Below, piece by piece: positions 1 to 64,000 of a stretch of 64,000 nt of DNA. The translations under genes were made by a program, and so were the position numbers. The stretch lies in contig NC_092669.1 of the NCBI RefSeq assembly GCF_032118995.1, forward strand, positions 682,001-746,000. Direction: 5' to 3'. Below the pieces are notes generated by a model. That model searched no databases and was not told the DNA's origin. It was given only the letters and a program-made list of their open reading frames with translations. How positions within the stretch are numbered: position 1 is the first letter of the stretch; each line of letters starts with the position of its first letter. Source of the DNA: Asterias amurensis (lineage: Eukaryota; Echinodermata; Asteroidea; Forcipulatida; Asteriidae).

Positions 1-768
1 TACACAATAACTTTACAAAAAAAATCAGTTAACACTTATATTTTGTCTCGCCCAATTGCCACATCTAAAAAAACATTCATATTTTTGTTACACACATTAT
101 GCAAAATATCATCCCGACATTAGTTTATAAAACAAACCGAATCGATTCATCGGGTGATCCAAAACGCAGAGATGACTAGAGGCAAGTCTACGCCACACCC
201 ATACACACACTGCATGGTCCAGAGACGAGTCCGTTTTAGCAATAACGCACATTCACTCAGCGCCTGTTATACGTGGAGTTGTTTTTTTATTCTACGGCAG
301 TGTTGGGACGTTTGGAAGTATTTACATCGGGTATAAGGTAGGAATAAGCACACGTAGATAGGATGGACAAAATAATTATGATGACATATTTTAAGGTTCT
401 CATCTGGTCCAAACAGAGAGAAAAAAAACGTGAAAATCTACATCTTTTAAAACATCACTAGGACGAATTTATTTTGATTTGTATTATACAAAAAATATGA
501 GCAACGTTGAAGAGTGTAGTACACAGTTTTGCGCACAGCTTGCTTCGGTAAATTTGTTTGGTTTTATAGATGGTTGGCCGTAATATTTTTTTTATGGGTC
601 ATAAATTATTCATTTTGTAAATGTTATTACCGTGATCAGAGAAAACTGCTCCTACTGTGAATAACTCCAAGGCGATTCGAGTGGAATATTTGATTATCGT
701 GTTTGGTCCGTAAGAAATCAAATTTGGGACAGTAAATTTTAAGCCGTGCGGACTTCAGTTAGTGACAT
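1..768. other. Gene-free stretch
   Basis: AT-rich DNA with no reading frame that resembles a known protein and no splice-bounded exon that I can support. I see no recognisable repeat family here. Confidence 0.6.
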
Positions 769-905
769 TATGGTTTTGAGTGTAAGCGATGGTGAAAGTA
801 TGGTTGCTGCCGGAGTGCAAGCGATGGTGAAAGTATGACTGGGGAGTACGGGCGATTGTGAAAGTATGGTTGCCGGAGTGCGGGCGATTTGTGTAATGGT
901 TGACT
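769..905. repeat. Short GC-richer tandem repeat, about 31-bp unit
   Basis: About four imperfect copies of a unit containing GCGATGGTGAAAGTATGGTT follow one another, with the GGAGTGCGGGCGA part varying between copies. It is more GC-rich than its surroundings. It looks like a decaying minisatellite; no function can be read from it. Confidence 0.7.
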
Positions 906-1089
906 GACCGTCAACGCATGATGAAGTCTGGCCTCTCTTAAAAAATTAGAATAATATACTGGTAATTAATCCACTAAAGCTTGCTCGCCCGAGGAACAGT
1001 CTACAAGTGAACAAGTGTGCAATTGCCACGTGAACCAGAAACACGGGGGTTAACCCCTGTAATTTGATATCTTCCACGGTACTAAGTTA

Positions 1090-1271
1090 GTGTTATGGGT
1101 TCTTTTACGAGCGCTACCAATTCCAGTACACGGGACCTACAGCGTTATGTCCCATCGTACGGATGGTGTGCCTTGCCCAGGGACGCGAAAGCCACAACCA
1201 GGACCCGAACCCACACTCTGATAATCAGAAACACGCAGGCTAAGTCTGGTGTCCTAAGCCGCTCGGAAAGT
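1090..1271 (-). mobile_element. tRNA-derived SINE
   Basis: Read on the minus strand the segment opens with a tRNA-Leu/Ser-like head. An A-box-like stretch is GGCTTAGGACACCAGACT and a B box is GGGTTCGGGTCC, spaced as in an RNA polymerase III promoter with a long variable arm. A non-tRNA body follows with the GGGCAAGGCAC motif common in tRNA-derived SINEs. The arms do not fold as a functional tRNA, so this is a retroposed SINE copy. Its exact 3' end is unclear. Confidence 0.65.
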
Positions 1272-2164
1272 TTATACTTTATTGAAGTTATTTATTGATT
1301 CATGATTATGGTGATGAACTGTTTTCACTCCCAGAATTTTGCCTTTCAACGAATAATTTTATGGTAATAGCAGTTTACGAATTGTTATACAATAAGATTG
1401 GTATCCCCAGTTACGAATGGATTGCATATTTCTGGACTGTTTGTCATCCTCTAGTGATAGATGACAAACGAAGAATGAAAAATACAAAATATCTGAATGT
1501 TAAGAAGAATGAAAAACACAAAATGTTTGAATATTTAGAAGAAGATGAGCGATAGGCACAATGGATTCACACAGCAATTGGATACAATTCGTGACTATGT
1601 GATTTTAAAACATCTTTCTATTGGCTGACCTTTACACCAGACACCATTGAAAACCAATTTCAATGTCATATCCAGAATAATAATAAAATTCGTGAATGGC
1701 TTTCATACAGAATGGAGCATTGTATGACATCTGGTGACGTTTTATTAACATACAGACTGCATATTGTATATAAGCTGTAATTGGCTGCAATTAATGTTTA
1801 AAGGAGAAGTCCTCCGCAAAAAAACATGAACATAACCTGTGACTTTCATCACAATTGAAGGGCTAACTTTTAAAAGAAAATAATTAATAAAGTTTGAAGG
1901 CCAGGGCATCTTAAAATTTTGATATTGCTTTGTGATGTTTTATTTATATATAACAAATAATAATAAGTAAAGCTTTTATGATGATCACTGACTTTTGAAG
2001 CAATTCACAATCTATGACCATACCTTTAAGGGCATGTTATACGGTGTGGGCGGGTTATACGCAAAAAGGGTTGCCGAATTGAATAATGGCTTAGGATGCT
2101 CGACTGATTTCACGCTTAAAGGTATAGTAAAGAAACAGAAATACACTATTATTTTTAGCTCGTC
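1272..2164. other. Gene-free stretch with one weak reading frame
   Basis: An open frame at 1295-1555 (+, 86 codons) has a charged C-terminal end (NVKKNEKHKMFEYLEEDER) but no recognised domain, no clear splice acceptor and no support from neighbours. I do not call it a gene. The rest is AT-rich and featureless. Confidence 0.5.
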
Positions 2165-2473
2165 CTAAGCACCAGTGCAAACGTAACAGACAAATAATTT
2201 TGGACTAAAATAAGTACCGTCACTAGCAGAGTTCATCTTTATCAAAACATGGCACTTTACAAAAAACTGTCCATTATAGTAATTACTTTTAAATACAAAC
2301 CAAAAACCCACAGAATTGAAGAGGCTGTGAGAGAGCTTGTATTTACTGCCATTAGGCCTACTCCTTCTATAAGATTTCCATTCATCGAATACAAAAGCCT
2401 CAAGTTCTATTTTTAGACGTCTTAGCTTTCTTTCCCAAGGAAGAGCCGCATCTTCATAATTTATCATCTGCAA
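2165..2473 (-). other. Possible orphan exon, unrecognised
   Basis: A minus-strand open frame begins just after a good 3' splice acceptor (pyrimidine run then GCAG). The first part is charged and helical-looking, including LPWERKLRRLKIELEAFVFD. Its second half is less protein-like. No family is recognised and no partner exon was found, so it may be chance. It is worth testing against RNA data only. Confidence 0.15.
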
Positions 2474-3146
2474 AAAAAGGCTTGGAATATGATTTCAACG
2501 AGCACAGTGTTATTGCATGAGTGTATCAGGGAGATAATTCTATCCAGGTCAGGAAACACTTTAGAACGAAGGACACGATGTTGATGTCTTTCTTGTTATG
2601 ACGTTTGCATATGCTCATCGGGGGGGGGGGGGGTGTTGGCGATGCAGTGAATCAAACTATAATTTATTGATATGTTGGGAAATCTAAATGCTCGTAGCGC
2701 ACAGGGATTTTCCTTGATGAAGCTATCAAATAAATGGCTAGAGGGAAAGAGAAAGTTTGTTTGTACGCTGAATGTCTAGTCATGGTTTTGAGAAATCAGA
2801 GTTAATTCAGAGGGAGCCGTTTCTCACAATGTTTTATAATATTTTCATCAGCTCTCCGTTGTTCGTTGCCAAGTAAGATCTTATGCTTACAATTAATTTG
2901 AGTAATCAACAAATATAAAAAACAATGGCCGCCATTTTGAAAATTTGAAATTTACTCGTTAAACTTCGTGTTGTTTTGGGTTTTTTTCAATAGTCAAATC
3001 TGCAATAATGAAACCTATAAGATAGCAATAGATTTTTCTCACGACTTACTCCGACTGTGTGAATTTCATGCTTGTATCATTAAGGGTAATCCGCCAAAAT
3101 GTGTCCTATCTGCATGCCCCACCAATTTTTGGTAACTGTACATTTT
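2474..3146. other. Gene-free stretch with G-run and MITE relic
   Basis: Contains a run of 14 G at 2620-2633. At about 2790-2915 there is an eroded piece of the alpha hairpin family (CAGAGGGAGCCGTTTCTCAC and TTTGAGTAAT motifs, also seen at 43.3, 51.0 and 57.4 kb). No gene seen. Confidence 0.55.
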
Positions 3147-3528
3147 TTAAAGGATTTAGGTACTTTTTGTAACCCAAAACACAATGTCCACAGATTAACA
3201 TTAAACTTGCACCATTTGAAGATAATGATGGTAGAAAGCGTACCTTCAAATATTAGTTGCTGAGGTACTGTAGCTTTTGAGAAATGAGTAAAACAATGTC
3301 ATGAAACTACGTTTTTACACATGCTAAAATAATTTTCGTCTCATGATCACTGAGACGAAAATTATTTTCATGACAATCATTGATTTAATCATTTCTCCAA
3401 AACTAAAGCACCTCGGCAAGTAATATTTTCAGGGAAGCTTTTTCTACTATCATTATCTTCAAACTGTGTAAGTTTAGTGTAAATTTGTAGACATTGTGTT
3501 TTTTTGTCCTACAAAAAGTTCATAGACC
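3147..3528. mobile_element. Hairpin MITE, family gamma
   Basis: A TTAA at 3147-3150 is followed by AGGATTTAGGTACTTTTTG. The two halves form one long inverted repeat centred near 3345, where the arms carry AATAATTTTCGTCTCATGA and its complement. The right end reads ACAAAAAGTTCATAGACC and has lost its TTAA. A second copy at 49,951-50,252 keeps TTAA on both sides. There is no coding capacity. Confidence 0.8.
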
Positions 3529-4291
3529 ACGGTTGGGGCCTGAGTTAAAATTTTGAAAGTAATTATAGGCGAGATTAATTTTGTCTTGTTCAAATGTTGT
3601 TCTCGTCATTATGCCTATTATACCTTTGTATGATATAATATTAATTAGATGCTACATCATTTTAAAACCTATATGCTGATCCAGTTTATGTTTTAATTAA
3701 ATCTACAATTAAAAGTCGCAAAATATTATAATATTAATAGTCGTCTGAATTGAATTACAAAACCATGATTGAGTATAAATACACAAAATTAAATATGTTG
3801 AAAATGTCCCCAACCATCCGGAATATTCACGAACTAATATGAAATTAATTCCAACTGCCCGGATGTTTGTATAATCACAATAAAAACCACAATTTAACAA
3901 ATGTGGCCTTCATTAATAAAACATTTCGCAATACCATGAAACATTCTACAATGAGAAAAGAAATATTATTGATTTGTTATTCTACTGTGGGTAGGCGTTG
4001 TTTTATTGGACTTTAAACACTGGGCTGAATACACCAAATGCTGAGTCTATCCTACTGCGTCATTTTTGTTTTATTCTTTTGGTTAATATTCAACTTTCTT
4101 ACTTAATAAACGACGAAGGGTACTTGGGGTCATTTCAAAGTGCGGTCACGTGCAAGTTAGTAAAGGTTTTGTTGTGTGGTGTCGCAAGACACAAAATAAC
4201 CAATTGTTAGCCTACACGTTACAGTTTAAAAAAAAAAATTAAGAATTGGTCCTTTCACTAAAATATTGAAACTAACCTGTGAAAATTTCAT
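3529..4291. other. Gene-free stretch
   Basis: AT-rich; short frames only. Nothing recognised. Confidence 0.5.
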
Positions 4292-4660
4292 TTAAAGCCA
4301 TTATACACTTTCGGTAAACAGATTGTCCAAGTCCCACACTTCGTGTATCACAACTTATATATAAAATAACAAACCTGTGAAAATTTAGGCTCAATCGGAC
4401 ATCGAAGTCGGGAGAAAATAACGGGAAAACCCACTCTTGTTTCCGCGCGTTTCGCCGTGTCATGAAATGTGTTTAAAATAAATCCGTAATTCTCGCTAAC
4501 GAGAATTTATATTGTTTTACCGTTTTCTCAAAAAGTAAAGCATTTCATGGACTAATATTTCAAGAGAAGTCTTTCACCATTACCTTCTGTAAACCCTGTA
4601 AATTATTTGTAAATCTGTGAACTTTTTTTTTTCTGTACCGAAAGGGTCCAATGGCTTTAA
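4292..4660. mobile_element. Hairpin MITE, family epsilon
   Basis: Complete element of 361 bp (4296-4656) flanked by TTAA at 4292-4295 and 4657-4660. The termini are inverted: left AGCCATTATACACTTTCGGT, right ACCGAAAGGGTCCAATGGCT. A partial copy lies at about 58,818-59,080. No protein is encoded, so a transposase must have been supplied in trans. Confidence 0.8.
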
Positions 4661-6289
4661 GTGGAATCATTTTTGAGGTAACGCCGACAAAAAAATTGAG
4701 CAGTCATATTCACGCAGGAAGAATGAATCGTAATTGGATTACACAACCCGAGAAACGCATTGACAGAAACGTTTCACCGATTCAAATTATACAACTCAGT
4801 AACCAAATTTATACTTCGAAGTAAAATGTTTCGGTGAAATGTTACTCAAAATGCTTGCTACCTTAAAAACAAAACATATATAACACAATATCAGTGACTC
4901 TTCTATGGGCAGTGGGTGGGACGCTCTCCACTCTAGCAAGACGCTCTATATACCCAGCGTGAACCCTGATAACTGAAGGAGCCCACTGAGATAGGGGTCA
5001 GATGTCAATGTCAAAGATCATTAGGTCTTTTAACAAACCATGTTCTGCCCAAACCTGTTCTAGCCATCTTTTATCACGGACTGAGGAAACCTGGATAAAA
5101 TATCGCAGATTTTGTCAATACTCTAGGGTTCAAGGTTCGTTGGTGATTACATGTCATCAACACAACCACAATGAATCCTTCGGGGAGATGGATTTGAGAC
5201 AAATTAAACGCGTCTCAAGATTGACACACCCGTTGAGATGAACTAAACATCTTAATTAGTTTGGTATCGAAGAAGGTTATTATAATATGACCTAAAGTAG
5301 GCCTTCGTGTTTGTAGCGTTCAATTTCAACCTATAGACATTTATTACGCTGTCATCTTCTTGGTCATGTTCCCTGTTTTCAATAACAGTATTGCATGCTA
5401 ACATTCATTGCGCATGGCACCAGACTATTATATTGTCCAGCATCAGTTTGGTAACATTTACAATGGAGTAAAGTAAAGGTCTGTACGCTCGTATATTCGG
5501 CATGTTTAATCAGACATCAACCAACACTCATCTCTCATCTGTCATTGACGGTAGAAGAACACAACGTCAAGAACGCAACGGATTAGTTTGGGTATAGTTA
5601 ATATAAAGGCAAGCTGGCAACGATTTTTTTCAATTAACGTTACTCGAGTCATGGCTGACTATTCCGTTATGATAACAGCCGTCGAGTTCTAAGATTAAAC
5701 TTGCCCGCGCAGAAGTGTAAAGTACATTAAACATAATTTTCAGTTCTATATTAAAAAAAAAAAAAAGTTTTGTTGTGTTTTGTATGAAAACTGACACTCA
5801 GTGTTTCACTCCTTTAGCAAATATGAACTTGACTGTTTTATTTATCTACAGCAGCTGAGATGCTTAATCATTAACGAATTGTGGAAGGATGAGGTGAAAG
5901 GTGGAGACTCGACAAGTGCACTGGGTCACAACGACGACTGTTTCGTGTTTAACCTATGTTGATTGACGCGGGGAGTGCCTTAATACAAATTGAATTTTCA
6001 ATCGATTTTAATCAATGTTAGACCTAGTTTACTAAACGTTTTAATTGGCTCGGCGATATATATTTTCTCAGTGGCAAGTTAATTAATTCGTTCTGGAAAT
6101 TGGCGCCAGTAACCTTGACAACCGTGCAGAAATATCGCTCGTTATGTTATTGTTATCTTGAGTTGAAGGGTTGCCCATAACAACCATGGACAAAATAAGA
6201 ATGTACTAAATATAATTATCTCCGAATTTAACTTGTACAAACATTTCCCATTATAAAACAATTCTGACTGAACCTTTCTGAACTCGCAT
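4661..6289. other. Gene-free stretch
   Basis: Short frames only and no splice-bounded exon. An A-rich tract lies at about 5752-5765. I see nothing else in this stretch. Confidence 0.5.
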
Positions 6290-6640
6290 AAACATTTTCA
6301 TTGTGTGGCTAAAGACAATGGCCACCTTTGATAATTGCCAAAGACCAGTATCATCACTGATGTTGATGTACCCCAATTTATGCACACACAAACAACATCT
6401 GGACAATTTTGGGCTAAGTTTGTCATAGAAAGAAACCACCCTTGTTGCACAAACTGTGTGTGATTTTCTCCGAATCAAATATGTTAGTGAGAAATTACCC
6501 CTTTATAAACTGAGGGAGCCGTTTATCACATTGATTTATACTATCAACAGCTATCTCCGTTACTCCGTTGCTTATGTGCCAAGTAAGTTGGTAAGCTAAC
6601 AACTATTTTGAGTAATTACCCATAGTGTAAAATATTGTAA
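6290..6640. mobile_element. Eroded MITE, family alpha
   Basis: Recognisable alpha-family landmarks occur in order: TAATTGCCAAAGACCAGTAT near the left, AGGGAGCCGTTTATCAC, CAACAGCTATCTCCGTTACT and TTTTGAGTAATTACCCATAG at the right. Both ends have drifted and no TTAA pair remains. Confidence 0.6.
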
Positions 6641-9105
6641 ACCCCTCCGACAAAGAGATTCACCTCATACACAATAAATAAAATCGATAAGCATTTTGTC
6701 TATATGATAAATCTCTATTATTGATTCTGAAGACTCGTGACAACTTGCAGTGGATTCATGTGACGTCATGGTAGATTTACAATCACAGAATGGTGTCTCT
6801 CTTTATTGGCGCCAATTGGAGCATATGCAACGATCCCATTGAAGCGTGTTAGGATCACATTGGAGCGTGTAACAATCAAATCAATTTTTATATGATGTAA
6901 AAGGAACAATAACATGAATAAATTTACGAATTCGAGAATTTTGTTTGTTTGTTTGTTCAGATGATTTCCTGTCATGGGAACACAACAAAATCAAACAAGG
7001 GGATATAAACACGAAGCTGACAACAGCCAATCTCTCTTATACAAGAAATTGGTTTAATGTGTATTTTTATGATTTGAACAAATCTGATACAAACACCAAG
7101 CTGACAACAGCCATCCCTCATACAAACATTCGTTTAATGTTTTTGATTATGAAGTGCACAAATTAAAAAATTGTGATTCAGCAGCTTGACGACAGTACTC
7201 AGTTGTAAATAGTCAGTGTAAAATCAACGACTAGCTAAGTGGACTCGAACCCATGAATAACTTTTATTTATAGTGTAATAGCTCGTAGGTGTTTTTTTAA
7301 GGAATTGTTCATTTCAAAATCAACATATAGTACAGCCTTGAAACACGCCAAACAGAGTTCCCAGTGACGCATCGTTGGCCTAGTTGGCGCAGAGGGTGCG
7401 AACTTCATTGTTGGAATATCTAATAAATCAAGCATACTAATTGGGTTTGGAGATATAGCGTTAGGTGCTTTCATAAAACTCAAAGGTTGAGTGGATTTCT
7501 CCCACAAAATGAGGACAAAGTCCACCTTATCGGAAAAAACTGCGAAACCATGGTAACTATCATGTTAATAATGGGATAAGATCTGGGATGTGCAGACAGG
7601 GTGCAGTGTCGTGCACTTTTAAACATCTTTTGGGGTGACTTGGGTCGTATAAATATAAATCAAATTGGTTTATTGCTAAACACAAATTGCAGTCCATATA
7701 TAAGGCTGAATTAAATGACATTTACAACATTAAACTCACATAATTATAATTGCATTATTAAAACTCCGTAAATCTGAGACTAAAATAATATACAGAAATG
7801 CCAACTAGAAAAGACAGTCCGTTCGAGTAGAAAATTAAAAATAAATTATAATTTTGGCCGATAAAGTAACAACAGACGGAGGTATTATGCGGCTACGACT
7901 ACGGCTACGGTTGTAGGCTCAATTCAATGTTGAAGAAAAGGACTTTTAGACATTCTAGCCATAGCCACTAGCGTAGCCATTAATTTGAACATGGCCTTGA
8001 ATTCCTATGATACAAAGTCACGCGCTTTGACGGAGGTTGGCGGGATTGTGCGTTATTTGCACGGTCAGTAAATTGGCAAGCCCAGCACTACGTCATAATT
8101 GCAAAATAAACTAAGCAACGCCCTTTAGGGCGCCACTTCTCAAAGAACTAATTTGTGTTAAGATGTATAACAATCTTAATTGATGTGACGTCACAAGACA
8201 AATCACTATGGTGATAATGACAACGTATTCTTAAGATGAATTCGTGTGTTTTTATAGATCGAATTCAGAGGGCAATTTCATAGAGCATATCTGCTTTAAG
8301 CAATTTGGCAGATGCTTTTGCTTCCCATGTACAGTTACAATTATCAGTCATAACGACACGTCACATGTACCATTTTGACTGGTATCCCGCGCTTGTTTGC
8401 TTATTAGAATGTGTTAAACATTATTTTCTGCTTGAAACAGCTATTTAATCTAGGCCCTGCTGTTTTTAAGAGAAACATGTTCACCGCTAGTAAGGTGAAC
8501 AATTTAAACATTATATTAAATTTTAACTTCGATGTGCATCAGTACCGGATTCCGCTGAAAATATTATTTATACATTTTTCGCTAGTACGACTCTTTTCCC
8601 CCTATTTATAATAACAAGTTGAAATCCCCAAACAAATAGACGGGTTCCTTTACTCAAAACCAAATCGGTAAGATACCATGCATACATGACAGTCGAGCAC
8701 TGTGTCAATGTGTAGAACATTAGGTACTAGACTTCCCAAATACTCATTTTTAGTTACATAATTTGTAATTTAAATAAAGTGCATGGCACTCGTGACATAC
8801 ATGTACTCTCTCTTTATTATTCTATCATCTTTCGTGACAGGCTACACAGTGCTGGCCTTAAGAGAAAAGTTATATGTTTCTCAATTTGTTTTGATAAACG
8901 CGTTTGGTTACTTTTTGTTGACATGATGTCAGTAAAATATAATATATTAAAGTTAAATTAACTTGTTAAAGGACTTACTGTGATTCTCTTTCAGGAGCTG
9001 AGAATTTTGAATTTTTATCTTCCCTCAATTTTCCACTCTAATTTTTGTAGTTGGTTGTTATTTTTGGCACCAATAAAATAAAAACTTGTTTCTTTCTTTC
9101 TGCAG
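6641..9105. other. Intergenic DNA upstream of tetraspanin A
   Basis: No coding exon was found. A fragment at about 7888-7985 carries the CTACGACTACGGCTACGG repeat that recurs near 15,645-15,720, probably a MITE terminus. A first non-coding exon and the promoter of tetraspanin A should lie somewhere here, but I cannot place them. Confidence 0.5.
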
Positions 9106-9139
9106 GATTCTGCTCAAAAGCAACACATAAATAATCAAG
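9106..9139 (+). other. 5' UTR part of the first coding exon, tetraspanin A
   Basis: A pyrimidine-rich run ending CTGCAG places a 3' splice site at 9104-9105, 34 bp before the ATG. The gene therefore has at least one upstream non-coding exon outside the part I can identify. Confidence 0.55.
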
Positions 9140-12100
9140 ATGGTTGAAGGTTGTGGAGCCACACTTTCTAAGATGATTCTTTTCGTCTTGAATGCTCTCG
9201 TATGGGTAGGTTAAACAAGAAGCTGTATAGGGCCTTCTTTTATGCTTTTATTTTTTTTTTATTTTTTTTTTTTTTTCGCTTAAATGGTTGTGTTCTAAGA
9301 CCTTATGCACATGACATCATTTGAGTATAGGGCGCCCTCGCCGTTTGGTAATTGTCAAAGACCCATATTGATTCCCACTTGGTGTACCCCAACAATTATG
9401 TGTAAAATAACAAACCTGTAAAAGTTTGCAAGAGAACAATTAAAGAAGAAAAAAATCCCTCATTCCATTACTTTGTGTGCTTTCTTTAGATGCATAATAC
9501 ATGGCCTCAGCTGAAGTCTTTTATTATTTGAGTGAGAACTTACCTCTTTCTCAAAGTATAAGTTACTTCAGAGGGAGCAATTTCTCACATTGTGTTGTAC
9601 TATCAACAGCTCTCCATTGCTCGTTACCAAATAAGTTTTTTACTGCTAACAAGTTTTTGAGTCATCACCAACAGTGTCAAGTGCCTGTAAGCATTTATCT
9701 TTGTACCAATGGTACCTTCATCAATAACGCTGAATTTGAGATTGTATTTTTATTTTCATAAATTACATTCTCGCGTCATTATTCACGAGCATAATGATGT
9801 TAATCATTATTGTCGTGTCGTGTAAAGAACTTTTCCCCTTCGCGCATATAATTCATCATCATTATCTACGTCAATGCTCCAATCATTGAAGACTTTATTT
9901 GGTCTTCCAGTTGCCCTTGTAACGGAAATTGAAATGCGCCTCTTCCCATAATGTCAACAATGACGTCATCCTGTATGAAATATCATACCTGACAAGAATA
10001 AACATTTATTTTAAGCTGTATGGCCAGGGTAGCATGTAAACCTATAATTATTCCAAAAGTGCAATTTTCGTACATGTACACTCAATAAGTGGCAAAAAGA
10101 TACCATAGACTTTAGGATGTACCATGGCACCACACATTAGCATTACTTTTTTGTTTGGTGATGAAAAAGACTTAGGCCTAACATTACTTACAAAAACAAT
10201 AATAGAATTTTGAAAAACCAAACATTATAGATAATTGGCAATTTCAGTTCAAAACGCAAATAAAAAACGGATACTGGGAAACAGTGAGTGGCAGACAAGA
10301 TACGGGGCAAACAATAATTGACACGAGTAACATCTTTATTCGTAGTGATGGTTTAAATAAGGAACACGGGTGTCTGAACATATAATGGTGTCGGAACATA
10401 TAATGGTGTCGGAACATAGGGGTGTCTGAACATGAATAACCTTCAGGCACCAACGTACGTCATAATATGCAATGGGTCTTTTTGAGAGATTTCTTTTCTA
10501 CAACCTCAACCTCTATCTATGTTTTTTTCCTCGATCTCCAGGTGGTGAGCATTGCTCTGATTGCTCTTGGTGCGTACGTGCTCGCCAATCAGGGTGAATT
10601 TGCGGGAGTTTTTGGCAATAACGCCAACGCCCTGCTAGCAGTGAGCTGCACAGTCCTTAGTGTAGGGTGCATGATATTCTTGACGGCTTTCTGCGGTTGT
10701 TGTGGTGCAATTAAAGAGAGCAGCTGCCTTCTGAAAACGGTTAGTATTAAGACGACTGTCATCAGGCCGTCAATGAGGGTGCGTGTGGTAGTCCATACTG
10801 TAGTACACAATATTCTCCCCCATCCATCCTTTTGAGATTGGAGTGAAATTTGTTGCCTTCATATAAAAACAGGTTTTCCAACCAAATTTCCCTGTGGTTT
10901 TCAAGATAAGCCAAAAACAGCTGAATACCAGTAACAGGCAATATACATCAAATGGAGATTTTGTGCTGTTTTTATCAAGGAAGAAATGTTATGCTAAGCA
11001 AATTTTAGTGCTTAGTAGCTCTATGAAATTGGGCCCTGAACGCTCGGCCACAACACGCCACTGTGTACAGTACAAAAATATTTTTTTTTCAAATGTCTTT
11101 TCTTTTCTCAGTACATCGGTATCTTGATTATTGTGATCCTTGCGGAAGTCATTGGAGGAGTCTTGGCTCTTGTCTTCAGAGGATCCGTAAGTTATCTTTT
11201 TTTGTTTTACCCTTTCTTAAAGGCACTGGATACTATTGGTAATTGCTGAAAATAATTATTGCTATTATTATTTAGAGACAACATAGCGTAAGTCTGCTGA
11301 CATGAAGCGTCCCGAACGTCCCCTAGTAGTACCATTTTTAGAATGTCTAGAGAACTTCTGTTCCAGCCATCAGAACAAGAATTGTGCCCACCCCCCCCCC
11401 CAAAAAAAAATAATAATAATAATAATAAATATATAAATAAATAAATAAATAAAAATATATCAAAAAGGTATTTATCCGTTATCTGGCTGCCAATGTCGCC
11501 CAGTTGTCCAGCATGAAATATCAAGAAGCTCTAAAAAAAAAAAATTGACAAATGGTGTCAGTCATTGCCGTAGGTCCGGACCTGTTGCAATGTTGGACAA
11601 GATTTTACAAGGGACCCTGAACACACCAAAAGTTGCTGTCATTTCACACGATGTATACATTTTGTAAAATTGCTACAATTTGTAACCATGCTACAATTTT
11701 AATAGCGAGGGACCCTTGCTAATTTGCTCTCGCATGAGAGAGGCTTAACTTTCTCACTTTTGCTACCTACAGATTCGAACTGTCCTGTCGGATGAGATGC
11801 AGACACAAGTCACAAAGTCGTACGGGGAAGACGGCCAAGAGACAGTGACGAAATTTTTGGATGCTTTCCAGTCGGTAAATATACAAAATCACCAAAAAGA
11901 AGTCTAGTTGTGTTTGTTTGCTTTCTTGTTTGTTGACAGCTTAGTGACATTCAACAAACCTTGGTTAGAAACCAATACAACTTGGTGACAATCAACACAA
12001 CTTGGTGACAATCAATACAACTAATCAATACAACTTGGTGACAATCAATACAACTAATCAATACAACTTGGTGACAATTAATGTAACTTGGTGACAACCA

Positions 12101-15100
12101 ATACAACTAATCAATACAACTTGGTAACAATCAATACAACCTGGTGACAATCAATACAACTTGGTGACAATCAACACAATTAATCAATACAACTTGGTGA
12201 TAATTAATATAACTTAGTGACATTCAACAAACCTTGGTTAGAAACCATTACAACTTGGTGACAATCAACACAACTAATCAATACAACTTGGTGACAATTA
12301 TTATAACTTGGTGACAATCAATACAACTTGGTGACAATCAACACAACTAATCAATACAACTTGGTGACAATTAATGTAACTTGGTGACAATCAATACAAC
12401 TAATCAATACAACTTGGTGACAATCAATACAACTAACAACCTATACAACTTGGTGACAATCAATACAACTTGGTGACAATCAACACAACTATTCAATACA
12501 ACTTGGTGACAATCAATACAACTTGGTGACAATTAATACAACTTGGTGACAGACAATACAACTTGGTGACAATCAATACAACTAATCAATACAACTTGGT
12601 GACAATTAATGTTACTTGGTGACAATCAACACAACTAATCTATACAACTTGGTGACAATTAATGTAGCTTGGTGACAATCAATACAACTAATCAATACAA
12701 CTTGGTGACAATCAATATAATTTGGTGACAACCAATACAACTTAATGACAATAATCAATACAGCTTGGTGACAATCAATACAACTAACAACCTATACAAC
12801 TTGGTGACAATCAATACAACTTGGTGACAATCAACACAACTAGTCAATACAAATTGGTGACAATCAATATAACTTGGTGACAGTCAATACAACTTGGTGA
12901 CAGACAATACAACTTGGTGACAATCAATATAACTTGGTGACAGTCAATACAACTTGGTGACAATCAACACAACTAATCAATACAACTTGGTGACAATTAA
13001 TGTAACTTGTTAACAACCAATACAACTAATCAATACAACTTGGTGACAATCAATACAACTTGGTGACAATCAATACAACTAATCAATACAACTTGGTGAC
13101 AATTAATGTAACTTGTTAACAACCAATACAACTTGGTGACAATCAATACAACTTAGTGACAGTCAATACAACTTGGTGACAATCAATACCACTTGGTGAA
13201 AATTAATACAACTTAATAATAATAATCAATACAACTTCGTGACAATCATGCTTCACAGCCGATATTTATATACACATTATTTCATGTAGCAAAATTATTG
13301 CTTTCCGTGTAATTTTGTTCCAAAAGGAAAACACCATCAGTAACTCTATCAGTATTTATTATTTAATATTTTTGTTAATGTTGTTCTTAACAGGGACAAA
13401 AATGCTGTGGTGTGGAAAACTACACCGACTACTCGGGCAGTGCGTTCCAAACAGCTAACCCGGGGAAATTCGTTCCAGCAAGCTGCTGCAAAAAGGAGAC
13501 GGATACCTGCAATAACGCAAACGGAAACGACATAGCTGATCCAGCCCTCATTTACAGCGGTCCTAAAGAAGTAAGTGTCACCTATTGACCCAATTCACCT
13601 GACGTCATCATCCGAATAATCTTGGATGCGCCATTTTGGTAGTCAATGTCAACGTGTGTTACTCAGTGAATTTGCTCACCAATCTTGTACTGAACTACTA
13701 CTTGCAGGATACCAGTGAATTTGCTCACCAATCTTGCACTGAACTACTACTTGCAGGATACCAGTGATTTGCTCACCAATCTTGCACTGAACTATTACTT
13801 GCAGGATACCAGTTACAGACAATGCATGTTGATTCATTACGCCCAGAGTTATGTGCAAAATATGTTGACCTGGACAGGTGTCGAATGCAATTATGTCCTC
13901 TATGCAATAATATCCGGAGGACATTATTGCACATGCAACAATGTCCGCCGGACGATTTTGCATATGCATCAATGTCCGCCGGACGGTTTTGCATATGCAA
14001 TCATGTCGGCCAGGACGTTGCTGCATACTGCAATTGTGCCCACCCGGACACATTTGCATACGCAGTTGTGTCCGCCCCGTGCAAAACCGTCCTTGTAATA
14101 AATTAAACGCCCTTGGTCGACGAAACACAATTGCCATTGTTTTACAAGCTACTTAGTGCATGTCATGAATGACATGGGATGTTCGGCCGTTGGGTATTCG
14201 CTGCAATCATATACAGTCTTGTACATGTCCACCGGACACGATAGTATAAATGCAAAAGTGTTCGGAGCGGACAGTTTTGCACGGCGGACACAGTTGCATC
14301 TGACACCGGCTTGGTTCAGCGCACAATTGTAGTTTGTAAAATGACGTCACACTTTGCTTAATAGCGAGTGAAATTAATACAGATTATTAGGATCACTCGT
14401 TTTGAAATCAACCCGGACTAGGATAAAGGTTGCCAAACGAATACTCGCGAGTATTTTACGGGACTCTCATACCGCCAGAGCAATATGTAGTCTTACCTCA
14501 AGTCTGTACTTAGGAGCATAATCGCATCCATCCACATCGTACCAAGATCAACCTACATTTTTATTCGTTACGCTTTGTTTCTTACAGGGTTGCCTTCCAA
14601 AATTGGTGAAATTCTTCGAGGACAACTTCCTGTATATCGGAGCTGCGGCACTTGCACTAGTCGCCTTTGAGGTAAGTTCACACGGCTTGAGAAACGTCTA
14701 CAGAATAGTTACAGGGGCCCAATTTCATAAAGCCTGTAAGCACAAAAATTTGGTTAGCATGAAATTTCTTCCTTGATAAAAACAAGATTACCAACCAAAT
14801 TTTAATGTGTTGCATATTGCTTGTTACTGGCATTCAGCTGTTGTTTGCAAAATCACATGGAAATTTGGTTGGTAAATCCTGTTTTTATTAAGGAAGAAAT
14901 TTCATGCTAAGAAAATGTTTGTGCTTACAGGCTTATCAGTTTAATTCGATATCTCCGTTTCAGATAAAGAAGACTTTTCTGTTGTGATAAGAGTTTTGTT
15001 TGAGCAATGTCTGCCGAAAGGCGGAGTTTGTGAGGATATGTTCCCTTCTTGTGTTTGCCAAAGACGGTTTTGTTTTTCGTTACGTGCAGCATGAGTTTTT

Positions 15101-15924
15101 GTGAAAGTGTTGCGAGAAAGTTTGTCCTTTTTGGGATTTCTTCTGTCAGCAGTTTCTCACCATATATAGTTCATAAAAAAACTAATTATTTGGGGTTGAA
15201 CACGATTTGACTAAAGCGGGACTTGAACATTGGACCTCCGGATCAGTTCGTGGTGATCCACTTTAATAAGACTGTTTTATAATTTTAAAACAAACTCGCA
15301 GTTTAATGTTTTTGTTCTCCGTGAGCAGAGTGTTAACCTAACGTTGTATGTGTTGTTGCTGTTTCCAATTCCCTTTAGATATTCTCTTGTATCTTTGCAT
15401 GCTGTGTCATCAGTGGTATCAACAAGGACGAATACACCTAAATAACAGGTCTGCTCATTGGCCACCAGTCATGTCACATGTCTCATCCTACATCACTCAT
15501 CGACCAATCACAATCCATATTACTTAGTTACAAACCATGTTGTTTAGTGCGTCCAAAACACCACATGTGACTTTAAATCATTGTGTTCGTGCGGCAAGAT
15601 AGCACCCGAAATGAGCCTTGGGGTTGTAGGACACTACTGTAGTCAACTAACATAGCCGTAGCCGCTCAACCTAGACACTGTAAACAATAGCTGTAGCTGG
15701 TCGTAGCCAGTAGCCACAAAAGCACATACTGTACATATTATATAAACCATGACATCATTAAAGGTTGACACAACGATTACGTGCGCATAATCCACGCCAA
15801 GGAAAGCTTAAACTTGCAACGATATTGCTCGCAATAATCACGTTTTCTTCATTTCTCACAGATACTGGCGTGCATCTTTGCTTGCTGCGTCATCGGAGGC
15901 ATCAAGAGGGGAGAATACGAGTAG
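9140..15924 (+). CDS. Tetraspanin A (CD63/CD9-type), alternative last exons
   Basis: A four-pass membrane organiser that builds tetraspanin-enriched microdomains. Coding exons, all separated by phase-0 introns with GT/AG ends: 9140-9205, 10542-10739, 11112-11186, 11773-11874, 13394-13570, 14588-14671, then either 15379-15441 or 15862-15924. Either choice gives 254 aa. TM1 is about residues 12-37, TM2 51-76, TM3 89-111, and TM4 begins near 221. The TM2-TM3 turn holds FCGCCGAIKESSCLL. The large extracellular loop has the diagnostic CCG (151-153) and the SCC pair (178-179), with Cys186 and Cys208 completing six cysteines. The start ATG at 9140 follows an acceptor at 9104-9105, so 9106-9139 is 5' UTR. 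The family is certain; orthology to a named tetraspanin is not. Confidence 0.93.
9345..9690. mobile_element. Eroded MITE, family alpha, in tetraspanin A intron 1
   Basis: Shares GGTAATTGTCAAAGACC, ACTTCAGAGGGAGC, CAACAGCTCTCCATTGCTCG and the terminal GTGTCAAGTGCCT with alpha copies elsewhere. The left end is lost. A long T-run (about 9249-9276) lies just upstream. Confidence 0.6.
10370..10432. repeat. Short tandem repeat, about 19-bp unit
   Basis: Four imperfect copies of a unit of the form GGTGTCTGAACATATAAT lie 110-170 bp upstream of tetraspanin A exon 2. Confidence 0.7.
10862..11036. mobile_element. Partial MITE, family eta
   Basis: The right part of a foldback element ending in ATGAAATTGGGCCC. 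It contains the family landmarks CAGCTGAATACCAGTAACA, TTTTTATCAAGGAAGAAAT and TGCTTAGTAGCTC. The left terminus is missing. It lies in tetraspanin A intron 2. Confidence 0.65.
11390..11460. repeat. Low-complexity C, A, (AAT)n and (AAAT)n run
   Basis: A C-run is followed directly by an A-run, then AAT and AAAT microsatellites, in tetraspanin A intron 3. It follows a damaged alpha-type terminus at about 11,219 (TTAAAGGCACTGGATACT). Confidence 0.8.
11940..13245. repeat. 1.3-kb minisatellite, 20-bp unit, in tetraspanin A intron 4
   Basis: A tandem array built on CAACTTGGTGACAATCAATA (20 bp), interspersed with a shorter 13-bp variant CAACTAATCAATA and with ATTAATGTAACTTGGTGACA variants. Larger blocks are themselves repeated: the CTTAGTGACATTCAACAAAC segment at 11,940 recurs at 12,213, and the AACAACCTATACAACTTGG segment near 12,435 recurs near 12,785. 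It fills most of the 1.5-kb intron. Without unique spacers or an equal-length repeat and spacer plan it is not a CRISPR array. Confidence 0.95.
13668..13816. repeat. Three tandem copies of a 49-bp unit
   Basis: Units start at about 13,668, 13,717 and 13,766 and contain CTCACCAATCTTGCACTGAA and ACTACTTGCAGGATACCAG. Each copy carries an acceptor-like CTTGCAG, about 100-250 bp downstream of the exon 5 donor. Confidence 0.9.
13890..14320. repeat. GC-rich palindromic repeats, about 32-bp unit
   Basis: Repeated TGTCCGCCGGAC palindromes alternate with TTTTGCATATGCA palindromes, giving a chain of small dyads. The array decays to the right (ACCGGACACGAT, GCGGACACAGTTGCAT). The symmetry leaves open reading frames on both strands that I do not regard as genes. 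Confidence 0.8.
14714..14940. mobile_element. MITE, family eta, in tetraspanin A intron 6
   Basis: Foldback element. The left terminus is GGGGCCCAATTTCATAAAGC; internally AAATTTCTTCCTTGATAAAA is mirrored by TTTTTATTAAGGAAGAAATT. The right terminus is eroded near 14,940. Better copies are at 17,318-17,563 and 44,516-44,736. Confidence 0.75.
15379..15441 (+). CDS. Tetraspanin A terminal exon 7a (tail ...NKDEYT)
   Basis: A 3' splice site (TTTAG) opens a 63-bp phase-0 exon that finishes TM4 and encodes a cytosolic tail ending GINKDEYT, then TAA. ATTAAA near 15,758 is a possible poly(A) signal before the next exon. Included in the gene entry; listed apart because exon 7b has the same length, phase and role. 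Confidence 0.85.
   Translation: MFSCIFACCVISGINKDEYT
15862..15924 (+). CDS. Tetraspanin A terminal exon 7b (tail ...KRGEYE)
   Basis: A second 63-bp phase-0 exon after CTCACAG, 483 bp beyond 7a. It encodes the same CIFACCVI membrane stretch but a different tail (GIKRGEYE, then TAG). ATTAAA near 15,982 is a possible poly(A) signal. The shared middle and diverged tail identify a tandem exon duplication. Confidence 0.85.
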   Translation: MLACIFACCVIGGIKRGEYE

Positions 15925-17317
15925 TTCGTGCCAGCTAGCTAACGAGTAGTTCATGTCATATCAGTGTGCCTAATTGTTATTATTAAATCACACATTATTT
16001 TATTTAAATTCCAGCTTTTCAAATTTTCAACTTTGGCGCCTTACAAAACGAAACTGCAACTCAGGCCCTTCTTAGTTTTGCTTATTGCATTTAGCAATTT
16101 TTGAATTAATATCAACATTTACTATTGATTTTTGTTTTGTTTTGTTGAAACCGTTAATTTGCATGCAGTTTTGTTTTTATATTTTGTATAAAACTTCACG
16201 TGTTATCTTGTCGTGGCCCTTTTTGAAACCACGGCTTTGGATTCGGCTTTGGCTAGCTTGGCCCCGCGGTTGTTTTTGACAATTTGAAGGTGCTTTACAT
16301 TACGTGCTCAGGGCTTCAGACGAGAGAACGGAGCCGGAAGCCAAATCCAAATCCGAAGCTGTGGTGTAAAAAGCAACATGTTGTTTAAACAGATGAAGAA
16401 AACATACTTGGAAGAAGAGGGAAAACCGATAGAATGAAAAATAAAGTGATGATTTATAATTAGGATCTGACTTTTTGAATTTTGAACCGAAAGGGATCAA
16501 ATTGAACCTGCCCTATTTAGCATAAACGCGTTTCAGCCGCTCAATTTTTTACCAATCAGGTCGCTTGTAGTATAGCTGTAGGACCTTCCTTTTTTTACAC
16601 GAGACGTATGATAGGGCAGTAAGCAAAACCGTCTTTACATGTTACGCAGTTCTTGTTAATGTCAACGTAAGTAGGATTTGAAACTTTCAACTTTAATGTC
16701 AACTTACATTTGTAGAAATTTAAGTATTAGTCAGGCTTACATAATCGCTCAAAAAAAAGGCGGACGAAACGTGATACCTTTAAAGGATATTATTTCGTTG
16801 GATGATGCCATAATTCGAATGGGGTGTTCAACCCAAACTAAAACTTCCTGAAAGTTAAATCCTCAATGAAAGACGAGCGCCCTCTAGTGACAATGTTTTG
16901 GCGGTTGGATGAGACGAGTTTTCGACCCTATCTCAATATCGCACAGAAGGAACACCTGGAAAGCAGGAGAGTTTGGTCGAATGCCCCTTTAAATAATTTT
17001 AAAGAGACAATTATAGTGATTATAATCCTTCTATAATCCTTGTAATGATAATTATTTAAAAAATAAAGAGAAATTCAAATAAAAATTTATCTTTGATAAT
17101 TGAAATCTAAATTGTAAAAAAAACCGATAGGATCAATTTGTAACTACAACGTAATACTTTCAGCATAGAAAACCCGTTGACGAACGCTGTATAAAATAAA
17201 CCAAAAAAAAATACAACTAAATGTTCTTTTCCTCTCAATTTTGTTATCAATTGTCACCGCTACCCTCCTAAATCAGAATGGTTTAGCCCATGACGTCACA
17301 GATACTCTCCTTTATCT
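15925..17317. other. Gap between convergent genes
   Basis: 3' flank of tetraspanin A. No exon seen. GCGCCCTCTAGTG at 16,877-16,889 resembles a CTCF-type core. Otherwise the sequence is AT-rich with no recognised repeat. Confidence 0.5.
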
Positions 17318-17563
17318 GGGCCCAATTTCATAGAGCCGCTCAGCACAAAGATTTGCTAAGCATGAAATTTCTTCCTTGATAAAAACAGGATTACCAACAA
17401 AAATTCCATTTGTTGCATATTTCTTGTTACTGGTATTTAGCTGTTGTTGCTTATCCTGAAAATCATGTGGAATGGAAAATTGGTTGGTAATCCTGTTTCT
17501 ATCAAGGCAGAAATTTCATGCAAAGCAAATATGTGTGCTTAGCAGCTGTATGAAATTGGGCCC
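17318..17563. mobile_element. MITE, family eta, complete
   Basis: A 246-bp foldback with both termini present: GGGCCCAATTTCATAGAGC on the left and GTATGAAATTGGGCCC on the right. The arms mirror over most of their length (CCTTGATAAAAACAGGATTA against AATCCTGTTTCTATCAAGG). It lies between two direct copies of CCCATGACGTCAC (about 17,287 and 17,577). No coding capacity. Confidence 0.85.
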
Positions 17564-18237
17564 AGATAGTTAAAACCCATGACGTCACTGATGTCTGAGC
17601 ATGCAATGTAAGACACTCTCAGTCCAACTCAGTTACTTTAACTCATCTTTGTTTTAATGTTCAATCAATAGCAACAAATGTCATGGTTCTCAGTCTTATA
17701 ACGAATAAACATACAAAAAGAAAAAAAAAAAACTATACACAAACGACATGTTTACAAAACAAATGCAATAAGCAAGTTTAAAAATGTGGTTTTACGTAAT
17801 GAGTGGCCTCTTGCCAGCAGGGCTTTCTCTCCAGACTAAGCGCGGTGCCCATGTGAGCATATCCGCAACATTTTACATCATAAAATCCAAATGGTTTATT
17901 TCCTTACTTCTCCAGCACAGCCCCCCCCCCCCTCCTCCCCCCCCCTTCCCCCAATTCCAAACAACAATACTGTCTTTCTTTTTCTTTGATTCGAGTAGCA
18001 CACGTCCGTACCAGAAAGTAATAGCAGAAGTTTAAAATCTATTACTTAGAAGCAGATTATTCATCCTAAAACATCCTTCTGTTGGCATAAACCCTTTTAT
18101 CTTCAAGTACGCGCTAATCCTCCAATCAGATTGGCAGAATGGAGTGATGATAAAAACCTATATTGCACGGCTAATATCACTACCATGCGTCTTGTGTGTT
18201 CTATGTCACGCGCCAAGTTTGCTTGAAGATAAATACG
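17564..18237. other. Gene-free stretch with C-rich low complexity
   Basis: Poly-C/CT tract at about 17,920-17,952. An inverted pair TTATCTTCAAG / CTTGAAGATAA (about 18,099 and 18,222) may be the termini of a small decayed element. No gene. Confidence 0.5.
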
Positions 18238-18374
18238 TTATCACACACGCGCTCGTGGAAATACGGAAAATATAGCGCGTCTGCGTCCAATATCCAACTC
18301 GACCTTTGGCCTTGTTGGATATGGGACGCAGAAGCGCTATATATTTCCGTATTCCACTCGCGCTTGTGTGATAA
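18238..18374. mobile_element. 137-bp hairpin element
   Basis: Begins TTATCACACACGCGCTCGTG and ends CGCGCTTGTGTGATAA. The inner arms carry GGAAATACGG and GACGCAGA with their complements, around a short loop at about 18,300. The near-full-length inverted repeat fits a small MITE or a palindromic fossil of one. Confidence 0.75.
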
Positions 18375-19813
18375 CTTTAATTAGAAATATTCCAAAAACG
18401 CGAAAATTTAATTGGACTTTACGTTGTTCATGAAGAGTTGTAAAGAAAACATCAGCCACTCAAAGCTTAAGTCGGAGAATAATTGTATATTTGATACGCC
18501 AATTATATAAGCAAATAATTGTCCATGTACTTATACATGTACACTTCAGTTTGTCTTTTCTAGCAACCAAGATCTCATATAAAAGTTGTTGCTCATCGTG
18601 ACAATCTTAACACAGCAGTGCAGTGTCCAAACACCAACACTAGGAACATCAGTGAAGCAAAAAATCCTCTGCATTACAGTTACTCAAACAAGAAAAGATT
18701 ACAAAATAAATTGACTACAGTACAAGGAATTATAATGATGTACATTTACAAGAAAAAAATAGAATTTCCTTTCCCTTATGACGAGGGTAAAGCCCTCAAG
18801 AGTCCTTGGAGTTCCAAATAAATTAGCCTCATCTTAATATTTATCTTGCACTAGATTCTTCAAGCATTACTTGATTAGTAACTGGGTATAGGAATAAATA
18901 GCAATGCATGAGAATGGGGAGGGAGTAGGGGGGGCCAACTGAAAAAGGGGGGTGGTTCAACTTGGGGAGCGCTGTGACAGTCCATGGGTTGATTCTTCCA
19001 CAGGACCACTGGCCCCCTACTGGCCCAGTTTACCGTTCAGGACAGCGGAGTTCAAAATGATGAGAAAACTGGGTGGGCTGGGGGGGGGGGGAAGGGGGGG
19101 GGGTTGAATGACAAGGATGATGCATGGGAAATTGTCAGGGCTTTAATTTTACACTGAAATTATTGGCCTGAGGCCAGTCAATTACTGGCTCAGTAATTTT
19201 AGAGTCGGTCGGTAAACTTAAGACGGTGGTTTGGTTTTTTCCTCTTCAATTCAACATCTTTGTCTCAAAGAATGTTTAAATGTTGAGTTTGCGTTTCACA
19301 AATGTCTTTTATAACTCTGCTGCGTATCGCCCATAAAACAGTAGAGATAAATCTACTTGTAGCGTTTTGTTGAAATGAGAAAGTTTAGATGACGTAACTG
19401 TGTTCTCATTTCAACTCTTGTATCGTTTTATTTGTTTTTCTGGCCTCGGTCCAGTAACGAGTCTGTGCCTCAAAGTCCTACAGGCGATTCCAAGAAAAGC
19501 TAGGGTTAATCCTATCTCGAGTTAGGACGAGTAACTTATCTTGAGTTAGGGCGAGTAACCCGTTCTAACTTAATATGGGTTCAATGTGTCTGCGAGTAAC
19601 CTTTCCGAACTTAATATGGGTTCAATTTGATCTAACGTCTTCGAAGATGGAAATGAACTCGTACGAAGTCCTTAAAATTAATCCTAAAGTTAGGAAGTTT
19701 AGGTGAAATTTACGGCTATGTTTTGTGGATTTTTGCTTTAAATTTGAGCCCTAATTAGTCAGAGAGTCTTTCCATAATTTGACGTGACTGGCGTTCTTAC
19801 TTTACATTGGATT
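18375..19813. other. 3' flank of PRMT1
   Basis: Probable 3' UTR of PRMT1 at the right side: AATAAA on the minus strand at 19,427-19,432, about 380 bp past the stop, is a candidate poly(A) signal. G-rich low complexity at 18,916-19,100. No other gene seen. Confidence 0.45.
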
Positions 19814-27469
<7,656 letters not shown>

Positions 27470-27560
27470 GCTGCATCTACTTATTGAACGAAATTAAATG
27501 CACGCCATGCGGCTTGTGTACTACGTCACAGAAACTGGAGGTCAAAGGGAACGGACACAA
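27470..27560. promoter_or_regulatory. Probable PRMT1 promoter and 5' UTR
   Basis: The 90 bp upstream of the start codon contain CTACGTCACAG, a CRE-like site, but no TATA box at a convincing distance. Placement rests only on position. Confidence 0.3.
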
Positions 27561-28384
27561 GTAAAATTAATTATGTATGCTGTTAAAGTAAACCTTGAGG
27601 CCAGCTTCTTTTCTTTAGCTTGTTTACTCTATGGTTTAATGGGGGTTTTTTTCTGTTTACAAATTTATTAAAAATACATTATGCTATAAAATCCAGTATT
27701 TTGAAATGAAACCTAAGCCATTTTACTGAAAAAATATGTTTGTTTTTTTTCTATTTCATTCTTCAGCAAACTAGAATAGAATAACTATTATTTTACTTTT
27801 GTAAACATAATTTTGTTTCGGCCCACCCTCGGTTTGTGCAACACAAATTTTAACAGTGCACATATTTTTGCATGTCGTCGATCCGTTGTGTGTCTCATTT
27901 ACATAATAAACCGCAAAGTGGATCTTGGCACCACACGAAACGATCTGACTTATAAAATCGAATTCCTCAAGAAATTCATCTATTTCTACAAGTTGTCCAG
28001 CGATCACAGACTTGTAAGTAAATTATTAAAATCTGTAATTATTTGATGATGTAATTATTGTAGGTGCGTGGAAATCGGGCTGAAGGTTTGTAAGTAATTT
28101 GAGTGAAATTAGAGTGGGATTTGCACTGTCAATGTCGTTCACACAGCCGTGTGACGACTGAGTAATGATGGGGTGACAGACGTCGATTGACGGGGGATGG
28201 AAGGAGCTTCACACGGTCGGTCGGTCGGTCGGGCGGGCGGGGGCCCTGTCGGTGGTGTGGTGAGAGATTGAATCATTTCAGAGATTGTAGCTTGAGCTGT
28301 TGAGATAATTGCCAATTTATGAGGGACAATCTATGATAAATGGAGGGTGCCTGTGTGTTGGATTGCAGCCGACAGTGTGCTGTT
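27561..28384. other. Gap between divergent PRMT1 and tetraspanin B
   Basis: AT-rich, then locally GC-rich at 28,217-28,245 where (CGGT)n and (CGGG)n runs occur, which may be a small CpG-rich promoter for tetraspanin B. A minus-strand frame at 27,771-28,007 is not convincing. No exon called. Confidence 0.4.
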
Positions 28385-28566
28385 TTTAAGCTGAGCAAAC
28401 TAAGTTAACTAGCTAAGCACAGAAAAACCTTGTTTAGCAAAAATAGTTTCCCATCCATCATTCCATGATATTTACATTGCTATGTGACTGGTGCCCAACT
28501 CATTTTTTGCTAACCAAAAAAAATAATTTTTAAGCAGTGTTTTCTGCTAAACATGAAATTGGGGCC
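28385..28566. mobile_element. Eroded MITE, family eta
   Basis: CTAAGCACAGAAAAACCTTG on the left and the right terminus ACATGAAATTGGGGCCC match the eta family, but most of the arms have drifted. Confidence 0.5.
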
Positions 28567-28768
28567 CTGTGTGTAGTGTGAGTGGAAAACCAGAACATCA
28601 TGGAGGGCAAACAAAAAGGGGAATAATTATATGAAAAAAAATATTTAAAGAAATAGGGCCTCATATTAATAATATTTAACATAATTCGCACACATAAATA
28701 CAACATTAGTATTGGTAAAACAATAATAAATCATTTGATCCTACAATAATACGTAAGTACTAGGAGTA

Positions 28769-28859
28769 GGGTGTTGCTACTTCTAGAAACTATTATAAGG
28801 CTCCCCTGTGAGCGGGGAGTGAGCGGGGAGCCTCATAGTTTCTAGAAGTAGGGTGTTGC
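28769..28859. mobile_element. 73-bp micro-MITE with direct repeats
   Basis: The hairpin 28,778-28,850 starts TACTTCTAGAAACTAT and ends ATAGTTTCTAGAAGTA, with GGCTCCCC / GGGGAGCC inside. It is bounded by direct repeats GGGTGTTGC (28,769-28,777 and 28,851-28,859). Related termini are at 49,553-49,598, 56,811-56,856 and, as a half copy, at 58,257-58,272. Confidence 0.8.
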
Positions 28860-29519
28860 AGCGCTGAGGAATAATGTCATAATTTTTAATATGATTTAGC
28901 AATTTGAATTCATGATTTTGTTTTTGCTTCATACAAGTTTTGATATATACATGTATATCAACGCATCATTCCTCTTTTGGAGTAGCGCTTGATAACATAC
29001 AATTTGTTTAATTTAATTCTTATTTGTAATAAATTATTATCAATCATTATTTATAAATTAATAGCTAGAATGATGAGTCAATTTGTGTCAACTCAGATGC
29101 TGGATGAACATGTTTTATGTATGAAAGCCTTGTCCCTGAAATAGTTACAGAGTCTGTGTCAGATCTCTACCGCACTATTGTTTGAGTGACATCTAAAATG
29201 AAAATGCTAACTCCTTGCTAGACCACGATTACACCAAGCAAGATGTTAATTACGAAACTAGAATCAAAATAAGAATTCATCATATTAAACTGTTTTACTT
29301 TATATAAATAAAAAAAAATTATTTATCTCCTTCTGTCTTCTGTTTCATGTGTTAACAGTATATTTGGGTTGAACACCACTCTCGAGAGAAGGATGCAAGA
29401 ATTTTTTAAAAAGACCACCAGACTTGTCCTGTCTTGAGTTTACTGGCCCGACACTAAAATCACTGGCCGTTGGTACGGTGTAAAATTCAAACTAGGCCTA
29501 GCCTTGTCTTGTGTTCCTC
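28860..29519. other. Gene-free stretch
   Basis: AT-rich. Around 29,418-29,470 lies the uninterrupted copy of the repeat that the MITE at 22,648 split. No gene. Confidence 0.5.
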
Positions 29520-30228
29520 TTAAGGGCACTGTACACGTTTGGTAATTGTCAAAGACCAGTATCCCATCATAAGCAGAGCCTGTGAAAATTTGGGCCCAAT
29601 CGGTCTTTGAAGTTGCGAGAAAATGATGAAAAGAAAAAACACCCTTGTTGGACGAATTTGTGTGCTTTCAGACAGGAATAAAAGACTTCTAGCTAGAAGT
29701 ATTTTATTATTTTAGTGAGAAAGTACCTCTTTCTCAAAAACTATGTTACTTCAGAGGGAGTCGTTTCCCACAATGTTTTATATTGTCAAAGCTCTCCAAT
29801 GCTCATTACCATGTCAGTTTTTAAGTTAATATTTGTTTTGAGTATTTATAGTGTGTTTGCTTCCTTATGTGACTGGATTAGTATGTTTGCTTCCCTATGT
29901 CACTTTAGATTTGTTAAATTTCTATGTACTGTCTAATTCTCACAATTGTTTTGTTTTCTCAACAAGAGTATGAAATAAATGTGTATTGAATTAACAGGCT
30001 TTCGAGCTGAAGTGTTTAATTATACTTTTGTTGATCCTGGCCATCACATTAGGGTTGTTTTATAATTTCCTGTGCCCTTATTGTTTTTCTTGCTTTGTAT
30101 TTACTTTTGTACATGTACTTATAATTATCTATTTGACATACAGTCTGCTTGTATTTGTAATTGTTTATTGGCAAAATAAAGAATAAGAATAAGAATAAGT
30201 AATTACCAAACGTGTACCTTCCCTTTGA
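29520..30228. mobile_element. Hairpin MITE with a LINE tail inside it
   Basis: Left TTAA at 29,520-29,523 then GGGCACTGTACACGTTTGG; right CCAAACGTGTACCTTCCCT then a degraded TTGA. Alpha-like landmarks follow the left terminus. The right half is replaced by about 250 bp ending in ATTGGCAAAATAAAG and (AATAAG)n, the signature of a LINE 3' end, so a LINE tail appears to have inserted into the MITE. Confidence 0.65.
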
Positions 30229-32897
30229 AAATTCTTACGCAACCTTCTTAGCTGTACCAGCTGCATGTTATTATTATATAAATGCCTCCATCTGATAAAT
30301 ATCATGTTATTTTAATTTAAGGTTATTTGTACTCAGTAATTACTACTTGAGCCGAGTCTAGTACAGACAGTGACTTCCAGAGCTAACTCATGTGCATGCC
30401 TAGGAAAGACTGGAATGTAGTCGATGTCAAAGGGCAGGTTAGACTTGTCAAAGTCTTTTGGTGGGAACAATCTAAGTGTTTTTGCTGATTAAAAATGAGA
30501 AAATTGAATAAGCTGGTTGCAAACTGCTTAGCAACCAAAAGGACCTACATACGTCATCATGTAGGTCGTTATACCATCCATTTACCTTGTGTGGTGTAAG
30601 TGCAAAAAAAGTTGTTATTTGCCCTAATGTTTCGACCCTAGCAGAGCTTTACTCAAAGGCTAAAGGATTACACACAGAAATAAACAACTTTTTCAGTTTA
30701 TATTTTAAAAAACATCAACACTTAAAACACTTACAATCATTGTGACTAAGTCCATGTGTCACTTGTCACAAAACAATCATAATGAGAACCATTCTACTGC
30801 ATACATAGTAAGCTGAAATTTCTATTTTAAAAACCTCTTTTATGACTCACCTCTCCATGTTAATTTCTATTGATAGAATAGGCCTACTTCCTTAAAAACT
30901 GTAATTGTTTGTTTTGTTGTTTTTATTCCTCCATGGTTATAGTATCTTTTGAATCAGTGCTTGTCGGTTTGTCACATATAATCACCAAGTACACAGCCAC
31001 AAACCTGTTTTTATACCGGTAACGTTGTTGGGGGGGGGGGAGGATAGTACAAAATAAATCAAGTATTTTAAAATCTGTTTAAATGATAGGAAGTTAAATA
31101 GCAGAGAAAGGTCAGAAATGTTATTCTGCGTAAGACGTTTTTATCATGAATGATAAATCAATTAAGATGTGATGAATCACAGTTCAGCAAGTGTGTTTTT
31201 TAGTCTCGATAACAAATTCCTTCAGATTTAGGAATCTGAAAAATGCAAAATCGAATCTATCAGTGTGTACATGTATTAGGAAAATCGACATGGTACAAAC
31301 ATACTTTTATTGGAGTAACTTGCTCCTGAAAACCTGTGTCATTCGAAGCCTGATAAAATAATTAAACTTTATACAATAAATTTTAAAAAATTACATGTGG
31401 GCCAAGAAAATAAGCAAATCTAAATAGAGTGGCTTCATTCTGAAATGACCAAACAAAATCAACAATGGATGGATAATTGTTGTTCTTTTTCTTACTAATC
31501 ACCGTATACATCTTGATCAATTGGTGCGCTTTCTAAGTTTGGAAAATGTGTGTTAAAAATGTTACTGTTATTATCAATGAGTAAGATGACAACCCTCACC
31601 TTCTGTAGTACTTGATGTTAATGTTTCTGCTCAGTGCTCACATTTATTTGGATTATAAAGATCCCATTGCCTGAAGCACATAATAGTGATTCACTCCTTT
31701 TCAATGCCACACTACTTGATGGCATCACTGCCCAATATGTTTATTAATCCAACTAGAATTCTAGAAGGGGAGGAGTGGCTCGTTGTAAGGCATTCACTTT
31801 CAAAATTTGGCTGAGGAATTCCAGCCATCTGTTCACACTGGTCAGTACCGGTGATATTTTGACATGTGTGTTTTTGTTTATGCAGTTTGCAAGTATGAGT
31901 TGATTAAATGAAACGGGCCTTTGCTGTTCATTTATTGTGATTGAGATGCAAAATAACTATTTATTCAAGAGTTAATACTGTTCACACTGTTGATATTTTG
32001 ACGTGTGTGTTTTGAAATGCAGTTGTGCAAAATGTGTTGATAAAATGAAACGAATGTTTGCTGTTCATTGTAGTGTAATTGAGATGCTGTATTATGTATT
32101 TCAGGCCTGTACGCTTCGTTTTTGAAAGGGCAAGGGCACGAGGCATTTTCTAGGGCACCAAGGCAATGACCAGGGGGCACAGAGGCAATTGCCTCCGTTA
32201 AGTATCAGGCCTGATTTTTATTCTAGAAAAAGGAAAACACCACTCAGTGGAAGGTATGTTTCATAACTGTGAAAAAAAATGTCCCCTAGTGTGCAGTAAG
32301 AGTGGATAAACAGACATTTGTTTGTTTTTTGTGCGTGATTGAGATGCAATTTGACTATATTCTAGAGTTAATAATACTCTTGTGGTGGTTACACAGTGCT
32401 CTCCTCAGCATTTTCCAAAATTGGGGAATTATGGACCAGAATTTTTGATGTTTGGCCAAAGCATGCCTGTTGTTGAAACCAGGTCCTCGGGATGTTTTTC
32501 TCATGGGTGTTTTTCCTCAACTAATTCAGACCAAAAGGGCCAATACAGGAAAGATCTCCTTACAGTATCAAGCCCTCAACGATCTTAATCAGGAAGTTGT
32601 GAGATATTTTTTTGGAAGCTACAACAACAATCGTTGGTTATTGAAACCAGCATAAAAGGCTTATATTGGATGTTTGTTTACACCTAGTTTGAGCATATAA
32701 GGCTGGATTTGTGGCATGGTGTATGCATGGTGATACTTGCAGTACTTGGAAGTGAAGTGTTTCTCAAAATTCATTTTACTACCCAAAGCTAATTCTCAAA
32801 ATATATTATGTACTATCCTAAGCTGCTGTACTTACCACGTAAGTTTTTATTACCACTAATTTTTAGTCATTAGGCCTACCTAGTACCAAGCCTCGAA
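30229..32897. other. Gene-free stretch upstream of tetraspanin B
   Basis: No exon found. GTTTCGACCCTAGCAGAGCT at 30,629-30,648 is the reverse of a motif also at 23,883 and 59,346. G-run at 31,029-31,042. A repeat of GGGCAAGGGCACG type lies at 32,104-32,215, with relatives at 33,290-33,420 and 38,730-38,815. Confidence 0.45.
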
Positions 32898-33279
32898 TTA
32901 AAGATGCTATGTCAGATTTTTGGCCGATTTGACCCACAAAATTTTGATTTAAAATTCAATAGGTATTTTGATGGGGGTCGAGAAAGTTACAAGCTTTCAT
33001 TTGAGCCACTCTCGAAAAAGTCCGCCAATTATTAGTAGCAGTGAAATAAAGTGCTCAAAATTAGTTTTTGTCAGGATCCCGACAATATACATGTATCACG
33101 TGACCAATTCTTATGTGTTTTATAAGAAACGTTTTAAATTTTTGTCATGGTTCCTGACCATTAAAAGTAAAAGATAAACTTTTTTCCGTTAGAGCAGGTG
33201 ATACTCTTTGAAATATCATTCAGTCAAAAAAATCAATTTTTTAATGTTTAGGGCCAAAAATCTGACATAGCATCTTTAA
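32898..33279. mobile_element. Hairpin MITE, family delta, complete
   Basis: TTAA at 32,898-32,901 and 33,276-33,279 bound a 374-bp element. Its termini are perfect inverted copies for at least 24 bp: AGATGCTATGTCAGATTTTT on the left and AAAAATCTGACATAGCATCT on the right. Internal sequence is non-coding. It ends 256 bp before the tetraspanin B start codon. Confidence 0.9.
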
Positions 33280-33479
33280 CCGCTGGCACTCACAGCGGTG
33301 CCCTGTGCTTTTGTTACTAGTGTCCTTTGGAAGGTTTCAATACAAATTGACATTTTCCTCATAGAAGTGCCCTTTACCAGAGGACAATTGTTGTGCCCCG
33401 TCAAGAGTCAAGGCCTGCATAACCAAACGCGTACAGACCCTTTAAATGTGTCCTTTCCTTTAATCTTGAATTCTTTCAG

Positions 33480-33534
33480 ATTACCTGACAGTGTATGCAG
33501 GCATCTTGACTTAAGGTCATCTGAGGTCGTTGCC
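33480..33534 (+). other. Probable 5' UTR of tetraspanin B
   Basis: The pyrimidine-rich run ending TTTCAG at 33,474-33,479 is a good acceptor, giving 55 bp of 5' UTR before the ATG. An alternative acceptor TATGCAG lies inside it. The upstream non-coding exon was not found. Confidence 0.4.
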
Positions 33535-36500
33535 ATGGGATCATCATATGATAAGGAGCCATGTTGTGGCATCTCTCTTCTTAAGTACATCCTCTTCATC
33601 TTTAACTTCTTCCTCCTAGTGAGTCTTCTCAAATCTTTCTGCCACCTTTAAACAAAAGTTAAACATCAAGCCCCGTCAGTCTTGTGGATTTTTACCCCAA
33701 ATTCGAGCCCTGTGTCAACCTGATTGGATTACCTTGTAAAATGCACTCACACAAAATATATTGTTATGATTGTTTGGTAGAGGATAGGCCTAATACCTTC
33801 ATGGATAAATCCCCAAAAGATCTTCTACCTTCATCTAAAAAATATTGACTGGAGATACAATATGTCGACTTTCTCCATAAGACGATCAGAGCATACTGAT
33901 CGAAACGTCAAGTTGAAACCAACAGTTCTTTTCAGAACCACCCCAACTCATTAGAGATAGTCATTACATGGTGTTACCGCAAACATTTCTATATCGTATT
34001 TCCACCATGCAAAGTTTCAAATCCTACTTAATATGTCGACTGTGACAAGTCTAGTTGTTATTTTGGAAATCATAGAGATCAGTTGTTTACATCATACATT
34101 GCTGTAAGTGGACATTTCAGAAGATTCTGAAGTACTTTTAGATTTCATTTGCTTACTAGAAATGGAAAATCACATATAAGCCATATTTTTTACCATTTCC
34201 ATGTTGTAAATAAGGAAGGAAATGGACTTATTTTACAGAATGCTTATTTATTTTTTATTTTTTATCTAGCTCGGTGGTGCAGGCGTTTGTGGCATCGGAC
34301 TCTGGACTCTACTCAAGAAATGGGACTACGCTAGCCTGCTGTGCGATGACCTCTACACAATATCAACTTACGTTCTGATCATCTCGGGTGGTGTGATCAT
34401 TATCATAGCTGCATTGGGGTGCTTTGGCGCTCAACAAGAACACAAATGCTGCCTGCTTATTGTAAGTGAAGTCAGGAGACAAGACTTTTGGTTTTCGATG
34501 ACCGTATTTGGCTGTTGAAGCCACTCACCCTGGGATCAGTTTTAGTCACTGACATGAGCACTAACTAGTATCAAAACAAAAAACAACTTTAAGGGGAGGT
34601 ATGATTATGTTTGGTTATTACTCCTACAATTATGGAAATACAAAACTTACTTGGCTAGGTATGGCAGCTCTTGATTGTTTCAAGCATTTTGAGAAACATT
34701 TCACTTCAAATAAGTAATGTGGTTATGGAAAAAAGATAATTTTGTTGTCCCAAAACTTTTAATTTGAAACAGGTTACTGTCAGATGTTATGTTTCTCAGA
34801 TAGTGTATTCCATTATTACAGAATATTCTTCCTGCATGGGTATAACAGCTCACGATCTCTCAAAAGTGCTACCGCCTTTTACAATGAAATTTTAACAGGT
34901 CAATTGCATTGTATAAATCTACATTTATGTAGGATTTAATCAATCAAAAGTACACTTTGCCTTTTAAGGCAAAGTGTACTTAAAAAGGGGGCAGATAGAG
35001 GCTTTAAACGTTTCAGATTTCTTTGATGGCAATTTGATTTGGTCTTTCAGAAATAGAAGCAGAATTTACCATGAACTACAAATACTATTGAACTTTTTTG
35101 ATCTTTTGTTATTTTTCCCTCCCTGCAGTATTTTACATTTCTGCTCTTCCTGTGCTTAGGAGAGCTGGTTGTTGGAATTTATGTTTACATCTACAGGGAA
35201 TCGGTAAGTATTATTATATTAGTTATTATTTAATTTATTTATTTGGTTACACTTTACACTGGCAAACCACTAAAAGAAACTAGATATTCAGAGTTTGTCT
35301 TCAGACAAACTTATGTGTTTGGCTCCAGAGAGTAAAATGCTTGTGAGCATTTAAAAAATGTTTTGTTCTCAAGATATGTTGAAAATGGTCAAAATTATGT
35401 TGGGCCCAGTTGATTGGGAAGGTCAAAACCATCACATTTTGAGAAGGAAAAAACATATTTTTCCACACATTCAAAGGTTTTTTTGTAACAAGTCAACATT
35501 ATGTAAAAACAAGTCCTCTTTTTTTTCAGGTGAATATGGAGTTAGAACGATGCTTGAATGAGACGATTGTTGCCAATTATGGTATGAAGGGACAGAAAGA
35601 ATTCACCGAAGCCTATGATGATCTCCAGAGAACCGTGAGTATTTTGATTTTTTTTCAAGAACAATTACCACCAGTAACTGAGTATGAAACTAGAGAGAAA
35701 TGTTCAGTTTTGGAGGAAAAACCCGACCACATGTAAGGCTTTGGTCCGAGCATCTATTACATGCATTACACAACACACTGGACCTACAGCTTTTATGTTC
35801 CATCCAAAGGACAAAGCAACAATGGTTACACTGAGACTCAAAGCCACACCAGAGTTTGAAATCTTTGCGCTTAACTGCTCAGCAAATACACACAGTACAG
35901 AATTCATACCTGTAAGAACTTTAAAAATATGTATTCCCAACCTGCCAATCGGTGAGTCTGACATGGTCTAAACTAAAGTGAGCCAGCAGTTGCAAGTTCC
36001 CTTTGCTGATGCGTTTTAGAAACAAACATGTTATTCCACTGTCTTCAAAGGGATTCTTTCCAACAATTAAAGTTGCAATATTAGTTTAAAAATCCAATCT
36101 ATCTGTTTCACTTCCTACTTGTATAGTTCCAATGCTGTGGCGCTGCAAGTTATGCCGACTACCAGCTATGCCAATGGAAAGTGAGTGGTAATGCTGGTAA
36201 CCTGAGTGCCCCAGATAGCTGCTGTAAAACGGAGAGCAGCTACTGTAGCGTGAGAGACCATCCGTCAAATATCTACCACTTGGTAAGTCACTGGTTCCCA
36301 AAGTCATCTCGTAAGCATTTGCTTTGTAAAGTCACTGGTTCCCCCGAGTCATCAAACAAAATTCACGATATGCTATAAGTCACTGGTTCCCAACGTCATC
36401 TAGCAAGAGTTTACTTTGAGAGTGATTAACCCTCACTTTAATTTGTTTGGGTAGGTATTATTGCATTCCTTAGCAGCAAAGACTGTGAATTTTCAGTCTC

Positions 36501-39299
36501 AAGCACCATTGTTAGTTCTTGGGTACACAAATACAGAGAGGAGCAAAATTGAAGCGGAGTTTGTGTTCAGATGTTTGATGTCATTTCAGACAGTTTATGA
36601 TGCAACATGGTGACTGATTGATCAATATGTTTTTCCTTGACATAGGGGTGTGTGGATGGACTCGCTAACTACTTCAGCGGACATCTGGCCATTATCGGTG
36701 CGGTGTGTGTAGCAATCGCCGGTGTACAGGTAAGATAAAGACATAAAGACAAACAGAGCATTCATAAGGACGTGTAACCACAAGGTTGTGGGTTCGAATT
36801 CTACCAAGCTAACTGCTGATTTCACAATGACTAGAATTGTCGACTAGTTACCAAATCACAATTTCTTGTTTTGTGCAATTTATAATCTATGAGGTCGTTC
36901 ACACGCCGTACTAAAGTTGGTCTAAGTCCACTTAGACCGGTTCGGGTTCAACTTTTGTGCGTGTGAACGCAAATAAAGTTAGACCGGATCGGGTTTAAAC
37001 CCCAAAACTTAAACCGTCCAGCGAGGCGGTCTAAGTCTAAACCGGTTCGGGTTTATCTTTTAACACTGCGTGTGGACAGAATGACATCCAGTTTTAACTC
37101 ACAACGGACGACCCATTGTGTGGTTCAATGCACACGCCCGGGACCCGGAGTGCTTGTATACGGTTTCTGTTGCCTCTGATGCTGAAAAGCACCGAGTATT
37201 TATATTACTTTCTTGCCGCTTACCGAGTTGGCGAAACCCTCTCGATCGGTGTATGCAGTTTAACACAGGCCCACGCCCATGATTTATTAAATTCTGAAAC
37301 AAAATTATATTTTCCAAGCTTTTTTTGTGTCCTATAATAAATTGAAACTGTTTTTCATGCGTATACTACGAGGGCAGCGAAGAAGCATATTTTTTAATGC
37401 TTCTCACGTGTACAGCGGTGCCATCCCATAGTTATCCATCACCGATCCCGTGGATGTGCCTTTCTATTGCCGTTACCGTTACTAGCGTGTTGTACTTTCA
37501 ATCTAGGAGAATGAACTGCAGTGGGCGCGAGGCTGTGTGTAGGGGAAATTCCCTACGCCAGCAATATCACCACGTTGTTGGGAAGTTGGGAAAATACTGC
37601 GAAGTACATGTATTTACGTAATTTGCACGTGTGTAGTTGTGTTTATGAACGAATCGGAATAAAAATCGCGGCACCAGCTTTTGAGAGATCGCAGCTTCCA
37701 ATCGATTGAAGTACAAACTAAAAGTATTTATTAAATCGGAAACAGTGGTATAAAACAAAACGCACAAATGAAACGTGTTCTGTTTCATGGAATATGGACC
37801 ATATTTTGGTGAGTTTTCTCGGCGGTTTGTATCAATATTTTGTTTGTTTAAAAAAAAAAAAAATTTGAGTCGTGTTTATGTTTGTTTTAAGTGCCCATAT
37901 CCTCCCAACGGTAAAACTGTTACCGCGTTTGATTTGGCCATTTGTATCCAATAATTATGCCCTGATGATCATCCAGGGCATGGGGCACTCAGTATCTCGG
38001 CATACTCGGTGCATGAATCTGATGAATAAAACCGGATGTTAGAGCAACGGGGTCGCGTCTACTTTGACCTCTTAAAACCGAAGATAAACCGGATCGGGTT
38101 TAACTCTGTGCTGTCTGAACGCAAGGGTTTTTTATTTTTACGACCACCCCCCGCTGCTCGTAAAAGTTAGACCCGCGGTTCGGGTCTAAGTTAGTACGCT
38201 GTCTGAACATACCCATAGACATTTAACCAATGTGGGTATGTTCAGACAGCTTACTAAGTTAAACCCGAACTGGTTTAACTTCTATGAGCAGCAGGGGGTG
38301 GTCGTAAAAATAAAAAACTATTGCGTTCAGACAGCACTGAGTTAAACCCGATACGGTTTATCTTTGGTTTTAAGAGGTCAAAGCAAACACGACCCTGTTA
38401 CTCTAACATCCTGTTTATTGGCCTGTCCATGTTCATTGGTCACCATGTGTTCACCATGGGGTCTTTTTATTCTGTCCACACACAATGTTAAAAGATAAAC
38501 CCGAAGCGGTCTAAAGATAAACCCCCTCCCTGGACGGTTTATCTTTTGTGGGTTGAACTCGATTCGGACTAACTTTAGAACCGTTCAGACACACTGAGTT
38601 GAACTCGATCGGGTTAAACCATGAGTTAAACTAACTTTAGTACTGTGTCTGAAGTACCAGCTTGATGTTTATATCCCATTGCACGCACTGCAATTTCCCT
38701 CTGGCTAGGGACACGTATATGAGAAAAATGTAAATTTGTGTTTGCAAAGGGCACCCCAGAAATAGCACAGGGCGCCCTGGCAACTGCTGTGGGTGCCGTG
38801 AGCCAATTTGAGGCCTGCCCTTGTTGGAGTTTTGTCAAAGTCCCCTTGACAGGAAGATCACACAAACAAACAAACAGATTCAAACATCTATTATAATATC
38901 GTTGCGGTACCCGCTGCCAAAGCATAGGATTCGAACTGCCTCTAGCTACCGGGCAATCTCATTAGTCTAGTTGGTAAGACACTGCTCTAGAGTTGCAAGG
39001 GTCGTGGGTTCGAATCCCACCCGAGTAATATGCCTGTGAAATTTTTTCACAGGACTTTGGAAAATACCAAGTATACAATGCCAACACACATCGGTGTATG
39101 AGTAAAAACCAAAATTAATATTCTTTATTCCCAATGCAAAGTTAACATCCATTATACTCAAATTTAAAACCAATGAATTGTCTACATTTTCTTGATGATT
39201 AATTTAATTTTATTTGTTTTTTCTATGCAGATATTTGGTTTGATCTTCTCGATATGTCTCTACTGTCATCTTAAGTACGAAGAACAAGAGCCGTACTAA
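33535..39299 (+). CDS. Tetraspanin B, CD151/TSPAN11-like
   Basis: Four-pass tetraspanin of the CD151 group, which in vertebrates binds laminin-receptor integrins. Exons, all introns phase 0: 33535-33618, 34270-34461, 35129-35203, 35530-35634, 36127-36282, 36646-36729, 39231-39299; 254 aa. It opens MGSSYDKEPCCGISLLKYIL with palmitoylatable cysteines next to TM1. TM2 runs into GCFGAQQEHKCCLL. The large loop has CCG (155-157), SCC (183-185), C192 and C206. The run RDHPSNIY (195-202) closely follows the CD151 loop; the integrin-contact QRD of human CD151 is VRD (194-196) here. The tail YCHLKYEEQEPY keeps a YxxPhi sorting motif (YCHL, 243-246). The group assignment is strong; one-to-one orthology is not proven. 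Confidence 0.94.
34948..34981. repeat. Perfect 34-bp palindrome in tetraspanin B intron 2
   Basis: Two 16-bp arms, AAGTACACTTTGCCTT and AAGGCAAAGTGTACTT, are separated by TT. The perfection suggests recent origin, perhaps the fused termini of an internally deleted hairpin element. Confidence 0.85.
36765..36888 (+). mobile_element. tRNA-derived SINE fragment
   Basis: A B box GGTTCGAATTC at about 36,791-36,801 is followed by a SINE-like body with GACTAGTTACCAAATCACAA. The A box is weak. It starts about 35 bp after the donor of exon 6. Confidence 0.45.
36893..38213. mobile_element. 1.3-kb inverted-repeat element (twin 1)
   Basis: The left end GGTCGTTCACACGCCGTACT and the right end GTACGCTGTCTGAACATACC are related inverted termini. 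The subterminal regions are crowded with TTAGACCCGAACCGG-type repeats. An internal segment of about 0.9 kb (37,110-38,030) is unlike the ends and richer in GC. No transposase was recognised in it. It occupies tetraspanin B intron 6. Confidence 0.7.
38234..38650. mobile_element. 417-bp inverted-repeat element (twin 2)
   Basis: Begins GGGTATGTTCAGACAGCTTA and ends TTTAGTACTGTGTCTGAAGT. Its left part matches the right end of twin 1 in reverse (GCAGCAGGGGGTGGTCGTAA) and its right part matches the left end of twin 1 in reverse (GTTAAAAGATAAACCCGAA). It is an internally deleted relative, placed head to head with twin 1 and 20 bp away. Confidence 0.75.
38955..39140 (+). mobile_element. tRNA-derived SINE
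   Basis: The A-box-like TAGTCTAGTTGGTAAGACAC and a perfect B box GGTTCGAATCC (39,007-39,017) inside a paired T-arm are followed by a body with a TGTGAAATTTTTTCACA hairpin. The acceptor stem does not pair, so this is a SINE rather than a tRNA gene. It ends about 90 bp before the last exon of tetraspanin B. Confidence 0.7.
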
Positions 39300-40480
39300 A
39301 CTGAATAATGTGCAAAGTCAATTTTTGTTATGTGCAAAACTTGTTTATTTTTCAACCTGTAGATATTATGCGTGCTTAAAAATTATTGACTCTGTTTTGT
39401 AACGAGAGGGCAGTAATTTATTACTGTAACCATGCAGATTTGTATTTCTCCAGCTGTGTATTTTTTGGCTAATGTTTGTGAATTTTGAGTGTTGTAATCA
39501 ATGTTTGATAACTAAACTTAATATAAGTATTACTATAAAAATCACTCACATTATAAAAAGAAAACAAAGGGGGGGTGTATTACATTATTTGGTTTTAACC
39601 ATTCACCGATATCGAACAAAACTAGCATGGTAGTGGTACAAGGTCTCAGCCTAAATGGAGTCCGTGTTAAAACTCCCACAGATTTTGTATCAATTGTTGT
39701 TTAGCTTCTGGCTTATAACAAAAAGACAAGCGTATTCTGACAAATATTCTGATAATGATTATGCAAATGAGCTGTGTGTAAACTTTTTTAATTAAATTTA
39801 ATAACAAAGTTGAAAAATGGTATATATCATATGATTGTTCATTCTAGTATTTGATTGCAAATTAATTGTTCAGCAGAATTGTCTGTCATCAATACAGGCA
39901 CATCTAACTCAAACTTAAAATGCCTCTAAGAAGTTTCTCTGCTGAAAATGGTGCTGTACTAGTGATTTATTTTTTTCCAGAAAGTAGAAAGAAGTTTGCA
40001 GGTTACTTTAAGCTGTACCAATAATGGAGTGGGTTGAGGCTAGGGGTAGAAGTTGGGGGGGGGGGTAATAGTCTTTGAAAATCAGTCCTTTAATAACCAG
40101 TACTAGCATCACTCAAGTACTTCAATGTATTTGCAAGTTCTTTTACTCTTCCTCGATATTTTGTACTTGCCTCGATTTGTATTGTACTAATCCACAAGAC
40201 GTGTAAATTATGCAACTCTCATAATTATATTTACTATTTTGTATATAACGTTTATAAAGTATTCAGTAATAATTGCTCACTTAGATTGCTTATTTTGACC
40301 TATGACCTAGTTGGTGTAGTCTTAGTCACACGGTGTTACATGTACATGGTAAGATTTATGAGTGCGTAAGTTTAGAAAACAAGAGGTCAGGCGTGGTATT
40401 TGGCCCTTGAAGAAGAGTAGGACAATTAATGAGTGAAATGGCTGGCAAACATGTACTGTATTGAACTTTTGAGGGTGGCC
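39300..40480 (+). other. 3' UTR and flank of tetraspanin B
   Basis: AT-rich sequence after the stop codon. No AATAAA close to the stop; ATTAAA occurs near 39,795. G-run at about 40,056-40,066. No other gene seen. Confidence 0.45.
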
Positions 40481-40850
40481 TTAAAGGCAGTGGACACTAT
40501 TGGTAATTACTCAAAATAATTATTAGCATAAAACCTTTCTTGATTACGAGTAATGGGGAGAGGTTGATGGTATAAAACATTGAGAGAAACAGCTCCCTCT
40601 GAAGTGACGTAGTTTTCAAGAAAGAAGTAATTTTCCACGAATTTGATTTCGAGACCTCAGATTTAGAATTTGAGGTTCTCGAAATCAAGCATCTGAAAGC
40701 ACACATCTTTGTGTGACCATGGTGTGACAAGGGTGTTTTATCTTTCAATAATATCTCGCAACTTCGACGACCGATGGAGCTCAAATTTTCACAGGCTTGT
40801 TATTTTATGCATGTATGTTGAGATACACCAATAGTGTCCATTGTCTTTAA
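40481..40850. mobile_element. MITE, family alpha, complete
   Basis: TTAA at 40,481-40,484 and 40,847-40,850 enclose 362 bp. Left AGGCAGTGGACACTATTGG, right CCAATAGTGTCCATTGTCT. The long arms include CTCGAAATCAAGC and its complement around the centre. Non-coding. Confidence 0.88.
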
Positions 40851-41756
40851 GGCTATTTAAAGAACAGTTTTTTAGATGCAACTGAATGTAAACAAAACAA
40901 AAAAACAGATTACAGTTAGGAAAAGTAAGAATTGTTCGAGCAACAGCTACAATGACAGGATCCCTTACTGTGTTGAACTTTCGGGGGCGCCCTTGATGGA
41001 TGCGGGTTTACGATTAAATTGCTGGCCATTGCATGTATATAAATTTCCACTGATAGGCAATTTTTGGTTTTATAGACAAAAATGATTGTGGACGATTGTA
41101 AAAATATAATGCCCTCATTTGAATAGTTTGGATTTGATGATTGGACGATTTACACCACTAGGGGTGTCTTGTCAACCAATAAGCCGGGCTGAATTTCAAA
41201 AAGCGTTAAGATTATCACCATATTGATTTGTACAGTGACATCATACTTTACTTAGCAAATAAGATAAGTACACAGTTAAGATTAATCTTAGCCGGTTGTG
41301 AAACCTGCCTGTGGTCTGTTTTTCAGAAAATAAACGCGTGTACAAGTTTTTATTTAATGATTTTCTCGCTAAAAGCTGTAGTCACAATTAATCAGTGAAC
41401 AATAACTTTCTTTTTGTAGAATAAACAATGAATTTGAAATGGTTTGGTTTTGTTAACTTGTTGTGTTTTATAGGCCAATCACAGCCATGATGGGTAGCTC
41501 TGAAAAGTTTGGTTAGAACAAGACACTGGAGGTTAAACACGGGGGACCAGTCCACTATAAGTCAAACCAGGACAATAAGGGCAATAACCTTCATGGAGGC
41601 AATCACCTTCAATCACTGCGCTCTAACACAAAACTGGATTCGTTTAAGAACTGCCTGAAAACCCACATACATGTATACAACAACAGGTTGCTCTGTAGTT
41701 TGTACATGCAAATGTTACTTGTTTGCTTTCTGCATTTGAAGACCACAAACAACATT
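40851..41756. other. Gene-free gap before the zinc-finger cluster
   Basis: An eroded foldback with AAGCGTTAAGATTATCACC and GTTAAGATTAATCTTAGC lies at about 41,185-41,310. AATAAA at about 41,328 and 41,420 could serve long tetraspanin B transcripts. Nothing else recognised. Confidence 0.45.
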
Positions 41757-43067
41757 CTATCCAGTGTGGACACGCTGATGGACATGGAGGGACTTTAAAT
41801 ATGGAAACTCTTTCCCACAAGTACCACAAACAAACGGTTTCTCTCCAGTGTGGACACGCTGATGCTCTTTCAGTGAAGATTTAAATGAGAAGGTTTTTCC
41901 GCAGATATCACAAACAAATGGTTTCTCTCCAGTGTGGATACGCTGATGTTTGTTAACAGACGACGTTGACGAAAAGTTTTTACCACAAATATCACAAGCA
42001 AACGGTTTCTCTCCAGTGTGGGTAAGCTCATGATTTGTCAGGTGTGCTTTCCTCGAGAAAGCTTTTCCACAATAGTCACAAACAAATGGTTTTTCTCCAG
42101 TGTGAATATGCTGATGTTTGGTCAGATAGGATTTTATGGAGAAGGTTTGTCCACAAAGATCACAAACAAATGGTTTCTCATCAGAATGGATACTTCGTTG
42201 GTGAGCGGAAAGAGCTGATGTCTGCGCAAAAGCTTTTCCACAAAAGCTACAGACAAATGGTTTCTCTCCAGAGTGGGTACGCCGATGAAGGATAACATAC
42301 CCTTTATTCGAAAAAGTTTGGCCACAAGTCTCACAAGCAAATGGTTTCTCTCCAGTGTGGATACGCCGATGGTCTGTCAGGTGCGTTTTCTTTGTGAAAG
42401 TTTTTTCACATAAGTCACAAGCGAATGGTTTCTCTCCAGTGTGGACACGCTGATGGTTTATCAGGGTGGATTTGAGAGAGAAGGATTTTCCACACAGGTG
42501 GCAAACAAATGGTTTCTCTCCAGTGTGGATGCGCTGATGGTTGGTTAGGGACTTTAAATATGGAAACTCTTTTCCACAAGTGCCACAAACAAATGATTTC
42601 TCTCCAGTGTGGACACGCTGATGTCTAGTCAGGGCTGATTTCTTTATGAAACCTTTTCCACAAAGATCGCACACAAATGGATTCGCTCCAGAGTGGACAA
42701 CAACCTGATGGCGCGTCAGGTTATACTTTTCAGAGAAGGTTTGTCCACATAGATCACAAACAAGTGATTTCTTTGCAGTGTGGACACGGTGATGCTGATG
42801 ACGGTTCAGGTTCTCCTTACGTGAAAACGCTTTTCCACAAAAATCACAAACAAATGATCTCTCTCCAGAGTGGACGAGCTGATGGGAAGTCAGGTGTGCT
42901 TTTCGTATGAAAGATTTTCCACAAATGTCACAAATGAATGAATTCTCTCTAGTGTGGATTCTCTGGTGGTTGACCATGCTGCTTTTAAGTGAAAAATCTT
43001 GACCACAAACGTCACAAACAAATGGTTTCTCTTTGGTGTGGGCATGTTGACTGCGTGTCAGTGGCAT
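41757..43067 (-). CDS. C2H2 zinc-finger protein ZNF1, 15 fingers
   Basis: A 436-aa protein made almost wholly of C2H2 fingers joined by TGEKPF linkers; a predicted nuclear DNA-binding protein with unknown targets. Fifteen fingers run from residue 17 to the end, with no KRAB, SCAN or BTB domain. Finger 3 (RHQHHRVH) and finger 10 (AHQRSIH) have altered His spacing. Fingers 6 and 15 are nearly identical (CGTCGKEFPYLKSL), so finger 15 looks like a copy. The protein stops directly in the last linker (QRVHTG). An in-frame stop lies upstream of the ATG, and a damaged finger-like NICGEYCH precedes it. A good acceptor at 43,205-43,207 suggests a single ORF-bearing exon with a non-coding exon upstream. 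Confidence 0.9.
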   Translation of the reverse strand: MPLTRSQHAHTKEKPFVCDVCGQDFSLKSSMVNHQRIHTRENSFICDICGKSFIRKAHLTSHQLVHSGERSFVCDFCGKAFSRKENLNRHQHHRVHTAKKSLVCDLCGQTFSEKYNLTRHQVVVHSGANPFVCDLCGKGFIKKSALTRHQRVHTGEKSFVCGTCGKEFPYLKSLTNHQRIHTGEKPFVCHLCGKSFSLKSTLINHQRVHTGEKPFACDLCEKTFTKKTHLTDHRRIHTGEKPFACETCGQTFSNKGYVILHRRTHSGEKPFVCSFCGKAFAQTSALSAHQRSIHSDEKPFVCDLCGQTFSIKSYLTKHQHIHTGEKPFVCDYCGKAFSRKAHLTNHELTHTGEKPFACDICGKNFSSTSSVNKHQRIHTGEKPFVCDICGKTFSFKSSLKEHQRVHTGEKPFVCGTCGKEFPYLKSLHVHQRVHTG

Positions 43068-43204
43068 TCTATGGCAGTATTCTCCACATATATTGCTGGA
43101 CTATAAATGTAATTCCTCCTTGACCAATTCCCACAAATGGAGTCAAAACAAACAAAGTCTCTTCACAGTAGACTGTGATGCACGGATTATGTGTTTTCTT
43201 AGCA
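43068..43204 (-). other. 5' UTR part of the ZNF1 exon
   Basis: A long T-run ending CAG sets the acceptor; the leader holds a six-codon upstream ORF (ATGTGGAGA... ending at TAG) that stops just before the main ATG. The duplication breakpoint at about 43,076 lies inside this leader. Confidence 0.45.
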
Positions 43205-43307
43205 CTGAAAAAAAAATCAGCAAATTAATGATTTGGACTATGATCCAAAGATATTTTTAGGGCCTACATGTTTGTTATCTATGATAACTTTGTACAAAAA
43301 CACTTCT

Positions 43308-43660
43308 TTAAAGGCAGTGGACACTATTGGTAATCGTCAAAGACTAAACTTCACAGTTGGTTTATCTCAACATATATGCATAAAATAACAAACCTGTGAA
43401 AATTTGAGCTCAATCGGTCATCGAACTTGCGAGATAATAACGAAAGAAAAAAACACCCTTGTCACACAAAGTTGTGTGCGTTTAGATGGTTGATTTTGAG
43501 ACCTCAAGTTCTAAATCTGAGGTCTCTAAATCAAATCCGTTGAAAATTACTTCTTTCTCGAAAACTATGGCACTTCAGAGGGAGCCGTTTTGCACACCGA
43601 GAAAGGTTTTATGCTAATAATTATTTTGAGTAATTACCAATATGTGTCCACTGCCTTTAA
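43308..43660. mobile_element. MITE, family alpha, complete (copy A)
   Basis: TTAA at 43,308-43,311 and 43,657-43,660 around 345 bp, with AGGCAGTGGACACTATTGG at the left and GTGTCCACTGCCT at the right. The same insertion is in copy B at 50,996-51,349, so it predates the duplication. Confidence 0.9.
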
Positions 43661-43718
43661 GTAATGGACAGCTTTGGTAATAACGTAAACAATTAGTCAC
43701 CATAAAAACTTACAGTAT

Positions 43719-43941
43719 GGGTGCGTTCGTTTAGCTTCCCTGGGTCGACCCCGTTGTGTGGCAGGTTTTTTTTCCAGGACGAACGTGGGTAATTATCTAC
43801 ACACGTTTGTCCTGGAAAAAGAAAACGCCACACACCGGGGTCGACCCGGGGTAGCCCCACTTCTGTGGCCAAGGATTCAGCTATCCTTGACCACACAAGT
43901 GGGGCTAGACCCGGGGCCGGGGAAGCTAATCGAACGCACCC
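43719..43941. mobile_element. 223-bp multi-hairpin element (copy A)
   Basis: Termini GGGTGCGTTCGTTTAGCTTC and GAAGCTAATCGAACGCACCC are inverted. Inside are two further hairpins: TTCCAGGACGAACGTG against CACACGTTTGTCCTGGAA, and GCCCCACTTCTGTGG against CCACACAAGTGGGGC. The duplicate is at 51,408-51,630. Confidence 0.85.
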
Positions 43942-44157
43942 ACTGTATTGTTATTGTAGTTACATCCCACATAATGGTGCATGCGTATGTGCACCTGGCG
44001 TGGTACGTGCGTTATTATTTTCTAAATCTAATCTCAACAAAAACTAAAAAAGCATGCACGCTTATTACAAAAACCGTGGACGCTAACTTAAGCAAGTTAG
44101 AAATACACACAATAACTGTTTAGTAAATTTATAAATTAGTGAAATTAAGTTACGTAC

Positions 44158-44520
44158 CAATTTAGAACAGACGATTGCTGTATGAACGATCAGATCCAGA
44201 TTTTGTTGTACTGTTTAAAAATGCCCCCGCGATCGAGCGAGCGAGAAGTTTCACATGGCGCCCTCTATAGTCATAAGCCACCGTGGTGACGAGAGGGATG
44301 GGCGGGGCTGCGTGAGTGGAGACAACACCCCCTCCCTCTGCTGTGTTCGTTAGTTTGTTTGTTTGTTTATTTGTTTGTTTGTTTGTTTGTTTGTTTGTCT
44401 GTTTGCTTGTTTGTTTTATTTTTGTTCAGTGCAAAAATGAGTGATTTCTCCAGCTGCAGCCTCGGCAACTAAATCGGAAACGTGTTCCGTCCGTCATCTT
44501 GAACTGGGCCCAATTTCATA
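44158..44520 (-). promoter_or_regulatory. Presumed ZNF1 promoter and first non-coding exon
   Basis: A CpG-rich patch (44,225-44,325) with a GC box (GGGCGGGG) stands out in AT-rich DNA. A minus-strand donor GTACGT at 44,157 would close a first exon that could splice to the acceptor at 43,205. A (GTTT)n microsatellite lies at 44,351-44,415. The role is inferred from composition and position. The duplicate (51,847-52,205) lies upstream of ZNF2. Confidence 0.35.
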
Positions 44521-44736
44521 GACCTGCTAAGCACAAACATTTGCTTATCAAGAAATTTCCTCCTTGATAAAAGAAAAACAGGATTGATTTCCATTTTTTG
44601 CATATAATTGTATATTTTGCAAAATCACAAGGAAATTTGATTGGTAATCCTGTTTTTATCAAGGGAGAAATTTCATGCTCAGCAATTTAAGCAATGTTTT
44701 GTGCTTAGCACTAAGCAGCCCTATAAAATTGGGCCC
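44516..44736. mobile_element. MITE, family eta (copy A)
   Basis: Both termini kept: GGGCCCAATTTCATAGACC and CCCTATAAAATTGGGCCC. The arms TCCTTGATAAAAG and TTTTTATCAAGGGAGAAATT mirror each other. The duplicate is at 52,203-52,445. Confidence 0.85.
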
Positions 44737-44944
44737 TGATGCCCCAGGTATCAGGTGGTTTCCTTTAGTAATAATTAAATAATTAAATCAATATATAAAA
44801 TAAAGAAATAAAAAATATCAATGAATAAAAAATAATAAAAAAAATTAAAAAATTAAGGTCACTTTAGTTTAACCAGAGGATGTCCATCAATGGTGTAGTT
44901 TTTCAGTAAAAGGGTTAAAACAACCAAATCAAAACAAATTGAAG

Positions 44945-46090
44945 GTTCTTTATTTGTATTCCAAAATTATTTTTTATTCCCATTTGGCCCTGCGAACAAG
45001 CTAACATGTTAAAAGTAAACATAAAATCACATGATACAATTACGATATAAAAATTACGTAAAACATTAAAGAATGTTACGGAAAATTAAAAGCAATAAAA
45101 TTACTAACAAAAAATAAGAGTAAAAAAAAATAATACAAGAGTAAATTTTTACTGTCACAGAAGATGATAAAATGATAATGTACAATAATACAAGGCTGGA
45201 AAAACTGCTAAGAAGTACAAAAAAGCGACTCACAATATGTACAGAGTATAAATTAAAGGAACACGTTGCCTTGGAGCGGTCGAGTTGGTCTTTGAAAAGC
45301 GTTTGTAACCGTTTTTTATAAAATACATATAGGTAGAAAGATGTTGTAAAAGTATAATACAATGATCCACACAAACATGCCTCGAAATTGCGTGGTTTTC
45401 CTTTTACCTCGTCGACTAACACGTCGGCCATTTATGGGGGTCAAAATTTTGACCCCCATAAATGGCCGACCATGTTAGTTCGCACAGTAGAAGGAAAACC
45501 ACGCAATTTCGAGGCAAACTTGTGTTGATCATTGTATTCTACTTTTAAAACATCTTTCCAACCATATGCATTTTATAAAAAACGGTTACAAACGCTTTTG
45601 TTTTGACCAACTCGTCCGATCCAAGGCAACGTGTTCCTTTAAGCGATTAAGAAATCAAAAAGCTCGGTTTTAAAAACAGAGAGGGACTCAATTTTCCTCA
45701 GACTAATTGGCAGATCGTTCCACATTTTGGCCCCAGAAAAGGCAAAGCTTGAGCACAAGCTTTCTGTCTTTGCCATGGGAACTCTCAGAGTAAGGTTGTC
45801 ATTTTGTCGAGTGGAACGGCTGTTCGTGCAATGGTTGAATAGTTTTGCCATGTACTCTTGGCATAGATGATGAATGCATTTATACACGAGCATATTTTTT
45901 CATACAAATTCTCTCGGCAAAAGCTAACCAGTTCAGTTCATTAAACATATCAGTCGAGGAAGTTCGGTAGGGGCAACCAAGGATTAATCTGGCGGCTCTT
46001 TTCAATAGTCAGTTCAACAGGTCACTCTATGCGTTGTATCGGCCTCCCCAAACCGTACAACAACAGACTCGGTAACAAAAAGTTGTAACC
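44945..46090 (-). mobile_element. LINE 3' fragment (copy A)
   Basis: On the minus strand the C-terminal end of a non-LTR retrotransposon polymerase protein is readable in pieces: LLLYGLGRPIQRIE, LLKRAARLILGCPYRTSS and, ending at 45,646, FAFSGAKMWNDLPISLRKIE. The CR1/L2-like pattern is R-SFAFSGAK-WN-LP. The 3' UTR follows to an AATAAA-bearing end near 44,945. At least two frame breaks separate the pieces and the whole 5' part is absent, so it is dead. A beta MITE splits the 3' UTR. Confidence 0.75.
45253..45642. mobile_element. Full hairpin MITE, family beta (copy A only)
   Basis: 382 bp (45,257-45,638) between TTAA at 45,253-45,256 and 45,639-45,642. Left AGGAACACGTTGCCTTGGAG, right CCAAGGCAACGTGTTCCT. 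The arms, about 190 bp each, meet at a centre reading CAAAATTTTG. Copy B lacks the element and holds a single TTAA at 53,210-53,213. Confidence 0.95.
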
Positions 46091-46162
46091 CACGTATGCA
46101 TATGCAATCGTGTCTGGGGTGAAAAAACCTTTCGGTGGACATAAAATGACTGTACATCATAC

Positions 46163-46284
46163 CGAATATCAGTAACAAGCAATATGCAACAAATGGAAAT
46201 TTGGTTGGTAATCCTGTTTTTATCTAAGAAGAAATTTCATGCTAAGCAAATTTTTGTGCTTAGCAGCTCTTTGAAATTGGGCCC
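46163..46284. mobile_element. Half MITE, family eta (copy A)
   Basis: Starts abruptly at ATATCAGTAACAAGCAATAT and ends TTGAAATTGGGCCC; only the right half is present. The duplicate is at about 53,585-53,706. Confidence 0.7.
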
Positions 46285-46320
46285 AGATCTACTTGTTCTA
46301 TTCTAAACAAACATAGTCAA

Positions 46321-46685
46321 TTAATAAACTGGACACTATTGCAGTATTGGTAATTACTCAAAATAATTGTTAGCATCAAAACCTTCTTGGTAACGAGCAA
46401 TGGAGAGCTGTTTATAGTAATGGTTTAAAACATTGTTATACGGCTGCCTCTGAAGTAACATAATTTTTGAGAAAGAAGTAATTTTCACTTAAATATTTGA
46501 ATTGAATTTGAGAACTCAGTCTCGAATTCAAGCATTTGAAAGCACACTTGCTTGTGTGACAATGGTGTATTTCCTACCATTGGTCTCTCGCAACTTCGAT
46601 GACCAATTGAGTCTAAATTTTCATCAGTTTTGTTCGTTATTGTATGCAAATGTTGAGATATAACAAAGGTGTCCAGTGCCTTTAA
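46321..46685. mobile_element. MITE, family alpha, damaged left end (copy A)
   Basis: The left end reads TTAATAAACTGGACACTATT and the right GTGTCCAGTGCC then TTAA (46,682-46,685). The duplicate is at 53,743-54,107. Confidence 0.8.
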
Positions 46686-46744
46686 AAAAAAAATTGAACA
46701 CTTAACCATTGAAAATTATATTCCCTGTAACAACTGATCTATTC

Positions 46745-47140
46745 TAAACAGGCACAATTGGTAAATGGTAGTTACTCAAAATAATTATTAGCATCAAAAC
46801 CTACCTGGTAACGAGTAATGGGGAGATGTTGATAGTATGACACATTGTGAGAAACGGCTCCTGCTGAAGCAACATAGTTTTTGAAATAGAAGTAATTCTC
46901 ATCAAAATATTTGAATTAAATTTGAGACCTCAGCTGAGGTCTAGAACTCCAGCATTTGAAAGCACACTTGTGCAACAATGGTGTTTTTTCCTTCCATTAT
47001 TCTCTTGCTACTTCGACGACCAATTGAGTCTAAATTTACCCCTTTTTTGTTATTTTATGCATACATGTACATGTACATGTATACAGGTATGTTGAGATAC
47101 ATCAAGTGAAAATACAATACCGAAGGTGTCCAGTGGCTTC
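46745..47140. mobile_element. MITE, family alpha, diverged (copy A)
   Basis: Recognised by TTACTCAAAATAATTATTAG, GAGAAACGGCTCCTGCTGAA and GGTGTCCAGTGGC. Contains a (TACATG)n stretch. The duplicate is at about 54,178-54,565. Confidence 0.7.
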
Positions 47141-47789
47141 AAAATAAAAATTATGAACACATAATTATTAAGAATTATATTCACTGGGACACCTAATGTT
47201 CTTGTTCTATATATTCTAAACATACATAGTCAATTAAAATAAAATTTATGGTTACAAAACTAATGAGAAGTCTATTCCCTGTGACACCAGTTCTACTTTT
47301 TCATAATTCTTAAAATACTTAGGCAATTAAAATAAAAACAATTGGTTACAAGATTATTAGAATTTTATTCCCTAGAACAACGGATGTACTTGTTCTGTTC
47401 TAAACCAGTCATCTAAGGGAAGCTTTCTACTATCATTATCTTCAAACTGTGTGAGTTTAATGTATATCTTTCCTACAAAAAGTACCCAGACCCTTGTTCA
47501 GTCACAAGTTGACTGACCCCATACTGGATATCATTGATTGGGTCTGCAATCTAAGCTTAAAGGGTTACGTTGCCTTGGATTGGGCGAGTTGGCGCTTGAA
47601 GGCGCTTGAAACCGTTTATTATGAAAACATGCCTCAAAGTTGCATGGTGTTCCTTAATACAACACGTGAACTAACACATTCAGCCGTTTTGTAGTTAAAA
47701 AAGTAACAGGAAAACCACGCCATTTCCATGCATACTTCATCCGTGTTCCCAAGTTTCGTTGAGCATACTGCTTAGTTAGAACGGATCAT
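47141..47789. other. ZNF2 3' flank with MITE relics
   Basis: Right half of a gamma element at 47,413-47,494 and an eroded beta element from TTAA at 47,557-47,560 (AGGGTTACGTTGCCTTGG) to about 47,740. These probably lie in the ZNF2 3' UTR. No gene. Confidence 0.55.
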
Positions 47790-49253
47790 TTAATTATTTT
47801 CCTGCGGTCGATGCTCACGCTGCTGATGGCCGGTCAGAGAACGTTTGTGTGAAAAAGCTTTTCCACAAATGAGACAGAGATATGGTTTTTCCCCAGTGTG
47901 GACCCGCTGATGACTAGTTAAATTAGTTTTCTGAAAGAAAGATTTTCCGCAAATATCACAAACAAATGGTGTCTCTCCAGTGTGTATTAGGTTATGGGCT
48001 TGCAAGTGAGATTTTCGTGAAAATGCTTTTCCGCAAATGTCACAAACAAATGGTTTCACTCCAGTGTGGATTCTCAGGTGGCCATATAGGGAATTTTGAA
48101 TCGAAAATGCTTTTCCACAAATGTGACAAACAAATGGTTTCTCTCCAGTGTGGACTCTCTGGTGGCCATATAGGGAATTTTGAATCGAAAATGCTTTTCC
48201 ACAAATGTGGCAAACAAATGGTTTCTCTCCAAAGTGGATTCTCTGGTGTCCAGCAAAGTTGATTTGATTTGAAAGTTGAGTTGATTGTCCACAAACTCCA
48301 TGTTTCTCTCCAGTGTGAACTCTTAAGTGAGTCCTTAAATTGCTTTTTTGAGCAAATGCTTTTTCACAAATGTCACAAACAAATGGTTTCTCTCCAGTGT
48401 GGACACGCAGATGCAAACCCAATTGTTGTTTTGAAGGAAATGCTCTTCCACAAATCTCACAAAGAAATGGTTTCTCTCCAGTGTGGACCAGCTGATGGCG
48501 TGCCAGTGACGATTTATGAGAGAAAGCTTCTCCACAAACATCACAAACAAACGGTCTCTCTCCAGTGTGGACACGCTGATGATCTATCAGTGAACGCCTA
48601 GATGAATACGATCTTCCGCACAATTCACAAACACATTGTCTTTCCCCGGTGTGGAAACGCTTATGGATAGTCAGATTAAATTTTTGTGAAAAAGCTTTTC
48701 CACTAATATCACAAACGAATGGTTTCTCTCCAGTGTGGACACGCTGATGATCTATCAGTGAACGCCTATATGAATACGATCTTCCGCACAATTCACAAAC
48801 ACATGGCCTTTCCCCGGTGTGGACACGCTGATGGACAGTCAGGTTAGACTTTTGTGAAAAAGCTTTTCCACAAATATCACAAACGAATGGTTTCTCTCCA
48901 GTGTGGGTACGCTTATGAACAGTCAGGTTAATTTTTTGTTTGTAGGCATGTCCACAAATTTCACAAACAAATGGTCTTTCTCCGGTGTGGGTACGCGTAT
49001 GAACAGTCAGGTTACTTTTGTGTGTGTAGGCATTTCCACAAATGTCACAAACAAGCGGTTTCTCGCCAGGTTGGGTACGCTGATGGTCAGTCTGGGGAAG
49101 TGTCCGTGAGCAGGATTTTCCAAAAGTTTCACAAACAATTGATTTTTCTCCAGTGTGGACTCTTTGGTGCTTTCTTAGTTTGTGTTTTTGAGAGAACGAC
49201 TTGCTACACACATCACATACAAATTCAAATGTCTTCTTCCGCTCACAATTCAT
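47790..49253 (-). CDS. C2H2 zinc-finger protein ZNF2, 17 fingers
   Basis: 487 aa from the first ATG (49,253; an in-frame stop lies 12 bp upstream). After a 10-residue leader, 17 finger units fill the protein with TGEKPFVCD linkers. Three units are damaged: finger 2 (CETFGK, HQRTQ) has lost ligands, finger 7 reads CDISGK with one Cys changed to Ser, and finger 12 (VCGQSTQLSNQ) lacks the second Cys. Fingers 5-6 and 7-8 are a duplicated pair, absent from the sister gene ZNF3. Fingers 13 and 14 are near-identical (SIQNSLYGH). Predicted nuclear DNA-binding protein; no effector domain seen. Confidence 0.9.
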   Translation of the reverse strand: MNCERKKTFEFVCDVCSKSFSQKHKLRKHQRVHTGEKSIVCETFGKSCSRTLPQTDHQRTQPGEKPLVCDICGNAYTHKSNLTVHTRTHTGERPFVCEICGHAYKQKINLTVHKRTHTGEKPFVCDICGKAFSQKSNLTVHQRVHTGERPCVCELCGRSYSYRRSLIDHQRVHTGEKPFVCDISGKAFSQKFNLTIHKRFHTGERQCVCELCGRSYSSRRSLIDHQRVHTGERPFVCDVCGEAFSHKSSLARHQLVHTGEKPFLCEICGRAFPSKQQLGLHLRVHTGEKPFVCDICEKAFAQKSNLRTHLRVHTGEKHGVCGQSTQLSNQINFAGHQRIHFGEKPFVCHICGKAFSIQNSLYGHQRVHTGEKPFVCHICGKAFSIQNSLYGHLRIHTGVKPFVCDICGKAFSRKSHLQAHNLIHTGETPFVCDICGKSFFQKTNLTSHQRVHTGEKPYLCLICGKAFSHKRSLTGHQQREHRPQENN

Positions 49254-49946
49254 GTTCAAAAGTTATTTTAAAACATCATTGCCAACATCACAAATAAACA
49301 GTTTCCCCTCCTCCGTGCGAGTTCGATTTATGATTTAATTTACATCAGCGTCTTTAAGTTCACAGTGGTTGATGACTTTAAAGTCGCAGTGTTACATCAC
49401 TCATCTGCAGAGAAGGCAGAAACAAAACGTGAATTTTTCTACTAATAATTTAATATTATTATTTTTATTATTATTATTATTACTCAAATGACTTTAGTAT
49501 AGGCTTTTGAAATCAATCAATCAATCAGTCAAAGGTCAGATGCTGGAGAACTACTTCTAGCTTAGAAACTATAAGCTCACCCTTTCTAGAAGTATTGCAG
49601 AACAGTTAAAAATACCACTTGATCATCTGAGTTTTTCCATAAAAAAGAAAAGGATGAGGGCATGTTTTTGTTTTTTCTTTTTTCTTTCAAAGGTGGCCGC
49701 CAAGCATTTATATTCAAACTTGACACCAATTATTCCGTAAAATCACCACTTACTTTATGTAGTTTGTAAAAGATTAGTAAGTTGAATGAAAAATGAACGT
49801 AAAATTTGTTTTTTTGAAAACAAAATGTAAATTAAAAAAATAATTAAACAAAGGATGCGGCCTCAAAATAGGATGGGGACGATTAACTTTTGGCCTTATT
49901 AAAGCATTTTCAACATAAAAGCTCTCTCCAATGGTTTTTGTTTCGT
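49254..49946. other. ZNF2 upstream region (copy A)
   Basis: Contains (ATT)n at 49,455-49,480 and a 46-bp relative of the micro-MITE at 49,553-49,598 (TACTTCTAG ... CTAGAAGTA). No coding sequence. Any promoter here would be ZNF2's own, because copy B has the same region upstream of ZNF3. Confidence 0.45.
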
Positions 49947-50256
49947 TTAAAGGATTTGAGTACTTTTTCAAAATGTCCATAGATTTACATCTTACAGGGT
50001 TTGAAGATAATGATAGTGGAAAGCTTCCGTTCAAATCTTACTTACAGAGGTACTGTAGTTTTTGAGAAATGAGTAAAACGATGAGACGAAAATTATTTTC
50101 ATGACATTATTTTACTCATTTCCCAAAAACTACAGCACCTCAGCACGTAGTATTTTCAGGGAAGCTTTCTACTATCATAATCTTCAAACTGTAAGCTGAA
50201 TGTAAATCTGTGGACATTGTGTTTTTTGTCCTACAGAAGTTACATAGACCCTTTAA
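49947..50256. mobile_element. Hairpin MITE, family gamma (copy A only)
   Basis: 302 bp between TTAA at 49,947-49,950 and 50,253-50,256; left AGGATTTGAGTACTTTTTC, right CAGAAGTTACATAGACCCT. The arms mirror around AAAATTATTTTCATGAC. Copy B has a single TTAA at 57,213-57,216 in otherwise identical flanks (GTTTCGTTTAAATTAGTTGA). Confidence 0.93.
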
Positions 50257-50462
50257 ATTAGTTGACGGAAATTAACATTTTTTCACATACCTGCCATGTA
50301 TCTTGCCTTTATAACCAAAATAAATGTTCTCCCGCAGATTTCGTTGGTACACCACCCATTCCAAAGATCACACACGACCAATGACTCGACTACAATGTAC
50401 ATGTATATGCCTATGCACATATATCACAATCCCCTGTTGGGCTTCCCACAACACACTGCATG

Positions 50463-50766
50463 TTAAAGGCAGTGGGCACTATTGGTAATTGTCAAAGACT
50501 AGCCTTCACAGTCGGTGCTCAACAAATGCATAAAATAACCTGTGAAAATTTGAGCTCAATCGGTCATCGAAGTTGCGAGATATAATAATAAAAGACAAAA
50601 ACACCAGATTAAGTTCTTAATCTGAGGCCTCGAAATCAAATTCGTGGAAAATTACTTCTTTCTCGTTTCGCACAATGTATTATACCACAAACCTCTCCCC
50701 ATTATTACTCGTCACCGAGGAAGGTTTTATGCTAATAATTATTTTGAGTAATTACCAATAGTGTCT
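50463..50766. mobile_element. MITE, family alpha, truncated by the duplication junction
   Basis: The left end is intact (TTAA then AGGCAGTGGGCACTATTGG). The right end stops at CCAATAGTGTC where copy B begins. Its complete counterpart is at 57,421-57,805. Confidence 0.88.
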
Positions 50767-50995
50767 CCACATACATTATATTGCTGGACTATAAATGTTA
50801 TTCCTCCTTGAACAATTCCCACAAATGGAGTCAAAACAAACAAAGTCTCTTCACAGTAGACTGTGATGCACGGATTATGTGTTTTCTTAGCACTGAAAAA
50901 AAAAACAGCAAATTAATGATTTGGACTATGATCCAAAGATATTTTTAGGGCCTACATGTTTGTTTTCTATGATAACTTTGTACAAAAACACTTCT

Positions 50996-51349
50996 TTAAA
51001 GGCAGTGGACACTATTGGTAATCGTCAAAGACTAAACTTCACAGTTGGTTTATCTCAACATATATGCATAAAATAACAAACCTGTGAAAATTTGAGCTCA
51101 ATCGGTCATCGAACTTGCGAGATAATAACGAAAGAAAAAAAAACACCCTTGTCACACAAAGTTGTGTGCGTTTAGATGGTTGATTTTGAGACCTCAAGTT
51201 CTAAATCTGAGGTCTCTAAATCAAATCCGTTGAAAATTACTTCTTTCTCGAAAACTATGGCACTTCAGAGGGAGCCGTTTTGCACACCGAGAAAGGTTTT
51301 ATGCTAATAATTATTTTGAGTAATTACCAATAGTGTCCACTGCCTTTAA
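50996..51349. mobile_element. MITE, family alpha (copy B)
   Basis: Counterpart of 43,308-43,660 with both TTAA flanks kept (50,996-50,999 and 51,346-51,349). Confidence 0.9.
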
Positions 51350-51407
51350 GAAATGGACAGCTTTGGTAATAACGTAAACAATTAGTCGCCATAAAAACTT
51401 ACAGTAT

Positions 51408-51630
51408 GGGTGCGTTCGTTTAGCTTCCCTGGGTCGACCCCGTTTTGTGGCAGGTTTTTTTTCCAGGACGAACGTGGGTAATTATCTACACACGTTTGTC
51501 CTGGAAAAAGAAAACGCCACACACCGGGGTCGACCCGGGGTAGCCCCACTTCTGTGGCTAAGGATTCAGCTATCCTTGACCACACAAGTGGGGCTAGACC
51601 CGGGGACGGGGAAGCTAATCGAACGCACCC
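51408..51630. mobile_element. 223-bp multi-hairpin element (copy B)
   Basis: Counterpart of 43,719-43,941 with three substitutions visible by eye. Confidence 0.85.
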
Positions 51631-51846
51631 ACTGTATTGTTATTGTAGTTACATCCCACATAATGGTGCATGCGTATGTGCACCTGGCGTGGTACGTGCG
51701 TTATTATTTTCTAAATCTAATCTCAACAAAAACTAAAAAAGCATGCACGCTTATTACAAAAACCGTGGACGCTAACTTAAGCAAGTTAGAAATACACACA
51801 ATAACTGTTTAGTAAATTTATAAATTAGTGAAATTAAGTTACGTAC

Positions 51847-52205
51847 CAATTTAGAACAGACGATTGCTGTATGAACGATCAGATCCAGATTTTGTTGTAC
51901 TGTTTAAAAATGCCCCCGCGATCGAGCGAGCGAGAAGTTTCACATGGCGCCCTCTATAGTCATAAGCCACCGTGGTGACGAGAGGGATGGGCGGGGCTGC
52001 GTGAGTGGAGCCAACACCCCCTCCCTCTGCTGTGTTCGTTAGTTTGTTAGTTTGTTTGTTTGTTTATTTGTTTGTTTGTTTGTTTGTTTGTTTGTTTGTC
52101 TGTTTGCTTGTTTTATTTTTGTTCAGTGCAAAAATGAGTGATTTCTCCAGCTGCAGCCTCGGCAACTAAATCGGAAACGTGTTCCGTCCGTCATCTTGAA
52201 CTGGG
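51847..52205 (-). promoter_or_regulatory. Duplicated ZNF1-type promoter, now upstream of ZNF2
   Basis: Copy of the CpG-rich patch with GC box and GTACGT donor. The matching acceptor is copied at about 50,894, so a transcript starting here would run into the ZNF2 region about 1.6 kb further on. The role is inferred. Confidence 0.3.
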
Positions 52206-52445
52206 CCCAACAATTTCATAGACCTGTTAAGCACAAACATTTGCTTTGCAAGAAAATCTTCCTTGATAAAAGAAAAACAGGATTGCCAACCAAGTTCCAT
52301 TTTTTGCATATTATTGTATATTCCTTTGCAAAATCACATGGAAATTTGGTTGGTAATCCTGTTTTTATCAAGGGTGAAATTTTATGCTAAGCAATTTAAG
52401 CAATGTTTTGTGCTTAGCACTAAGCAGCCCTATAAAATTGGGCCC
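52203..52445. mobile_element. MITE, family eta (copy B)
   Basis: Counterpart of 44,516-44,736. It keeps internal sequence (GGATTGCCAACCAAGTTCC) that copy A has partly lost. Confidence 0.85.
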
Positions 52446-52624
52446 TGATGCCCCAGGTATCAGGTGGTTGTCTTAAGTAATAATTAAATAATTAAATCAA
52501 TGTATAAATTAAAGAAATAAAAAATGTCAATCAATTAAAAAAAAATAAAAAATTAAGGTCACTTTAGAGTAACCAGAGGATGTCAATCAATGCTGTAGTT
52601 TTCCAGTAAAAGGGTTAAAACAAC

Positions 52625-53510
52625 CAAATCAAAACAAATTAAAGGTTCTTTATTTGTATTCCAAAATTATTTTTTATTCCCATGTTCTGAAAAGGCACTG
52701 TTGTGATATAACTTACGAAGAACTTGTACAAGTCGACACTCTTGTTTATTCATAATTATGCTAGTAAGTCACACATTGAGTTTTCTACAGTTACCTCAAT
52801 AAACCATTGTGTTTCAACTTATAACAACAAGTCTCCAACCTTGTAACTGTATAGTATTACAACATGGTTACGGAAGTGTACTGCCGTAGTCAGATTCCTT
52901 TATTTACCCAGGGTGAGCCAAATCAGTAAAAAACTGGTTTCCATTTGGGCCCTGCGAACAAACTAACATGTTAAAAGTAAACATAAAATCACAAGATAAA
53001 ATTACGATATAAAAATTACGTAAAATATTTAAGAATGTTACGGAAAATTAAAAGCAATATTAACAAAAAGACTTTAAAAAAAAATAATACAAGAGTAAAT
53101 TTTATAAACTGTCACAGAAGATGATAAAATGATAATGTACAATAATACAAGGCTGGAAAAACTGCTAAGAAGTACAAAAAAGCGACTCACAATATGTACA
53201 GAGTATAAATTAAGCGATTAAGAAATCAAAAAGCTCGGTTTTAAAAACAGAGAGGGACTCAATTTTCCTCAGACTAATTGGCAGATCGTTCCACATTTTG
53301 GCCCCAGAAAAGGCAAAGCTTGAGCACAAGCTTTCTGTCTTTGCCATGGGAACTCTCAGAGTAAGGTTGTCATTTTGTCGAGTGGAACGGCTGTTCGTGA
53401 AATGGCTGAATAGTTTTGCCATGTACTCTTGGCATAGATGATGAATGCATTTCTATGCGTTGTATCGGCTCCCCAAACCGTACAATAGACTCGGTAACAA
53501 AAAGTTTTAA
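52625..53510 (-). mobile_element. LINE 3' fragment (copy B)
   Basis: Same dead LINE as in copy A. Here the usual LINE end is intact on the minus strand: GGGCCCAAATGGAAACCAGT followed by ACCCTGGGTAAATAAAGGAA. The polymerase C-terminal frame ends at 53,219. A 145-bp stretch of coding sequence is missing. No beta MITE is inserted. Confidence 0.75.
52699..52864. other. Possible solo LTR-like fossil
   Basis: A 166-bp segment beginning TGTTGT and ending ACAACA contains AATAAA and is followed by TGGTTACGGAAG, which resembles a primer-binding site. No target duplication is clear and no element body is present. If real it is an old broken remnant; it could equally be ordinary flanking sequence. Confidence 0.2.
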
Positions 53511-53742
53511 CCAACGTATGCATATGCGATCGTCTCTGGGGGGAAAAAACCTTTCGGTGGACATAAAATGACTGTACATCATACCGAATATCAGTAACAA
53601 GCAATATGCAACAAATGGAAATTTGGTTGGTAATCCTGTTTTTATCTAAGAAGAAATTTCATGCTAAGCAAATTTTTGTGCTTAGCAGCTCTATGAAATT
53701 GGGCCCAGATCTACTTGTTCTATTCTAAACAAACATAGTCAA

Positions 53743-54107
53743 TTAATAAACTGGACACTATTGCAGTATTGGTAATTACTCAAAATAATTGTTAGCATCA
53801 AAACCTTCTTGGTAACGAGCAATGGAGAGCTGTTTATAGTAATGGTTTAAAACTTTGTGATACGGCTGCCTCTGAAGTAACATAATTTTTGAGAAAGAAG
53901 TAATTTTCACTAAAATATTTGAATTGAATTTGAGAACTCAGTCTCGAATTCAAGCATTTGAAAGCACACTTGCTTGTGTGACAATGGTGTATTTCCTACC
54001 ATTGGTCTCTCGCAACTTCGATGACCAATTGAGTCTAAATTTTCATCAGTTTTGTTCGTTATTGTATGCAAATGTTGAGATATAACAAAGGTGTCCAGTG
54101 CCTTTAA
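53743..54107. mobile_element. MITE, family alpha, damaged left end (copy B)
   Basis: Counterpart of 46,321-46,685. A second, diverged alpha copy follows at about 54,178-54,565, and an eroded beta copy from TTAA at 54,985-54,988. Confidence 0.75.
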
Positions 54108-54565
54108 AAAAAAAATTGAACACTTAACTATTGAAAATTATATTCCCTGTAACAACTGATCTATTCTAAACAGGCACAATTGGTAAATGGTAGTTACTCA
54201 AAATAATTATTAGCATCAAAACCTACCTGGTAACGAGTAATGGGGAGATGTTGATAGTATGACACATTGTGAGAAACGGCTCCTGCTGAAGCAACATAGT
54301 TTTTGAAATAGAAGTAATTCTCACTAAAATATTTGAATTAAATTTGAGACCTCAGCTGAGGTCTAGAACTCAAGCATTTGAAAGCACACTTGTGCAACAA
54401 TGGTGTTTTTTCCTTCCATTATTCTCTTGCTACTTCGACGACCAATTGAGTCTAAATTTACCCCTTTTTTTGTTATTTTATGCATACATGTACATGTACA
54501 TGTATACAGGTATGTTGAGATACATCAAGTGAAAATACAATACCGAAGGTGTCCAGTGGCTTCAA

Positions 54566-55214
54566 AATAAAAATTATGAACACATAATTATTAAGAATTA
54601 TATTCACTGGGACACCTAATGTTCTTGTTCTATATATTCTAAACATACATAGTCAATTAAAATAAAATTTATGGTTACAAAACTAATGAGAAGTCTATTC
54701 CCTGTGACACCAGTTCTACTTTTTCATAATTCTAAAAATAGTTAGGCAATTAAAATAAAAACAATTGGTTACAAGATTATTAGAATTTTATTCCCTAGAA
54801 CAACGGATGTACTTGTTCTGTTCTGTTCTAAACCAGTCATCTAAGGGAAGCTTTCTACTATCATTATCTTCAAACTGTGTGGGTTTAATGTATATCTTTC
54901 CTACAAAAAGTACCCAGACCCTTGTTCAGTCACAAGTTGACTGACCCCATACTGGATATCATTGATTGGGTCTGCAATCTAAGCTTAAAGGGTTACGTTG
55001 CCTTGGATTGGGCGAGTTGGCGCTTGAAGGCGCTTGAAACCGTTTATGAAAACATGCCTCAAAGTTGCATGGTGTTCCTTAATACAACACGTGAACTAAC
55101 ACATTCAGCCGTTTTGTAGTTAAAAAAGTAACAGGAAAACCACGCCATTTCCTTGCATACTTCATCCGTGTTCCCAAGTTTCGTTGAGCATACTGCTTAG
55201 TTAGAACGGATCAT
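54566..55214. other. ZNF3 3' flank
   Basis: Counterpart of 47,141-47,789: part of a gamma element at about 54,843-54,920 and an eroded beta element. No gene. Confidence 0.5.
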
Positions 55215-56510
55215 TTAATTATTTTCCTGCGGTCGATGCTCACGCTGCTGATGGCCGGTCAGAGAACGTTTGTGAGAAAAAGCTTTTCCACAAATGAGAC
55301 AGAGATATGGTTTTTCCCCAGTGTGGACCCGCTGATGACTAGTTAAATTAGTTTTCTGAAAGAAAGATTTTCCGCAAATATCACAAACAAATGGTGTCTC
55401 TCCAGTGTGTATTAGGTTATGGGCTTGCAAGTGAGATTTTCGTGAAAATGCTTTTCCGCAAATGTCACAAACAAATGGTCTCACTCCAGTGTGGATTCTC
55501 AGGTGGCCATATAGGGAATTTTGAATCGAAAATGCTTTTCCACAAATGTGGCAAACAAATGGTTTCTCTCCAGTGTGGACTCTCTGGTGGCCATATAGGG
55601 AATTTTGAATCGAAAATGCTTTTCCACAAATGTGGCAAACAAATGGTTTCTCTCCAAAGTGGATTCTCTGGTGTCCAGCAAAGTTGATTTGATTTGAAAG
55701 TTGAGTTGATTGTCCACAAACTCCATGTTTCTCTCCAGTGTGAACTCTTAAGTGAGTCCTTAAATTGCTTTTTTGAGCAAATGCTTTTTCACAAATGTCA
55801 CAAACAAATGGTTTCTCTCCAGTGTGGACACGCAGATGCAAACCCAATTGTTGTTTTGAAGGAAATGCTCTTCCACAAATCTCACAAAGAAATGGTTTCT
55901 CTCCAGTGTGGACCAGCTGATGGCGTGCCAGTGACGATTTATGAGAGAAAGCTTCTCCACAAATATCACAAACAAACGGTTTCTCTCCAGTGTGGACACG
56001 CTGATGATCTATCAGTGAACGCCTATACGAATACGATCTTCCGCACAATTCACAAACACATGGTCTTTCCCCGGTGTGGACACGCTTATGGACAGTCAGG
56101 TTAAACTTTTGTGAAAAAGCTTTTCCACAAATATCACAAACGAATGGTTTCTCTCCAGTGTGGGTACGCTTATGAACAGTCAGGTTAATTTTTTGTGTGT
56201 AGGCATGTCCACAAATTTCACAAACAAATGGTCTTTCTCCGGTGTGGATACGCGTATGAACAGTCAGGTTATTTTTGTGTGTGTAGGCATTTCCACAAAT
56301 GTCACAAACAAACGGTTTCTCGCCAGGTTGGGTACGCTGATGGCCAGTCTGGGGAAGTGTCCGTGAGCAGGATTTTCCAAAAGTTTCACAAACAATTGAT
56401 TTTTCTCCAGTGTGGACTCTTTGGTGCTTTCTTAGTTTGTGTTTTTGAGAGAACGACTTGCTACACACATCACATACAAATTCAAATGTCTTCTTCCGCT
56501 CACAATTCAT
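55215..56510 (-). CDS. C2H2 zinc-finger protein ZNF3, 15 fingers
   Basis: 431 aa from the ATG at 56,510; tandem sister of ZNF2. The finger order equals ZNF2 without the 7-8 pair. Finger 2 (CETFGK) and finger 10 (VCGQSTQLSNQ) are damaged in both sisters, so they were lost before the duplication. The CDIS defect of ZNF2 finger 7 has no counterpart here. Differences elsewhere are few (for example AYTHKNNLTVH against AYTHKSNLTVH). Stop and C-terminus (EHRPQENN) are shared. Predicted nuclear DNA-binding protein. Confidence 0.9.
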   Translation of the reverse strand: MNCERKKTFEFVCDVCSKSFSQKHKLRKHQRVHTGEKSIVCETFGKSCSRTLPQTGHQRTQPGEKPFVCDICGNAYTHKNNLTVHTRIHTGERPFVCEICGHAYTQKINLTVHKRTHTGEKPFVCDICGKAFSQKFNLTVHKRVHTGERPCVCELCGRSYSYRRSLIDHQRVHTGEKPFVCDICGEAFSHKSSLARHQLVHTGEKPFLCEICGRAFPSKQQLGLHLRVHTGEKPFVCDICEKAFAQKSNLRTHLRVHTGEKHGVCGQSTQLSNQINFAGHQRIHFGEKPFVCHICGKAFSIQNSLYGHQRVHTGEKPFVCHICGKAFSIQNSLYGHLRIHTGVRPFVCDICGKAFSRKSHLQAHNLIHTGETPFVCDICGKSFFQKTNLTSHQRVHTGEKPYLCLICGKAFSHKRSLTGHQQREHRPQENN

Positions 56511-57420
56511 GTTCAAAAGTTATTTTAAAACATCATTGCCAACATCACAAATAAACAGTTTCCCCTCCTCCGTGCGAGTTTGATTTATGATTTAATTTAC
56601 ATCAGTGTCTTTAAGTTCACAGTGGTTGATGACTTTAAAGTCGCAGTGTTACATCACTCATCTGCAGAGAAGGCAGAAACAAAACGTGAATTTTTCTACT
56701 AATGATTTAATATTATTATTTTTATTATTATTATTATTACTCAAATGACTTTAGTATAGGCTTTTGAAATCAATCAATTAATCAGTCAAAGGTCAGATGC
56801 TGGAGAACTACTTCTAGCTTAGAAACTATAAGCTCACCCTTTCTAGAAGTATTGCAGAACAGTTAAAAATACCACTTGATCATCTGAGTTTTTCCATAAA
56901 AAAGAAAAGGATGAGGGCATGTTTTTGTTTTTTCTTTTTTCTTTCAAAGGTGGCCGCCAAGCATTTTTATTCGAACTTGCCACCAATTATTCCGTTTAAA
57001 ATCACCACTTACTTTATGTAGTTTGTAAAAGATTAGTAAGTTGAATGAAAAATGAACGTAAAATTTTTTTTTTTTGAAAACAAAATGTAAAATAAAAAAA
57101 TAATTAAACAAAGGATGCGGCCTCAAAATAGGATGAGGGAGGGGACGATTAACTTTTGGCCTTATTAAAGCATTTATAACATAAAAGCTCTCTCCAATGG
57201 TTTTTGTTTCGTTTAAATTAGTTGACAGAAATTAACTTTTTTTTTTCACATACCTGCCATACCACATCTTGCCTTTATTAATAAATGTTCTCCCGCAGAT
57301 TTCGTTGGTACACCACCCATTCCAAAGATTACACACAACCAATGACTCGACTACAATGTACAATAGGCCTATACACATATATCACAATCCCCTGTTGGGC
57401 TTCCCACAACACACTGCATG
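56511..57420. other. ZNF3 upstream region
   Basis: Includes (ATT)n at about 56,712-56,738, a micro-MITE relative at 56,811-56,856 and the empty TTAA site at 57,213-57,216. Candidate own promoter of ZNF3; no motif is decisive. Confidence 0.4.
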
Positions 57421-57805
57421 TTAAAGGCAGTGGGCACTATTGGTAATTGTCAAAGACTAGCCTTCACAGTTGGTGCTCAACACATGCATAAAATAACTAA
57501 TCTGTGAAAATTTGAGCTCAATCGGTCATCGAAGTTGCGAGATAATAATGAAAGAAAAAAAACACCATTGTCACACAAAGTTGTGTGCGTTTAGATGGTT
57601 GATTTCGAGACCTCAAGTTCTAAATCTGAGGTCTCGAAATCAAATTCGTGGAAAATTACTTCTTTTTCGAAAACTATGGCACTTCAGAGGGAGCCGTTTC
57701 TCACAATGTTTTATACCATCAACATCTCCCCATTACTCGTCATCAAGAAAGGTTTTATGCTAATAGTTATTTTGAGTAATTACCAATAGTGTCCACTGCC
57801 TTTAA
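57421..57805. mobile_element. MITE, family alpha, complete, at the duplication end
   Basis: TTAA at 57,421-57,424 and 57,802-57,805 around 377 bp. The arms carry GAGACCTCAAGTTCTAAATC and GATTTCGAGACCTC mirrored about the centre. It supplied the right breakpoint of the tandem duplication. Confidence 0.92.
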
Positions 57806-57834
57806 CTACCTCCCCATGTGTAAACAAAGTAGAC

Positions 57835-58760
57835 AAAGCCAAGTTTGCTTGGTAAGGCACAATTCTATGCTTTTTACGGATGACTAGTCGTCACAGCTGC
57901 AGACATAAACGCACTCACCTGTGACCCAGGGTACAGATCAGTGTATTTTTGATCCCATTTTGCATAATAATAACGGAGCTTATAACGTGAACCAGCAAGG
58001 GCAAGGTGGTTTTTTTTTTACGGATGACTAGTCGTCACAGCTGCAGACAAAAACCCACTCACCTGACCCAGATTAGTGTATTTTTGATCCAATTTTTAAT
58101 AATAATCCACCGTTAGAGTGAACCAAGGGCAAGATGGGTTTTTTTTTACGGATGACGTGTCGTCACATCTGCAGACAAAAACCCACTCACTCGACCCAGG
58201 ATTGAAAATTAAAATCAGTGGATTGGATCCAAGAGTGAGTAAACAACGGCTAACGTACTTCTAGAAACTATGTTAAAGGAACACGTTGCCTTGGATCGGA
58301 CGAGTTGGTCTATAAAAAGTGTTTGTAACCGTTTGTTATAAATTGCATATGGTTAGAAAGGTGTTTTAAAAGTAGAATACAATGGTCCACACAAATTTGC
58401 CTCGAAAATTGCGTGGTTTTCATTTTACTTTGCGAACTAACACGGTCGGCCATTTATTGGAGTCAAAAGTTTGACTCCCATAAATGGCCCACCGTGTTCG
58501 TCGACGAGGTCAAGGCAAAACCGTGCAATTACGAGGCATGTTTGTGTGGATCATTGTATTCTACTTTTAAAACACCTTTCCAACCATAATGCACTTTATA
58601 ACAAACGGTTACAAACGCTTTTCAAAGACCAACTCGACCGATCCAAGGCAACGTGTTCACAAAGGCTCCCTTGTGGCCATGAACCAAGGGCCAATTCTAT
58701 GCGTTTTATGGATGACTTGTCGTTGCAGCTAGCTGCAGACAAAAACACACTATATTATAT
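57835..58760. repeat. Tandem repeat, about 130-140-bp unit, four copies
   Basis: Units begin with TTTTTACGGATGACTAGTCG and contain CACAGCTGCAGACAAAAACC and GAACCAAGGGCAAG. Starts are near 57,868, 58,012 and 58,142, with a fourth near 58,698 displaced by the beta MITE. It resembles a short satellite-like array. Confidence 0.8.
58273..58658. mobile_element. MITE, family beta, right end clipped
   Basis: Left TTAA (58,273-58,276) and AGGAACACGTTGCCTTGGAT. The arms mirror around AAAAGTTTGACTCCCATAAA. The right end stops at GGCAACGTGTTC without TTAA. It splits the tandem repeat array, and a half micro-MITE (TACTTCTAGAAACTATG) abuts its left side. Confidence 0.88.
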
Positions 58761-58817
58761 GGAAAAGAAAAGTCTCATTAAACCACCGTGTATACAGAGC
58801 CTTGGCCCAGTTTCAGC

Positions 58818-59080
58818 CATGCATTGTACACTTTCGGTAAACAGCATTGTCCAAGGCCCAAATTTCGTGTATCACAAATTATATATAAAATAACAAACCT
58901 GTGAAAATTTAGGCTCAATCAGTCATCGGAGTCGGGAGAAAATAACGGGAAAACCCACCCTTGTTTCCGCACGTTTCGCTGTGTCATGACATGTGTTTAC
59001 TATAAATCCGTAATTCTCGCTATCGAGAATTGATAATTGATAATTGTTTTAATGTTTTCGAGGTTGGGTAAAAAGTAATT
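58818..59080. mobile_element. MITE, family epsilon, partial
   Basis: Matches 4,296-4,500: GTACACTTTCGGTAAACAG, TGAAAATTTAGGCTCAATC and ATCCGTAATTCTCGCTA follow in order. The right part is missing. Confidence 0.7.
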
Positions 59081-59400
59081 TATTAGTGAATGAGGCTCAG
59101 GCTAAAAGGCTATGGGGAAAACCTCACCACCCTCGATGTTGTCCTTTGTGTTTCCATCTTCTTGCTTGTTGTCAAGCCAGTCCCTTCCCTTCACCCCCCC
59201 CCCCCCTTTTTGTCCCCCTATTCGTTGTTTACCCCCTGCTTTTTTATGTATGCTTTCTAACCCTTTCATGTATTTCCACTTCACTGCTTATGTTTCACTT
59301 AGTTACCTGTTCATGTTTGTTGTGTTGTCATTTAGCCTTCGAGAAAGACTCTGCTAGGGTCGAAACGTCAGGCCATTAACTATTTTTTGCATAAATAAGA
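59081..59400. mobile_element. Probable retroelement 3' tail
   Basis: A C/T-rich tract, then TTCGAGAAAGACTCTGCTAG and GGTCGAAACGTCAGGCC. The same ending recurs at 23,876-23,925 and, reversed, at 30,625-30,660. Repeated 3' ends of this kind suit a LINE or Penelope-like element; the family is not established. Confidence 0.35.
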
Positions 59401-59485
59401 AGATAATACATTGTACAAAATGTCATACAAACACACGTAAAATACACACCGCTGCGCGCCTCACTAACAGCGTATTGCAATTATG

Positions 59486-59672
59486 TTGCACACTGTGTGC
59501 ATGGCCCAAGTGCGTAGGGCTGCTTAACGGGTAAGCAAATTTGTTTGCTTAAGCGTAAACCTATTTCACTAGCGGTTGCTAGCTTAAGCACGTAAACAAA
59601 CTGCGCGCGCAACATTTTAGATCGCTTGCTAAGGGGTGCACCCCACCAAATAGTCTCCCATAGCACACAGTG
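59486..59672. mobile_element. Small inverted-repeat element
   Basis: GCACACTGTGTGCATGGCCC on the left faces CTCCCATAGCACACAGTGC on the right, with GCTTAAGC-rich hairpins inside. Confidence 0.5.
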
Positions 59673-60087
59673 CAAAATGCTAAATATTCAAAAATACACG
59701 AAATTACTTTAAAGTCTCACAGCTTTTAACTTGAAATGGAAAATTATTGATTGACTCTTGAACTATTATTCTCTGCTCAATTTTATATGGGGAGTCCCTG
59801 GGCCCGTCGAGTTATTCTCCCTCCAAGTAGGTCTAGTTTTCAAAACGTCCGAGAATCAATCTTGAAAAATGTCCCTACACCTCTCAGCAAATAGGACCAT
59901 TTAGTTCATCAGGGCCTATGATTTTTGAGAAGTTGAAATTCCATTCAAAAGTTCTTAGTGTCCTATTATATGGGTAAAAACCAAAAATTAATATTCTTAG
60001 TGTCCCTTACTACTATAATAGTAAGTACACTTTCAATGAGTTCACAGCTAACAAATAGATCCATGGAAGAAATCATGCATGAAGAAA
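59673..60087. other. Gene-free stretch
   Basis: Short frames only; nothing recognised apart from a SINE-body fragment (GTAAAAACCAAAAATTAATA) near 59,971. Confidence 0.5.
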
Positions 60088-60477
60088 TTAAAGGAACACG
60101 TTGCCTTGGATCGGACGAGTTGGTCAAAACAAAAGCGTTTTTAACCGTTTTTTATATAATGCATATGGTTGAAAAGATGTTTTAAAAGTAGCATACAATG
60201 ATCCACACAAGTTTGCCTCGAAATTGCGTGGTTTTCCTTCTACTGTGCGAACTATCACCGTCGGCCATTTATGGGAGTCAAAATTTTGACCCCCATAAAT
60301 GGCCGACGTGTTAGTCGACGAGGTAAAAGGAAAACCACGCAATTTCGAGGCATGTTTGTGTGGATCATTGTATTCTACTTTTACAAAATCTTTCTACCCA
60401 TATGCATTTTATAAAAAACGGTTACAAACGTTTTTCAAAGACCAACTCGACCGATCCAAGGCAACGTGTTCCTTTAA
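60088..60477. mobile_element. Full hairpin MITE, family beta, complete
   Basis: 382 bp (60,092-60,473) between TTAA at 60,088-60,091 and 60,474-60,477, the same length as the copy at 45,257. Left AGGAACACGTTGCCTTGGAT, right CCAAGGCAACGTGTTCCT. Confidence 0.95.
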
Positions 60478-61916
60478 CTGACGACACAGTACAGAACGTC
60501 TCTAAAAAATGTAGTTGCGATAACGTAACCCTCCTCCCGACCTCTTCCCGCGTCGGGGGGAGGAGCTTTGATCGTGGCTTTTTAGTCGTAGCCGCTACAA
60601 ACAGCGCCCTCTTGTGATTAACCTTTGCAATTTAGCCGAGTATAATGTGGGGGCGTTTTTCGTGGCTGAGTTGCAGAAGAATAACCGCGATCTAAGACTT
60701 GATTCAAGTCTATAATAAATAAAAAGAAAATGGTGTAGTTATGCGAACGAAACGAAATGACATTTGACACATCAGGCCTACAACAGTCTGTGACAAGTAC
60801 ACACACTTTATTTGTAGATGAAAAAACAAAACAACAACGACCTTAGTATTAACTAATATTCTAGATGTGAATTTTGACATCTGCTTACTGCACGTCGTAC
60901 ATAAAACTCCTGTTTTGAAACAGCCCCTCTATTGTTCAGATTAAGCAAGTTAGGGGTGGGCGGGGCGGGGCGGTTACTACTGTCTGTAGAGGGGGGCTCC
61001 CTTTGGGGCCTTTTTGGTGTTTGGGGTGTGTATGTTAGAGCACCCCAAATTTAGGGGACCAGAGGGGATATCTCATAATTATCAACCCTTCACCAACCAC
61101 CAGGCATGTAACTTCATTAAGAGAGGACAGGGACATTTTCATTTTGCAACAAAGGGCAATTATGGTAGATATTAGTGTACTCTAAAGGAAATTTTAAACG
61201 GGCCCCTAAGCCAAGACATGTGCAACAAATGCCCTGGCCTCTGTGCCCATTTGACTGGGGCTGTGTACAAATTAAGCGGCTTTGGCTGCAAAAATTATTA
61301 TCTCAAACCATGGAGCAATGCTCCAAGCTCACACAAGCAATTTTTTATTTTTAGGCGCATGAAGGCGCTTTCAACTGTTAATCTTCTTGCATAACAGCTA
61401 CAGTTATAATTAGCAACTTTGACTAGCCGTATGGTGTGGTTTTTTTTTATCAACGGCCAATATATAATAATGACCAAGTCCCCCCCCCCCCCCCCCAATA
61501 TAAAAATCCTGGATCCACCTCAAGATTGAGCTAAATAACATTTGCCTAAAATATTGACATGAAAACAGTGTAGCCAGTTCTTCTGCCCCTAACTGCCCCC
61601 AGAAGAAAACAGGACTTTTACAAAACAAAATCCAAGCAACATTCTTCTTCTTCTGAGGTCTCAGTTTTAATTGTCTTTCCATGTTCTTATGAAAAGACAA
61701 TCTTTTGACAAAATTAGTTAATCTTTTCTAAACATTATTGTTGTTTATTGGTTTATTTAAGAAAAGAAAGCTTCGCAGCCTTAAGGAGTCTGAATTGAGT
61801 TTTATTTTAACATCAAAAAATGAAACAAAACAAGGGGGAAAGTACATACATTTGATAATCACTTTTAAAATAAATGACAATACAAACTTGTTGGTTTGAA
61901 GCCTATATCAACTCCA
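60478..61916. other. Gene-free stretch
   Basis: A GC-rich hairpin (CCTCCTCCCGAC / GTCGGGGGGAGG) at about 60,530-60,564, a CTCF-like GCGCCCTCTTGTG at 60,604-60,616, and a C-run at about 61,479-61,496. No exon seen. Confidence 0.5.
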
Positions 61917-62190
61917 GTGTAAACTAGACTTGTGTACAAGTCGTTAAAGGTCTGCCGCGGTGAGATAATTTAGTTGTGGCAGTGCTCTTGCGAGATCACT
62001 GCTCTCGTGGGAACAGCTGATTGTCGACTTCTACTCCCCATTTAATGGGACAGTAGTCGTGAGAGCAGTTGTCTCGCGGGGCAAGCAGTCTCCCGAGACA
62101 ACTGAGGAATCGCGAGGAGATTCTGAACAGAGTCGGAACGATATCACCGCGACAGACATTTAATGACTTGTCCACAAGTCTAGTGTGAAC
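61917..62190. mobile_element. hAT-type MITE inserted in a zinc-finger relic
   Basis: 258 bp (61,925-62,182). The termini TAGACTTGTGTACAAGTC and GACTTGTCCACAAGTCTA are inverted. Direct repeats GTGTAAAC (61,917-61,924) and GTGTGAAC (62,183-62,190) fit an 8-bp hAT-type duplication with T at position 2 and A at position 7. Non-coding. Confidence 0.75.
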
Positions 62191-62500
62191 TGGCTGGTGG
62201 ATAGTCAGTTAAAGTGGTCAAGTGACACAAACACATGCTTTCTCCTCCTCGCAGTGGACTGTTTGGCGCCCTCTAAATCTCTTTTTATGGACTCTCTGAT
62301 GTATATTTATAAATACCTTTTTGAGAAAATGATTTGCCACAAATGTCACGATTTAAAGCTCTTTCCCTTTGATGAGTTTCTAAAGATTTGCAAGGATGTA
62401 TACGAAAAACTGTTTTACATGCCAACAATGGTTTGTGCCCAGAGTGCACAAGTAAATCAATTCTTTGTTCTTAAAGGTGGACACACTCTGGTCATTTAAC
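62183..62500 (-). pseudogene. Decayed C2H2 zinc-finger exon
   Basis: Read on the minus strand, finger pieces remain in order: a linker-like HSGHKPLLACKT, SLETHQRERALNR, then DICGKSFSQKGIYKYTSES and a final linker beside the hAT MITE. Ligand residues are missing in each finger, and at least two frames are needed, so it cannot make a working protein. A last piece (ACTCCAGTG) sits left of the MITE near 61,911. It is probably the eroded end of a neighbour or ancestor of ZNF4. Confidence 0.7.
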
Positions 62501-62655
62501 GGACAGCTTTTTCAAGAGTTTGCTTTACTGAAATCAACGCAAACTACAGTAGTTTGTGTTCAGTGTGGATGAGTTAATACTGCTGGTGCTGGCACAGTGT
62601 TTGCATCAGAGTGATGTCACGAGAACATGTTCTCTCAAGTGAAAACAAGCTGATT

Positions 62656-63037
62656 TTAAAGGAACACGTTGCCTTGGATCGGACGAGTTGGTCTATAAAA
62701 AGCGTTTATAACCGTTTGTTTTAAAATGCATATTAGTTAAAAAGATATAGTTTTTAAAAGTAGAATATAATGATCCACCCAAGTATCGCTCAAAATTGCA
62801 CGGTTTTCTTTTTACTTTGCGATCCAACACAGTTGGCCATTTATAAATTTGACTCCCATAAATGACTGACCGTGTTAGTCGACGAAGTAAGGAAAACCGT
62901 GCAATTTCCAGGCATGTTTGTAAGGATCATTGTATTCTACTTTGATAACATCTTTCTACCCATATGCATTTTTTTTAAACGATACAAACGCTTTTCAAAG
63001 ACCAACTCGACAGATCCAAGGCAACGTGTTCCTTTAA
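62656..63037. mobile_element. Full hairpin MITE, family beta, in ZNF4 3' flank
   Basis: 374 bp (62,660-63,033) between TTAA at 62,656-62,659 and 63,034-63,037. Outside the TTAAs lie two versions of one sequence (62,573-62,655 and 63,038-63,131), both with CACAGTGTTTGCA and CTCAAGTGAAAACAAGCTGA. The element therefore sits at the joint of a small tandem duplication. Confidence 0.9.
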
Positions 63038-63151
63038 TACTGCTGGCACAGTGTTTGCAATGCATCAGAGTGAAGTTTACTCTAGAAATGTCACGAGAAC
63101 AAGTTTTCTCAAGTGAAAACAAGCTGATTTTAAAAGTCAGGAGGAAGATTC

Positions 63152-64000
63152 CTACATCACAACAGAATGTTTTTCTGCAGTGTGTACTGCTGGATGCAGT
63201 GTGTTATGATGATGGATCAGTTGGCTTTTGTAGATGAAGACTTTTCCACAAATGTCACAAATCATTGGATTCTTGTCAATGTAAATGTGGACACACCGAT
63301 GGCGTTTCAGTGTCAGCTTATGCGAGAAAGCTTTCCCACAGATATCACAAACGAACGGTTTCTCTCCAGTGTGGACACGCTGATGGCGAGTCAGGGAAGC
63401 TTTATTTCTGTAAGAACTTCCACAAATGTCACAAACAAATGGTGTCTCTCCAGTGTGGACTCTCTGATGGTCAGTTAAACTGTTTTTATGAGAAAACGCT
63501 TTTCCACAAACGTCGCAAACAAATGGTTTCTGCCCAGTGTGATTACGCTGATGGATGGTCAAGGAATGTTTTTGTGAGAAGGCTTTCCCACAAATGTCAC
63601 AAACAAATGGCTTCTCTTTGGTGTGGACACGCTGATGGCGTGTCAGTGAACTGTTTAATGAGAAGGTCAGTCCACAAAGGTCACAAGTAAATGGTTTCTC
63701 TCCAGAGTGAATTCTCTGGTGGCGGACAAGGTTGTTTTTTGTTGGAAATGCCTGTCCACAAATGTCACAAACAAATGGTTTCTCTCCACTGTGAACTCTT
63801 AAGTGAGCTATTAAGTTGCCTTTATGAGAAAATGCTTGTCCACAAACGCAACAAGCAAATTGTTTCCTCCCAGTGTGGACACGCTGATGGGTGGTCAGGT
63901 GAGGAGCTCCCGAGAAGGATGCTCCACAGGTATCCATGGTAACACAGACAAATGGTTTCTCTCCTTGATGCTTTCTCAGTTTGTGTATCTTTTCTTTATT
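63152..64000 (-). CDS. C2H2 zinc-finger protein ZNF4, partial at the window edge
   Basis: The frame is open from the stop at 63,152 to the right edge, 282 codons so far, so the start lies outside. Nine fingers are visible, plus the end of another (KIHKLRKHQGEKPF). The first full finger has CVTMDTC, five residues between the cysteines instead of two, which should disturb zinc binding. Fingers 2-7 are canonical. Finger 8 has an extended linker (HIYIDKNP), finger 9 (HHHNTLH) has wide His spacing, and the tail is HPAVHTAEKHSVVM. The ATG at 63,937 lies within the odd finger and is unlikely to be the start. Predicted nuclear DNA-binding protein. Confidence 0.88.
   Translation of the reverse strand, partial: NKEKIHKLRKHQGEKPFVCVTMDTCGASFSGAPHLTTHQRVHTGRKQFACCVCGQAFSHKGNLIAHLRVHSGEKPFVCDICGQAFPTKNNLVRHQRIHSGEKPFTCDLCGLTFSLNSSLTRHQRVHTKEKPFVCDICGKAFSQKHSLTIHQRNHTGQKPFVCDVCGKAFSHKNSLTDHQRVHTGETPFVCDICGSSYRNKASLTRHQRVHTGEKPFVCDICGKAFSHKLTLKRHRCVHIYIDKNPMICDICGKVFIYKSQLIHHHNTLHPAVHTAEKHSVVM

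Follow-up and report, generated by a model that had tools for sequence, protein, structure and literature searches.

A tetraspanin gene with two last coding exons

We analysed a 64-kb stretch of the starfish genome (C22:682001-746000, referred to as the window, with all positions given within it unless another locus is named), which carries a tetraspanin gene with a duplicated last exon on its plus strand. The gene was rebuilt by eye and by script as seven coding exons running from position 9140 to either of two last exons, 7a or 7b, with GT and AG at each junction and with all six introns in phase 0, and the resulting gene model is intact. The limits of the transmembrane segments (TM) in exon 2 were set by family comparison rather than predicted.

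9140..9205, plus strand: coding exon 1, with the ATG; MVEGCGATLSKMILFVLNALVW; donor GTAGGT
10542..10739, plus strand: exon 2, end of TM1, small loop and TM2
11112..11186, plus strand: exon 3, TM3
11773..11874, plus strand: exon 4, start of the large extracellular loop
13394..13570, plus strand: exon 5, large extracellular loop with the CCG and CC motifs
14588..14671, plus strand: exon 6, last cysteine of the loop and first half of TM4, ending in VAFE; donor GTAAGT
15379..15441, plus strand: candidate alternative last exon 7a, IFSCIFACCVISGINKDEYT, then stop
15862..15924, plus strand: candidate alternative last exon 7b, ILACIFACCVIGGIKRGEYE, then stop

The 5' untranslated part of exon 1 may open at a candidate AG at 9104-9105, read by eye. 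The predicted 7a and 7b isoforms, 254 residues each, match Pfam PF00335 with E values of 3.5e-50 (residues 11-245) and 3.3e-50 (residues 11-244), respectively, and for the 7b isoform TSPAN7 is the best solved relative (1.5e-24). The tetraspanin cysteine signature is present in the translation as GQKCCG ... SCC ... C ... GC. Six phase-0 introns are described as the typical structure of animal tetraspanin genes (PMC2650405), and the starfish gene matches this consensus by intron count and phase, positions not being aligned.

Intron 4 is mostly filled by a minisatellite of about 71 copies of the 20-base unit ACAACTTGGTGACAATCAAT (11936-13248). An intronic inverted repeat with 74-nt arms that are 85% complementary lies at 14730-14934, and a similar element was seen by eye to recur near 17330-17580. 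Farther along the window, a block of more than 5 kb occurs twice in tandem (43758-49482 and 51447-56739, about 7.3-7.7 kb apart), each copy with a minus-strand C2H2 zinc-finger ORF (489 and 433 aa) and matching tandem repeats.

The initial annotation had described 7a and 7b as two phase-0 exons 483 bp apart with a common core, separate stops and separate tails, following an exon 6 with its donor at 14671. Their coordinates and all of these particulars held when the sequence was re-read: exon 6 ends at 14671 with GTAAGT next, and the two exons, 63 nt each and both in phase 0, are spaced 483 bp start to start with 420 nt between them. Each consists of the inner half of TM4, a tail of its own and a stop of its own (TAA and TAG), and is preceded by a pyrimidine-rich AG acceptor (16/20 pyrimidines in both). 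The proposed duplication was confirmed as well, since 7a and 7b are identical at 45/63 bases and 13/20 residues and align with a score of 46, compared to a maximum of 21 in 300 shuffles. Homologous, in a common phase, equally placed after the shared exon 6 and each with its own stop, 7a and 7b are homologous last exons of one gene, and the duplication is real. This anatomy, the homology, the open frames and the acceptors were observed directly.

A 14-position last-exon profile, trained without both exons and scanned over selected stretches of the genome (212 kb in the main scan), placed 7a 10th and 7b 11th among 10,345 AG-opened 14-codon frames, behind nine frames that all belonged to the training set. 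The 13 best frames were all proposed last exons; the four outside the training set were 7a (22.6 bits), 7b (21.5 bits) and two in L029 (18.1 and 15.9 bits). No unassigned frame scored above 12.3. A degenerate pattern of the shared core had exactly two matches in the whole assembly (491,506,623 bases, 23 contigs), namely 7a and 7b. A DNA search with 76 nt around 7a returned 7a itself only; because it missed 7b, this search is insensitive and says little about further copies.

Several alternatives were considered and rejected. A recent copy or an assembly error does not fit 71% identity with unrelated flanks. No third copy of the exon rose above background in the 64-kb window, where the only other profile match was the last exon of a second tetraspanin gene. 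Nor does 7b look like the remnant of a neighbouring gene: among the matches listed, there is no further tetraspanin exon between 7a and 7b, and the next tetraspanin gene in the window begins near 33.5 kb, downstream of 7b.

The two exons differ at 17 of 60 coding bases, with 4, 3 and 10 differences at codon positions 1, 2 and 3, corresponding to a dN of 0.23 and a dS of 1.25 (NG86; two other methods yielded no value). Their 300-base flanks are at shuffle level, the upstream score being reached by 83/300 shuffles and the downstream score by 209/300, and a similarity-based repeat match spans only 15377-15435, that is, the AG and most of exon 7a. Third codon positions hold most of the differences and the flanks have become unrelated, so the duplication is old. 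A duplicated block that ended at the exon borders by chance is a less likely account of this pattern than drift of the flanks alongside constraint on the exons, and selection on both copies is likely its simplest explanation. In a neutral-copy simulation (1,500 runs each), 13/20 residues and an open frame were kept in 1.7%, 5.8% and 17.5% of runs when 0, 25 and 50% of the changes, respectively, fell on the functional copy; a simpler version gave 0.8% and 1.3%. As the codon simulation by itself is weaker, selection on both 7a and 7b is likely rather than proven.

One copy could instead be a relic, a duplicated last exon that is spliced no longer or hardly at all. Neutral drift of one copy reached as much as 17.5% in the simulation, which leaves this reading some room; moreover, the poly(A) signal for 7a is not above chance (see below) and the nearest paralogue showed one last exon. 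Yet exon, acceptor, frame and stop position were kept in both copies while flank similarity was lost, and a neutral copy of that age would be expected to drift like its flanks. We therefore regard a relic as rather improbable. That both exons are used as alternative last exons of this gene is the reading we hold to be probable, and constraint on the two copies makes such use likely.

Proposed exon choice and the two possible cytosolic tails

At the protein level 7a and 7b are certain to be mutually exclusive, as the initial annotation had it, because the stop of 7a precedes 7b. An mRNA with 7a therefore encodes the 7a tail even if 7b is also present downstream. Candidate poly(A) hexamers in the region are as follows.

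15757..15762, plus strand: ATTAAA, the sole AATAAA or ATTAAA between 7a and 7b
15982..15987, plus strand: ATTAAA, downstream of 7b
16440, plus strand: AATAAA, downstream of 7b

The single hexamer between the exons is at chance level (1.07 expected in 421 nt). The best donor-like sites after 7a agree with the consensus at 7/9 (CAT/GTGACT at 15566) and 6/9 positions (CAG/GTCTGC at 15448), and the real donors of the gene do so at 6-8 of 9. By donor scores, 7a may thus also serve as an internal exon spliced onto 7b, in which case the protein would still end with 7a. As candidates for competing RNA structures, the region of this single sequence includes 14 listed inverted-repeat pairs, among them the 74-nt intronic hairpin, and these may be no more than chance.

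We propose that the gene acquired its two alternative last exons when the last coding exon was duplicated in tandem, long enough ago for the flanking introns to turn unrelated. Exon 6 would be spliced to 7a or 7b, giving two 254-residue proteins whose first 234 residues, including all of the extracellular part, are identical, and which would differ at 7 of the last 20 residues, in the cytosolic half of TM4 and in the short tail. Which exon is taken could depend on how the two acceptors compete, whether or not the transcript is also cleaved and polyadenylated downstream of 7a.

The tails end in SGINKDEYT (7a) and GGIKRGEYE (7b). Both have a CC pair at the inner membrane face, G-I, and E-Y near the end, and they differ mainly in charge. 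Neither the 7a tail (DEYT) nor the 7b tail (GEYE) contains a YXX-phi motif or a simple PDZ ligand, and neither has a C-terminal GYXX-phi signal of the type found in CD63, where it reads GYEVM and acts as a YXX-phi signal (PMC5297682). YETV and YEVV do occur in two paralogues of the same genome, for each of which a single last exon was found. The canonical signal is therefore present among the tetraspanins of this genome and absent from both tails.

This bears on the initial annotation, which had read the locus as one gene with two cytosolic tails that switch one extracellular domain between two destinations. The duplication and the two possible tails are supported; the switch is not. With the canonical signal missing from both tails, the specific argument for two destinations is gone and the general one stays: in C. 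elegans, isoforms of TSP-14 with different N-termini reach different membranes (PMC8827444), and the last exons of KRAS 4A/4B alter membrane targeting (PMC9882654). Set against these precedents, the lack of either motif in the tails and the YETV and YEVV ends of the two paralogues make separate destinations unlikely. Because the tails share G-I, E-Y and CC and differ mainly in charge, a change in the protein's partner, its palmitoylation context or its membrane domain is just as likely as a new address.

Like the two-destination reading, a further one would be a narrower form of the proposal above: both exons are spliced in fixed or noisy proportions and the tails are functionally equivalent, which is conceivable, although we consider it doubtful. 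The common CC, G-I and E-Y positions agree with this, as does the fact that no known sorting motif is present in one tail and missing from the other; against it, 7/20 residues differ, including most charged positions of the tail. If both exons are used, the main effect would most likely be a changed cytosolic face, NKDEYT compared to KRGEYE, on a shared and potentially palmitoylated CC pair. Such a change might tune membrane partners or internalisation rather than toggle a canonical lysosomal signal.

Last exons of other tetraspanin genes

Tetraspanin matches recur on C22 from about 666 to 1002 kb. The second tetraspanin gene in the window (plus strand, 33565-39299; exons near 34240-34461, 36130-36249 and 36646-36729) has a single last exon at 39231, IFGLIFSICLYCHLKYEEQEPY, then stop. 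Just upstream of that exon, a partial tRNA match (RF00005, 36.2 bits, model positions 8-63) at 38963-39020 is possibly a tRNA-derived repeat.

The last exon was resolved in ten tetraspanin genes in our profile survey, which omitted two places with Pfam matches, on C1 and C5, and in which the downstream length searched varied between genes. Eight had one last exon (the second window gene, L022, L025, L026, L040, L028/L045, L049 and L050) and two had more than one; for L049 and L050, whose exon 6 was not found, the assignment relied on the profile and on proximity. The profile found no last exon in L023, L027, L041/L047, L042, L043/L053, L046, L051 and L052, which are excluded from the ten, and L023 has a candidate by a looser rule. 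No last exon was found in L024, a neighbouring sequence, or in L048, downstream of the 5.3 Mb gene described below. The nearest paralogue, L022, on the minus strand at about 666-669 kb of C22, has 34-70% identity when compared exon by exon, and its last exon ends in SGYETV; a tetraspanin gene on C7 ends in SEYEVV. Exons 7a and 7b share 13/20 residues with each other, more than either shares with the last exon of L022 (9/20 and 11/20).

A separate gene at about 5.3 Mb on C22 has three candidate last exons, all within C22:5302118-5304460.

L029:8118-8171, C22:5302118-5302171: candidate exon i, IMGLVLSMCMYHILKKQ, ends in stop
L029:8812-8871, C22:5302812-5302871: candidate exon ii, VMGLIFSICECQALGSRRR, ends in stop
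L044:401-460, C22:5304401-5304460: candidate exon iii, VFAMVFAMCVCRGIGKAEE, ends in stop

No convincing tetraspanin exon lies between the candidates. AATAAA occurs in L029 at 8634 after exon i and at 9425 after exon ii, and also overlaps and follows exon iii. Exons i and ii agree at 26/42 bases, which none of 2000 codon shuffles reached (0/2000), while exon iii agrees with each of them at 20/42 (reached by 16 and 21 of 2000 shuffles) and with 7a and 7b at 25/42 and 23/42 (2 and 14 of 2000). Exons i and ii compared with 7a and 7b are at chance level, with 13 to 17 of 42 bases in common (227 to 870 of 2000 shuffles). On these comparisons, exon iii looks like the ordinary family type, and exons i and ii resemble a divergent pair. 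With 9/20 and 10/20 pyrimidines, the acceptors of this pair are weak, so both exons may be relics.

The three candidate last exons at 5.3 Mb hint that such duplication may be habitual for the family in starfish and not a single accident. Recurrent tandem duplication of last exons as a way for starfish tetraspanins to vary their cytosolic tails, with two exons here and separately three at 5.3 Mb, is nevertheless a tentative suggestion that we place somewhat below even chances, and it is made less probable by exon iii resembling 7a and 7b more than it resembles i and ii. If it were true, a single gene would combine one extracellular domain with any of several interchangeable inner tails.

Comparison with known systems

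If both 7a and 7b are used, the window gene would be a natural domain swap, in which the same extracellular and outer membrane part is joined to two inner tails, and would offer a direct way to ask what a tetraspanin tail does. For duplicated last exons in a tetraspanin we found no report in the accessible portions of the open-access literature; an Echinococcus tetraspanin appears in a table of alternatively spliced genes (PMC5440512). Tandem duplication of a last exon with exclusive use of the copies is itself already known, from KRAS and from Drosophila pip, PGRP-LC and CG42235. In humans, a survey of mutually exclusive exons treated the terminal ones separately, as these also depend on polyadenylation (PMC5740500).

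KRAS 4A/4B resembles the starfish gene in that its two alternative last exons are homologous and alter nothing but the C-terminal, membrane-targeting part of the protein (PMC9882654). Exon 4A has been proposed to derive from NRAS, whereas the starfish copies resemble each other more than they resemble the last exon of the nearest paralogue, and both KRAS forms are known proteins (PMC9882654), whereas the starfish isoforms are predicted from the gene sequence. The Drosophila genes pip, PGRP-LC and CG42235 likewise use their homologous terminal exons or 3' variable regions singly, but the choice there reportedly rests on competing RNA structures (PMC9013439).

Among tetraspanins, CD63 offers its GYEVM signal (PMC5297682) for comparison with the paralogue L022, which ends in GYETV; exons 7a and 7b, by contrast, both encode just one residue beyond the tyrosine, too few for YXX-phi. 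C. elegans TSP-14A and TSP-14B show that one tetraspanin gene can give two isoforms with the same extracellular loops (PMC8827444), as we propose here, although what sets those isoforms apart is an N-terminal stretch of 24 residues with a di-leucine motif and not a duplicated last exon (PMC8827444).
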